Below, one piece after another: positions 1 through 64,000 of a stretch of DNA of 64,000 nt. Both the position numbers and the translations under genes were made by a program. Source of the DNA: Syncephalis fuscata (lineage: Eukaryota > Zoopagomycota > Zoopagomycetes > Zoopagales > Piptocephalidaceae). The stretch covers positions 62,001-126,000 of the forward strand of contig JAHLTZ010000045.1 in NCBI GenBank assembly GCA_025786725.1. Reading direction: 5' to 3'. The notes beneath the pieces were generated by a model. The model was not told where the DNA came from and made no database searches. It saw only the letters and a list, made by a program, of their open reading frames with translations. The stretch's first letter is position 1. Each line of letters begins with the position of its first letter.

Positions 1-1338
1 CTAGTTGGCTGAGTGGACGTGAACGAGTGCCGCCTTGCTTGTTTATGTAAGCCATGGCTGTTGTATTGTCTGTGCGAATCAGAACGGTGCAGTGGTGTAA
101 CTTGGGGAATGCTTGTAGAGTGAGGTGGACGGCCTTTAGTTCTCTCCAATTGATTGAGTGAGCTGCTTCTTCGTGAGTCCATAGGCCTTGAACTGTCCTG
201 TTGCGATAGACGCCTCCCCATCCTTCGTCGCTGGCGTCCACGAATATTGTCTGTGTCGGTGGTGACGACATTAGAGAGCGACCATTCCATTGTGTTAGGT
301 TGTTGTTCCACCATAGTAATTCCTGCCTGCAGTCCTGTGGTAATGTTTGTGGCCTGTCCCATGATGTTGTATCGGTGACATGACTGTTTTTGAAGAACAT
401 TAGGGCCTGTGTGTATAGATTGGCTGGAAAGATCGCTAAGGTCGCTGCTTTTATTCTCATGGTTAGACTGTGTATTAAACGTGGTGTGTGGGACGTACTG
501 TTCAATACTGATTGAATGGATTTGCGCAGACTGCGTATCTTTTTGGATGGTAGACGTATGGTCATTGTATCCGTCTCTATCTGATAGCCAAGATGTTCCA
601 GCTTCTGAGTAGGTGTTAGATGTGATTTGGCTAGTTTGACTATCCAGCCTAAAGACTTGAGTAGATCCAGCACAATGTTGGTGTTGTGTTGCGCTTGTTC
701 TTTCGAGTTGGATATTATTATCCAGTCGTCCAGATATGCTGACACTCGAATTTGGCGTTGGCGTAACCATTTGAGTATTGGCTTGGTTAGTCTGGTGAAT
801 ACCCATGGAACTACTGACAGACCGAATGGAGTCGTTCTGAATTGGAATGTTTGGCCTTCCCATCGAAAACGTAGGTATTGTCGAGACATTTTGTGAACTA
901 GGATGTGCAGAAATGCATCCGAAATGTCTATTGATGTCAGATAGTCGTCTTTTCGTATTAATGATGTTACCTGCTGAATGGTTTCCATCTTGAATTTGGG
1001 TGGATCTATGAATGAGTTGAGAGCTTTCAGGTTGAACACCGGCCTGAAGTCGCCCGTTTTCTTCGGAATAACAAACATGCGGCTGCAAAAACCCGGCGTG
1101 TGAGGTGCTGGTTCTATAGCACGTTTTACAATGAGACTGTTGATTTCTTGCCTGAGTAACTGTCTCTGTTCGGCAGAGAATGGGACTGTAGGAAATTGAC
1201 GAGTGGTTAGAGGTGGATTTTTGTCGAAATGAATACGAAAACCTTCGCGTACAACCGAGTGTACCCATTTGCTGTTGGTTATGCGTTTCCAAATAGTGTA
1301 GAATTGGTGAAGGCGTCCTCCTACTGGCTGGTCTGTTG
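1..1338 (-). CDS. DIRS reverse transcriptase / RNase H (partial)
   Basis: This frame is open from about 1338 to the window edge, with no stop at the edge, so the 3' end is missing. In order it shows an N-terminal DIRS block (GGRLHQFYTIWKRI), fingers-palm motifs including RMFVIPKKTGDFRPVFNLK (about 1030-1080), the catalytic SAYLDDW motif (about 722-745) and the RNase H motif TDNTTAMAYINKQGG (about 30-95). It overlaps the end of the gag-like frame in the -1 phase, so expression by -1 frameshifting or internal initiation is possible; no slippery site was verified. Its role in this family is to copy the element RNA into DNA. No start codon is assigned because the 5' boundary is unclear. Confidence 0.8.
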
Positions 1339-2070
1339 GGACTGGCTTTGGTTGTTGTTGCCGTTGTTGCCGTTTTTGTTCTGTCGTCTGTATCCATTGC
1401 CGTTGTTGTTGCGCCTGTTGTTGTTGTTGTTGTTGCTGTAATTGGATTTTTGTGACCCGCCATTTGCCGCTGACGGGCCTGAACGAAAAAACTGAGACTT
1501 GTGTGTCAGTTTGCGTGGTCTAGCATCTTCAATCGCCTTGCGCTCAGCATGCTGCGAAGTGATTGAGTCGGTGAACGCCTTTGGGTCCATGGTATATCTA
1601 GCAGTATTACCAGTAATTGATGAATACGCTGGGTTAACTGCTTTTGCTGCTAGATTATTTCTGGCGTTATTTAGCGTGCCACATACATGTAATTGTAACG
1701 TTCTGATATCATTAAGTATGGCCATGTACCTCGGGCCTTCTTGTTCGGGGAGAGTTTTCATTAATTCATGGATGAGTACATCCAGTGGTCTGAATACTGC
1801 TGATGCCGCGTATTGTGCGTTCCTGTAGTTTTGGTCCTCCGCTTTCTGTGCAGCTGAAAAGAGCTTCTGTGCTTGTGGAATTGCTAACGGTGGTTTATAA
1901 GCTATACCTTCTATTGGTGGATATCTGTCTATAATCCTCTTTTTACTATCTTCTTCCAATGTTTCTGAGAAAAGATTTGTTTGGGCTAAAGACTCTACAG
2001 CCTGGTAGGTATCAAGTGAAGGAAGCCATTCGTAGGTCTGGCGGACCGGTAGTTCGTGCAGCATGTCCAT
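1321..2070 (-). CDS. DIRS gag-like protein
   Basis: A 249-residue frame starting at an ATG (MDMLHELPVRQTYEW) and ending in TSQ-stop. The N-terminal two thirds looks globular and helical. The last 50 residues are an asparagine, glycine, arginine and glutamine-rich tail, resembling the nucleic-acid-binding tails of gag proteins. It lies directly upstream of, and overlaps, the polymerase frame, which is why it is called gag-like. No CCHC zinc knuckle is present, as usual for DIRS elements. The sequence itself is not recognised beyond this context. Confidence 0.6.
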   Translation of the reverse strand: MDMLHELPVRQTYEWLPSLDTYQAVESLAQTNLFSETLEEDSKKRIIDRYPPIEGIAYKPPLAIPQAQKLFSAAQKAEDQNYRNAQYAASAVFRPLDVLIHELMKTLPEQEGPRYMAILNDIRTLQLHVCGTLNNARNNLAAKAVNPAYSSITGNTARYTMDPKAFTDSITSQHAERKAIEDARPRKLTHKSQFFRSGPSAANGGSQKSNYSNNNNNNRRNNNGNGYRRQNKNGNNGNNNQSQSQQTSQ

Positions 2071-3697
2071 GTTTTTCAGACTAAAAAAAATAAATAAATA
2101 ACTAAAATACTAATTAAGTAACTAAAATACTGAATAGGGAGCACTTATCTTTGGTTGTGACCAAAGCGAAAAGAAAATGATCAAAGAACAATAGATAAGT
2201 CCACAATAGGTGGCATATTTATACTGTAAAGGATGAAAGTTTTTATTTTTCGATATTAATAAAAGAAAATGATAACAGCAATAATAAGGTTTATATTGAG
2301 TAGTCTGAATGAACTACTAAGATTTCCTTAAATTAATTTATTAATGAAAGGAAATTAGTAACAACATACTAACTAATTATTAACTAATTAAATAAAATGA
2401 TTTTGCAGTCATTTAACAGTTTATTAATCGCTATAGTATTTGTTTGTGGTCAAATGATCAAATCTAATAATAATCACACAATTGAACTATACATTCGTCC
2501 TGTTAAACATGAAACTGAGTGGTGAATAGCATCAGTCATCAAAATGCGTTTTATTGCAAATTTAATATTCAGTACGCAGATATCCTCTATTCGCATATAT
2601 CAATATATGATATACTGTTTAAATTACATTTATTATGTACTTTAATACAACCATTCATTCCACTTATTACGCTATATGCAGTATAACATCAACATCATTG
2701 ATTGTACAAGTACCATAATATATTTATTCTAATACACCATTTTATGTTTAAATAGCCTTGTTTGTCCAAAATTGTTTTTTCTTTTTTCTAGCTTTGTTAT
2801 TAATAAAATTTGCCCAGTTTCGCTTATTGGATCATATTGGTAAACCGAAAAATACAAGTATTTGTAACATTATTGCTTTATTAAAAGTATTTATTGGTTG
2901 GAATTGATCAATACCAGTTGACTAAGACTTTGATGATATTTAAGTCAAGTAATAAAATATAGAAATATAGAAATAAAAGATACCAAAAATAAATAAAAAC
3001 GATGTAAATATTAACAGCACAATAATATGAAGATGTAATAATATAACTGTATTTAAAATAGAGTATATATATATACTGAATATATGCATACTGGATAACG
3101 AATCTATGATGATGAGTATTTGATGACTGATGTCACTCACCACCCATCATCATGTTCAATAGATTTGATGTTATCCAATTATTAAATAAATATAAATTTT
3201 AATTTAGTTTGTAATTTGTTTTAATATTTCATAAAATCATTCATATACACATATATATACATGTGCATTGTAAGCAGTAAATTTTGAATTAAATTAAAAA
3301 ATGTACAAAATAAAGTAGAATTATTGATAATTATAAACCTTTTATATAAAATGGACTAATGCGCTAAATTCAAAAATACATAGCTCAACTAGCTAGATTT
3401 CAGTAACATATCAGTAAAGCAGTACATTATAATAATACTTTGGAAGGTGAAAAAATGGACTAATAGCTTAGCAGAATAAAATACTGCTAATGTGTATTTG
3501 TATTATATATGTAGAGCAATACAGTAATTATGTGCATAATAGATTTATTTTTAGCGATTTAACATGGTTATCATACACATTAATTGTGTACATAAAACAT
3601 GTTCGTTATTAAAGTAATAAATTCCAGTAACAATAATTTATTTAATTAAACAATGAACAAAATAAAGTTACCAGTTAATAATTCGTTTGGTCAGTAA
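2071..3697. other. AT-rich intergenic region
   Basis: There is no convincing coding frame. The stretch next to 2070 may include the leader or terminal repeat of the DIRS element. The middle part carries the inverted-arm repeat listed separately. About 3200-3697 is simple AT-rich sequence downstream of the giant gene, where its 3' UTR and polyadenylation signal should lie. Confidence 0.6.
2450..3200. repeat. MITE-like element with long imperfect inverted arms
   Basis: The arm near 2500-2550 (containing AGTGGTGAATAGCATCAGTC) matches the reverse complement of about 3108-3165 (GTGGTGAGTGACATCAGTC), with about 600 bp of AT-rich DNA between. Related arms in the same arrangement occur at 37490-38140, so this is a dispersed family. 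No coding capacity is seen. A non-autonomous DNA transposon is the simplest reading. Target-site duplications were not identified. Confidence 0.5.
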
Positions 3698-6600
3698 TTA
3701 TCCAGAGGTTTGCCATTCAGTCTTTTGACCATTGGCCGTAGTCTTGGTATAATACTTGGTCACGGTTACTTTGTCGCCATCTGTTACGGTCTCAGTACGG
3801 ACAACCAAAACAGTACCGTCAGAATCAGTGCTTTCCTCAATGACCTCCTCAACAATTGGACCATCTTCTTCCTCGCCTTCAATAAATTGAACCTCAGAGT
3901 GAGTTGTTTGTTGTTGCTGTTGAGCAGGTGCAGCCACTGTAGTAGCTACTGGAGCTGGAGCTGAAACTGAGACGGTCTCTTGCACCACTGGCTGCTCCTC
4001 AGTAGTTGACCATTCAGATACTACGCCATTCAATGTCTTGGTGAAGTATTTGGTGATACGGCAACTAGTAGCTCCAGTAATGGTCACAGTTCGAATAACA
4101 AGACGGCCACCATCAACGTCAACGGTCTCTTCGATACCTTCTTGCATTGCTTCTCCTACACCAGCTACCGGCTGAGCGGCGACGTTAGCCTGTGCCGTTT
4201 GAGTAATATCAGCAGCAATAGAAATGGTTGCAGTAGCGGCGGCAGTAGCGGCAGCAGCAGCAGCATCAGGACTTGGACCGGCAGGAACAGCAACCCAAAC
4301 ACCATCAGCGTTCAGTTGTTCAACATCACTAGTAACCCATTGGCTTATTTGACCGTTCAAGTTCTTAGTAAAGTACTTGGTAATACGACGAGTATGGCTA
4401 TCGGCAATAGTAACAGTGCGGATTGTCAAATGACCTCCATCAGTATCGGTAGTTTCTTCTGTGGATTCTTGAACAGCATCATTAGCAGCACCAGCTGCAG
4501 CACCGTCTTGAGCATTAGCCGCCGCAGTAGAAGCGGCACCAGCAGGAACGGCTTCCCAAACACCATCAGCATTTAATTGCTCGACATCGCTTGTCATCCA
4601 TTGGCTTATTTGACCGTTCAAGTTCTTAGTAAAGTACTTGGTAATACGACGAGTATGGCTATCGGCAATAGTAACAGTGCGGATTGTCAAATGACCTCCA
4701 TCAGTATCGGTAGTTTCTTCTGTGGATTCTTGAACAGCATCATTAGCAGCACCAGCTGCAGCACCGTCTTGAGCACTAGCCGCCGCAGTAGAAGCGGCAC
4801 CAGCAGGAACGGCTTCCCAAACACCATCAGCATTTAATTGCTCGACATCGCTTGTCATCCATTGGCTTATTTGACCGTTCAAGTTTTTAGTAAAGTACTT
4901 GGTAATACGACGAATATGGCTGTCGGCAACAGTAACAGTGCGGATTGTCAAATGGCCTCCATCAGTATCTGTAGTCTCTTCGGTAGTTTCTTGAGCAGCA
5001 TCATTAGCAGCACCAGTCTCAGGGCCAGGACCAGGTGGCACAACTTCCCAAACGCCTTCAGCATTAAGTCGTTCACTATCGCTAGTAACCCATTGTGTAG
5101 TTTCGCCATTAAGTACCTTGGTATAATATTTTGTAACTTGACGAATATACGTGTCGGCATTAATAACAGTGCGAATGGTTAGCTTACCACCATCAGTATC
5201 GGTCTTTTCTTCAGTAAAATCTTGAACACCAACAGCGGTGTTAGCAGCAGCACCTGCGCCTACGCCAGCAGCAGCTGTTGCGGTTTGACCAATGACACCT
5301 GACGATTGAATGGCTGGTCCGGCTGCTTGTGTAATCTCTTGATGAGCTGCATGGGCTCCAGTCTTGATACTGCCTGATGCGCCAACAACTGACGTCGATC
5401 CATCGGCATTAACAACAATGTCGCCAGCTACTGATGTCTCGCCTTCGGCCTTAGCTACAATTGGTTCAACATCGCTCGTCATCCACTGGGTAACTTGACC
5501 GTTAAGTGTTTTGGTGAAGTATTTGGTAATACGACGAACTTGAGTATCCGATATGATCACAGTGCGAATGGACAAATGGCCGCCATCAGTGTCGGTCTCT
5601 TCTGTGGTAAACTCTTGAATACCACCTGATGGTCCAACAATGGTGACATCTTGTGGAGCAGGTGCAACTGGAGCGGCTGGCTGTTCAAGTGGCTGTTCTT
5701 CAGTATTCGACCATTCAGTGACTTCACCATTCAATGTGCGAGTGTAGTACTTGGTAATGCGGCGGCAACGACGTGTACGAACAGTAACTGTGCGTGTTAC
5801 TAAACGGGCTCCTTCGGCATCAATGGTCTCATCAACTGCTTCTTCCGGCTCTCCAATCACCTCTTCATCAATTTCAGTAGCAGCTGTTGTGGTAGTGCTC
5901 GAGTCTACAACAACATTTTTAGCATCACAGGTAGCTGACTTGGTGACTGCATCAGTGACTGCGCCTACGCCAGCAGCAGCAGTTGTGGTTTGACCAATGA
6001 CACCTGACGATTGAATGGCTGGTCCGGCTGCTTGTGTAATCTCTTGATGAGCTGCATGGGCTCCAGTCTTGATACTGCCTGATGCGCCAACAACTGACGT
6101 CGATCCATCGGCATTAACAACAATGTCGCCAGCTACTGATGTCTCGCCTTCGGCCTTAGCTACAATTGGTTCAACATCGCTCGTCATCCACTGGGTAACT
6201 TGACCGTTAAGTGTTTTGGTGAAGTATTTGGTAATACGACGAACTTGAGTATCCGATATGATCACAGTGCGAATGGACAAATGGCCGCCATCAGTGTCGG
6301 TCTCTTCTGTGGTAAACTCTTGAATACCACCTGATGGTCCAACAATGGTGACATCTTGTGGAGCAGGTGCAACTGGAGCGGCTGGCTGTTCAAGTGGCTG
6401 TTCTTCAGTATTCGACCATTCAGTGACTTCACCATTCAATGTGCGAGTGTAGTACTTGGTAATGCGGCGGCAACGACGTGTACGAACAGTAACTGTGCGT
6501 GTTACTAAACGGGCTCCTTCGGCATCAATGGTCTCATCAACTGCTTCTTCCGGCTCTCCAATCACCTCTTCATCAATTTCAGTAGCAGCTGTTGTGGTAG

Positions 6601-9600
6601 TGCTCGAGTCTACAACAACATTTTTAGCATCACAGGTAGCTGACTTGGTGACTGCATCAGTGACTGCGCCTACGCCAGCAGCAGCTGTTGCGGTTTGACC
6701 AATGACACCTGACGATTGAATGGCTGGTCCGGCTGCTTGTGTAATCTCTTGATGAGCTGCATGGGCTCCAGTCTTGATACTGCCTGATGCGCCAACAACT
6801 GACGTCGATCCATCGGCATTAACAACAATGTCGCCAGCTACTGATGTCTCGCCTTCGGCCTTAGCTACAATTGGTTCAACATCGCTCGTCATCCACTGGG
6901 TAACTTGACCGTTAAGTGTTTTGGTGAAGTATTTGGTAATACGACGAACTTGAGTATCCGATATGATCACAGTGCGAATGGACAAATGGCCGCCATCAGC
7001 GTCGGTCTCTTCTGTGGTAAACTCTTGAATACCACCTGATGGTCCAACAATGGTGACATCTTGTGGAGCAGGTGCAACTGGAGCGGCTGGCTGTTCAAGT
7101 GGCTGTTCTTCAGTATTCGACCATTCAGTGACTTCACCATTCAATGTGCGAGTGTAGTACTTGGTAATGCGGCGGCAACGACGTGTACGAACAGTAACTG
7201 TGCGTGTTACTAAACGGGCTCCTTCGGCATCAATGGTCTCATCAACTGCTTCTTCCGGCTCTCCAATCACCTCTTCATCAATTTCAGTAGCAGCTGTTGT
7301 GGTAGTGCTCGAGTCTACAACAACATTTTTAGCATCACAGGTAGCTGACTTGGTGACTGCATCAGTGACTGCGCCTACGCCAGCAGCAGCAGTTGTGGTT
7401 TGACCAATGACACCTGACGATTGAATGGCTGGTCCGGCTGCTTGTGTAATCTCTTGATGAGCTGCATGGGCTCCAGTCTTGATACTGCCTGATGCGCCAA
7501 CAACTGACGTCGATCCATCGGCATTAACAACAATGTCGCCAGCTACTGATGTCTCGCCTTCGGCCTTAGCTACAATTGGTTCAACATCGCTCGTCATCCA
7601 CTGGGTAACTTGACCGTTAAGTGTTTTGGTGAAGTATTTGGTAATACGACGAACTTGAGTATCCGATATGATCACAGTGCGAATGGACAAATGGCCGCCA
7701 TCAGCGTCGGTCTCTTCTGTGGTAAACTCTTGAATACCACCTGATGGTCCAACAATGGTGACATCTTGTGGAGCAGGTGCAACTAGAGCGGCTGGTTGAC
7801 TATCAGCCTGCTTTTGTTCTTCGACAACGATGTTTTTAGTGGCAGTGGTTTCGGAGCAGCTTGAAGTATCTACATCTACATTCACAGCAGCAGCTTCAGT
7901 TGCAACATCGGAAAGCACTGTCTCCTCAGTAGTTGTGATTATGGTCTTAGACTGCAAATCTGTCTCTTGTCTCGTTGTAGAGCAATCAACTTCCTGAATA
8001 ATAGAAGTATCATGCTGTTCAATTGAAACTGTAGTTGAGTCGACGTGCTCTTCTACTGTAGTAGAAGTTTCTGCCTGGCACTCCACTATAGCACTTGTTT
8101 CTGTCGAAGTTGCAATGTCCTCTGACTCTGTTACAGTCTTCACAATCTCTACTGAGTTATTGGAAGTCTGTATAATAATTGTACAATTAATTCAATATAA
8201 TAAATATATTTACTTATTTACTTACCTCAAACGATTCTTGTTGTTGAGTGTTATTCTTAGTAGCAGAGCTCTTGGAAGAAATGATGGCAGCTCCGGCAGC
8301 AACTCCAGCGACAGCAGCAATACCGGCAACGACAGCAGCCGTTTTAGTCGCACTCGACGTCTTTTTAGTAGTCGATGAAGAACCCGTTGATCTTGTTGAT
8401 TCAATTGGCACTGGTGTAGAGTCGGCTGATTTGGTCGACTCCATCGACGCCGAAGCAGAACCCGTTGATCTAGTTGTTTCAACTGGTACTGGTGTAAGAC
8501 CGGGCTCTTTAGCCATGGCGGGGCGGTTAGAGCGATGACGTCTACGGCGTCTCTTGCCAGTACCTGTGCCACTAGCTTCAGTAGAAGCTGGCTGCTCTCC
8601 AGATTTGGCCTTGCGGTTCTTCTTGGCACGATGCTTCTTGTGACGATGCTGCTTCTTACGACGAAGTCTCTTCTCTTTACGCCGTTCCTCACGTGCAGCC
8701 ACCGCCTCTGGCGACATATCTTTAGGACCATCACCTTCCTCTTCATCGGAAGATATATCCTCACTGTCCAATGAAGCATCAGACAACAATTCCTCGTTGC
8801 TTTCATCAGCATCAGAAAGGCCAATGTCATTTTCGCTATCTTCTTCAGATTCAGGTTCCGGTTCAGGGACAGCAACTGAAGCCTCTGGTTTAGCTGTTAC
8901 AGCGGCCGCAACAGCAGCTGTAGTTGCAGCCACAGCAGTTGCAGCAGCTACAACACCCTTTTGGCCGTGGTTCTTGCGACGGTTCTTCTTCTTCTTCTTT
9001 CGTCGGCCACCAGCGCCACTAGCACCGCCATCGGCACCTTGTGGCAAGTCAGTTTCTGAATCACTTTCCTCCAACTCCTGGCTGTCTGAAGCTGTATCAG
9101 CACCAACTTCAATCTCAACTTCATGCTCCTCAGGCACATCTAAAGCAACTTCAACAACTTCGATCGACTCTTCGCTGCGCTCTACATTCCAAGTCAAAAT
9201 CAATCGATAGATAAAGCGACGTCCAAATCGAACAACAACTTGTTGCTGTTGTGTCTCTTCAGTCTTCGTCTCAGTATCAGCTTCAACCAACACACTACGC
9301 TCAACAGTTCGACCTTCTGCAGTAATCCATACATAGATTGTACGACGAATAAACAGTATACCGCCGCGAGTAATTGAATCGGCAGTGGCCACTTGACGGT
9401 CAATAGATAAATCGGACTCAACCAAATCGACTGTTCTAAAACGCTCCTCGCCAGTAAGTTCATCCCAATAAAGAATCTGCCAAATAACACAGCGACGTCC
9501 GTCGCGAGTAGCAATAATAGCATCGTCAAATTGTTGGTCCGGATATACAGCAGCAATGTGGACTACATCGCGCACAAATTGTTCAGTGGCAACATTCCAA

Positions 9601-12600
9601 CGAACAATAGCTCGGCGTACATATTCTTGTCCAGAGCGAATTAGACAAGTAGGAGCACTTCGAGTTAATTGTGCTCGATCATATGTTACATTGGCACTCT
9701 CAACCAAATACTCGATAGTACGTGTAATAATTGTCAAGGTAATAACGCACCAAATGGTAATTGTACGGCGAATAAAGCGACGACCGTCACGTACCACAAT
9801 CTCTGATGTTACATCAGCATCTGATGAATCGCTATCAGAAGCAATATCAATTTCCTCACGGCGCGTAGTTCTGGTAGTTTCATCCCAAACATAAACAACA
9901 CGACGAAGGAAGCGGCGTCCATTGTGAGTGACTGGCGTTACATGTCGTGCTACTGGATTGCCTGGTCGATTATAGGACTCGTCGGGAACCTCTATCTTAT
10001 CATTAATAAACGATTTAGTTATTACATCCCATCGAATAATGTAACGAATAACATAATAACGACCATTACGCTCTACCGTGGTGACAGTATCTGTGTTTTC
10101 AAGTACATCGTCCGTTATATGAACAAATTCTCGAACTTCACGTTGTTGCTGCACATCCCAGCGAACGACTAGACGCCGTGTAAATGTACGACCTTCAACT
10201 ACAACACCAGATGCAGCTGCCAAAGCATTTGGTTGTGCTGCAACATATGTAAGAGCATTGTAATCGTCGGCATCAATTTCAACGACTTCTTCAATCTCCG
10301 TGGCCTGAACTACACTCCAGCAGTATATAACAATACGAATGAATCGACGACCATTACGAACAACTTCTTCGACTTGCTTCATGGCCAATTGGTCGGCGCT
10401 AATAGAATCGGCAGCAACTTCGATCTCCTCATTAACTTCTTGCTGTTGTGATTCTGACCAACGAGTAATAACACGGCGAATATAGCGCTTGCTGTCATTA
10501 CGAATAATCACATCAGTAGCTCCATTGGAAAATACTTGACCAGTACAATGATAGACATCGTCAGCAGAAAGTTCAACTTCTCTTGAAACAGCTGACTGCG
10601 TGCTGTTATCCCAAAAAGTAACCATATAACGAATAAAGCGTTTTCCATCACGAACTACTATAGCGTCGTTCTCTTCTTCTACAGTAGCGGCTGATTCTAA
10701 ATCGTCCAAAGCAACTTCATATGCCTCATTTACAATTGAGCTAGAAATAATATCCCATCGTGTAAATACTCGACGAACAAATCGTCGCTGCGAACGAACA
10801 ATAATGCCAGATTCAATAGATACATTATAAGCATCTGCTGATAGTGATTGCTCAATGTCTATAGTAGGCAATAACAAGGCGGCTTCTGTAGGTCTATCAG
10901 CTTGAGCTTGGGCAGCTTCTTCAGCAGTCAAATTCATTGGCATGTTAATAGGTTTACGCAGGCTCTTCTTTTCGTCATCAGCTTGCGTAGAATGGTCATG
11001 AACGCCAAATAGCTTGCTAAAGAATCCAGACTTGCGAGACGAGTGTTTCTGTTGTGATAGTAACACACCAGCAATAACCGCACTAGCAGCGGCAGTAGAT
11101 ACTGCCGTGGCAGCCACTGCAGTCGTCAATATAGAGCCGGACTCGGCCTCGACCTTCACCACTTCGTCGGTGACTTGCTGCACTTCATCCACGGCAAGTT
11201 CGACTTCTTCGGTCGCTGTCTTGTTTTCTTCGATGCTCCAGTATGTAAATACACGACGCACGAAGCGGCGGCCATTGCGCTCAACAATCGTCTCGGACTC
11301 GGCATCAACGCTGGCTGCTTCTTTAATGTCTTCTACCGCAACTTCGACTTCTTGCTGCACTTCCTTGTTTTCTTCAACACTCCAGCGAGTAAATACGCGA
11401 CGAACAAACACACGGCCCTGTCGGACAACTACGCCAGATGTTGCAAGTGCCGATGTCGTCTCCGACTCGACCTTAATGACCTCGCCGTGCACTTGCTGCA
11501 CCTCATCGGCAGCTACCTCTACATCTTCGCTAACCATTGCGTTCTGTTCGGTGCACCAACGGCTGATGGTGCGGCGTACGAAGCGGCGGCCATTGCGAAC
11601 GACAATTGCCTCAGAGCTGGCTTCAACGCTTGCGGCTTCTTTAACGTCTTCAACCGCGACTTCAGCTTCACGCTGGACTTCTCGGTTCTCTTCAACGCTC
11701 CACCAAGTGAACACACGACGTACAAACAAGCGGCCATTGCGTACAACTACGCCAGATGTAGCAACAGTGTCGGCTGCTACCACTGTGGCAAGCGTAGAGC
11801 CAGACTCGGCTTCTACTTTAACTACTTCGTCGCTAACTTGCTGGACATCATCCACGGCAATCTCGACCTCGTCAGTGACCGTCTTGTTCTCTTCAGCACT
11901 CCAGCGTGTAAATTGGCGGCGTACAAAGCGACGACCATTGCGCTCAACAATCGATTCAGAGTCGACATCAATACTGGCTGCTTCTTTGACTTCATCGGCA
12001 GCCAACTCGACTTCAACCTGGACCTCTTCGTTCTTTTCAGCGTCCCAACGCGTGAATAGACGACGAATAAACACACGACCATCACGAACGGCTGAGCTAG
12101 CAACAATGGCGACGGCTCCGGTAGCTGCTGCAACACCAACAACGGCAGCTGTCGTGGCTGCAGCGGCACTTGTAGTGATTGCTGTCACAAGTCCACTGCC
12201 GGCTTCCGACTCGACCTTGGTGACCTCGACTGTAGCTTCTTGCACTTCATCCACGGCAAGTTCGACTTCTTCGGTCACCGTTTTGTTTTCTTCGATGCTC
12301 CAGTACGTAAATACACGACGCACAAAGCGGCGGCCATTGCGCTCAACAACCGATTCAGATGTCGACTCGACAGTAGCTGCTTCTTTAATGTCTTCTACCG
12401 CAACTTCGACTTCTTGCTGCACTTCCTTGTTCTCTTCAACACTCCAGCGAGTAAACAAACGACGAACAAATAGACGGCCTTGACGGACTGCAACTCCAGC
12501 TGAAGCTGCTGTGGCAACTGCGGCTTCGGTCAATATGCTGCCAGACTCGGCCTCTACCTTAACCACTTCTTCACTGGCCTGTTGCACCTCATCAACGGCA

Positions 12601-15600
12601 ACTTCGACTTCATCGGTCACCGTCTTGTTCTCTTCAACGTTCCAGTGCGTGAATTTACGACGTACAAATCGACGGCCATTGCGCTCGACAACGGCTTCGG
12701 CCTCGGCCTCGGCGGTGATGTTGGCTGCTTCTTTGACTTCTTCAGCGTCAACTTCGACCTCGACTTGGACCTCTTCGTTCTTTTCAGCATCCCAGCGCGT
12801 AAACAAGCGACGAACAAATAGACGGCCTTGACGGACTGCAACTCCTGCTGCTGCTGTGGCAACGACTGCTGTGGCTGCTGTGGCTGCAACTGCTGTCGTC
12901 AATATCGAGCCAGACTCAGCCTCGACCTTCACCACTTCGTCGGTGACTTGCTGCACATCGTCCACAGCTACTTCAACTTCTTCAGTCACGGCCTTGTCTT
13001 CTTCAACACTCCAGCGTGTAAAGTAGCGACGCACAAAACGACGGCCATTGCGCTCAACAATCGTCTCGGACTCGGCATCAACGCTGGCTGCTTCTTTGAC
13101 TTCATCGGCAGCTAGCTCGACCTCGTACTGGACTTCCTTGTTCTCTGCAGTATTCCACCATGTGAATACGCGACGAACAAACACGCGGCCTTGTCGGACA
13201 ACTACGCCAGATGTTGCAAGTGCCGATGTCGTCTCCGACTCGACCTTAATGACCTCGCCGTGCACTTGCTGCACCTCATCGGCAGCTACCTCTACATCTT
13301 CGCTAACCGTTGTGTTCTGTTCGGTGCACCAACGGCTGATGGTGCGGCGTACGAAGCGGCGGCCATTGCGAACAACAATTGCCTCAGAGCTGGCTTCAAC
13401 ACTTGCGGCTTCTTTAACGTCTTCAACCGCGACTTCAGCTTCACGCTGGACTTCTCGGTTTCTTCAACGCTCCACCAAGTGAACACACGACGTACAAACA
13501 AGCGGCCATTGCGTACAACTACGCCAGATGTAGCAACAGTGTCGGCTGCTACCACAGTGGCAAGCGTAGAGCCAGACTCGGCTTCTACTTTGACTATTTC
13601 GTCGTTAACTTGCTGGACATCATCCACGGCAATCTCGACCTCATCAGTGACCGTCTTGTTCTCTTCAGCACTCCAGCGTGTAAATTGGCGGCGTACAAAG
13701 CGACGACCATTGCGCTCAACAATCGATTCAGAGTCGACATCAATACTGGCTGCTTCTTTGACTTCATCGGCAGCCAACTCGACTTCAACCTGGACCTCTT
13801 CGTTCTTTTCAGCGTCCCAACGCGTAAATAGACGACGAATAAACACACGACCATCACGAACGGCTGAGCTGGCAACAATGGCGACGGCTCCGGTAGCTGC
13901 TGCAACACCAACAACGGCAGCTGTCGTGGCTGCAGCGGCACTTGTAGTGATTGCTGTCACAAGTCCACTGCCGGCTTCCGACTCGACCTTGGTGACCTCG
14001 ACTGTAGCTTCTTGCACTTCATCCACGGCAAGTTCGACTTCTTCGGTCACCGTCTTGTTTTCTTCGATGCTCCAGTACGTAAATACACGACGCACGAAGC
14101 GGCGGCCATTGCGCTCAACAACCAATTCAGATGTCGACTCGACAGTAGCTGCTTCTTTAATGTCTTCTACCGCAACTTCGACTTCTTGCTGCACTTCCTT
14201 GTTCTCTTCAACACTCCAGCGAGTAAACAAACGACGAACAAATAGACGGCCTTGACGGACTGCAACTCCAGCTGAAGCTGCTGTGGCAACTGCGGCTTCG
14301 GTCAATATGCTGCCAGACTCGGCCTCTACCTTAACCACTTCTTCACTGGCCTGTTGCACCTCATCAACGGCAACTTCGACTTCATCGGTCACCGTCTTGT
14401 TCTCTTCAACATTCCAGTGCGTGAATTTACGACGTACAAATCGACGGCCATTGCGCTCGACAACGGCTTCGGCCTCGGCCTCGGCGGTGATGTTGGCTGC
14501 TTCTTTGACTTCTTCAGCGTCAACTTCGACCTCGACTTGGACCTCTTCGTTCTTTTCAGCATCCCAGCGCGTAAACAAGCGGCGAACAAATAGACGGCCT
14601 TGACGGACTGCAACTCCTGCTGCTGCTGTGGCAACGACTGCTGTGGCTGCTGTGGCTGCAACTGCTGTCGTCAATATCGAGCCAGACTCAGCCTCGACCT
14701 TCACCACTTCGTCGGTGACTTGCTGCACATCGTCCACAGCTACTTCAACTTCTTCAGTCACGGCCTTGTCTTCTTCAGCACTCCAGCGTGTAAAGTAGCG
14801 ACGCACGAAGCGACGGCCATTGCGCTCAACAATCGTCTCGGACTCGGCATCAACGCTGGCTGCTTCTTTGACTTCATCGGCAGCTAGCTCGACCTCGTAC
14901 TGGACTTCCTTGTTCTCTGCAGTATTCCACCATGTGAATACGCGACGAACAAACACGCGGCCTTGTCGGACAACTACGCCAGATGTTGCAAGTGCCGATG
15001 TCGTCTCCGACTCGACCTTAATGACCTCGCCGTGCACTTGCTGCACCTCATCGGCAGCTACCTCTACATCTTCGCTAACCGTTGTGTTCTGTTCGGTGCA
15101 CCAACGGCTGATGGTGCGGCGTACGAAGCGGCGGCCATTGCGAACAACAATTGCCTCAGAGCTGGCTTCAACACTTGCGGCTTCTTTAACGTCTTCAACC
15201 GCGACTTCAGCTTCACGCTGGACTTCTCGGTTCTCTTCAACGCTCCACCAAGTGAACACACGACGTACAAACAAGCGGCCATTGCGTACAACTACGCCAG
15301 ATGTAGCAACAGTGTCGGCTGCTACCACAGTGGCAAGCGTAGAGCCAGACTCGGCTTCTACTTTGACTACTTCGTCGCTAACTTGCTGGACATCATCCAC
15401 GGCAATCTCGACCTCGTCAGTGACCGTCTTGTTCTCTTCAGCACTCCAGCGTGTAAATTGGCGGCGTACAAAGCGACGACCATTGCGCTCAACAATCGAT
15501 TCAGAGTCGACATCAATACTGGCTGCTTCTTTGACTTCATCGGCAGCCAACTCGACTTCAACCTGGACCTCTTCGTTCTTTTCAGCGTCCCAACGCGTAA

Positions 15601-18600
15601 ATAGACGACGAATAAACACACGACCATCACGAACGGCTGAGCTGGCAACAATGGCGACGGCTCCGGTAGCTGCTGCAACACCAACAACGGCAGCTGTCGT
15701 GGCTGCAGCGGCACTTGTAGTGATTGCTGTCACAAGTCCACTGCCGGCTTCCGACTCGACCTTGGTGACCTCGACTGTAGCTTCTTGCACTTCATCCACG
15801 GCAAGTTCGACTTCTTCGGTCACCGTCTTGTTTTCTTCGATGCTCCAGTACGTAAATACACGACGCACGAAGCGGCGGCCATTGCGCTCAACAACCAATT
15901 CAGATGTCGACTCGACAGTAGCTGCTTCTTTAATGTCTTCTACCGCAACTTCGACTTCTTGCTGCACTTCCTTGTTCTCTTCAACACTCCAGCGAGTAAA
16001 CAAACGACGAACAAATAGACGGCCTTGACGGACTGCAACTCCAGCTGAAGCTGCTGTGGCAACTGCGGCTTCGGTCAATATGCTGCCAGACTCGGCCTCT
16101 ACCTTAACCACTTCTTCACTGGCCTGTTGCACCTCATCAACGGCAACTTCGACTTCATCGGTCACCGTCTTGTTCTCTTCAACATTCCAGTGCGTGAATT
16201 TACGACGTACAAATCGACGGCCATTGCGCTCGACAACGGCTTCGGCCTCGGCCTCGGCGGTGATGTTGGCTGCTTCTTTGACTTCTTCAGCGTCAACTTC
16301 GACCTCGACTTGGACCTCTTCGTTCTTTTCAGCATCCCAGCGCGTAAACAAGCGACGAACAAATAGACGGCCTTGACGGACTGCAACTCCTGCTGCTGCT
16401 GTGGCAACGACTGCTGTGGCTGCTGTGGCTGCAACTGCTGTCGTCAATATCGAGCCAGACTCAGCCTCGACCTTCACCACTTCGTCGGTGACTTGCTGCA
16501 CATCGTCCACAGCTACTTCAACTTCTTCAGTCACGGCCTTGTCTTCTTCAACACTCCAGCGTGTAAAGTAGCGACGCACAAAACGACGGCCATTGCGCTC
16601 AACAATCGTCTCGGACTCGGCATCAACGCTGGCTGCTTCTTTGACTTCATCGGCAGCTAGCTCGACCTCGTACTGGACTTCCTTGTTCTCTGCAGTATTC
16701 CACCATGTGAATACGCGACGAACAAACACGCGGCCTTGTCGGACAACTACGCCAGATGTTGCAAGTGCCGATGTCGTCTCCGACTCGACCTTAATGACCT
16801 CGCCGTGCACTTGCTGCACCTCATCGGCAGCTACCTCTACATCTTCGCTAACCGTTGTGTTCTGTTCGGTGCACCAACGGCTGATGGTGCGGCGTACGAA
16901 GCGGCGGCCATTGCGAACAACAATTGCCTCAGAGCTGGCTTCAACACTTGCGGCTTCTTTAACGTCTTCAACCGCGACTTCAGCTTCACGCTGGACTTCT
17001 CGGTTCTCTTCAACGCTCCACCAAGTGAACACACGACGTACAAACAAGCGGCCATTGCGTACAACTACGCCAGATGTAGCAACAGTGTCGGCTGCTACCA
17101 CAGTGGCAAGCGTAGAGCCAGACTCGGCTTCTACTTTGACTACTTCGTCGCTAACTTGCTGGACATCATCCACGGCAATCTCGACCTCGTCAGTGACCGT
17201 CTTGTTCTCTTCAGCACTCCAGCGTGTAAATTGGCGGCGTACAAAGCGACGACCATTGCGCTCAACAATCGATTCAGAGTCGACATCAATACTGGCTGCT
17301 TCTTTGACTTCATCGGCAGCCAACTCGACTTCAACCTGGACCTCTTCGTTCTTTTCAGCGTCCCAACGCGTAAATAGACGACGAATAAACACACGACCAT
17401 CACGAACGGCTGAGCTGGCAACAATGGCGACGGCTCCGGTAGCTGCTGCAACACCAACAACGGCAGCTGTCGTGGCTGCAGCGGCACTTGTAGTGATTGC
17501 TGTCACAAGTCCACTGCCGGCTTCCGACTCGACCTTGGTGACCTCGACTGTAGCTTCTTGCACTTCATCCACGGCAAGTTCGACTTCTTCGGTCACCGTC
17601 TTGTTTTCTTCGATGCTCCAGTACGTAAATACACGACGCACGAAGCGGCGGCCATTGCGCTCAACAACCAATTCAGATGTCGACTCGACAGTAGCTGCTT
17701 CTTTAATGTCTTCTACCGCAACTTCGACTTCTTGCTGCACTTCCTTGTTCTCTTCAACACTCCAGCGAGTAAACAAACGACGAACAAATAGACGGCCTTG
17801 ACGGACTGCAACTCCAGCTGAAGCTGCTGTGGCAACTGCGGCTTCGGTCAATATGCTGCCAGACTCGGCCTCTACCTTAACCACTTCTTCACTGGCCTGT
17901 TGCACCTCATCAACGGCAACTTCGACTTCATCGGTCACCGTCTTGTTCTCTTCAACATTCCAGTGCGTGAATTTACGACGTACAAATCGACGGCCATTGC
18001 GCTCGACAACGGCTTCGGCCTCGGCGGTGATGTTGGCTGCTTCTTTGACTTCTTCAGCGTCAACTTCGACCTCGACTTGGACCTCTTCGTTCTTTTCAGC
18101 ATCCCAGCGCGTAAACAAGCGACGAACAAATAGACGGCCTTGACGGACTGCAACTCCTGCTGCTGCTGTGGCAACGACTGCTGTGGCTGCTGTGGCTGCA
18201 ACTGCTGTCGTCAATATCGAGCCAGACTCAGCCTCGACCTTCACCACTTCGTCGGTGACTTGCTGCACATCGTCCACAGCTACTTCAACTTCTTCAGTCA
18301 CGGCCTTGTCTTCTTCAACACTCCAGCGTGTAAAGTAGCGACGCACGAAGCGACGGCCATTGCGCTCAACAATCGTCTCGGACTCGGCATCAACGCTGGC
18401 TACTTCTTTGACTTCATCGGCAGCTAGCTCGACCTCGTACTGGACTTCCTTGTTCTCTGCAGTATTCCACCATGTGAATACGCGACGAACAAACACGCGG
18501 CCTTGTCGGACAACTACGCCAGATGTTGCAAGTGCCGATGTCGTCTCCGACTCGACCTTAATGACCTCGCCGTGCACTTGCTGCACCTCATCGGCAGCTA

Positions 18601-21600
18601 CCTCTACATCTTCGCTAACCGTTGTGTTCTGTTCGGTGCACCAACGGCTGATGGTGCGGCGTACGAAGCGGCGGCCATTGCGAACAACAATTGCCTCAGA
18701 GCTGGCTTCAACACTTGCGGCTTCTTTAACGTCTTCAACCGCGACTTCAGCTTCACGCTGGACTTCTCGGTTTTCTTCAACGCTCCACCAAGTGAACACA
18801 CGACGTACAAACAAGCGGCCATTGCGTACAACTACGCCAGATGTAGCAACAGTGTCGGCTGCTACCACAGTGGCAAGCGTAGAGCCAGACTCGGCTTCTA
18901 CTTTGACTACTTCGTCGCTAACTTGCTGGACATCATCCACGGCAATCTCGACCTCATCAGTGACCGTCTTGTTCTCTTCAGCACTCCAGCGTGTAAATTG
19001 GCGGCGTACAAAGCGACGACCATTGCGCTCAACAATCGATTCAGAGTCGACATCAATACTGGCTGCTTCTTTGACTTCATCGGCAGCCAACTCGACTTCA
19101 ACCTGGACCTCTTCGTTCTTTTCAGCGTCCCAACGCGTAAATAGACGACGAATAAACACACGACCATCACGAACGGCTGAGCTGGCAACAATGGCGACGG
19201 CTCCGGTAGCTGCTGCAACATCAACAACGGCAGCTGTCGTGGCTGCAGCGGCACTTGTAGTGATTGCTGTCACAAGTCCACTGCCGGCTTCCGACTCGAC
19301 CTTGGTGACCTCGACTGTAGCTTCTTGCACTTCATCCACGGCAAGTTCGACTTCTTCGGTCACCGTTTGTTTTCTTCGATGCTCCAGTACGTAAATACAC
19401 GACGCACGAAGCGGCGGCCATTGCGCTCAACAACCAATTCAGATGTCGACTCGACAGTAGCTGCTTCTTTAATGTCTTCTACCGCAACTTCGACTTCTTG
19501 CTGCACTTCCTTGTTCTCTTCAACACTCCAGCGAGTAAACAAACGACGAACAAATAGACGGCCTTGACGGACTGCAACTCCAGCTGAAGCTGCTGTGGCA
19601 ACTGCGGCTTCGGTCAATATGCTGCCAGACTCGGCCTCTACCTTAACCACTTCTTCACTGGCCTGTTGCACCTCATCAACGGCAACTTCGACTTCATCGG
19701 TCACCGTCTTGTTCTCTTCAACGTTCCAGTGCGTGAATTTACGACGTACAAATCGACGGCCATTGCGCTCGACAACGGCTTCGGCCTCGGCCTCGGCGGT
19801 GATGTTGGCTGCTTCTTTGACTTCTTCAGCGTCAACTTCGACCTCGACTTGGACCTCTTCGTTCTTTTCAGCATCCCAGCGCGTAAACAAGCGGACGAAC
19901 AAATAGACGGCCTTGACGGACTGCAACTCCTGCTGCTGCTGTGGCAACGACTGCTGTGGCTGCTGTGGCTGCAACTGCTGTCGTCAATATCGAGCCAGAC
20001 TCAGCCTCGACCTTCACCACTTCGTCGGTGACTTGCTGCACATCGTCCACAGCTACTTCAACTTCTTCAGTCACGGCCTTGTCTTCTTCAACACTCCAGC
20101 GTGTAAAGTAGCGACGCACAAAACGACGGCCATTGCGCTCAACAATCGTCTCGGACTCGGCATCAACGCTGGCTGCTTCTTTGACTTCATCGGCAGCTAG
20201 CTCGACCTCGTACTGGACTTCCTTGTTCTCTGCAGTATTCCACCATGTGAATACGCGACGAACAAACACGCGGCCTTGTCGGACAACTACGCCAGATGTT
20301 GCAAGTGCCGATGTCGTCTCCGACTCGACCTTAATGACCTCGCCGTGCACTTGCTGCACCTCATCGGCAGCTACCTCTACATCTTCGCTAACCGTTGTGT
20401 TCTGTTCGGTGCACCAACGGCTGATGGTGCGGCGTACGAAGCGGCGGCCATTGCGAACAACAATTGCCTCAGAGCTGGCTTCAACACTTGCGGCTTCTTT
20501 AACGTCTTCAACCGCGACTTCAGCTTCACGCTGGACTTCTCGGTTCTCTTCAACGCTCCACCAAGTGAACACACGACGTACAAACAAGCGGCCATTGCGT
20601 ACAACTACGCCAGATGTAGCAACAGTGTCGGCTGCTACCACAGTGGCAAGCGTAGAGCCAGACTCGGCTTCTACTTTGACTACTTCGTCGCTAACTTGCT
20701 GGACATCATCCACGGCAATCTCGACCTCGTCAGTGACCGTCTTGTTCTCTTCAGCACTCCAGCGTGTAAATTGGCGGCGTACAAAGCGACGACCATTGCG
20801 CTCAACAATCGATTCAGAGTCGACATCAATACTGGCTGCTTCTTTGACTTCATCGGCAGCCAACTCGACTTCAACCTGGACCTCTTCGTTCTTTTCAGCG
20901 TCCCAACGCGTAAATAGACGACGAATAAACACACGACCATCACGAACGGCTGAGCTGGCAACAATGGCGACGGCTCCGGTAGCTGCTGCAACACCAACAA
21001 CGGCAGCTGTCGTGGCTGCAGCGGCACTTGTAGTGATTGCTGTCACAAGTCCACTGCCGGCTTCCGACTCGACCTTGGTGACCTCGACTGTAGCTTCTTG
21101 CACTTCATCCACGGCAAGTTCGACTTCTTCGGTCACCGTCTTGTTTTCTTCGATGCTCCAGTACGTAAATACACGACGCACGAAGCGGCGGCCATTGCGC
21201 TCAACAACCAATTCAGATGTCGACTCGACAGTAGCTGCTTCTTTAATGTCTTCTACCGCAACTTCGACTTCTTGCTGCACTTCCTTGTTCTCTTCAACAC
21301 TCCAGCGAGTAAACAAACGACGAACAAATAGACGGCCTTGACGGACTGCAACTCCAGCTGAAGCTGCTGTGGCAACTGCGGCTTCGGTCAATATGCTGCC
21401 AGACTCGGCCTCTACCTTAACCACTTCTTCGCTGGCCTGTTGCACCTCATCGACGGCAACTTCGACTTCATCGGTCACCGTCTTGTTCTCTTCAACATTC
21501 CAGTGCGTGAATTTACGACGTACAAATCGACGGCCATTGCGCTCGACAACGGCTTCGGCCTCGGCCTCGGCGGTGATGTTGGCTGCTTCTTTGACTTCTT

Positions 21601-24600
21601 CAGCGTCAACTTCGACCTCGACTTGGACCTCTTCGTTCTTTTCAGCATCCCAGCGCGTAAACAAGCGGCGAACAAATAGGCGCCTTGACGGACTGCAACT
21701 CCTGCTGCTGCTGTGGCAACGACTGCTGTGGCTGCTGTGGCTGCAACTGCTGTCGTCAATATCGAGCCAGACTCAGCCTCGACCTTCACCACTTCGTCGG
21801 TGACTTGCTGCACATCGTCCACAGCTACTTCAACTTCTTCAGTCACGGCCTTGTCTTCTTCAACACTCCAGCGTGTAAAGTAGCGACGCACGAAGCGACG
21901 GCCATTGCGCTCAACAATCGTCTCGGACTCGCATCACACTGGCTGCTTCTTTGACTTCATCGGCAGCTAGCTCGACCTCGTACTGGACTTCCTTGTTCTC
22001 TGCAGTATTCCACCATGTGAATACGCGACGAACAAACACGCGGCCCTGTCGGACAACTACGCCAGATGTTGCAAGTGCCGATGTCGTCTCCGACTCGACC
22101 TTAATGACCTCGCCGTGCACTTGCTGCACCTCATCGGCAGCTACCTCTACATCTTCGCTAACCATTGCGTTCTGTTCGGTGCACCAACGGCTGATGGTGC
22201 GGCGTACGAAGCGGCGGCCATTGCGAACGACAATTGCCTCAGAGCTGGCTTCAACGCTTGCGGCTTCTTTAACGTCTTCAACCGCGACTTCAGCTTCACG
22301 CTGGACTTCTCGGTTCTCTTCAACGCTCCACCAAGTGAACACACGACGTACAAACAAGCGGCCATTGCGTACAACTACGCCAGATGTAGCAACAGTGTCG
22401 GCTGCTACCACTGTGGCAAGCGTAGAGCCAGACTCGGCTTCTACTTTGACTACTTCGTCGCTAACTTGCTGGACATCATCCACGGCAATCTCGACCTCGT
22501 CAGTGACCGTCTTGTTCTCTTCAGCACTCCAGCGTGTAAATTGGCGGCGTACAAAGCGACGACCATTGCGCTCAACAATCGATTCAGAGTCGACATCAAT
22601 ACTGGCTGCTTCTTTGACTTCATCGGCAGCCAACTCGACTTCAACCTGGACCTCTTCGTTCTTTTCAGCGTCCCAACGCGTGAATAGACGACGAATAAAC
22701 ACACGACCATCACGAACGGCTGAGCTGGCAACAATGGCGACGGCTCCGGTAGCTGCTGCAACACCAACAACGGCAGCTGTCGTGGCTGCAGCGGCACTTG
22801 TAGTGATTGCTGTCACAAGTCCACTGCCGGCTTCCGACTCGACCTTGGTGACCTCGACTGTAGCTTCTTGCACTTCATCCACGGCAAGTTCGACTTCTTC
22901 GGTCACCGTTTTGTTTTCTTCGATGCTCCAGTACGTAAATACACGACGCACAAAGCGGCGGCCATTGCGCTCAACAACCGATTCAGATGTCGACTCGACA
23001 GTAGCTGCTTCTTTAATGTCTTCTACCGCAACTTCGACTTCTTGCTGCACTTCCTTGTTCTCTTCAACACTCCAGCGAGTAAACAAACGACGAACAAATA
23101 GACGGCCTTGACGGACTGCAACTCCAGCTGAAGCTGCTGTGGCAACTGCGGCTTCGGTCAATATGCTGCCAGACTCGGCCTCTACCTTAACCACTTCTTC
23201 GCTGGCCTGTTGCATCTCATCGACGGCAACTTCGACTTCATCGGTCACCGTCTTGTTCTCTTCAACGTTCCAGTGCGTGAATTTACGACGTACAAATCGA
23301 CGGCCATTGCGCTCGACAACGGCTTCGGCCTCGGCCTCGGCGGTGATGTTGGCTGCTTCTTTGACTTCTTCAGCGTCAACTTCGACCTCGACTTGGACCT
23401 CTTCGTTCTTTTCAGCATCCCAGCGCGTAAACAAGCGGCGAACAAATAGGCGGCCTTGACGGACTGCAACTCCTGCTGCTGCTGTGGCAACGACTGCTGT
23501 GGCTGCTGTGGCTGCAACTGCTGTCGTCAATATCGAGCCAGACTCAGCCTCGACCTTCACCACTTCGTCGGTGACTTGCTGCACATCGTCCACAGCTACT
23601 TCAACTTCTTCAGTCACGGCCTTGTCTTCTTCAACACTCCAGCGTGTAAAGTAGCGACGCACGAAGCGACGGCCATTGCGCTCAACAATCGTCTCGGACT
23701 CTGCATCGACACTGGCTGCTTCTTTGACTTCATCGGCAGCTAGCTCGACCTCGTACTGGACTTCCTTGTTCTCTGCAGTATTCCACCATGTGAATACGCG
23801 ACGAACAAACACGCGGCCCTGTCGGACAACTACGCCAGATGTTGCAAGTGCCGATGTCGTCTCCGACTCGACCTTAATGACCTCGCCGTGCACTTGCTGC
23901 ACCTCATCGGCAGCTACCTCTACATCTTCGCTAACCATTGCGTTCTGTTCGGTGCACCAACGGCTGATGATGCGGCGTACGAAGCGGCGGCCATTGCGAA
24001 CGACAATTGCCTCAGAGCTGGCTTCAACGCTTGCGGCTTCTTTAACGTCTTCAACCGCGACTTCAGCTTCACGCTGGACTTCTCGGTTCTCTTCAACGCT
24101 CCACCAAGTGAACACACGACGTACAAACAAGCGGCCATTGCGTACAACTACGCCAGATGTAGCAACAGTGTCGGCTGCTACCACTGTGGCAAGCGTAGAG
24201 CCAGACTCGGCTTCTACTTTAACTACTTCGTCGCTAACTTGCTGGACATCATCCACGGCAATCTCGACCTCGTCAGTGACCGTCTTGTTCTCTTCAGCAC
24301 TCCAGCGTGTAAATTGGCGGCGTACAAAGCGACGACCATTGCGCTCAACAATCGATTCAGAGTCGACATCAATACTGGCTGCTTCTTTGACTTCATCGGC
24401 AGCCAACTCGACTTCAACCTGGACCTCTTCGTTCTTTTCAGCGTCCCAACGCGTGAATAGACGACGAATAAACACACGACCATCACGAACGGCTGAGCTG
24501 GCAACAATGGCGACGGCTCCGGTAGCTGCTGCAACACCAACAACGGCAGCTGTCGTGGCTGCAGCGGCACTTGTAGTGATTGCTGTCACAAGTCCACTGC

Positions 24601-27600
24601 CGGCTTCCGACTCGACCTTGGTGACCTCGACTGTAGCTTCTTGCACTTCATCCACGGCAAGTTCGACTTCTTCGGTCACCGTTTTGTTTTCTTCGATGCT
24701 CCAGTACGTAAATACACGACGCACAAAGCGGCGGCCATTGCGCTCAACAACCGATTCAGATGTCGACTCGACAGTAGCTGCTTCTTTAATGTCTTCTACC
24801 GCAACTTCGACTTCTTGCTGCACTTCCTTGTTCTCTTCAACACTCCAGCGAGTAAACAAACGACGAACAAATAGACGGCCTTGACGGACTGCAACTCCAG
24901 CTGAAGCTGCTGTGGCAACTGCGGCTTCGGTCAATATGCTGCCAGACTCGGCCTCTACCTTAACCACTTCTTCGCTGGCCTGTTGCATCTCATCGACGGC
25001 AACTTCGACTTCATCGGTCACCGTCTTGTTCTCTTCAACGTTCCAGTGCGTGAATTTACGACGTACAAATCGACGGCCATTGCGCTCGACAACGGCTTCG
25101 GCCTCGGCCTCGGCGGTGATGTTGGCTGCTTCTTTGACTTCTTCAGCGTCAACTTCGACCTCGACTTGGACCTCTTCGTTCTTTTCAGCATCCCAGCGCG
25201 TAAACAAGCGGCGAACAAATAGGCGGCCTTGACGGACTGCAACTCCTGCTGCTGCTGTGGCAACGACTGCTGTGGCTGCTGTGGCTGCAACTGCTGTCGT
25301 CAATATCGAGCCAGACTCAGCCTCGACCTTCACCACTTCGTCGGTGACTTGCTGCACATCGTCCACAGCTACTTCAACTTCTTCAGTCACGGCCTTGTCT
25401 TCTTCAACACTCCAGCGTGTAAAGTAGCGACGCACGAAGCGACGGCCATTGCGCTCAACAATCGTCTCGGACTCTGCATCGACACTGGCTGCTTCTTTGA
25501 CTTCATCGGCAGCTAGCTCGACCTCGTACTGGACTTCCTTGTTCTCTGCAGTATTCCACCATGTGAATACGCGACGAACAAACACGCGGCCCTGTCGGAC
25601 AACTACGCCAGATGTTGCAAGTGCCGATGTCGTCTCGACTCGACCTTAATGACCTCGCCGTGCACTTGCTGCACCTCATCGGCAGCTACCTCTACATCTT
25701 CGCTAACCATTGCGTTCTGTTCGGTGCACCAACGGCTGATGTGCGGCGTACGAAGCGGCGGCCATTGCGAACGACAATTGCCTCAGAGCTGGCTTCAACG
25801 CTTGCGGCTTCTTTAACGTCTTCAACCGCGACTTCAGCTTCACGCTGGACTTCTCGGTTCTCTTCAACGCTCCACCAAGTGAACACACGACGTACAAACA
25901 AGCGGCCATTGCGTACAACTACGCCAGATGTAGCAACAGTGTCGGCTGCTACCACTGTGGCAAGCGTAGAGCCAGACTCGGCTTCTACTTTAACTACTTC
26001 GTCGCTAACTTGCTGGACATCATCCACGGCAATCTCGACCTCGTCAGTGACCGTCTTGTTCTCTTCAGCACTCCAGCGTGTAAATTGGCGGCGTACAAAG
26101 CGACGACCATTGCGCTCAACAATCGATTCAGAGTCGACATCAATACTGGCTGCTTCTTTGACTTCATCGGCAGCCAACTCGACTTCAACCTGGACCTCTT
26201 CGTTCTTTTCAGCGTCCCAACGCGTGAATAGACGACGAATAAACACACGACCATCACGAACGGCTGAGCTGGCAACAATGGCGACGGCTCCGGTAGCTGC
26301 TGCAACACCAACAACGGCAGCTGTCGTGGCTGCAGCGGCACTTGTAGTGATTGCTGTCACAAGTCCACTGCCGGCTTCCGACTCGACCTTGGTGACCTCG
26401 ACTGTAGCTTCTTGCACTTCATCCACGGCAAGTTCGACTTCTTCGGTCACCGTCTTGTTTTCTTCGATGCTCCAGTACGTAAATACACGACGCACAAAGC
26501 GGCGGCCATTGCGCTCAACAACCGATTCAGATGTCGACTCGACAGTAGCTGCTTCTTTAATGTCTTCTACCGCAACTTCGACTTCTTGCTGCACTTCCTT
26601 GTTCTCTTCAACACTCCAGCGAGTAAACAAACGACGAACAAATAGACGGCCTTGACGGACTGCAACTCCAGCTGAAGCTGCTGTGGCAACTGCGGCTTCG
26701 GTCAATATGCTGCCAGACTCGGCCTCTACCTTAACCACTTCTTCGCTGGCCTGTTGCATCTCATCGACGGCAACTTCGACTTCATCGGTCACCGTCTTGT
26801 TCTCTTCAACGTTCCAGTGCGTGAATTTACGACGTACAAATCGACGGCCATTGCGCTCGACAACGGCTTCGGCCTCGGCCTTGGCGGTGATGTTGGCTGC
26901 TTCTTTGACTTCTTCAGCGTCAACTTCGACCTCGACTTGGACCTCTTCGTTCTTTTCAGCATCCCAGCGCGTAAACAAGCGGCGAACAAATAGGCGGCCT
27001 TGACGGACTGCAACTCCTGCTGCTGCTGTGGCAACGACTGCTGTGGCTGCTGTGGCTGCAACTGCTGTCGTCAATATCGAGCCAGACTCAGCCTCGACCT
27101 TCACCACTTCGTCGGTGACTTGCTGCACATCGTCCACAGCTACTTCAACTTCTTCAGTCACGGCCTTGTCTTCTTCAACACTCCAGCGTGTAAAGTAGCG
27201 ACGCACGAAGCGACGGCCATTGCGCTCAACAATCGTCTCGGACTCTGCATCGACACTGGCTGCTTCTTTGACTTCATCGGCAGCTAGCTCGACCTCGTAC
27301 TGGACTTCCTTGTTCTCTGCAGTATTCCACCATGTGAATACGCGACGAACAAACACGCGGCCCTGTCGGACAACTACGCCAGATGTTGCAAGTGCCGATG
27401 TCGTCTCCGACTCGACCTTAATGACCTCGCCGTGCACTTGCTGCACCTCATCGGCAGCTACCTCTACATCTTCGCTAACCATTGTGTTCTGTTCGGTGCA
27501 CCAACGGCTGATGGTGCGGCGTACGAAGCGGCGGCCATTGCGAACGACAATTGCCTCAGAGCTGGCTTCAACACTTGCGGCTTCTTTAACGTCTTCAACC

Positions 27601-30600
27601 GCAACTTCAGCTTCACGCTGGACTTCTCGGTTCTCTTCAACGCTCCACCAAGTGAACACACGACGTACAAACAAGCGGCCATTGCGTACAACTACGCCAG
27701 CCTTTCAGCTGCTGCCTTAGCGGTCTCAGTCAGCTTGCTGTTAGACTTGGCTTCCACTTTAACTACTTCAACATTGGCACTTTGAAGATCATCGACAGCA
27801 ACTTCAGTTGTTTCTTCAATAGACTGACTAGTTTCACTGTCCCATCGTCGGAAAGTACGACGAATAAAGCGACGACCGTTGCGCTCAATAATTTTGCTTT
27901 CAGAAATGTTGGCAACTGCAGACGAAATATCTTCAGCATCTACTTCAATTTCTTTTTGCTCTTCAGCGCCGGTAACTTCGTTCCAGTAGGTAAATGTACG
28001 AATAACGTAACGACGACGGACACGAACAATAACAACGGCAGTAATAGTGGCTACTTCAGACTTGGCCAGTTCTAAATCATTGGCATCAATACACACTTCA
28101 CGTTCAACAATGCGTTGCTTAATCTGATCCCAAATACTGAATCGACGAACAATGTAACGACGTCCTTTACGCGTAATAACCGAGCCACGTAAAACTTCAG
28201 TCTGATCAGCGGCCTTATTAATGTCGTCTTCAGCCAGCTCAATCATAAAAGAGACCGATTGCCTTGCACGAGAATCCCAGAATCTCATGAACCGACGAAT
28301 AAACCGACGGCTTTGTCGAATAATTACAGAAGCCGATAGGCTAAGTACTTCAGTGTGTGCTGTCTGAAGATCTGAAGATTCTAAATAAATTTCTTCTTGT
28401 ACTGACTCATTAGTAGCGGCATTCCAACGAGTAAATTGGCGAACCAAGAATGTACGGCCATCATGGCTAATGGTTTGGAAGGTGCCTTCTTGTGCCAAGG
28501 CAGTCTCTTCAATGTCCTGAGCAGCAATCTCAAGCTCCTTTTGTACAAGCTGGCGAGTGCTATAGTAGTAGACTGTATAGATTCGCTTAACAAAGCGACG
28601 ACCATGATGAAAAACGACTATATCAGCCGGTGAGGCGTTCAACGTCTTGAAAGATTCCTCACAGCAACGAGTAAGTTCCTCAGCGTTAAGTTCCAGCTCT
28701 TCTTCTGTCAGCTCATTTGTTTCATCATTCCAACGGGCAAATACACGACGAACAAACTTGTGGCCATGACGGAAAATAATATAAGCACGGCATGTTGCCG
28801 CATGTTCTTTGGCTGAAGTTATATCATCAAGAGCCAGCTCAACTTCAATAGGAATGGCACGGTCCTTTGAAACACTCCAGCGCATAAATGTATAGCGAAT
28901 AAAACGTTCGTTATTGCGTAGAATAACATGTTCGTTGCTGTTAGAGTATAGCTCTTGACGAGCAAGGTCAAAGGCACTATTGACATCGTCCAAATCTAGT
29001 TCAATAATTTCCTGAACAATAGAGCGAGTTCGAACATCCCAGCGACGGAATACACGGCGAATAAAGCGGCGCTCGTTACGAACCATCACAACTATAGACG
29101 ATTGGTGAGCGTGAGCTGCAAATTCCAGCTGGTCGAGCGGTATCTCAGCTTCCTCGTGAGTAATCGTCTGGCTTTCGTGGTGCCAGCGACTAAAGACACG
29201 ACGAACAAATCGGCGGCCCGAACGAATAATAACTTGTGAGGTGTAAGTGCCAGCATAATTGCTCTTCCTGCGCAAGAGATCACCAGTATCGGCTACGTAG
29301 ATCTCACGGACTTCTTGGTGCTCTTGGCCACTTTCTTCGTTCCAGCGAAGAACCATTCGACGAACGTAGCGACGGCCCTGACGTGTGGACACAACATCAT
29401 CCTTACCAGATGTCTCATTGTCGGAGTCATCGTTGGCCTTATCCATAACATGTACCATGGTTAAATCTTCACGTTGTGCTTTCTCGTCCCATAAATAGAC
29501 ATAGCGCCGAATAAAACGAATATTACCACGAACAAGTACATTAACAGCAAATATAGGATTTAAAGCAATACTGCCGGCACGTTCTACATCGTCGACCAGA
29601 AGGTCAAATTCTTCAACAACTGGCTGACATTGCTTTCGACTCCAACGAGTAAAAGTATAGTGTCCAATGCGCTTGCCATTTTGTTCGGTGATTTTGATAC
29701 TCTCATGGTTGTTAATAGTAGCTGCGGCAGCTAGACGCAGTTCTTCTTCATCGAATTCAAATTCATGTTCATTCAAACGAGCTTGCTTGGTGAACCAGCA
29801 AGTAAAGAATCGGCGTACAAATCGACGCGACTGGCGAACAATAACAGCCGTTGGAATGTTGGCAATGGCAACATAAGCCTGTTGTAAGTCATCAATGGCT
29901 ACTTCGTTGCTTTCATCAACGGTCTTTTTGGCACGAGCATCCCATTTGCTAATAACATGCTTGTAAAAACGACGTCCATTATGGACAACAATATTGGCAC
30001 ACGAATTGTCGGTACATTCGCCAATAATGTTGGCCACATCATCGACAAACATCTCGCCAACTCGGCGGTTCTCACGTCCGGCAACAGAGTCCCAGAAGGT
30101 AAATACGCGTCGTAGATAGCGCCGGCGATGGTGTACAATCGACACAGCGGCCAGTGTAGAGATTTCAGTTTGTGCCTGGCAAAGATCTTCTGACGAAATT
30201 GTCAGCTCTCCCTGACCAATACGGAAAGATGGCTGTCCCAGTAAGTAAATTGGATGCGGACATAGCGGCGACCATTGCGAACAACAATGTTAGCGCCATC
30301 ACCGCTCAAAGCAATGCCAACAGCACGCTGTACATCGTTGGCCGACAGCTCAATTTCTTCGCGAGAGCTTGCATTAGATGTTTCGTCCCATCGAATAAAT
30401 ATACGACGAATTAAGCGATGGCCACTTCGAATAACAATACTTGCTGCAAGGTTGGATGCCTCGACATCAGCCAGCTTAACATCATCTTGCAACAATTCAG
30501 TATCCAAATAGGCAACAGCATTGGTCTGAACATCCCATAGTGTGTAAACACGATGCACGTAGCGTTGGCCAGCGTGGATTTTGATTGAAGTAGCGTCTTG

Positions 30601-31390
30601 AGGCTCACTAGCAGCTTGGGCAATATCTTCGGCCGCAACCTCGACCGGTTCCTGAATAGCAGAAGATGTATCAGCGCACCAGCGGCTAATGATACGACGA
30701 ATAAAACGACGGCCATTACGGACAATGACTTGGGAAGCGAAACGGGCTGCTTCGGCAATTGCAAGATCAACATCATCAACGGCCAATTCCATAACACTGC
30801 GGTCGCTCTTGGCAAGCTTCAAATTCCATTGCGAGATAGAATATTTGATAAAACGGCGATTCTTATGCGTGGTATTGATGCCAGAAGACTTGCACCAGCA
30901 CGACTAACCGCTTCAATAAGATCGTCGGCACTTAGTTCGAGCTCTCGAGTTTCAATACGAGCTCCCGAAGAGATGTAACAAGCGAAGGACCGGCGAATAA
31001 AGCGTCGGCCCGAACGTACAATAACACGACCCGTGTCTTTGCTGTCCTTATTGCTCATTATAGTAGTGGTCGAGGCAAGACCAGAAGCCAAAGAAGAGCC
31101 GGGTTCGACATCTCGGCTCTTGGACTTTTGAGGCTTGCCAAAGAACCAGGACTCAACTCGATGAACAGCAGTAGCTACCCCTTCGACGGCATCGTGAGCA
31201 ACATGACTAATAATGTTCTCTGAAGCTTGTTCTTCAGTTACTGGCGTCTTTTCTTCTTGACGAGACGATGGCTGCGATGGCAAAGGCTTAGTGCTGCTTC
31301 TGGTTGTGACGGCGGCTGTTGTGGTAGTACTGACATGCGTTTTGATGATGATGACGCAGCAGAAGCCGGGGCCGGTTTGGCTTCTATTTC
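3698..31390 (-). CDS. Giant tandem-repeat protein (at least ~9,200 residues)
   Basis: The product is not recognised. The last exon (3698-8167, in frame) joins the upstream exon through a 58-nt GT-AG intron (8168-8225). From the N-terminus it shows: a Ser/Lys-rich start; diverged single repeats (about 31000-27700); the 1,773-bp higher-order array (about 27690-11125); more diverged repeats (10900-9200); an acidic and Lys/Arg-rich block (about 9150-8500); an Ala/Thr-rich tail; then, in the last exon, a different repeat family. The main domain is about 45-60 residues with core G-R-x-F-[VI]-R-R-x-[FI]-T-x-W followed by acidic [VI]-E-[VIL] strands. The last-exon domain has core D-G-G-x-L-x-I-R-T-V and R-I-T-K-Y-[FY]-T-K-x-L-N-G. 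Frame breaks occur near 13460, 19366, 19893, 21682, 21930/21936, 25636, 25740, 27705, 30225, 30880 and 31240-31390. They are best read as base-call errors, but a pseudogene is not excluded. No signal peptide is seen in this part. Confidence 0.75.
4260..5040 (-). repeat. Coding tandem repeat, 261-bp unit, 3 copies
   Basis: An 87-residue unit (one D-G-G-H-L-T-I-R-T-V ... T-K-Y-F-T-K-N-L-N-G domain plus an Ala-rich linker) recurs at a 261-bp spacing in the last exon of the giant gene. It is the same domain family as the 705-bp array but is amplified with a different register and unit length, so the two arrays arose in separate expansions. Confidence 0.9.
5260..7790 (-). repeat. Coding tandem repeat, 705-bp unit, ~3.6 copies
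   Basis: Inside the last exon of the giant gene, identical landmarks recur at 5751, 6456 and 7161, a period of 705 bp or 235 residues. Each unit contains two T-K-Y-[FY]-T-K-x-L-N-G domains and a Gly/Ala/Ser-rich spacer. The copies are nearly identical in DNA. A fourth, partial copy lies on the low-coordinate side and ends near 5260, where the sequence changes to GAAANTAVGVQDF. Confidence 0.95.
11125..27690 (-). repeat. Coding higher-order tandem repeat, 1,773-bp unit, ~9.3 copies
   Basis: Landmarks recur at about 1,773-bp spacing (for example 12240, 14012, 15785, 17558, 19325, 21098, 22868, 24641 and 26412). Each unit encodes 591 residues made of ten G-R-x-F-V-R-R domains arranged as five A-B pairs, with an Ala/Thr/Val-rich linker after most B domains. 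Neighbouring copies differ by only a few bases. One copy lacks 6 bp near 18018 (one Ala-Glu pair). Shifts of 1-3 bp in spacing coincide with the frame breaks. The unit length is a multiple of three, so copy-number change keeps the reading frame. Copy number in the assembly may be collapsed or expanded. Confidence 0.95.
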
Positions 31391-32932
31391 AGTAGAGCCC
31401 TTCTTGGATTTCTTCGACTTGCTGCTACTGCCCCAAAGACGGCTAAAAAACCCGGACTTTTTATCATCGTCAGAGTCGGTCGAAAGCGGATAGGCAATAA
31501 CATCTGTAGATACAACTGGGGCGTAGAGCTGCTCCTGAGCGGCGCAATTCAAATCAAGCCAGGAAAAATCAGAATCATAAGTAGTGTGAGATTTGGTGGG
31601 TACAGCACTGCTTCGACGAACGTAGCCATCATCAGACTGAGCACTAAGTGTGCGCCGGAAACGGGCGGGCTGCGAAGCTTCCCATTGACTAAACGCCGTA
31701 AGTAGACCATCCACACATTCCCTCACCTGAGGAGTGCTAGCAATATCGGAAAAGCTTTCACTCGGCGTGACGGCTCCAGAGCGACGGGTTTCGGCAACAT
31801 TACGCAAGGCAGTAGCAATATCAAATTCAGTAAGTCCACGATGGCCTGGACGATGGCGATTACGTAGAGATTGCTCTGTTTCGTACACATTAATGTCTTT
31901 GCTAGCCAATAATTCATCGGACTCGTGCAGGGTGGCGAGCGTGCCGTCACTCTGGATAGCCAGGCCAGCAGCAGATTTGGCAGTCATTTCTTGAGAGATT
32001 TCAGTCGTTGAGCGACACTGATTTTCTGACGACATTTGAACAGTGGCCGTTTCACGAATAGTAAAAAGATCACAAGACGAAGGCAGCCAGCGTAGAAGCC
32101 ACAAATAGTAAATAGCAAAGAAGAACGGTCCTGCCTGCGAGGTAATATGGGCCGAAAATGAAAGCATATTACTTGCATCATCAGTGCCGAAAAGAGCAAC
32201 TGTAATATTATGTGATGCATACCAGCCTACCACTGCGGCGTAGACCAAAGAAAATACAGATAGGCGAAGCTTGAAACGCTTAAGCACAGAATCATTGGCC
32301 TTAACGGCTGTAATTGTGCTAGCGTTTGAATAGATAGTAGTAAAATTACGTAAAGCGGGAATGGTGACCACAAGCCAGGCCGTCATGGAAAGAGCGCCAA
32401 TGACTGCGTGAATTGGACGTTCTGCCGATGGCTCTGGGCGACAAGCGACAGCACGACCTTGGCTATCCAATACAAGTGTCTGCCACCAGTCACGGGTCAT
32501 CCATAAAAATCCAGTAGAAGCCACACAACCAGCAACCCAAAGAGATGAAAGCAACGCGCCACGGCCACTTAGCATTGGACGAGCTGAAGTAGCTTGTGTA
32601 GCGTAACGCTGCGAATACGCAGCCAGAGCACCTGTATAGGCCATGCTAGCCATGCGAAGAATAAGCCGAGTTCCATGATTGTTGCGGCACGTATCCACAG
32701 TAAGATTGGATGCATTATTGCTAACTGAAGCGTAGAGAGCCCGGAGCTCATCCAGCTCACCCAGTAAAGTGGATGCGGCACATGCGAGATCAATCAATAC
32801 GGCAACAGATACAAGACGCACAATTAAATGTTCACGCTTGCGCCACAGTAAAGTTAGACTGTAGGACAAGCCAACAATGGCGCATGCTTGTAGTCCAAGC
32901 AATGCAACCGAGAAATCAGGTGAGAACCACAT
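31238..32932 (-). CDS. Seven-transmembrane (GPCR-like) protein, possibly the N-terminus of the giant protein
   Basis: This 564-residue frame starts at ATG 32932. Seven hydrophobic segments can be seen at about residues 8-28, 35-57, 90-110, 128-147, 175-200, 226-250 and 268-290. A long Ser/Thr-rich, presumably cytoplasmic tail follows. NAS and NLT sequons lie between segments 2 and 3. The arrangement fits a GPCR-like receptor, but I do not recognise the family. The frame closes at 31238 in a Lys/Arg-rich stretch. The next frame, which leads into the giant repeats, overlaps it and has no clear ATG, and a stop in that frame near 31390 limits how far upstream it can begin. One base change between 31240 and 31390 would fuse the two. 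The tail motif KSGFFSRLWG recurs as KSGFFSKLFG inside the repeat protein (about 11030), supporting common origin or fusion. Two separate genes remain possible. Confidence 0.65.
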   Translation of the reverse strand: MWFSPDFSVALLGLQACAIVGLSYSLTLLWRKREHLIVRLVSVAVLIDLACAASTLLGELDELRALYASVSNNASNLTVDTCRNNHGTRLILRMASMAYTGALAAYSQRYATQATSARPMLSGRGALLSSLWVAGCVASTGFLWMTRDWWQTLVLDSQGRAVACRPEPSAERPIHAVIGALSMTAWLVVTIPALRNFTTIYSNASTITAVKANDSVLKRFKLRLSVFSLVYAAVVGWYASHNITVALFGTDDASNMLSFSAHITSQAGPFFFAIYYLWLLRWLPSSCDLFTIRETATVQMSSENQCRSTTEISQEMTAKSAAGLAIQSDGTLATLHESDELLASKDINVYETEQSLRNRHRPGHRGLTEFDIATALRNVAETRRSGAVTPSESFSDIASTPQVRECVDGLLTAFSQWEASQPARFRRTLSAQSDDGYVRRSSAVPTKSHTTYDSDFSWLDLNCAAQEQLYAPVVSTDVIAYPLSTDSDDDKKSGFFSRLWGSSSKSKKSKKGSTEIEAKPAPASAASSSSKRMSVLPQQPPSQPEAALSLCHRSHRLVKKKRRQ

Positions 32933-35900
32933 ATTATGTAGTACTTTGCCTGACTAAAACGATAAACCGAGAATCACACAACTTGCTACAAATGTTTGCA
33001 AGTATCAGTAATCAGCGTATAAAGTATTCACAATTAAAAAGATTGGCAAATAGTGCAAGCAAATGATAGTAATTAACAATTGTAATACTACTATCGATTT
33101 GGTTACTTTTAAGTTCAAAAGAAACGCACCTTTTTACAAAATAGAAATACCGACAAATGTCGTGATAACTATTTGTAGAAAGTAAATAGAAATTACTTCA
33201 AAATATAATTTAGCTATTTAATAAAGCTATATTATAAATTTCGGCAATAGTTGACGAATAAACACGAATAAAAACGCTTTTTTTTAAGGCGTTGGACACC
33301 AAACGACAATGGTCAGCGCCAAAAACAACCACTAATTTTTTATAACGTAAACGAACCAACGTTGTATTTACGTTGTCGAAATATAGACCCACCAATAAAA
33401 CACGAGTAAAAATGAATATATACTAACGCACCCACACACAAATCAGCACAAACCAACACAAAGATACGCGTGAACGCGTAATAATCACAATAATTGCAAA
33501 AGCTAATTAATGGCGGGGATTGAATGATTGGTCACACAATAAATATGACGTAGCAAATTTAAACCCCGACACCAATACACGAAAAGCAGCTATTTAGTAA
33601 AGAATAATTTGTAAAATAGACGAAACAAACCGGCAATTTAATAAAACGCCAGCGTCTACAGCTTATTTACAAATAAACCGATACTGAATAAACTGCAATA
33701 AACACGCAAATCCGCTATAATTATGTCGTTGAGATAGAGTGAGAGCTGACTACTTGTTCAGCAAGTAGACACAGTTTGCACTTCACCTTTCTAGGCGTGC
33801 GCCAAACTACTTGCACTCTTGCAAGAAACACGTTGATATACCAGTTATAAGGTGCACTAATATGCACACAAATTGAAAATACACGTAAGTATTGATAATG
33901 CACAATAGCAAGAAAGTGCAGTAAACGTGTAGTAAGTTGGAATAACGGGAAAGAATATGTTGCAAGCACGTAGCGTCAACAACAAGAACAAGAGCGGCGA
34001 CAAGAGAAAAAAAGGCCTACAACTGCGAGAACGTACCCACTTTGTGCGCAAGCGCGTGTGTAACATCGACTTTTGTTAGGCAGGTCGGCTATCTGTATCT
34101 GTCTGTGTGTTCGCCACTAATACCGAAGATGGTGACGAACGTGCCGAGCCTTTACTGGCTGGCCTTCAATGTCGTCAGCAGTCTATGGCGCTAAGCAGTG
34201 TGTCCATTGCAACATCCTGGCCTGCAGCAGTAGGCGCATATGCCAGCAGTGGCATTCATTTTTGCTTTTTCTTCACTTTTTGCACCGCTATTGCCGATAG
34301 ATTTCTATTTCAGGTGGCAATAGCTATTTTTACAACTTGAACTGCCAGTTTAGACATCAATGGGCCAATAGTTGCCTAATCAAAAGTTTTATTTTCACTT
34401 TTTTCTTTTAACACTGCAAGATGCCGCGACAAAAAGACACACCAGCAAAGGATGATCTTTGTCGGGTGGAGATGGACATTCTCATGATAAAAAGACGTGG
34501 CAGCCAAAAACGACACTTCTAAAACATGTGTGTACCCATATGCATTCGATAGGTGGTCTATTTTGCCATTTCTATCCTATTGGGGCTGAACAGCTATGTG
34601 ACGTGGCAAGCGCTGCGCTATTGTTTCGAAATGGTGCCATTTCAGCCTACAGCATGCAATGGGATAGGTGTTTAACTGCATGTATAGGCCTAAACTAAAC
34701 TGATGGCTAGCTGCTACTTGAAATAATGGCACGGATGCACGTGTTGGCCGATGACGTGTATAGTTGTTCCCAATTGGCATGGCAATGGCCTTTTTTGAAC
34801 AACGCAAGCTCATTTGTGTCCAGTGTGAAGTGTGCCGCTATCGACACCACTTATCAGCAATTAACGTACTAACCATCAAAAGCATTAGTAAGTGCTATTA
34901 TTGTCTGTTTGTTGCTGTTACAGATAGTATTTAATGGCATAATCTGGTAATAACGTGTACGGATAGTAGTGCAAAGTAAAACAGATGAACAAATAATTGA
35001 AAAAATTCGTATGATTATTTTCGAATGCAAGCATTGTTAAGGCAAATATCAACTACCACAAGACCAACTATTTTACTTAGTGTGATACTATTATAACGTA
35101 TTTATGCCACATTTTAGTTGAATTGTACTTTGACTCCCACATTATGAGTCCCCAAAGCAAAACTCGTTTCAATGGAAGTCAGCGCTGTTATGCATAACAA
35201 ACATAGTTACAATGTTTTCATTTAACTACTTGCAATTCACGAGGCCTGTTGTTGTTGTTGTTGGCCATGTGTAGAAAGATTGATTGAATGTTAATAAAAA
35301 CCATATGATTGCGATTCCACGTCGTTTCCTATTACTTCTGTCGCTTGTTTGTCATACTGCACATCAACTATTACGTGATCTGCTCCTTTTCTATCTTATC
35401 TCAGTTCAATTGCGCCACACTTGCTTATTGTAATCACAATATTTAATCCTAATAATTTCCGGTTCTTTTATACTTGCAGATCATTTTTGACAAAGCTATT
35501 TAACAATCCAGTATAAAAAGCCTTTTATTTTGTTTAACGTTGTTACAATTAAATTAATATTGTAACATGCATAATACTACATTTACTAATAAACAGTAGT
35601 GAGTATGTAACAAATAGCCATTCGTTACGGAGAATAAACGTATAAAATATTTATGCATTTTCCCACGATACTTTAAGCTTTGTCCGGGATTAATTCAAAG
35701 TTTATTTTAGTAAAAATGCAATTCTTTCTTTTTACTTCACGTATAATTTACACTATCACAAATTGCATCTGGTGCTATTGGACTTTGAAGTTCATAGCTC
35801 TAAAATGGGTGCAAATGACAAAGAAAAGTAATTAAATAAAAGAAAGATCAAGGTTAATATAATTATTATAAAAGTCGTTTATTAAATAGCCACTTTCCTA

Positions 35901-36465
35901 TAGCCAATCTGACTAAATAAATGGCATTTAAACAATTAATAGCATAATGACAATATATATATATATATTAAAGCAATAATAAATATAACTAATTAAACAA
36001 TTAATAGAATAATGAACTGACAAATAAACAAACAATTATTAACTAAGTAGTTAAATAAAATGATTTAATGAATTGGTGGAGAAATAGTGGAAAAAGGTAG
36101 AAGCACAAAGCAAAATAGCTTTATTTATTTAATATGTGTCAGGCATATTCGATTCATATACAGCACATTGGATACCACACAGCTGCATTACATGAATTAT
36201 TAAACAGTATTTGGTATAAATAGATAGCATATGGTTATTAGCGGTAATAGAAAAAACAAAATGAATATAATGGTTAAGACATTGGTAGAGGGAAAACTTG
36301 TATAGACTAAAGCAGATGCACGCGGTGGGTTTATTACTATTGCAACTGCTGAGATTTTGACACTATAAAAAGACTAGATCAAGCTAGCAATTGTTTACAA
36401 AGATGAATGGTAGTCTAAAGTGCTGCTGTACTGTTTCGTTGCACTCAATCCTATGTGTAGAGGCA
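32933..36465. other. Gene-poor region upstream of the giant locus
   Basis: About 3.5 kb with no gene I can support. It should contain the promoter of the minus-strand giant locus just above 32932. Short frames near 34107-34340 and 34459-34698 (+) have no usable start or homology that I recognise. The region holds a dispersed-repeat copy at 35248-35333 and a second short match at about 35125-35150 to sequence near 45172. Confidence 0.6.
35248..35333 (+). repeat. Dispersed repeat module R4, copy 1
   Basis: The sequence around GGCCATGTGTAGAAAG and the following TTAATAAAAACCAT closely matches the reverse complement of 45692-45772. Identity is roughly 85% by eye over about 75 bp. No coding potential is seen. 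Confidence 0.65.
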
Positions 36466-36839
36466 CTACAAATGAGCAGGCATAATGGCTGATCCGGTTG
36501 CAACCCCAACGGCCGTGGAGCGCTGCCACGTGTAGCCTTGGAAAATCGGTGATCGATGAGCCGCACTAAACACTTGTTGATGATAGTGCGCCTCGATTTC
36601 TGGTGATGGATACGCGTTCTTTAATGGAACAATAGCCATACGCGAGGCAAAGAAAGCTGGATGGAACCGAGCTGGGTCGGCTTCTGTGGTATAAAGAATA
36701 ATACTCGTCATTAGCTATAACCAACTAACGCGAGACTGCGCAATGACTATACGTCATCAGCAGCTGTCCAGGTAGACAGGCACTTGCCTTGACGCAATAT
36801 AGGCGAAAGTAATTCCGAAGCATTGCTAAATAACGACAT
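36466..36839 (-). CDS. Small spliced protein, 89 residues, unknown
   Basis: Exon 1 (36788-36839) starts at ATG with MSLFSNASELLSPILRQ. Exon 2 (36466-36683) continues in frame with EADPARFHPAFFASRM and ends at TAG. The two exons total 270 nt, an exact multiple of three. The 104-nt intron would use the GC donor consensus AG|GCAAGT and a clean ACCACAG acceptor. GC content is higher than the surrounding AT-rich DNA, which argues for a real gene. A start at ATG 36711 without splicing would give 81 residues. The size and composition would suit a small organellar subunit, but I recognise no family. Confidence 0.45.
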
Positions 36840-37194
36840 ACTGAGAATGGGAAATGGTAAAACGATTAGAGTAGAATGAAAGAAAAGAAAAAGGCTACGG
36901 TGATGTAATTGCTACATATTTCCGAGCATCATTGTAATGAAAACCACGCGGTTATGCACAACGATTATAATGGTTTTTAATAAAATTATTATAAATCAAT
37001 TGCTTTTTACGTAAAAATTCAACCCATTGTTAGCAATACGTTTGGTAATATGTATTATCCGGTTATTTTCAATTCTTTACAACAAAAAATAACACTAAAC
37101 GATTCCTAATATTTTTTAAAACACAAAGAAGCACTTATATTAACTACATGATTTACATTTAAAATAGAGAATTGCTACTGTTGATTAATTAGAA

Positions 37195-37430
37195 AGCTAT
37201 TATACTTTGAGTCTCTAGCTTCAAACTGGGAACAAAAAGCTTCATAACTCAAATAAACCGTCAATCAACTTTTAATACTGAAAAGTGTTATTTGTTGAAG
37301 CAGTGTCACATCAACTCCGATTGAATTAGTTGAAGTTGAGCCAGTCCACACTATTTCAATACTCTATATCAGTGTTAATAAATGTTATAACATTTCGTGT
37401 TGCTTACAATAAAACATAATAAATAGATAA
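37195..37430 (+). repeat. Dispersed repeat module R1, copy 1
   Basis: This matches 44590-44830 in the same orientation. Shared landmarks are AATAAACCGTCAATCA, ACATCAACTCC, and TATCAGTGTTAATAAATGTT followed by a TTACAATA stretch. The copies are diverged, with small indels. Non-coding. Confidence 0.7.
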
Positions 37431-37489
37431 ATTATATTAATATGCTAATCCATATTATTGTTACTTTAAAGTATTCAAAGCATTATAAT

Positions 37490-38140
37490 TGATACTTAAT
37501 GTCATTCACCATCCAGTTCCATGTTCAATAGATTAAATGTTATTAAAAATAGGTATTTGATCACCAAATCATATTAAATATTAATAAATTCAACTCAATC
37601 GTATAATAATGCAGTTTATTTAACTCAATTAACAAGTATTAAAATTAAAAGCTAAAAATGAAATGGTACACAGCATACATGTATATATATTGGTGCAACA
37701 ATACTAACACATCAAATAGAACAATTAACTAAATAATTATTGATATCATTGCTAAAGAGTGTAAGTTGTATTGAGATGTTTAAAATAACAGTTACTGATA
37801 AAATGTTATTTTACATTTTGTTTTATGGAAATGATAATGGACAACAATATTACGTTAATGTTTATTGTGAACGATGATTTAAACACAACCCAATTTAATT
37901 AAATCATTAGATTAATTGCGTAAAAAGATTTGCTGCTCTGAAGGATCAAAGTAGATGTTCACTTTTAATTAGTATCGTACAACACATAATAATGTGCAAT
38001 TTACTAACATTTAGTATGATCTAGTGATCAAATGACTACATTTAATACTATTCATACATTTAAATTGCGCATTTATTCTATTGAACATGGAACTGGATGA
38101 TAAATGGCATTAGTTATCAAAATATAATACCTCAAATACT
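37490..38140. repeat. MITE-like element with inverted arms, copy 2
   Basis: The left arm (about 37495-37590, ATTCACCATCCAGTTCCATG) is the reverse complement of the right arm (about 38025-38130, CATGGAACTGGATGATAAAT). The arms resemble those of the element at 2450-3200. The interior contains module R2. Confidence 0.6.
37780..37965 (+). repeat. Dispersed repeat module R2, copy 1
   Basis: This matches 45825-46010 and 47055-47235 in the same orientation. Landmarks are ATGTTTAAAATA, TTTTATGGAAATGATAATG, AATGTTTATTGT and GATTTGCTGC. Non-coding and degenerate. Confidence 0.7.
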
Positions 38141-39001
38141 CTACAGTAGCAATATTACTAAAAAAAGAGCAAATTGATATGCATCTATTACGGCATAGAC
38201 CTTTATTAAAAAATTGCAATGTCACATTGATAAGCAGATTATTACACTGTGTATAAAATAGTACAACGTTATAAATGATGCATTACATTTGTCGACAAGA
38301 AAATTAATATTTTTGAATTCAATCGTCATTGCAATAAATTATTATGCCACTAGATTTATTTACACTTCGATCTCTTATACATGTTGTATTTTCCTATTGT
38401 ATTGGACACTTAATTGTAAGCTAGAACGCAACAAGTACCCCTCTTCTTACATTATGCTTATAATTTTTGTTATTATAAATGAAATACTTTCGCCATATGG
38501 TATGATTTTTATAAGCAGTGTAGTGTCTACATATTTACACTGTATCGATCATAAATCAACATATGATCTAAAAACTTGCCAATCCTTGTCCCTATCAATG
38601 CCACAACACGCCCAGCTGTTAAATGTTATGGAATCTTACGGTATTTAATTTAAATATAACATAGTTCAATTGAAGCGTCTAACACTGTTATTTATTATAG
38701 GTACACGCACCAAAAACTGTTAAAGATCCAATACAAGCTACAGCAGGGCGGACAGTGAAATTGGAACTTGGTATTGGCATTCAAATTATATCTTCCATGT
38801 CAGTCTGGAGCGTATATTGAATCATTATTGGTTCAGTGTTTGTCACAGGTTATTGCTGATAAGCTATAGCTGGTGCTTGTGACTCCAAAGGCAGGCGCTT
38901 GACGTTGGCGTTCACATAAACCAAAACGATTCGTTGCTTCGCTTTTCTTTTTGCTATTATTTCACGCCTTGTCTACAAGATTTATATGTCACAACAACAA
39001 C

Positions 39002-39774
39002 ATGCTTGCCTATTACTATAACGCGGACACCAATGAAGACCAACGTGGTGAGCACCAATATGTGCCTTCACGTCCCGTCACCATTGAACAGCTTAAAAGC
39101 GTCGGTGTGCTTTATTGGCGACTAGATTCCAGGGACCATATGGAAAAACTGGAAACCATTACTAAAGAACGTGCCTATAGCAATCGCGACGAGGTATGCT
39201 TAAATACATCTTATAAATACCAAATACATTAACATTATTATTATTATTATTATTATTATTGATTTCTTTAAGATTGTCATCTCCCCAGATCGTTTGCCAG
39301 ATTACGAGGAAAAGATTAAAATGTTCTTTAAAGAGCAAGTATTATTTATTGATAAACACATAAAATGTTAATCAAGCTATTTCCATTTAGACATTTGCAT
39401 GAAGATGAAGAAATTCGTTTATTCTAGATGGATCAGGTTATTTCGATGTTCGTGATAAAGACGATGAATGGATTCGTATCTATATGGAACGCGGCGACCT
39501 TATTGTGCTACCAGCCGGTATCTATCATCGTTTTACCCTTGATAATACCAACTTTATTCATGCTATGCGCTTGTTTAAAGATGTATGTATTCTAATGCTA
39601 TAATTTATTGGAATACAACTAACACGTGTGTTATTAATTAATAGGAACCAAAATGGACAGCAATTAATCGGTAACTAATATCGTCTGTGCTAATATGATA
39701 CTAATAGATTTAACAGACCTGTAGCTGACGAAAACACTTTTCGTGTAGAGTATTTGCGCACAATTCACACATAG
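39002..39774 (+). CDS. ADI1: Acireductone dioxygenase
   Basis: This is a cupin metalloenzyme of the methionine salvage pathway that oxidises acireductone, acting in cytosol and nucleus. There are five exons: 39002-39193, 39273-39338, 39391-39582, 39645-39670 and 39717-39774. The metal ligands are visible as HLHEDEE (His, His, Glu) and the later histidine in AGIYHRF. The family signatures [10 protein letters not shown] and EPKWTAINR are present. Predicted length is about 177 residues, usual for the family. The frame is broken at 39420, where CGTTTATTC must be CGTTTTATTC to read EEIRFILDG, and a one-base misfit sits at the exon 2/3 junction. Both look like sequencing errors. FKBP starts only 58 bp downstream on the same strand. 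Confidence 0.93.
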
Positions 39775-39832
39775 TCGTAATAAATTGTTATTTGTCCTAT
39801 TTCTTTTGCTTTTACTCTATTTGCTTTTCACA

Positions 39833-40822
39833 ATGACTGAACCACAACGTCACTGGACGCAGGAACAGCTTGTTTCCGACGCAGTATCCAAAAAGATATT
39901 GTTACTTGGTTGCATGAACAAGCATCTAACGATGTAAGCTGCTTAAAGACAACATTCTACGTGACGCTTAACTTTGTCCAAGTTTTTAGTATTGCGTAAA
40001 CTTAATGGACAAGTAAAGAACGTAGCAAAGACTCAGAGCAAAGACGCACTGATTGCTGCTTACGAAGCGCTGTTTGTAGAAAAGGCATTTCGGTAAATCA
40101 GCGTACTTTGATTGTCAAGTAAGATCTAACCAGAGATTTGTATCCGCAACAGAGCAACAGACGAAACGCCGGCCGCTAAAGCCAAAAAGGCTGAGCCCAA
40201 ACCCGATACTGCTGCCGCTAATGATGCCGCTGCATCTATCACAGCTGTTGAGGAAGAACAAGGACCTCCCAAATACACCAAAGCCATACTGAAGAAGGGC
40301 GATCGAGTTAACTTTCCTAAAAAAAATGAGCTTGTATCAGTTTGGTAGGTAACGTTATAGCAGCAATAATAATAGATTAAATATTTTATCAATCATTGTA
40401 ATATCTATCACTATTATTTGTTATTAATATAGGTATAAAGGCACATTAGAGAATGGCACAGTATTTGACACAAATACAGAAAAGAAGCGAGGAAAAAAGC
40501 CTATTCCATTGAAGTTTAAAGGTTTGTAACGCTTCTGTCTTAATATACAATTTAGAATTAACACACCACACAACCATCCAGTTGGTACAGGCCGTGTCAT
40601 TCGCGGATGGGATGAAGCATTGCTTACAATGTCCAAGGGCGAAAAGGCTCAATTAACCATCGAACCTGAATGGGCTTATGGCAAAAAGGGTGCGCCTGAT
40701 GCAGGGTAAGTTACATTTAATATAAAACGTAAAAATATCTTATATTGTTGTATACTTGTGTTTGTAGCATTGGTCCAAATCAACGGCTTATTTTTGAAGT
40801 AGAACTAGTTTCTATTGAATAA
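39833..40822 (+). CDS. FKBP25-type peptidyl-prolyl isomerase
   Basis: It resembles animal FKBP3/FKBP25, a nuclear prolyl isomerase that binds nucleic acid. The N-terminal helical (BTHB-like) domain is visible (HWTQEQL ... DIVTWLHEQ ... KNVAKTQSKD). A Lys/Ala/Asp linker follows, then a complete FKBP_C domain (GPPKYTKAILKKGD, TVFDTN, VIRGWDEALLTMSKGEKA, EPEWAYGKKG, ending VELVSIE). Exons: 39833-39933, 39983-40092, about 40134-40344, 40433-40521, 40582-40705 and 40768-40822. One A appears to be missing in the A-run near 39890, and the second intron's junction is off by one base. FKBPs with this N-terminal domain are best known from animals. Confidence 0.88.
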
Positions 40823-40935
40823 TGCTAATAACGCTTTTATTTCAACTAATAAAAAACATTTACCATTTACTTTTTACTTTTTATTTTTTATTTCACGTCG
40901 TATCATTTTAAACTAAATACATTCTACTTAACACA

Positions 40936-42310
40936 ATGAATCAGCCACAGAAGCGTCGTCCTTTGGGATTGAAAAAGGCGTCAGAAAGTAAAAAAGCCAA
41001 GCAGGCTGAAGAGAACCAGGAAGAACAGACGGTGTGGCTGCAAGGCGGTGAAGAAGCCGACGACGAAGTGAGTGAAGCAGCGGTTCTTTTGAAAAATGCT
41101 GTTGCAATGTTAGGTAGGTTCGACTATAGTTTGTTAAATAGCTTTATAGTAACTATTTTATAATTATTCATATACGATAGCGGATGACCCAGATAGAGCA
41201 CAACTACTATTGCAAGGCACAGTCCATGAATGTGATCGTATTTTAAGAAACACAACGGATGCATCCCCACTTCCAGGTCGTTTCTATGCCACCTATGCAC
41301 TGGCGCTGTGTGAACTTGGAGAGCTGTGCGCCAGTGACTCAATCGAAGAGTCCATTGGTTTCTTACAATTGGCGGATGATTTTGCGCAACAAGGGCAAGA
41401 TATGACCGAGAACCAAGATACAGTGGATATCTATGAAACGTGTATTGCTAGTGGGCGTGTATCGCTTTCTCAAGTAAGCTAAATTGAAAATAAAACCATT
41501 GCAGATAGCTCACTAAATGTATAGGCACGTATAATTCTTTATCAAGCTGAACAGGAAAATGAACAGGGTTCAAATGATACGATTCCAGATGAACAATTGA
41601 ATAATATTGACCAACTAGTTCAAAAAGCACATCAATACTTTACACAAGCCATAGAAGTAAAGGCTAAAACAAAAGATACGAATCCAACCGACTATACTGA
41701 TGCAATACAACTAGCTGGTAGTCTACTGCAAACTCACGCAGACTTGCGAGATGATTGGAAAGGTCGCAATCAATGGAATACTTTGGCAATTACGCTATTT
41801 AAGACCATTGGTAAGCCAAGCTTATAAGTATTTATTTGATTAATATAACCATTCAATAGAAACGAGTGAGGGTACAGCCTTAATTTGTCAAAGTATAGGT
41901 GCAGCATTTATGTCACAAGCAAACTGGTGGCTAGAACGTCAAGACGACGACGATGAAGACGATGAAGACGATGAAGCCGCTAGTGATAAAGACAAGTCAG
42001 ATGTTGGTAAAATAGTTGAATTACTTCATAAAGCCGAAGCGAACTTTACACAAGCCAAACAATGGGCCGAAAAAGTCCAGAATCCATAACAACTGGCTCT
42101 ATACTTGTACAATTGGCAGAATGTAGCATTAATCTTGGCAATGTTGCGGATACTGAAAATGATGAAGCAGCATGCTACACACGTGCAGCTGAATATCTTC
42201 AACAAGCCATTGGTTCTGGATATTCTTTACCAGAACAACTATCTGCATTCCTAAAAGAATGGAATATGGATAGTGGTGATGATGATGATGATGAAAGTAT
42301 GAGTGAATAA
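40936..42310 (+). CDS. ETT1: Enhancer of translation termination 1 (ETT1/NRO1 family)
   Basis: A fungal TPR-like all-helical protein. Yeast Ett1 supports translation termination; fission yeast Nro1 controls the prolyl hydroxylase Ofd1. The start KRRPLGLKKASESKKAK is the family's N-terminal signature. Exons: 40936-41113, 41181-41473, 41525-41810 and 41860-42310, giving about 402 residues. An acidic run of Asp/Glu sits near residue 285, and the C-terminus ends in Asp-rich SGDDDDDESMSE. The last exon needs one extra A in the A-run near 42070 to stay open; it then reads AEKSPESITTGS, so this is a probable base-call error. It lies 113 bp downstream of the FKBP gene. Confidence 0.85.
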
Positions 42311-42760
42311 ACCATTTTTATCATATTAATTGACTATTTTCATTTATTTATTTCAATATACATTATGTATTGTAATTTAGCTAATTTTCTTTTTTATTTC
42401 TATATTATATTATATATTATTTTGGTATTTTTATTTAATTTACATCTTTTATTTATGTTTAAACAATAAAAAACAGTTTTTACATGGCGACTAACCTTGA
42501 TAACATAAATTTAGTTGCTGTTATCTTTATGCCACTAGATAGTTAATACTAGTGTATAATAAGGTTAACTTAGATAATAAATTCATAATAACTATAAGCA
42601 GACCTTTTCCAGATATGGATTAAGTAGACTATGGCCAATGTTCCGTGTTTATCGCTTGCCATCACACTTACACACTTCGTCATCACTCATTACTACTCTT
42701 TTACCTTACTACTTTTGCGTGGTTTATTCTTTACTAGCGTCGGTCGACTTCATCCACACG

Positions 42761-44409
42761 ATGGATGCATCTAAAACTTTAGTTGTTGATAATGGTACTG
42801 GTGTAAGTGCTAACCTACATACTTTAACGACATTGGTTAACACGTCTATACGTGCATACACGCACCACCTACTACGCCCTGCTTGTTTCGAGCTAGTTTG
42901 CCAAGGTAGGCTATGCCGGCTCTAACTTTCCCGAATTCGTCTTTCCGTCTGTCGTGGGCCGTCCTATTATTCGTGCTGAAGAGAAAATTGGCAATGTCGA
43001 GGTGAAGGATATTATGGTGGGCGATGAAGCTGCCGCCTTGCGTAGTATTCTCCAAATGTCATATCCAATGGAAAATGGCATTGTTAAGAACTGGGAAGAT
43101 ATGTGCCATGTATGGGATTATACATTTAATGAAAAACTACGTATCGACCCAAAGGATAGTAAGATTTTATTGACCGAACCACCAATGAACCCGCTAAAGA
43201 ATCGCGAGAAAATGGCCGAGGTTATGTTTGAAGAGTATGGATTCCAGGGCATTTATGTGGCAATTCAAGCTGTATTGACCCTTTATGCTCAAGGTAAGCC
43301 ATTAGATAATGGCATTAATTGTGATCTTGTTCTAATAATAACAATTAAGGTTTATTAACGGGTGTGGTAATTGACTCTGGTGATGGTGTGACGCATATTG
43401 TGCCGGTCTACGATGGATTTTCTATGCCGCATCTTACGCGGCGACTTGATGTAGCGGGAAGAAGCGTAACACGCTATTTGATTAAGCTGCTATTGTTGCG
43501 CGGATATGCCTTTAATCGAACGGCTGATTTCGAAACTGTTCGTCAAATTAAGGAGAAGTTATGCTATGTTAGGTGAGTAACATAGAAAATAAATAAACAA
43601 ATAAATAAGCTATAGCATCAACGAACTACTTTATCTAGTTACGATCTTGACCTTGATCAAAAGCTGGCCAACGAAACTACTGTACTAGTAGAGAATTACA
43701 CAGTAAGTTTATCTATGTTGTTATTTATATATAAATACTAAATATGGGTATAGCTGCCAGATGGTCGAGTTATTAAAGTTGGATCTGAGCGATTTGAAGC
43801 ACCTGAATGTTTGTTCCAACCTGAACTAGTTGATATCGAATCAGTGGGCATGGCCGGTAAGTCAATTGTAACAAATAGGGGACATAATTATAATAACTGT
43901 ATATAATATATAATACAGAGCTATTGTATAACACCATTCAAACTGCCGATATTGATATTCGATCTGAATTGTATAAGCATATTGTTCTTTCTGGGGGTTC
44001 TACAATGTATCCAGGTCTACCCAGTCGATTAGAAAAGGAAATTAAACAACTATATCTTACTCGTACACTTGATGGAGATATTGAGCGTCTTAAAGTAGGT
44101 TATTTATATATATATATATATATAGAACGAGTATATTGATTAATATGATGTCATGATCATTTTTTTACTTATTAGAAATTCAAGGTACATATTGAAGATC
44201 CACCACGTCGTAAACATATGGTATTCCTTGGTGGTGCCGTATTAGCCGATATTATGAAAGATAAAGATACTTTTTGGGTTACGCGACAGGAATGGCAGGA
44301 ACAAGGGATACGAGCACTGGTAAGCACAAAAGCAATCAATAATAATAACAACAATACAATTAACACAATGAATACAATTTTTTAGGATAAACTCAGTCAC
44401 AAAGCTTAA
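42761..44409 (+). CDS. ARP2: Actin-related protein 2
   Basis: Subunit of the Arp2/3 complex that nucleates branched actin at endocytic patches. Eight exons (42761-42802, 42897-43293, 43350-43572, 43639-43702, 43754-43856, 43919-44094, 44176-44319, 44386-44409) sum to 1,173 nt, or 390 residues, matching Arp2 length. Arp2-type sequence includes [40 protein letters not shown], the second phosphate loop [14 protein letters not shown] and [18 protein letters not shown]. All junctions are GT-AG and in frame, with no frame break. It serves as a control showing that not every gene here carries errors. Confidence 0.97.
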
Positions 44410-44589
44410 TTAATATGGTTATCATTATCCTAACTGCCACTAATACTAATGGTATTAACAACAGTAACATTAGTCAAGGTAAATGTGGATCATGCCAGTT
44501 GTCCACTCATCACTCATCATTATCATCCGTAGAGCGAATAAAGTGCTTTCAAATTATTTCATATAAATTGGATTTATAAATAATCTATT

Positions 44590-44830
44590 AGTATTCTGGA
44601 GATACTTCCCTTTGAGTCCCTATCCTTAAAACGGGACAAAAAATTCATAGCTTGAACAATAAACCGTCAATCAGTTTTTACTACTGAGAAGTGGTTTGTT
44701 GTAGTGCTACATCAACTCCAATTAAATTAATTAGAAAATTAATCAACACAATTTCCAATATCCGATATCAGTGTTAATAAATGTTAAATAGTATTTCATG
44801 TTACTTACAATAGAATATTACATTTAATTA
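44590..44830 (+). repeat. Dispersed repeat module R1, copy 2
   Basis: Same orientation and landmarks as 37195-37430 (CAATAAACCGTCAATCAG, TATCAGTGTTAATAAATGTT). Diverged by substitutions and small indels. Confidence 0.7.
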
Positions 44831-45691
44831 TGATGTTGATGCAACAGTGTCAGTTTGATTTCTTATACTAATAGATGGTAAGAAATCAGAAGGCCTTGGT
44901 TCACCACTGGCCATTGTACTGAATATACTGTGCATGTTTCTGCTGGCATTAACATCGCACTATTTATTCATTCATATAAACTATTGGTCTATTGCTTCAT
45001 CGTCTAGAATATGACTATGTTTCATTATTTTAATAACGACGCTTTCTATGGCTACACTTGTCTTTAAGAAACATTGGCTTTGATTGTATTTCCTACTACA
45101 CTCAGTAATTTATTGGTAGTATGTTTTATAGCAACAACTTTAGTATTAAATGGCTTTAATGTTTCTATTGTACTTTGACTCCCGCATTTTATTTATCCAT
45201 TTCGTCATCTTTTCCTATCGCTATCTTGTTGTTCTATTCAGTAATATATTATGTGATAATGTTGAATATAACAATATAAATAGCATGCGTATTTGAGCAT
45301 CAATAAAAATGTTATTCAATTTCTGGTTTTTATTTCTCTTATTTCACATTAACATTTGTTCAAGTAGCATCAACGGCATGCCGTATATTCTGGTTACAAC
45401 TGCCGCCACAAGATATTCATGGTGAAGACACTCAATCTATCATTATTGCATATGGTGGAGGTAATTTGCTTGATCAATGGTCGACAAATAAACTGCGCCT
45501 ACCAAGTTGATATCAAAAATGCTCAAGAAAATGGTGAACATCAGAAATGCTAATTATTCTACCTTTTGTCACCATAGGCGAGTATCTTACAGCGTAAATG
45601 TGCCCAAAATGCAACATTAGAAGATTGTAAAATAGAACAGACCATTTAGATGCAAGAAACCACACTGTGCATAGTAACAACAATAACAGCT

Positions 45692-45772
45692 GCGGAACGA
45701 TATGGAATTGCAATCAATGGCTTTTATTAATATTTGATCAACCTTTCTACACATGGCCAACAACAACAATGA
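45692..45772 (-). repeat. Dispersed repeat module R4, copy 2 (inverted)
   Basis: Reverse complement of 35248-35333, including CTTTCTACACATGGCC on the plus strand. Confidence 0.65.
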
Positions 45773-45824
45773 TCAACCTCAAACATTTCAATGGAATCAA
45801 ATAGTATGTTACATTATTTATTTA

Positions 45825-46010
45825 AATGTTTAAAATAGCAGCTAGTGATACAATGCTCCGTTACATTTTATTTTATGAAAATGGTAATGTAATGTACTAA
45901 CATTAGTGTTTATTGTAGATGGTCATTTAAACGTAATTCAACTATTCAAATCATTACAATTGATTGAGTAAAAAGATTTGCTGCTTTGGGGATTAGAGTA
46001 GATAGTCAAT
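45825..46010 (+). repeat. Dispersed repeat module R2, copy 2
   Basis: Matches 37780-37965 and 47055-47235. It contains AAATGTTTAAAATAGCAG and AAAAAGATTTGCTGC. Confidence 0.7.
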
Positions 46011-46500
46011 CAATAATAAATTTAAATTTAAATATCAAGTGAAAACGAAAAGTGTAATAAAATGAGTTCAAATGACAAATAATAATTTAAATATAAATAA
46101 ATTTAATCGACTTGTCAATTGTTCAAGTCTTTATAGTTAATCTCGTAAAATAAGCAATTTATTTGGCATTTTTGACAAACTTAATGTTCAGTTAATAAAT
46201 AAATAAATAAAGGTTACTTTGTTGTAATTTGTTACGTTTATGCAATAAAAATAGTAATTACATTAATTTAAGAATTGGTCAGGGTAGTCAGGGATTGAAA
46301 AAAGCTTAAATATTTTATTGATAATATTAGATGTCTTCTTATGTAGTGTTTTCTATGTAATGCCATATCAACACTTGGAACATTTAGTAGGTGAATTCTG
46401 CATTTTTATAATACAAAGAGCTGTATAATCATAATGATTATATTTTATGACACACTTTTTAAAAGCTGTGAAGTATGAATAATTATTTATATATAATTAA

Positions 46501-47015
46501 ATAGTGATCCACCAAGAGAGAAAGAAGGATGGTGTCCAGCAAGATTACAAACAGCTGACAAAATGCCACTTATTGTATTCAGCGATGCAGTGTTTGACAA
46601 GCAGAGCAATGTATACAAGGGCCATCGATCTGCTGTTGTCAACAGGTGCTGGCAAATGTTGAAACGACGAGAGCATCGTGGAGACCTTGTTGCCATTAAG
46701 ATTGATGAGAATCTTTCTCTCAGGTAAGTATTTAATATAATCACTATTTTATTTAACAATTTAACAATTTAATAGATTTGTCATGTCTGTAAGGAAAAAA
46801 GTCTGATAGAAAAGATTGCTGTAAATGGTCATACCCATCACACCACCTTAGTCTGCCAAAACTGCCAGGTGGTGTGGAATCGGTATGTCATGGCAAGCAA
46901 AAATGTTTTCCATATCGCCGAATCAATCTGGGATGGAAATGGCAGACCAGCTGAGTTTGCCAGACCATCTCAGGCCAGTACAATCATTGCAGAGAACGCG
47001 GGTTCGTCTCAATGA
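46501..47015 (+). pseudogene. Fanzor/TnpB-like nuclease C-terminal fragment, decayed
   Basis: The segment can be read in two blocks separated by an intron-like 46724-46775 (GTAAGT...AATAG). Block 1 reads MPLIVFSDAVF, KGHRSAVVNRCWQMLKRRE and VAIKIDENL. Block 2 reads ICHVCKEKSL, VCQNCQVVWNRYVMASKNV and IAESIWDGNGRP, ending in a stop. This order resembles the Fanzor/TnpB C-terminal half: a GDG-like block, a conserved I/V-D-E segment (RuvC-II), a CxxC...CxxC zinc finger, then the NRDVNAxKN motif of RuvC-III. Here the last motif reads NRYVMASKN, so the expected aspartate is tyrosine. The blocks are also out of phase by one base, and no N-terminal half is seen. In that family the protein is an RNA-guided DNA nuclease carried by transposons. 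This copy is almost certainly inactive. Confidence 0.5.
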
Positions 47016-47054
47016 GACTTTTCAGATTTTAAACGTAAGTTTTATTCAAATGTT

Positions 47055-47235
47055 TAAAATAGCAACTACTAATACAATGTTCTGTTACGTTTAATTATAT
47101 TTTATGGAAATGATACTGTTATTACACTACATTAATGTTTATTATAAATAATGATTTGAACACAAATTAATCGAATCAAATTACTACGATCGATTGCGTA
47201 AAATGATTTGCTACCCCAGGGGGATTAACATACAA
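47055..47235 (+). repeat. Dispersed repeat module R2, copy 3
   Basis: Matches 37780-37965 and 45825-46010. It starts 40 bp after the end of the Fanzor-like fragment and may be part of the same decayed element. Confidence 0.65.
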
Positions 47236-47510
47236 TTCAGTCAATATTTTATCGGCATTAATGGCATGAAATCTAACCGAATTCAGACCGGATGTTTATT
47301 AATTTTATTTCACAATATTAATAACACCTTCTTTCCTTTACTTTTTCTCCTTCTTGGCTATTCTTTCTTTCTTTCTCTTCTCATCTACCACTTTTGTTTT
47401 CAGATTTAACATCTACAATCAACTAGCATCTACAGAGTGCCGTTTTTATTGCTTTTGGTCGATAGAACGCACACCCACAAATATAAACATACAAAAAGTA
47501 TAATTATATC

Positions 47511-48256
47511 ATGCTTATCCAATATTGTCGTCCACGTCGACCTTTATTATGGCTATTTGTCATTACAGTAACTATTCTACTTATTGTGACCATTGTGTCA
47601 CTTAGTAGCCGTTCAAATAGTTCTATTGACCATTTCTCCAACTATCAGCAAGACCCGGCTGTTTCATCCGGCTGGTTTAGTGGTATCGATCTAGCTACAG
47701 GGAATGATTTCTGGTCACCAGCCATGACATCTGCTAATATAGGTGGTGGTGTTATTATGAGCGAGTTGGGTAATGCAACCATACGGTAAGTCAATAGAGT
47801 TGCATACTAAAGAGTTAATTAGTATAATCTAATACATGATTTATATTATTAATGTTATCAATATTACTATAGAGCTGAATTGGGACAATCAGCTGGCGTG
47901 TACTGCACACTATGGCATCTCGATTCCCCAAGCAGCCCACTGAAGATGAAAAGGGAGCACTACGCTCTTTTATCTATTTATTCGCTCGTCTTTATCCGTG
48001 TGGTCAATGTGCTAAGCATTTTCAACTCGTACTTAAGGAGCACCCGCCTGTAGTTGAGTCGCGATCAGAAGTGGCACAATGGGCCTGTAAAGTACATAAT
48101 GTCGTCAATAAGCGACTTGATAAACCAGTATTTGACTGCAGCACCGTTGAAACCCATTGGAAGTGTGGCTGTGCCGACGCAGATGGCGAAGACGGCAATG
48201 ATAATGAGACATCAACTGAGAAGAAGACAGTATCTGCAGTAGCAGCATTACTATAG
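47511..48256 (+). CDS. ERV2: ERV2-like FAD-linked sulfhydryl oxidase, membrane anchored
   Basis: Members of this family make disulfides, passing electrons from thiols to oxygen through FAD; the ERV2 type works in the secretory pathway. Exons 47511-47785 and 47873-48256 give about 219 residues. A single N-terminal membrane segment (LLWLFVITVTILLIVTIVSL) follows Arg-rich residues, fitting a type II signal anchor. The ERV domain has LHTMASRFPKQPT, the active-site YPCGQC, a conserved CKVHNVVNKRL helix and a late Cys pair (WKCGC). An early stop near 47893 disappears if GCTGG is GCTTGG, giving LGQSAWRVLHTM; this is probably a one-base dropout. ERV1 is less likely because of the membrane anchor. It converges with MOG1. 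Confidence 0.85.
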
Positions 48257-48382
48257 TATTATTTTGTATCTGCTTAGTGCACTTTTCTCTACAAGCCATT
48301 ATTTTATATTTTAATTTGTTTCTATATTACTGGAAATCTTTTAATTACTTTTATTATGTTTCTTATTATAATGGATGCATAT

Positions 48383-49209
48383 TTATTGAAATAGATTCCA
48401 ATTGATAATGTTAAACGACGATAAAAGCGTTTTAATATGCGTTTCGCCGGCCATTGCTGATGTATTAGCATCAATAGGACTGCTGTTATTGTTGTTGGAT
48501 TGTTGATTTATCGCACGACTACTACTTGTTGATCCAATGGCCACAGGTACATTGACAGTAACTAATATCTCGGTAGAGATGTGCCGTAGTCGAAGAACGG
48601 CCATAAAAATATCTACAGTATTTAAGGACGTACTTGTTTTTTCGCGGAATTTAGCCACTTGTTGCTGGCCAGCAAGTAAATAGCCGACGGTATCCGAACT
48701 ATATAGCGTTGTTACGTCATCAGTAGCGCATTGTTATTCAATAAATAGTATCGTATATGTGTCTTGGTCATTAATGACTATTTCTATTCAGTATACTTAC
48801 GGAAGATGTGGTAGATCAGCTGTTGTTAATGATACTAAATTAATAATTTGTGTTTCTGGTGATTCATTATGTTGGGCAATTTGTTCAAAATGAAATCTAT
48901 TAAATATTAAATGTTAATTAAAGTAAAATTAATATGGTTTATAATTAATTACTTGGCACACTCATTATCTGGGACATCTTCATCTAATTCAAGCAACTCA
49001 ACAATAATGCTTTCTTCTGTTTCGGTAGCTGCAAAAACCTCTTGGTTATCAGGCACTTCACGAAATTGACTAGTTAGTAAAAATTAGTATTTGTATAATA
49101 AATAATCATTATTCTATTCTATTTACTACCTAACGTCACTAAAAGTACTGGGAATGACCGCTTCGATAGCCCCACCAAATAAAGCACGTTTTATTACAGC
49201 GTCTGTCAT
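48383..49209 (-). CDS. MOG1: MOG1 / RANGRF-like nuclear import factor
   Basis: Mog1 binds the GTPase Ran and promotes nucleotide release in nuclear import. Exon 1 (49130-49209) reads MTDAVIKRALFGGAIEAVIP. Exon 2 (48953-49069) reads SQFREVPDNQEVF and SIIVELLELDEDV. Exon 3 (48801-48896) starts at FHFEQIAQHNES. The last exon (48383 to about 48760) contains VGYLLAGQQQVAKFREK and LRLRHISTEILVTVNVP. LFGGA, VPDNQEVF, the ELLE segment and the final V-N-x-P are family signatures. The junction into the last exon could not be resolved in frame, and one or two base errors are likely there. About 45 residues after the VNVP motif, rich in Asn and Ser, extend past the usual end. Confidence 0.83.
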
Positions 49210-51153
49210 TGCAATGTGTGCCAAGTTAGCCGAGTTATAAAAAGAAAAAAGAAAAGATTAATAAACACTTTGCGTGTGTGTGTACTAATCAATTTACTAT
49301 CATGCCTATCACTATGACGCTTATCATTACACTTCCGTAGTCAAGGACACGTGAAAATCGACAAGGGACATCATTTTTAACCGGCACTTGCCGTATCCGA
49401 CCTCTTGCATCATTCCAATCTTGCCAACCTATTTTATCCAACGTATTGTGTGCGTGTTTGAATACAGTTCACTTCTTCTTTAGTTTATTTCTCGGTTCAG
49501 TTAAGCTATTTGTTGTTGTCATTATTGTGAATGCCGTGAATTGAATCGCTTTTACTTTGGTCAACGACTAATCTTTTGACATGCCAAAGGGTAAGTGCCA
49601 AGGCTATAGCGCTATCGTTTAAAGGGCAGAAAGCAGTCGTGGTGATTATTTTTGGTATAATGCTTTAAAGGGTCAATGCTGGTGGCTATACTCAGTATTC
49701 GGTATTCAGTACGGTGTTGTTGACTACTAGGCGGCGGTCGTGTCTATTCATCTATATTGCATCTAAGGCGGGGCCATGTCTTGGGTAGCGTTCCTTTGTA
49801 CGCGTATCACGTGTTGAGCTACCCCACATTTTAGTTACTGTAAAGTATCAACATCCAAGTAATACATCGTCTTTGGTAAAGAACTGTCGTACAAATAGTT
49901 CAAACTTTTATTCGCTGATTAAAACAGCAATATCTACTGTGGTTATTTATAGCGTAGTTTGCTTCTATAAAGTAGTATATTTACTAGCAATAGTTTGTTT
50001 AATAATGCGTAATGGCGGCAAAGGCTTATCATGACACGGGTGGAGTTTATATTAAAGGGCCGGTGTTGATAGGCTGTTTGTTTTGTCATTGGATCTAAAA
50101 GGATCACATTGGCTTTAGATAGAAAATTTCTACTTTTTCACATCGCCGCCTTTTATCGTTTGTTTATGCAAATATGCGCATCAACCTTTTTTAATTCATG
50201 CTACTGCTTAATTCTCGTATTTTTGTTTCCTAATTGCTCTCATTAAGTATTTTATGAGTTGGTGCGTTTATTGACCACCACAGCCATTGATAAGTCTAGG
50301 TAAGTAAGATGTGACATATGTTATGCTTTACCTTTTCTTTTACTGCTTAACAACAACAACGGGGGTGTACACTTTGCAGATTGCATATGCAGTACAGTAG
50401 ATTGCGTATTGCGTTGCATACAGTTCTATTTCTTTATACGCTTTTATGAGTGTGATTAGTGGCAACAGTAACAAAGTAGCTGCAAAAGCTAAGAACGCTT
50501 TACATTGTCCTTTTATTTGCTTATTTCTACAAGATCGCCACAGTACTTGCTTGTATCCCTTTTATGCTTTGTATAGTCACTGTTATGCATAGTATAGTGT
50601 TTGTTTAAGGTAATGAGGCATAACAACATTTTTTTTGTAGTGTTTGTATTGAAGATTGGTACACTAGTTGTCAAATACACTTGCTTGGCATTATTCTACT
50701 ATTGATAATAGATAATAGCTGGCATATTATCTCTATTATTATACTATTCCTATACTGTAGTTTTCAAAGTTTTTTCTTCTTATGACTGAGCTGTGGTCAC
50801 ATCTCCTTGTTTCATTGTGTAACTACTGATGACTATATTTATGCTAACAGCACGTGTGTCTTTTATTCTTGATGATTTATCAGGTGACAGTTGAACATTT
50901 GACTTGAGACGGTGATATTGTCCTTTTTTACGAACTGGTATCGCCTACTGTAACAACAATAACAATAACAACAATACTAACAACAATAACAATAACAACA
51001 ATAACAATAACAGCGACGAATTCATTGCTTCATCTTATTTTTACTGATTTTGATCACCGAGCAATTAAATAAGCATTTATTTCATTTTATTTCCACTATT
51101 ATTAGTTCAATTACACCAAGTTATCGCTATAATCTGTGATTAGTTTATTCAAT
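49210..51153. other. Long spacer between divergent MOG1 and Reg1-like genes
   Basis: About 1.9 kb without a supported gene, in contrast to the 60-300-bp spacers nearby. A short start followed by a good donor (ATGCCAAAG then GTAAGT, about 49580) could be a tiny upstream exon or leader intron, and a CTAGGTAAGTAAG donor-like site lies near 50290. About 50945-51015 is an imperfect CAACAATAA repeat. A long regulated leader for the Reg1-like gene is possible but not shown. Confidence 0.5.
50945..51015 (+). repeat. Imperfect (AACAAT)n simple repeat
   Basis: Runs of AACAACAATAACAATAAC occur just upstream of the Reg1-like start. Confidence 0.85.
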
Positions 51154-53118
51154 ATGCCGCACATTAGTCCATCCTCTTCGGAGGAACTTACCTACAATAC
51201 AATGCTACAGGTAAAGGTAGACTATTTCTGCCATAGTTGGTGTCAAGAAGAGGCCACTCGAACACAGCGTCTACTATGGTACAGAGGCGATTTACTTGCT
51301 CGATATGGATATGGAACAGGTGTACGTACACGCTGTGAAAATTTGCTTTGGCGTTTGCAATATATGTTATTGCCAGAACGAACGATTAAAGAACACGCCA
51401 ATGGTAATTGTGCTGCTACAAAGGCTGCACGTTGTATGGTGTCGCATGTATGGCGTAATCGATTTGAGAAATACAATTCACCGTTAATTGGGCCAGTCTA
51501 CTTGACGGGACGGCGATGGGGTCCACAACACCGTCCGCAAACCATTGGTCAAAGTAGTGCTATGCCTTTAAAGCGAACAGGCTCATTTAATGCAAAAATC
51601 AACCATGCTGATAGCAGTATGCGTTCTCTAACCGGCCAGCCTAATGGCTCTTATCGCTCAACGCCATCGATGCCGCGTGTTCTAAGTGATAGTGCACTTA
51701 GCTCTTGTATCAACCCGGCCAATATACATGGGGCTATGTCGATTGTACATTCTAAAAACGCCATAGCTTCTTCGTTAAACAGCGATAATGCCGAACTTGA
51801 CTCTATTAAAGCCAGTATTATTAGCAACAACAACAACAGCAGCAACATGCCTATTATGAAAGGCAGTCTAAAGTCAATACCATCACAAACATCAATTGCT
51901 TCAAATGCATTTGCAGCACAAATAGCTAATAGCAATTATTTAGGAACAGTACCTACAGCAGATAATATGGTACCTGGTCAAATGAACCTACCTATCAAAT
52001 CAGCACTAAAACGCTCTTATGGATCATTTATTCAAATGCATTCATCTGCTTACCAGCCTCACTTATGTGCATTGGATCATTTAGATCTAGCGGGCCAATT
52101 GACACCCAATCGACTTCGTAATTTGAATGAATCTCCTTGGGATGCCATTTCACTTCCTATTAACACCATACCCAGTACTGGTGATGGTCATGAGTCGTGT
52201 GATGGATCTTGTGATGGCAACGGAACGAATGAATGTGACTCGTCAGAAAATAGTTATATGACAGTTGCACCAGTACGTTCATTGTCGCATGGACAGGCGA
52301 GTGCTGCCAGTATTGATAGTCTATGCAGTAATGTGAGCGGCAATAGCTCTAGTCCATGTCAATGTAAGCACAGAGACAGTGCACCGTCTACACCGCCCAA
52401 GCCTCGTCTTACGTTTAAAGATACAGTAGAACGTCGTATCTACGTATCTGATTGTGAATATTCAATGCACCTGGAGCCATTGGATAATGCACTTTATATT
52501 CGACGAAAATCGTTTAGAAGACGATCTCGATCAAATAATAAGGGCGCAATAGGCCATGACGATAATGCAGATCATCATAAAGATCATGTATTAGACGAGG
52601 AAGACGAGAGAATATATGATCATGATCAAAAAGCCGGGATTATTGCCACCAATGACGATAATAAGCATTTAAGCCATTCAACCGTAAATATAATACAATC
52701 TAAAGAAGGTATGAATTTATGGGAAAGTAGCAATAATTCAAAGGACAATTTAATAGATCATTCCAGTGATGCACTTTCTCATTTAAGACCAAGTAATCAT
52801 TTAGATGATGAACATGATATATCATCATTAAGTATTGGATGGTCATTTGAAGACGACGACGATGAAGAAGACGAGGAAGAGGATGACGAAGAAGAGGATG
52901 ACGAAGAAGACGACGATGATACATTAGTAGAAGCAGAATCTAATCAAAATACGCTATCTCAGTTACGTTCTCGTCGTCGTCATCGACGTTGTCGTCGTGG
53001 ACCTACAGCCGGTCAACGGGCAGCCGCAGTAGCCGGCAATATTATTGAACTAATTAACGAGGCCTGTGATCTTATTCATTGGATGGCTAGTGTATGGTTA
53101 ACCGGATATTATATTTAA
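51154..53118 (+). CDS. Reg1-like protein with DUF1752 domain, candidate PP1 regulator
   Basis: A single-exon, 654-residue frame from ATG 51154 (MPHISPSSSEELTYN). Residues about 40-75 carry the fungal DUF1752 signature (R-x-E-N-L-x-W-R-L, here RCENLLWRLQYM). The middle is Ser/Asn-rich and disordered. At about residues 415-435 PRLTFKDTVERRIYV resembles the conserved motif of Reg1-type regulators of protein phosphatase 1. A long Asp/Glu run (about residues 567-590) precedes an Arg-rich stretch. The C-terminal helix IIELINEACDLIHWM resembles the conserved C-terminus of Reg1 homologues. Reg1 directs PP1 to Snf1/AMPK in glucose repression; assigning that role here is inference. It converges with BCS1, 118 bp apart. 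Confidence 0.65.
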   Translation: MPHISPSSSEELTYNTMLQVKVDYFCHSWCQEEATRTQRLLWYRGDLLARYGYGTGVRTRCENLLWRLQYMLLPERTIKEHANGNCAATKAARCMVSHVWRNRFEKYNSPLIGPVYLTGRRWGPQHRPQTIGQSSAMPLKRTGSFNAKINHADSSMRSLTGQPNGSYRSTPSMPRVLSDSALSSCINPANIHGAMSIVHSKNAIASSLNSDNAELDSIKASIISNNNNSSNMPIMKGSLKSIPSQTSIASNAFAAQIANSNYLGTVPTADNMVPGQMNLPIKSALKRSYGSFIQMHSSAYQPHLCALDHLDLAGQLTPNRLRNLNESPWDAISLPINTIPSTGDGHESCDGSCDGNGTNECDSSENSYMTVAPVRSLSHGQASAASIDSLCSNVSGNSSSPCQCKHRDSAPSTPPKPRLTFKDTVERRIYVSDCEYSMHLEPLDNALYIRRKSFRRRSRSNNKGAIGHDDNADHHKDHVLDEEDERIYDHDQKAGIIATNDDNKHLSHSTVNIIQSKEGMNLWESSNNSKDNLIDHSSDALSHLRPSNHLDDEHDISSLSIGWSFEDDDDEEDEEEDDEEEDDEEDDDDTLVEAESNQNTLSQLRSRRRHRRCRRGPTAGQRAAAVAGNIIELINEACDLIHWMASVWLTGYYI

Positions 53119-53236
53119 AAGAGGTCGATATCATTTATTAAGAGGAATGCGCATTGCTTATTTTCTTTGCATATTATTTATGTTGCTGTTTTATATTAAA
53201 TTTGATATTTTTAACATTTATTTAAATCTATTCATT

Positions 53237-54845
53237 TTAAGTGTGGAAAAGTTGATCCACATTATCGATGGCTTTACGTGGATCATCACGATAATAAACA
53301 AAATGGCCTTGTAATGCCGCGGCACTTAATGCTTTACCGTGTTGTTTACTTTGAAGACGACAAGCGGCTACAAATGCATCAGCCTCGGTGTTATGTGTTT
53401 CGTAAAAGCGTAGGAATAGTTCACGTATTTGGTGGTCACTAACATCACCAAGTAGCGCTTTAACATCCACTCGACCGGGTCTTATAAGTGCCGAATCTAA
53501 TCGTTCTAAATGGTTGGTGGTCATAAATATAATACGTTCTTCAGCGGCTGCCACACCATCCAATGCATTTAACAGTCCACTAAATGTTACCATTGAAGCA
53601 TATCTAGTATCTAATGGTTAATAAAATGTATATATTATTATTATTGTTATGCCTATACCCTTGCTTATCCGATTGTATACGTTGACTAAATGCTGCATCG
53701 ACATCTTCTAGTAATAGAATACTTCGTTCGGGCGTATTGCCCAATAAATGATTTAATCGATCATCTGTTAGTCCAGGTTCACTTAGATTCAATAAGCATA
53801 TATTGTAACCAAGTTCGCCGGCCAATGCTTGAATGAATGAACTTTTACCACTACCTGGTGGTCCATATAATAGGTAGCCTCGTCGATAAGGAATACCTAG
53901 GTATTTTATGCTTAGTACTACTATTATTAGTTAGATAGTATGGTGTACTACCTCTATTTGTATACCATTGGCCATTGGCAATAAATGACTTGACATCGTT
54001 GACTAGATGCTGTTTAAGATTTAGATCGAGAATGACCGAGTCTAAAGGCCGGCGTTTACGTGGCTGACCAAAAGGACGCCATTCTGGTCCATAACTACAA
54101 TAAATAACGGTTTTGCCTTCTTGACTTGCTAAGGCACGCGATCGGGCCTCCACTAGCATGTCATTGAGTACAGTACGATCACGCGATAGTGTGGTAATCA
54201 TGATAGTTTCATAAGGACTACCGGTGGATAGATCCATTAAACGGCTATCACGGCGTCGTTCTACCTAATAAATATAATATAATAAATTATAGCGTGTTTT
54301 AATATAATGTAAATATTAATGTCATCATAATGATATCGATAACAACAATATAATCGATTTACCTGCATCCAAGCACCATGCCAGCGAAACCAATGCTTGC
54401 CAGGTCCAGGCACTAGAGAGAATTCAGTTGTTACTGCACCATTTTCGTGTTGTTTAAACGCTGTTTGTACGGCAAGGTGAGGACTATGTTGTTGTGCACC
54501 CCGATCAATCATCCAGTTAAGTAGCCAGGGATAGCTTTTATCACGCGACGGAATTTCCAGCGTAACAAGTAGACGACGTTGTAGTAGCGTACCCGTTTGC
54601 ATAATACCACGTCTTAATAGCGAAAGTGCTACACCTACACCAACAAGGCCTAAACCGGCGCCAAAAAGCGGATTCGTCGACCAAGTATTTAATAAACTAT
54701 TGCTAGAGCTATTATTACCCTGTTCTAATTGAATAGCTTTATGAGAAGGTAGCGTGTCGGTTGCCGTTACTGTCGGTGTTACTGTTGTTGTTGTTGGTGG
54801 TGGTGGTGGTGCTGTTTCAGCACCTATAGAAGAAGATACGTCCAT
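53237..54845 (-). CDS. BCS1: Mitochondrial AAA chaperone BCS1
   Basis: BCS1 inserts the Rieske iron-sulfur protein into respiratory complex III at the inner membrane. Four exons (54363-54845, 53952-54264, 53659-53896, 53237-53603) sum to 1,401 nt, or 466 residues. A Pro/Thr-rich N-terminus is followed by a membrane segment ([16 protein letters not shown]), then the BCS1_N domain. The AAA domain has Walker [11 protein letters not shown], Walker [13 protein letters not shown], sensor [21 protein letters not shown] and the family element [14 protein letters not shown]. All junctions are in frame. The start is 282 bp from that of the divergent TRS65 gene. Confidence 0.95.
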
Positions 54846-55127
54846 TGTTAGTGTAGTATAGCTGGAAAAAGAAGAAACAAATCTATTGTAATAATATTTA
54901 GAATTACTACTTAATATTAGTAAATGTGTTTGTAGTAATAAACAATTAAATCAATTATTAAGACTGTGATGACGATAATCATAACAATAGTAATACTAAT
55001 AGGTTAATATTAATAGCCAATTCATTTAAATCGTCTTTCCTTTATTCACCTTATACCTGCTCATCAACCGTGCACTACTATCTTTATTCTTTATTATCTG
55101 ATAAGTAAAAGAGCAACAAACGACAGT
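54846..55127. promoter_or_regulatory. Divergent promoter region, BCS1 / TRS65
   Basis: The 282 bp between the two start codons must hold both 5' leaders and promoters. It is AT-rich, with no clear shared motif by eye. Confidence 0.5.
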
Positions 55128-58024
55128 ATGGCGTCAATAGATAGCCTGTTCGAGTCATCTACATTTGACGTGTTTGTACCAGCTCTGCCACTTGACCAGG
55201 AAACAAGCCGTCCACTCCTAGATGACCTAGTACTGGCCCATGAGCTTGACTATGCACTATTCGGTAAGTTATTCAACAATTCATATACTTGATTGAATAA
55301 CAATGTTTAGATGAAAAGTTGACCGTTTACGTAATGGGTCGGGTTCAGTTGCCAGAATCCGCGTCTTCTACAGTACAAGACAATGAGAATGACGACAACG
55401 ATAGCAACAACAACAACAACAACAACAATAGTAACAGTAATAATAAGAGCAAGCCAGACCAGGATGCTACAGTGCCTATTGCTATACAGTCGTTGTTTAA
55501 GAATCTAACCGTACAGCTCGATGCTACTATTGTCGAACCTATGGCACCGTCATCGCCTGTATTTTCACCATCCGATTCAAATACGAGTAGTTTGGGCACA
55601 CCTACAGGCCGACCCGTATCTCCATTACCGCCTGGACAACAACCAGTGCGTATGGATCCATCTACGCCTACACCTACACTACAACCACCATCGCCACATG
55701 CTAGTGCACCTACATCGCCGGTAATAGGACCTAGTGGAACACCACAACGTACATTGCCACGCCGATCCTCGTCTATTCGTAATGTTTCGTTGTCGCCAGG
55801 CCTTGGACCGCGTCGTAATAGTGAAATGAGACAACTAAGCGATGGATGGGCTGGCACTCAAATATTCCAAGAGAAACAACTTGCTCGAGATAGTCTAACT
55901 AGTGATGGTGATATTCAACGCTATAATGAGCAATGGGGCTGTGTATTTCAATTTACCGTGCCAGTTTGTAGGTTATTAGATACATATTAGCTGTAATAAT
56001 AATGATTACTAAATTATAATGTTACAATAGCATTTATTAAAATTGGTGATCGTTCCCGTACTCTTTTGTTAACAGCAACGATAACCAAACTAAGGAGCTC
56101 GGTTATGGGCGATGAAAAGAACATAGCTAATATGGCTGAAAGTAAAATAATGATGACAACGACAGTGCCACAAATAGTTGCTAATGGTAATGGTACTGAT
56201 GCTATATCAGGTAAGTAGATTGGAATTGTATTAATATTGGCTAATGTATATTGTATTTAATAAGATGCACCAATATCTGAAAGTCCACGACGTGGCTCAA
56301 TAGCCTCAATTACCTCTATTAATGCCGATGTACCCGATGTAGTTATAGACGATTCGAACGATTCAAGTCGTGTACCCACTGCCACTCCAGTGTCTCGATC
56401 GACATCTGGTATACAGGCCAATGAAGGCATTATTAAAAAGTCGGCCACAAAAACGATGTCCGTTAGATCGGCTGTCAACACAATTGCCAAAGTGACCTGG
56501 ACTTCATTACTTGAAAATACACTTATTCTAGCCATTGATATTGATAATGAAGTTAATGCATCACACGACATTACACTAAATAGTCTCAAGGTTGATATTA
56601 CTAGTGCAGTATTAAGGCCCTGTGGACCACACTTTGATCAAGTAAGTTTTAATAATATTTATAATATGAATATAAGTAATGATTTATTTAATTAGGCGGT
56701 TAAATTGTTACCTGGTGATCAATATACACAATTATATCATTTGACCATTTTGGATGATGATCGTAAGCCGTCAATTCAGCCACCACCACCACAAATGATG
56801 GTGCCATCATTTGCTAGACCTGGACCGGATGGTGAATTTCCACAACTATTTACACCAGCACAAATCGAGAGTAAATTACGAGAAGTGCGTTTGCAGTTAT
56901 CGTGTACAGTCCATACTGCCACTGAAGAGATTATGAAACGAGAAGTCAACTCAGACTGGCGATTCTTTGTTGATTCTAGCGATGCGGCAAAACGCCGTGT
57001 ACAAGAACAATTTAGATCAGGTGGAGCACGTACTGTGCGTGTATTTCCTCCTTCAGAGCCTATGACACCGCAAGGTGGACCTCGTCCTGGACGACCTAGT
57101 GGTGGTAGTGGCACACCCAGTGGCGGTGGCACCCTAATATGTTAAGTCCATCTGCTCCTAATTCTACTCGACCTATGCTGGCCGTCACACAGGTGCTGGT
57201 GCTGGTGGTGCCGGTGGCGATATTAAAGGCCGTGGTAGACGTGCATTTACACTCGATAGAACAAATGAAGACTCGTCATTTGGTGGACCTGGATTAGTTA
57301 TTTCATTTTCAGGTAAATCGACTAATGTTACAATTACATTGATACTAATTATTGTATTAAATATAAATATGTTTAGTTAATGGACCAGTTATTTATGAAC
57401 AAGAATTTGTCGTTGAAGCATTTCTAGTGAATCGATCACATCGTACAAAGAATTTTACTGTGCTTATTCCAAGTCGACAAAGTGTTGCAGTAATACACAG
57501 CGATATCGACGGTAAATAGCTACAACAACAGTTTACTATTCGCTAATACATAGTCAATAATAGACCAACGATAGTAACAGAGACGCGTGCTGCAGGACTA
57601 CATGTAGATACACATATGAGAGGTGATAGTAAGTAGAAGTGACTAATAGTTATGTAATAGTGTAAATTAATAATAACAATAACGTATATTCAACATGACA
57701 TTATAGCCATTATTGAGAAACAACGACGTAGTCTACAAAACCATGCATCTCTAGTCTGTCTCGACAATCATATCCGTTTAAGGTAAGTATCAATACTGTT
57801 ATTGGTAATATTGAGTTATATAGATTACAAATTAATTGTTATAATATCTGTTTCTTATTACTAGTCCATTGCAACCAGGTGCATGTCTTTCGGTCTATTT
57901 ACACTTTGTTCCATTCCGTGAACATTTCAACACTATTGAATTAGTACAATTGTTTGACAAGGATACAGGCTCAATGACCAGTCTACGCGATGTTTTGGAT
58001 GTTTATGTACAGCCCAGTGCATAG
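55128..58024 (+). CDS. TRS65: TRAPPII subunit TRS65
   Basis: Trs65 is a fungal subunit of the TRAPPII complex, the exchange factor for Rab11-type GTPases at the late Golgi. Nine exons (55128-55263, 55311-55967, 56031-56210, 56265-56641, 56696-57312, 57377-57511, 57575-57628, 57707-57782, 57865-58024) give about 797 residues. The N-terminal part has Asn-rich and Pro/Ser/Thr-rich low complexity. The C-terminus holds an Ig-like segment and the family ending (HIRLSPLQPGACLSVYLHF ... LRDVLDVYVQ). Exon 5 needs one more base near 57131 (CCC to CCCC) and one near 57180 (GGCCGTC to GGCCGGTC). With both, the total is a multiple of three, which supports sequencing error. Confidence 0.75.
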
Positions 58025-58183
58025 AATGTATGCTATAATCTATCATCGGATGTAGATTGAAACCAATGCTTTATTTTGTTTTATCTGCAGTCCAATATAA
58101 CCACGTTCAATTCACGCTCACAATACAAAGACAATAACGACGATAGCAACAACAACAACAATCATAACCATATCAATATGTCT

Positions 58184-58956
58184 TTAAGATGATTTCGGCA
58201 TTACTTGTACCTCCGAGATACGTAATAGTGTGTAGTGGTGACGGTACCGAAGGCGACGATGATAATTTTTTCGTTTTTTGAATTTAATTTTAATTACCTA
58301 GTAAATGAATGCGCAGTAATAGATATTAATAAATTAAATATTATTATTAATAATAATAGGGTCAGTGTTAATATTTACCTGACTGCCTTTGGGCTCTTCA
58401 ATAACTGTGGCTCTTACACGAATAATACGTGAATCAACCAATGGCTTGCCAAATAGCGTATAATCCATAGTACCTATTTCTCGGATTCGGTCAAGTTCAA
58501 GAATATCGCCTACTTTTGCGTTTCGAAGTCGATCTACAACAACGATATCGTTTTTGGTAACGAGAAATGAACGGCCCATAATCTCAGCTACAGCATAGTG
58601 TTCCTTTTGTTCACGTAGTAATTGGGCAGCTTGTTGAATGTCTTGTGGTATATCAGCGATTGCTGTATCCGTAGTAGAAGTAGCAGTACCGGTAAGTACG
58701 GTTGGCGTATTGGAAATTGCCGTTGCTACTGGCTCAATAGGCGGTATTGCAGGCTGTGTATTTGTCGTATAGAGAGGAATAATAGAAGCCGCTACAATCA
58801 ACGACATGTTAAGCAAAGTAGGCATATAAACTGTATTGTAGGTAACTTACTTGAAATCGGACGTAGAGTCAATAGATTTGGTGACATTGATCGCGTAGCC
58901 GGCATCGCCGTCGTCCAGGCACGAGATCGCGCAACAGTAGCCAGTCGTGACCACAT
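58184..58956 (-). CDS. MRPL21: Mitochondrial ribosomal protein bL21m
   Basis: Large-subunit protein of the mitochondrial ribosome. Exons 58851-58956, 58379-58791 and 58184-58297 sum to 633 nt, or 210 residues. The start MWSRLATVARSRAW is Arg-rich without acids, a good mitochondrial targeting sequence. The L21 core is visible in YAVAEIMGRSFLVTKND, VGDILELDRI and SRIIRVRATVIEE. The third exon supplies the basic tail VIKIKFKKRKNYHRR and an LRI stretch typical of L21. Stopping at the second-exon frame instead would lose this conserved tail. It diverges from the RRF gene. Confidence 0.88.
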
Positions 58957-59153
58957 AATGGTGTAGACAAGTGATAAATAAGAATGAACGATCTACAATC
59001 TGAATAAAAGAATTAATAAGATATTACGCGCTTTTATTTTTATCTTTTTTAAATTACGGATCGTTTATTCTTTCCCAGCTGAACCACATTGAACACCCTT
59101 TTATTGGCCGTACTGGTCAGCTGTAAACTATAACTATATACGAATAAATAAAT
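58957..59153. promoter_or_regulatory. Divergent promoter region, bL21m / mitochondrial RRF
   Basis: Only 197 bp separate the two start codons, and both products act in mitochondrial translation. The stretch is AT-rich with a poly-T/TTTTTATC run near 59035-59050. No known regulator site was identified. Confidence 0.5.
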
Positions 59154-60357
59154 ATGCGTCATTTGATTCGACTAAGTGCATCAGGTATACGGCGTCAATG
59201 TCGTTTAGGAGTAACTAGTGTTCAGGTAGGTGGGTCACCCTTAATTGATACCATAGCTAATATGTTTAATAGACGGTGGCTGGGCCTTTCCATTCACCAA
59301 TGGTCTGTGCATCATCGAGTAGACAAATGATGGTGCCGATGTTAGCCACATCAATGAACATGTTCATGCAGCCATGGCCGCAACAGCAGCGGTATTTTGC
59401 GGCAAAGAAGAAGAATAAGAAGGGTAAACGCGGTGCTGATGCCGATGAAGATATGAACGACGATATAGTAGAGGAGCTAACGAGCAAGAAGGGAGGAGGG
59501 AAGCGCCATAGTCTATCTGAAGCAGATGTTGAAGCTGCTGAAGGAGCCGCTAGTCAATTTCATATTAATACATTTGAAGATAAAATGAATGGCTGTATAA
59601 AGCGATTACAAAAGGAGTTTAGTCAATTGCGTTCAGTTCGTGCTAATCCAGGTAATTAATGATAAGTTATGATATATTTTAATAACGATATATGTATATG
59701 TATATGTATATGTATATTAGCTATACTTGATACGGTTCAAGTACAAGTAGAAGGTCAAAAAGCACCATTACAACAACTAGCTCAAGTATCAGTACGTGAT
59801 CCATTAATGCTTGTTGTAACAACTTATGATCCATCAGTAAGTCATTTATGTAATATTTATTGTAATTGATACAAATGTTAAATAGATGATATCAGCGGTT
59901 GATAAGGCAATTCGATCCGCTGGTCTGAATCTTAATCCAACGGTGGATGGTAAATTACTTCGTGTTCCGATTCCAAAGTAAATTAGCTTTTTACAGCTAC
60001 TATTACCTAGCGCTAAATCTATATATTAGAATGACCAAGCAAATACGTGATGAAGTGGCTAAACAAGCAACGCAAATTGCCGAACAAGCACGTAGTCATA
60101 TTCGTGCCGTTCGACAAGATGCACTAAAACACTTGAAGAAATTAGAATTATCAAAAGATGATACACGACATATGGAGAAACAGGTATCGTAATAATAATA
60201 ATAATAATAACAATAATAGTATATCTAATTAACTAACTAACTATCAACGACGTATTCATTGTTTATATTTATTTAGGTACAAACACTTACGGATAAATTT
60301 GTACAACAAGTGGATCAAGCAATGAAAGCTAAAGTGAATGATATTACATCTGGTTAA
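59154..60357 (+). CDS. RRF1: Mitochondrial ribosome recycling factor
   Basis: Splits mitochondrial ribosomes after termination. Six exons (59154-59225, 59273-59651, 59721-59836, 59886-59977, 60030-60183, 60277-60357) sum to 894 nt, or 297 residues, all in frame. The N-terminus (MRHLIRLSASGIRRQ) is a targeting sequence, followed by a Lys-rich linker. The RRF domain starts near residue 120 (FEDKMNGCIKRLQKEFSQLR) and has the family elements RANPAILDTVQV, PLQQLAQVSVRDP, AIRSAGLNLNP, LLRVPIPKMTKQ and a helix with RAVRQDALKHLKKL. It diverges from bL21m. Confidence 0.93.
59688..59716 (+). repeat. TATATG simple repeat in RRF intron 2
   Basis: Tandem TATATG units lie just upstream of the TATTAG acceptor of exon 3. 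Confidence 0.8.
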
Positions 60358-61006
60358 AACTGTAAACAGTTTTAAAGAGTAGTTTAGTTTTATGAACCCC
60401 TGTTTGATTTTAGCCATTCCGTAATTGTCCACAGACACTTATGCACACACACACACACACACACAGACACAGACATAGACACACAGACTATGGATATACG
60501 TACTTTTGACCACCATTTATAATGATGATACGGAGAGTGATAGTTGGACAAGGATCTAGCATAATAATAAACAATTATTTTATTAATTAATTATAATTAT
60601 AGTTGCTTATAATAATAATAATATAGACTATTTATCGATAATACTAATTTATGATATTTACAAACGATGACGAATAGAAGGAATGTATGAATGAAACGGA
60701 CAAATCAAAAGTCAATCAAAAATGATAGTTCCTCTTTACTATCTTTAACTATTATTATAATGCTGTAATGGCTATCACATTAGTATTATGACAATAACTA
60801 CAGCCATAGTGGATGATGTTCTATAATGACTACGGCTCCGATCTTTCCGCCTGCCTCCGTTCATCCTCACGGATATACACGCCTAGTTCCTACCCTTCCC
60901 CCTCACACTATTCCCACTCGTGCCTTCTTCTCTCCTCTTTCGCGTCGGCTTTTACGCGTTTCTTCCCTTTAAACACTTTCTTACTTTGGTACTGTTGTTG
61001 TCTACG
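60358..61006. other. Spacer between RRF and ATP1
   Basis: 650 bp without a gene. It holds a (CA)n microsatellite (60443-60466) and AT-rich sequence. The last 150 bases are C/T-rich on the plus strand (CCTTCCCCCTC, CTTCTCTCCTC), a pyrimidine-rich leader often seen before highly expressed fungal genes. Confidence 0.55.
60443..60466 (+). repeat. (CA)n microsatellite
   Basis: About eleven CA dinucleotides in a row, followed by CAGACA variants. Confidence 0.9.
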
Positions 61007-63198
61007 ATGTTCAGGAGCGTTGCCCGCCTTTCCTCCCGGCAGTTGGCCCGTCCTTCGCGGTCGGTCATTGCTCAACTTGTACGTAGCCATGATCCAAACA
61101 ATAGTTGCACTTTTGAATAAACGTGTTGTGTCGGGATGTTGATGAGGATGGCGTCATAGCATTGCTGACTTTGATCTATGGCATATGCCGTTGAATCAAA
61201 GTCAACGACCCTATAATGGCATCGTCATCAGTGTTGTAGACCGCACGGATATGTTAAAAGGCGCATATACGGTGTTTGGATCATATTAATCCAGCGTTTT
61301 CAAATCCAGATGCTAATATAAAAATGCTTTATATATGCTGTATTTAATGGTGTATTTAGGCCTCGCGCAATGTTGCTGCTGCTTCTCAAATGGGTCGCGC
61401 TTTGTCCACAAGCGCTATGAGCCAGGCTGCTGCTAAGCCAGGTAAGCGATCGGCTGAAATGCGCTAGAATAAATAGCGCTATGGCCATGTAGTCTATACA
61501 TAAATAAATAAATAGCATTGACTGACTTTTAATACTGCTAGGTACCTCTGAGGTCAGCTCCATCATCGAGGAGCGCATTCTTGGCGTCAAGAGCGACGTC
61601 GATATCCAGGAAACTGGTCGTGTCTTGTCTGTTGGTGACGGTATTGCCCGTGTCTACGGTTTGAAGAACTGCCAGGCCGAAGAAATGGTGGAATTCTCCA
61701 GCGGTGTTCAGGTAGGCTAACTAGCATTTAGGCAGCCATTCATACCATATGTGCATCAAAAATGATGGATAATGTTATAGATTGGGTCTAATTGCATTGT
61801 TGTTGTATAATGTGTAATTAATCAATATAATAATTTAATATTATACAGGGTATGGCTCTTAACTTGGAACCAGACAATGTCGGTATTGTCGTGTTCGGTA
61901 ACGATCGTTTGATCAAGGAAGGTGACACTGTTCGTCGTACCGGTAACATTGTCGATGTACCAACTGGCGATGCTTTGCTCGGCCGTGTCGTCGATGCTCT
62001 TGGTAACCCAATTGACGGTAAAGGTCCAATTAAGGCCAGCTCCCGTCAACGTGTCCAAGTCAAGGCTCCAGGTATTATCCCACGTCAATCTGTACACGAG
62101 CCTATGCAGACCGGTCTCAAGTCTGTCGACTCTATGTTGCCAATTGGTCGTGGCCAACGTGAGTTGATTATTGGCGATCGTCAAACTGGTAAGACTGCCG
62201 TCGCTCTTGATACTATTATCAACCAGAAGAAATGGAACGATGGTGCTGACGAGTCCAAGAAGCTCTACTGTGTCTACGTTGCCATTGGTCAAAAGCGATC
62301 CACTGTCGCCCAGTTCGTAAAGACCCTAGAGGAATACGATGCGCTTAAATACACCATCATTGTAGCTGCTACCGCCTCCGATGCTGCTCCATTGCAGTTC
62401 TTGTCGCCATACTCTGGCTGTGCTATGGGTGAACACTTCCGTGACAACGGCAAACACGCCCTTATCATCTACGACGATTTGTCCAAGCAGGCCGTCGCCT
62501 ACCGTCAAATGTCGTTGTTGCTTCGTCGTCCACCTGGTCGTGAAGCCTATCCTGGTGATGTGTTCTACCTTCACTCGCGTCTTTTAGAACGTGCTGCCAA
62601 GATGAACAAGGACTTTGGTAGCGGTTCATTGACTGCCTTGCCAGTTATTGAGACTCAAGGTGGAGATGTGTCTGCATACATTCCTACCAATGTCATTTCC
62701 ATTACTGATGGCCAGATTTTCTTGGAAGCCGAGTTGTTCTTCAAGGGTATTCGTCCAGCCATTAACGTCGGTATTTCCGTATCTCGTGTCGGTTCTGCTG
62801 CCCAGACCAAGGCTATGAAGCAAGTTGCCGGTTCGCTTAAGCTTTTCCTTGCCCAGTATCGTGAAGTGGCCGCCTTTGCCCAGTTCGGTTCCGATCTTGA
62901 TGCATCCACCCAGTTCTTGCTTAACCGTGGTGCCCGTCTTACCGAGTTGTTGAAGCAGCCTCAGTACAGCCCATTGCCAGTCGAACTCCAAGTTGCCATC
63001 ATCTACGCCGGTGTCAACGGTTTCCTCGACAAGATTGAGGTCAAACGCGTTGTTGACTTCGAAGGCGCTTTCTTGCCATTCATGACCTCCCAGCACGCCG
63101 ATATTCTTTCGTCTATTCGCACGGAAGGCAAGCTTACCGAGGCCACTGAACAGAAGTTGCGTTCGGTTATTACCGAATTCAGCAAGACGTTTGTCTAA
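61007..63198 (+). CDS. ATP1: Mitochondrial F1-ATP synthase subunit alpha
   Basis: Non-catalytic nucleotide-binding subunit of the F1 head of ATP synthase, in the mitochondrial matrix. Exons 61007-61078, 61360-61441, 61542-61711 and 61849-63198 sum to 1,674 nt, or 557 residues, all in frame. The presequence [19 protein letters not shown] is Arg/Ser-rich. The mature start has [13 protein letters not shown]. Walker A is [10 protein letters not shown], and other signatures are [20 protein letters not shown] and the alpha/beta signature [17 protein letters not shown]. Codon use in exon 4 is GC-ended and strongly biased (GCC, ACC, GGT, CGT), unlike the neighbours, which fits very high expression. 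Confidence 0.98.
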
Positions 63199-63643
63199 AG
63201 ACATACACTGGCTGCTATATAGCAATCACTACGCGCCCTTCTTATTAGCGTAAGGAATCTTTTTCTTTGTTTCCTACAACGCCATTCGATTATCCCCCTT
63301 GCCCCTACCTACTACTACTACTTCTTCTTCTTCTATTCGACAATCATTGGATATAATTGTCGTTTTTTTGTTGGTTGTAACCAATGGTTGTATGATTGCA
63401 ATCAGCTTTTGTCTACTTGAGCCGTTGCATATTGTCACCTTTGGCGCGATTGTGATGATAGGAAGAAAAAATTCAACATTATTCAATAGTTAGCTATAGA
63501 TGTGTATATGTAATGTGTGTGTGTGTGTGTGTATGTATAGAGAAACAGTACAGAGCGATAGGTTAAATGTTTTACTAGCTATATAAGCGAATTAATGATA
63601 CAAATGCAAGTGGCACAGAACAATACTAAGTTAAAATGCATAT
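63199..63643. other. Spacer between convergent ATP1 and the edge gene
   Basis: This holds the ATP1 3' UTR and a (GT)n microsatellite at about 63514-63532. No gene is seen. Confidence 0.6.
63514..63532 (+). repeat. (GT)n microsatellite
   Basis: A run of GT dinucleotides in the ATP1 downstream region. Confidence 0.9.
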
Positions 63644-64000
63644 TCACTGATGATTGGCGTTATTTAGCGATGCCATTCGTTGATGCTGATTCATAATAGA
63701 ACGTAAAAGACCCTATTAAATAACAATAGGTTAATATTAAGTAATGGAAATAATAAAGGTGACTAAATAGTATATAATTTATACTCTAGATCACTTTTAA
63801 TAACTTGCCTGTGACAATTCATCAATGCCCTGAGGTGAATCAAATCGCTTTGGATGTCTTTTATGATAATCAATGACAGTTTTTACAATTGTATTCATTA
63901 AATCAGGAGTAAGTGTTGGATAGATAGATTTGGAGACTATAATAACAATAATGTTAATAATAATAGTAACAATGTTAATTAATAGTTAATTAATAACTAA
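63644..64000 (-). CDS. 3' end of an unidentified spliced gene (partial)
   Basis: Two exons are visible. 63809-63936 reads SKSIYPTLTPDLMNTIVK and continues to DSPQGIDELSQ. 63644-63712 reads GLLRSIMNQHQRMASLNN and ends NANHQ-stop. They join in frame across a 96-nt intron whose donor is GC (CAG|GCAAGT) and acceptor AATAG. An upstream ATTATAG acceptor at about 63937-63943 implies another intron running to the window edge. I do not recognise the product. Confidence 0.6.

Follow-up and report, generated by a model that had tools for sequence, protein, structure and literature searches.

The array of near-identical 591-codon units in Syncephalis fuscata is the middle part of a longer gene on the minus strand, and its substitution pattern shows that it is selected as a protein. 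Within the window, the whole 64,000-nucleotide stretch of DNA analysed, the repeats form a hierarchy of four levels: single domains pair as A/B dimers, five dimers make a unit, and nine units make the array. It seems somewhat probable that the gene encodes a single giant protein, about 9,700 residues long and probably anchored in the membrane (minus strand, 32932 to 3698, with a 58-bp intron), the tail of which would serve as a scaffold or tether. The fuller version of this reading is finely balanced: a seven-helix receptor-like protein with a cytoplasmic tail of about 9,000 residues, comprising roughly 128 undescribed charge-polar domains and 13 of a second type in two separately amplified arrays, the second differing in unit number between two assembled copies, which would make it a membrane-anchored, length-adjustable scaffold, so far in one fungus only. 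In the direction of the gene, the features are as follows (C46 is a second contig).

31238..32932, minus strand: 564-aa ORF, probably the 5' part of the gene; residues about 8-294 make up a likely seven-helix membrane segment, and a long tail starts here
31431..31456, minus strand: motif SGFFS(R/K)L(W/F)G, within the tail encoded by the membrane-protein ORF (motif scan)
31058..31388, minus strand: coding-like stretch in frame 2 that links the first domain with the membrane-protein ORF; its earliest in-frame ATG is at 31058
27776..31025, minus strand: 22 diverged type-1 domains before the array (domain HMM)
11751..27695, minus strand: units U1-U9, nine complete, with ten type-1 domains each, A1 B1 ... 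A5 B5 (unit alignment, domain tree)
11150..11750, minus strand: partial, chimeric tenth unit of four domains, A1 B1 A2 B2
11005..11030, minus strand: second motif copy, SGFFSKLFG, just after the array (motif scan)
9117..10811, minus strand: 12 diverged type-1 domains after the array (domain HMM)
8226..9116, minus strand: end of exon 1, with acidic stretches, basic clusters and two Ala-rich hydrophobic segments (ORF reading, composition)
8168..8225, minus strand: 58-bp intron, GTAAGT...TTATACAG, phase 0, joining two open frames; one change in the C46 copy
3698..8167, minus strand: exon 2, 1,489 codons and a stop, 13 type-2 domains; found only here and in C46
5660..7774, minus strand: second array, in exon 2, of three 235-codon units, 99.6-99.9% identical, and a fourth, partial one; C46 has one unit fewer

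The initial annotation lacked the A/B dimers, the minus strand, the diverged flanking domains, the exon 2 array and the upstream membrane protein. Its description of a ten-domain, 1,773-bp unit amplified about nine times is borne out: there are nine complete units, from U1 (27695-25923) to U9 (13522-11751), and a partial tenth ending at about 11150, of which the last two domains, A2 and B2, contain A4/B4 sequence. The exact figure of nine depends on this assembly. Units are 1767-1773 bp long with pairwise identities of 98.64-99.94%, the consensus is 1773 bp, or 591 codons, all open, and the nine differ from one another at 33 codons (codon 150 being partly an alignment effect beside an indel). 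The domain HMM gave 131 matches in the window at E<0.01, none of the 131 on the plus strand, of which 22 lie before the array, 97 inside and 12 after it; some of the 97 are pieces of domains that a frame break has split, the expected figure being 94 (ten in each of nine units, and four more). Each domain has about 40 residues, and the ten in a unit are five dimers alternating type A and type B. In the domain-level phylogeny across copies, a check that had been proposed with the annotation, A1-A5 group apart from B1-B5 (a tree on 40 residues per domain, drawn without support values, that places one flanking domain, N10, with the B type), and pN within type A or B is below that between types. 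A multi-domain unit thus stands in tandem with like positions closest across units, which is what defines a super-repeat.

Among the nine units, pN/pS is 0.125 in the coding frame as against 2.43 and 1.20 in the other two, so that the claim of a coding higher-order repeat stands. Between the window and C46, four portions of exons 1 and 2 have ratios of 0.21, 0.12, 0.123 and 0.172; the result as a whole covers the array, exon 1 after the array and exon 2 between contigs. A centromeric satellite, which is non-coding and has no frame constraint, was considered and rejected, pN/pS being as low as 0.125 in one frame only. Nor is the higher-order architecture peculiar to such satellites, as had been supposed, since the titin A-band and the centre of nebulin are also super-repeats.

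What is the repeated domain? No Pfam, NCBIfam (queried with one ORF carrying type-1 domains) or PDB-sequence family matched it above the cut-off, in line with the earlier remark that no described family with its core motif was recognised. Weak Pfam matches vary between members (DUF4279, CsgE, TetR_C_16, W_rich_C); wherever a cut-off was given the profile matches fall below it, and the remainder are weak and inconsistent between members. No Ig/FnIII or nebulin-repeat domains are among the families listed by the Pfam scans. AlphaFold2 confidently predicts a beta-beta-beta-alpha fold, four times, with a pLDDT of 87.1. An AP2 or integrase arm-binding fold was tried and rejected, no such chain being present in the best 50 of 727 Foldseek rows or in 21 VIA-align rows. 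Whirly, PUR-alpha and SsgB folds are placed among the nearest known structures, with weak matches; for the Whirly/PUR fold, a repeat pair of beta-sheet and helix, both searches gave weak matches only. In 40 of 40 domains tested, strands 1-2 form a basic front, and strand 3 and the helix an acidic back, compared with a mean of 9.4 and a maximum of 20 in 2,000 shuffles. The model thus shows a predicted beta-beta-beta-alpha module with opposite charges on its two faces. HHalign found no relation between type-1 and type-2 domains.

Exon 2, with its own amplified units, is well supported by sequence features as part of the same gene, since the splice sites are consensus, the phase is 0 and the intron is kept in C46. 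The neighbouring ATP synthase gene has an intron with a similar 3' end. Summed over pairs, two synonymous and four nonsynonymous changes separate the three exon-2 units, too few for their pN/pS of 0.68 to show selection. PF20836 scored 29.5 bits on these repeats (cut-off 25.3 bits), yet no single stretch passes, and the match was therefore treated as an artefact of repetition.

The seven helices and loops of the 564-aa ORF, of which one copy was found in the genome, were assigned by hand; a strict hydropathy cut-off is passed by three regions only. A model of the segment (pLDDT 42) has seven main helical stretches, and GPCRs made up 15 of the 50 Foldseek matches listed for it, all at E 0.15 or worse, which is a hint only. 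No Pfam 7tm family was listed for the segment, and it has no PDB sequence match. That it forms the N-terminus of the giant repeat protein is inferred. The coding score moves from frame 0 to frame 2 at about 31350, and from 32925 to 29900 some frame is coding-positive throughout, except in windows straddling a frame switch; ATP synthase and other parts of this gene served to train the codon model. Three matches to the motif SGFFS(R/K)L(W/F)G turned up in 29 Mb, each of them here or in the C46 copy of the locus, and the reversed-pattern control had none. Membrane segment and repeats may be one protein because there is no non-coding gap between them and the motif is found nowhere else in the genome. 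Counted against a single gene are the one inferred indel that the junction needs near 31350, the three more needed in 31388-27695, and two database proteins: P0002 has the sequence of the 564-aa ORF and stops where that ORF does, and the annotated S. fuscata protein P0001 (382/382 residues matched) covers part of the domain region only. The locus could instead be a pair of genes, one for a seven-helix protein of 564 residues and the other for a giant repeat protein, cytosolic or nuclear, that begins at the in-frame ATG at 31058 and includes exon 2. The ORF's own stop, its listing as a protein of that length and the presence of this ATG speak for such an arrangement. It is nevertheless rather unlikely, because frame 2 has a strong coding score over about 300 bp before this ATG, a stretch that lacks an ATG and partly overlaps the 3' end of the other ORF, and because the motif is confined to both ORFs and the C46 copy.

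On the single-gene reading, the repeats would lie in the cytoplasm, anchored by the N-terminal seven-helix segment, a placement that follows from the basic inner loops of the hand-assigned segments. What would such a tail do? From anatomy alone, it may act under the membrane as a long scaffold or tether with many binding sites. With opposite charges on their two faces, domains could pair inside an A/B dimer as well as across adjacent dimers or chains. Protein length and binding-site number would both be set by the amplified unit, as they are by the super-repeats of nebulin and titin, and unequal exchange could alter the length by 591 or 235 residues with the frame unbroken. The repeats might, on the other hand, be extracellular, as an adhesin or wall protein for holding the host fungus, with its length tuned by unit number. 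Repeat arrays that vary in unit number are common in fungal adhesins, and exon 2 is 15.5% Thr. Syncephalis species live as mycoparasites, according to passages of PMC6784888 and PMC10386755. An outside location is nonetheless improbable: no signal peptide is recognisable by eye at either candidate start, the loop charges (by hand) favour a cytoplasmic tail, and basic clusters with one Cys per 591 residues do not point to a secreted protein.

The initial annotation held that the repeat was kept in frame. This is true of the 591-codon consensus but not letter for letter, there being frame-breaking indels in U2, U4, U5 and U9, none common to another window unit. Upstream of the array the frame changes at 30903-30822, 30289-30205 and 27704-27695. 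By hand count there are eleven breaks in 32.9-19.3 kb as against one, at 13459, in 19.3-3.7 kb, and this unevenness would fit a decaying gene, the breaks being real and the array a pseudogene in this strain. The nine units, however, carry eight single-base indels (hand count; seven gap events) versus 10 clean singleton substitutions (14 in all, four beside the U4 indel being set aside), and indels nearly equal in number to singleton substitutions are typical of long-read error, not of mutation. C46 has none of the window indels in identical form: it lacks the break at 13459, and near 19370 both contigs have a one-base deletion but of different bases. C46 has 11 single-base deletions of its own, all in its last three units and none in the two before. 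One of these deletions occupies a single alignment column in two adjacent units, at the place of an insertion in U5 of the window; it may be a systematic error or, as the decay reading would have it, a real break. With pN/pS staying low as well, decay of the gene is quite improbable, and the single-base breaks look like sequencing errors. Reading portions of BCS1 and ATP synthase by eye turned up no frame break, which counts against the single-gene model in that a higher error rate at this locus is assumed.

Contig C46 has four complete 591-codon units and part of a fifth, and ends inside the array. That assembly inflated one or a few units to nine is very improbable: C46 ending there is a sign of difficult assembly and the left flanks of C46 and C240 are not collinear, but the copies differ at 33 codons, distinguishing variants sort them into two groups (U1-U3 and U5-U9), the reading frame is under selection, and C46 has, in the matching unit, the in-frame 6-base deletion of U6. 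The prediction that length changes by whole units holds for the second array, where the contigs have 1,497 and 1,262 open residues, a difference of 235, or one whole unit; for the 591-residue unit such a change was not seen, because C46 ends inside the array. Counted by substitutions, one of the five C46 units has its positional partner as nearest match. In four of the five cases the margin is no more than two bases, and one unit has the 6-base deletion of its partner, so whole-unit turnover between the contigs is only suggested. Outside this locus and C46 the genome has no paralogues at E<=0.001, and a search at E<=1 adds one match, on C230 (E=0.28), to a basic linker. Protein searches (about 8,000 candidates with most shared words each, within a length limit) yielded nothing beyond the ORF itself and P0001, a fragment from S. 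fuscata, and no relatives were found on viral contigs. The accessible text of the literature mentioning Syncephalis fuscata has nothing about this gene, and a literature search on seven-transmembrane giant repeat proteins in fungi found no paper.

Super-repeats as such are already known, from titin and nebulin; the S. fuscata domain matches no described family above cut-off. The array shows that satellite-like higher-order amplification can act on a folded, selected protein, here in a fungus and beyond the muscle proteins, a single gene having two arrays. Because its units are nearly identical, the birth, exchange and homogenisation of super-repeats are open to study; two contigs already differing by one unit in one array provide material for super-repeat evolution. 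If the membrane segment is joined, a mycoparasite would have a receptor-like protein that carries a giant tail of repeats, of which the protein searches found only fragments.

How does it compare with known systems? GPCRs with C-terminal kinase or PIPK fusions combine a seven-helix receptor with a large C-terminal module, as described in part of PMC12716839. Those modules are enzymes, whereas here a seven-helix segment matching no 7tm profile would carry giant repeats. Bacterial ice nucleation proteins have a nested 48-residue order. One example has 65 tandem repeats of sixteen residues (PMC9418140). They too are tandem repeats, but form a solenoid of short repeats, not folded domains. The NBPF/Olduvai domains likewise form a higher-order repeat within coding sequence, though in a human family and with another domain. 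In nebulin, the modules are about 35 residues long, and in titin, the super-repeat units are far more diverged than the 98.6-99.9% identity found here. Seven simple nebulin repeats make one super-repeat, and an eight-exon block is triplicated with varying copy number (sections of PMC7109182). The S. fuscata repeats are similarly grouped, but form a new beta-beta-beta-alpha domain in one exon instead of actin-binding modules spread over many. The C-zone and D-zone of the titin A-band are built by repeating a fixed set of several diverged domains, and like positions resemble one another across units, most clearly the central ones (excerpts of PMC10665226). Titin is an animal muscle protein of Ig and FnIII domains, none of which Pfam found in the S. 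fuscata repeats; like the C-zone and D-zone, however, the array repeats a fixed unit of diverged domains.

Nine complete units (U1–U9, 1767–1773 bp) lie head to tail on the minus strand of the window, from 27695 to 11751, and are followed by a partial, chimeric tenth. The unit consensus of 591 codons comprises ten domains (type-1), each of ~40 residues around G-R-x-F-V-R-R-x-F-T-x-W, in which two types, A and B, alternate. Diverged type-1 domains flank the array, 22 upstream and 12 downstream. In a tree built on the 40-residue domains, without support values, A1–A5 and B1–B5 form separate groups, with the flanking domain N10 among the B type, and pN is 0.165 and 0.153 within the types versus 0.283 between them. 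This grouping, together with the smaller differences within types, suggests that the array likely arose from a single domain by way of a dimer, then five dimers, then nine units. The two similarity groups among the units, U1–U3 and U5–U9, fit the expectation for step-wise local duplication.

The window covers bases 62001–126000 of its contig, C240 (151,723 bp), in a genome of 28.95 Mb and 299 contigs. An annotated S. fuscata protein, BDF19DRAFT_416907 (441 residues), is identical to the window ORF 27692–30145 at 382 of 382 aligned residues, which assigns the genome to S. fuscata or a strain very close to it. A retroelement, represented by a reverse transcriptase, adjoins the 3' end of the giant gene. 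Window 44600–47212, which matches C46:600113–602724 at 97%, is probably a transposable element.

Features of the window outside the first array
2–1078, minus: reverse transcriptase (PF00078; Pfam E 2e-26)
8167–3698, minus: exon 2 of the giant gene
51136–53118, plus: uninterrupted 660-aa ORF, without a Pfam match at E 0.01
53700–54845, minus: BCS1, with introns
58334–58825, minus: L21-type ribosomal protein
61000–63198, plus: ATP synthase alpha, with introns; one copy found in the assembly

The ORF downstream of the array ends at a 58-bp phase-0 intron with ends GTAAGT and TTATACAG, beyond which the open frame continues as exon 2. The intron is also present, with one change, in a second contig, C46, and its 3' end, ATTATACAG, also occurs at an intron of the neighboring ATP synthase gene. 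Exon 2 encodes 13 copies of a second domain (type-2) and includes three units of 235 codons that are 99.6–99.9% identical. HHalign did not relate the two domain types to each other, and a genome search at E<=0.001 gave neither of them outside the locus and C46.

Window 2353–20087 is present a second time in C46, at 98.8–99.3% identity, and is the only window block common to the two contigs. Collinearity was not found between the left flanks of C46 (43 kb) and C240 (22 kb), which gave short or transposon-like matches only. The common block could be allelic, or it could stem from a segmental duplication or a mis-join. At C46:604119–604120 (window 2353), C46 is flanked by the end of a ~650-bp LTR-like repeat, of which the matches listed include over 20 other copies at 82–87% identity. 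By substitutions, the positional partner is the nearest match for one of the five C46 array units, but the margin is at most two bases in four of the five, and one unit has the 6-base deletion of its partner; unit exchange in the first array is therefore only suggested by the sequences.

Is the array maintained as protein? The initial annotation had described a protein-coding higher-order repeat, and this holds: the nine units are 98.64–99.94% identical, and with all unit pairs pooled, the coding frame has a pN/pS of 0.125, compared with 2.43 and 1.20 for the two alternative frames. Variation is only synonymous in 21 of the 33 variable codons. Between C46 and the window, pN/pS is 0.12 for the array part (22 differences), 0.21 for exon 1 after the array (10), 0.123 for the exon 2 part (31) and 0.172 for the rest of exon 2 (26). 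These low ratios argue that the reading frame is maintained as protein in the array and in both parts downstream of it. A second copy of window 28000–33000, with the first 22 domains and the membrane segment, was looked for in the genome and not found.

Frame-breaking indels occur in U2, U4, U5 and U9. None is common to two window units and none is found identically in C46, which points to sequencing error. The break at window 13459 is missing in C46, and near 19370 window and C46 each lack one base, but different ones. The window units have eight single-base indels (counted by hand) in seven gap events, versus 14 singleton substitutions, four of them beside an indel. C46 and the window differ by eleven gaps, ten of them frame-breaking, all within the last 4.5 kb of C46; against the unit consensus, C46 has 11 single-base deletions in its last three units and none in the two preceding ones. 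On the other hand, the breaks are clustered, with eleven in window 19300–32900 versus one in 3700–19300 (hand counts), and the parts of neighboring genes that were read are free of them. At array column 713/714, moreover, neighboring C46 units c1 and c2 have an identical deletion and U5 an insertion, which suggests either an error-prone site or a break that was copied.

Directly upstream of the domain region is a 564-residue ORF (31238–32932, minus), the membrane segment, with seven putative helices and basic inner loops. The helices were assigned by hand before the structure model was known; under a strict hydropathy cut-off, only three regions qualify. An AlphaFold2 single-sequence model (pLDDT 42) has seven main helical stretches at roughly the same places, and of the 50 matches listed by Foldseek for this model, which are weak, 15 are GPCRs, all with E >= 0.15. 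Since neither Pfam nor PDB sequences gave a GPCR match, the segment is not classed as a GPCR. Coding potential was scored by codons with a model trained on ATP synthase and on other regions of the giant gene. The score stays positive in some frame all the way from the ORF into the domains, switching frame near 31350, 30885 and 30200 and dipping only in windows that straddle the switches. Both the ORF and the stretch after the array contain the motif SGFFS(R/K)L(W/F)G; genome-wide, a degenerate pattern matches only those two places and the C46 copy, and the reversed control nothing, although, the pattern being derived from its two places, only the absence of a third is informative. The continuous score and the common motif make it likely that membrane segment and domains are fused into one protein of ~9,700 residues (start to stop, 29,177 bp with the intron excluded). 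Against fusion, a database protein entry stops at the stop codon of the ORF.

How might such a protein work? In the proposed mechanism, the domains are polar beads strung along the tail, each with a basic and an acidic face, and faces of opposite charge would pair within dimers, between dimers and between chains. Amplifying the unit would multiply these sites and set the length, and the membrane segment at the head could make the whole a tether or scaffold beneath the membrane, a role suggested by the anatomy of the protein. Exon 2 provides a visible case of whole-unit change, with 1,262 open residues in C46 versus 1,497 in the window, one unit fewer. Hydrophobic segments rich in Ala, with a mean hydropathy reaching 2.38, occur in the array linkers and at two places near the end of exon 1 (window 8954–8898 and 8336–8262). 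These could be membrane segments, and the topology would then change.

S. fuscata belongs to the Zoopagales, and its genus is described as mycoparasitic in PMC10386755 and PMC6784888. The initial annotation had treated the architecture as one of satellites only, which does not stand, since super-repeat proteins, the titin A-band and nebulin, are already known. The S. fuscata protein differs from them in domain and kingdom, in its near-identical units, in having two arrays in one gene, and in its probable membrane head. The super-repeat design is already known, and the S. fuscata gene is a variation on it.
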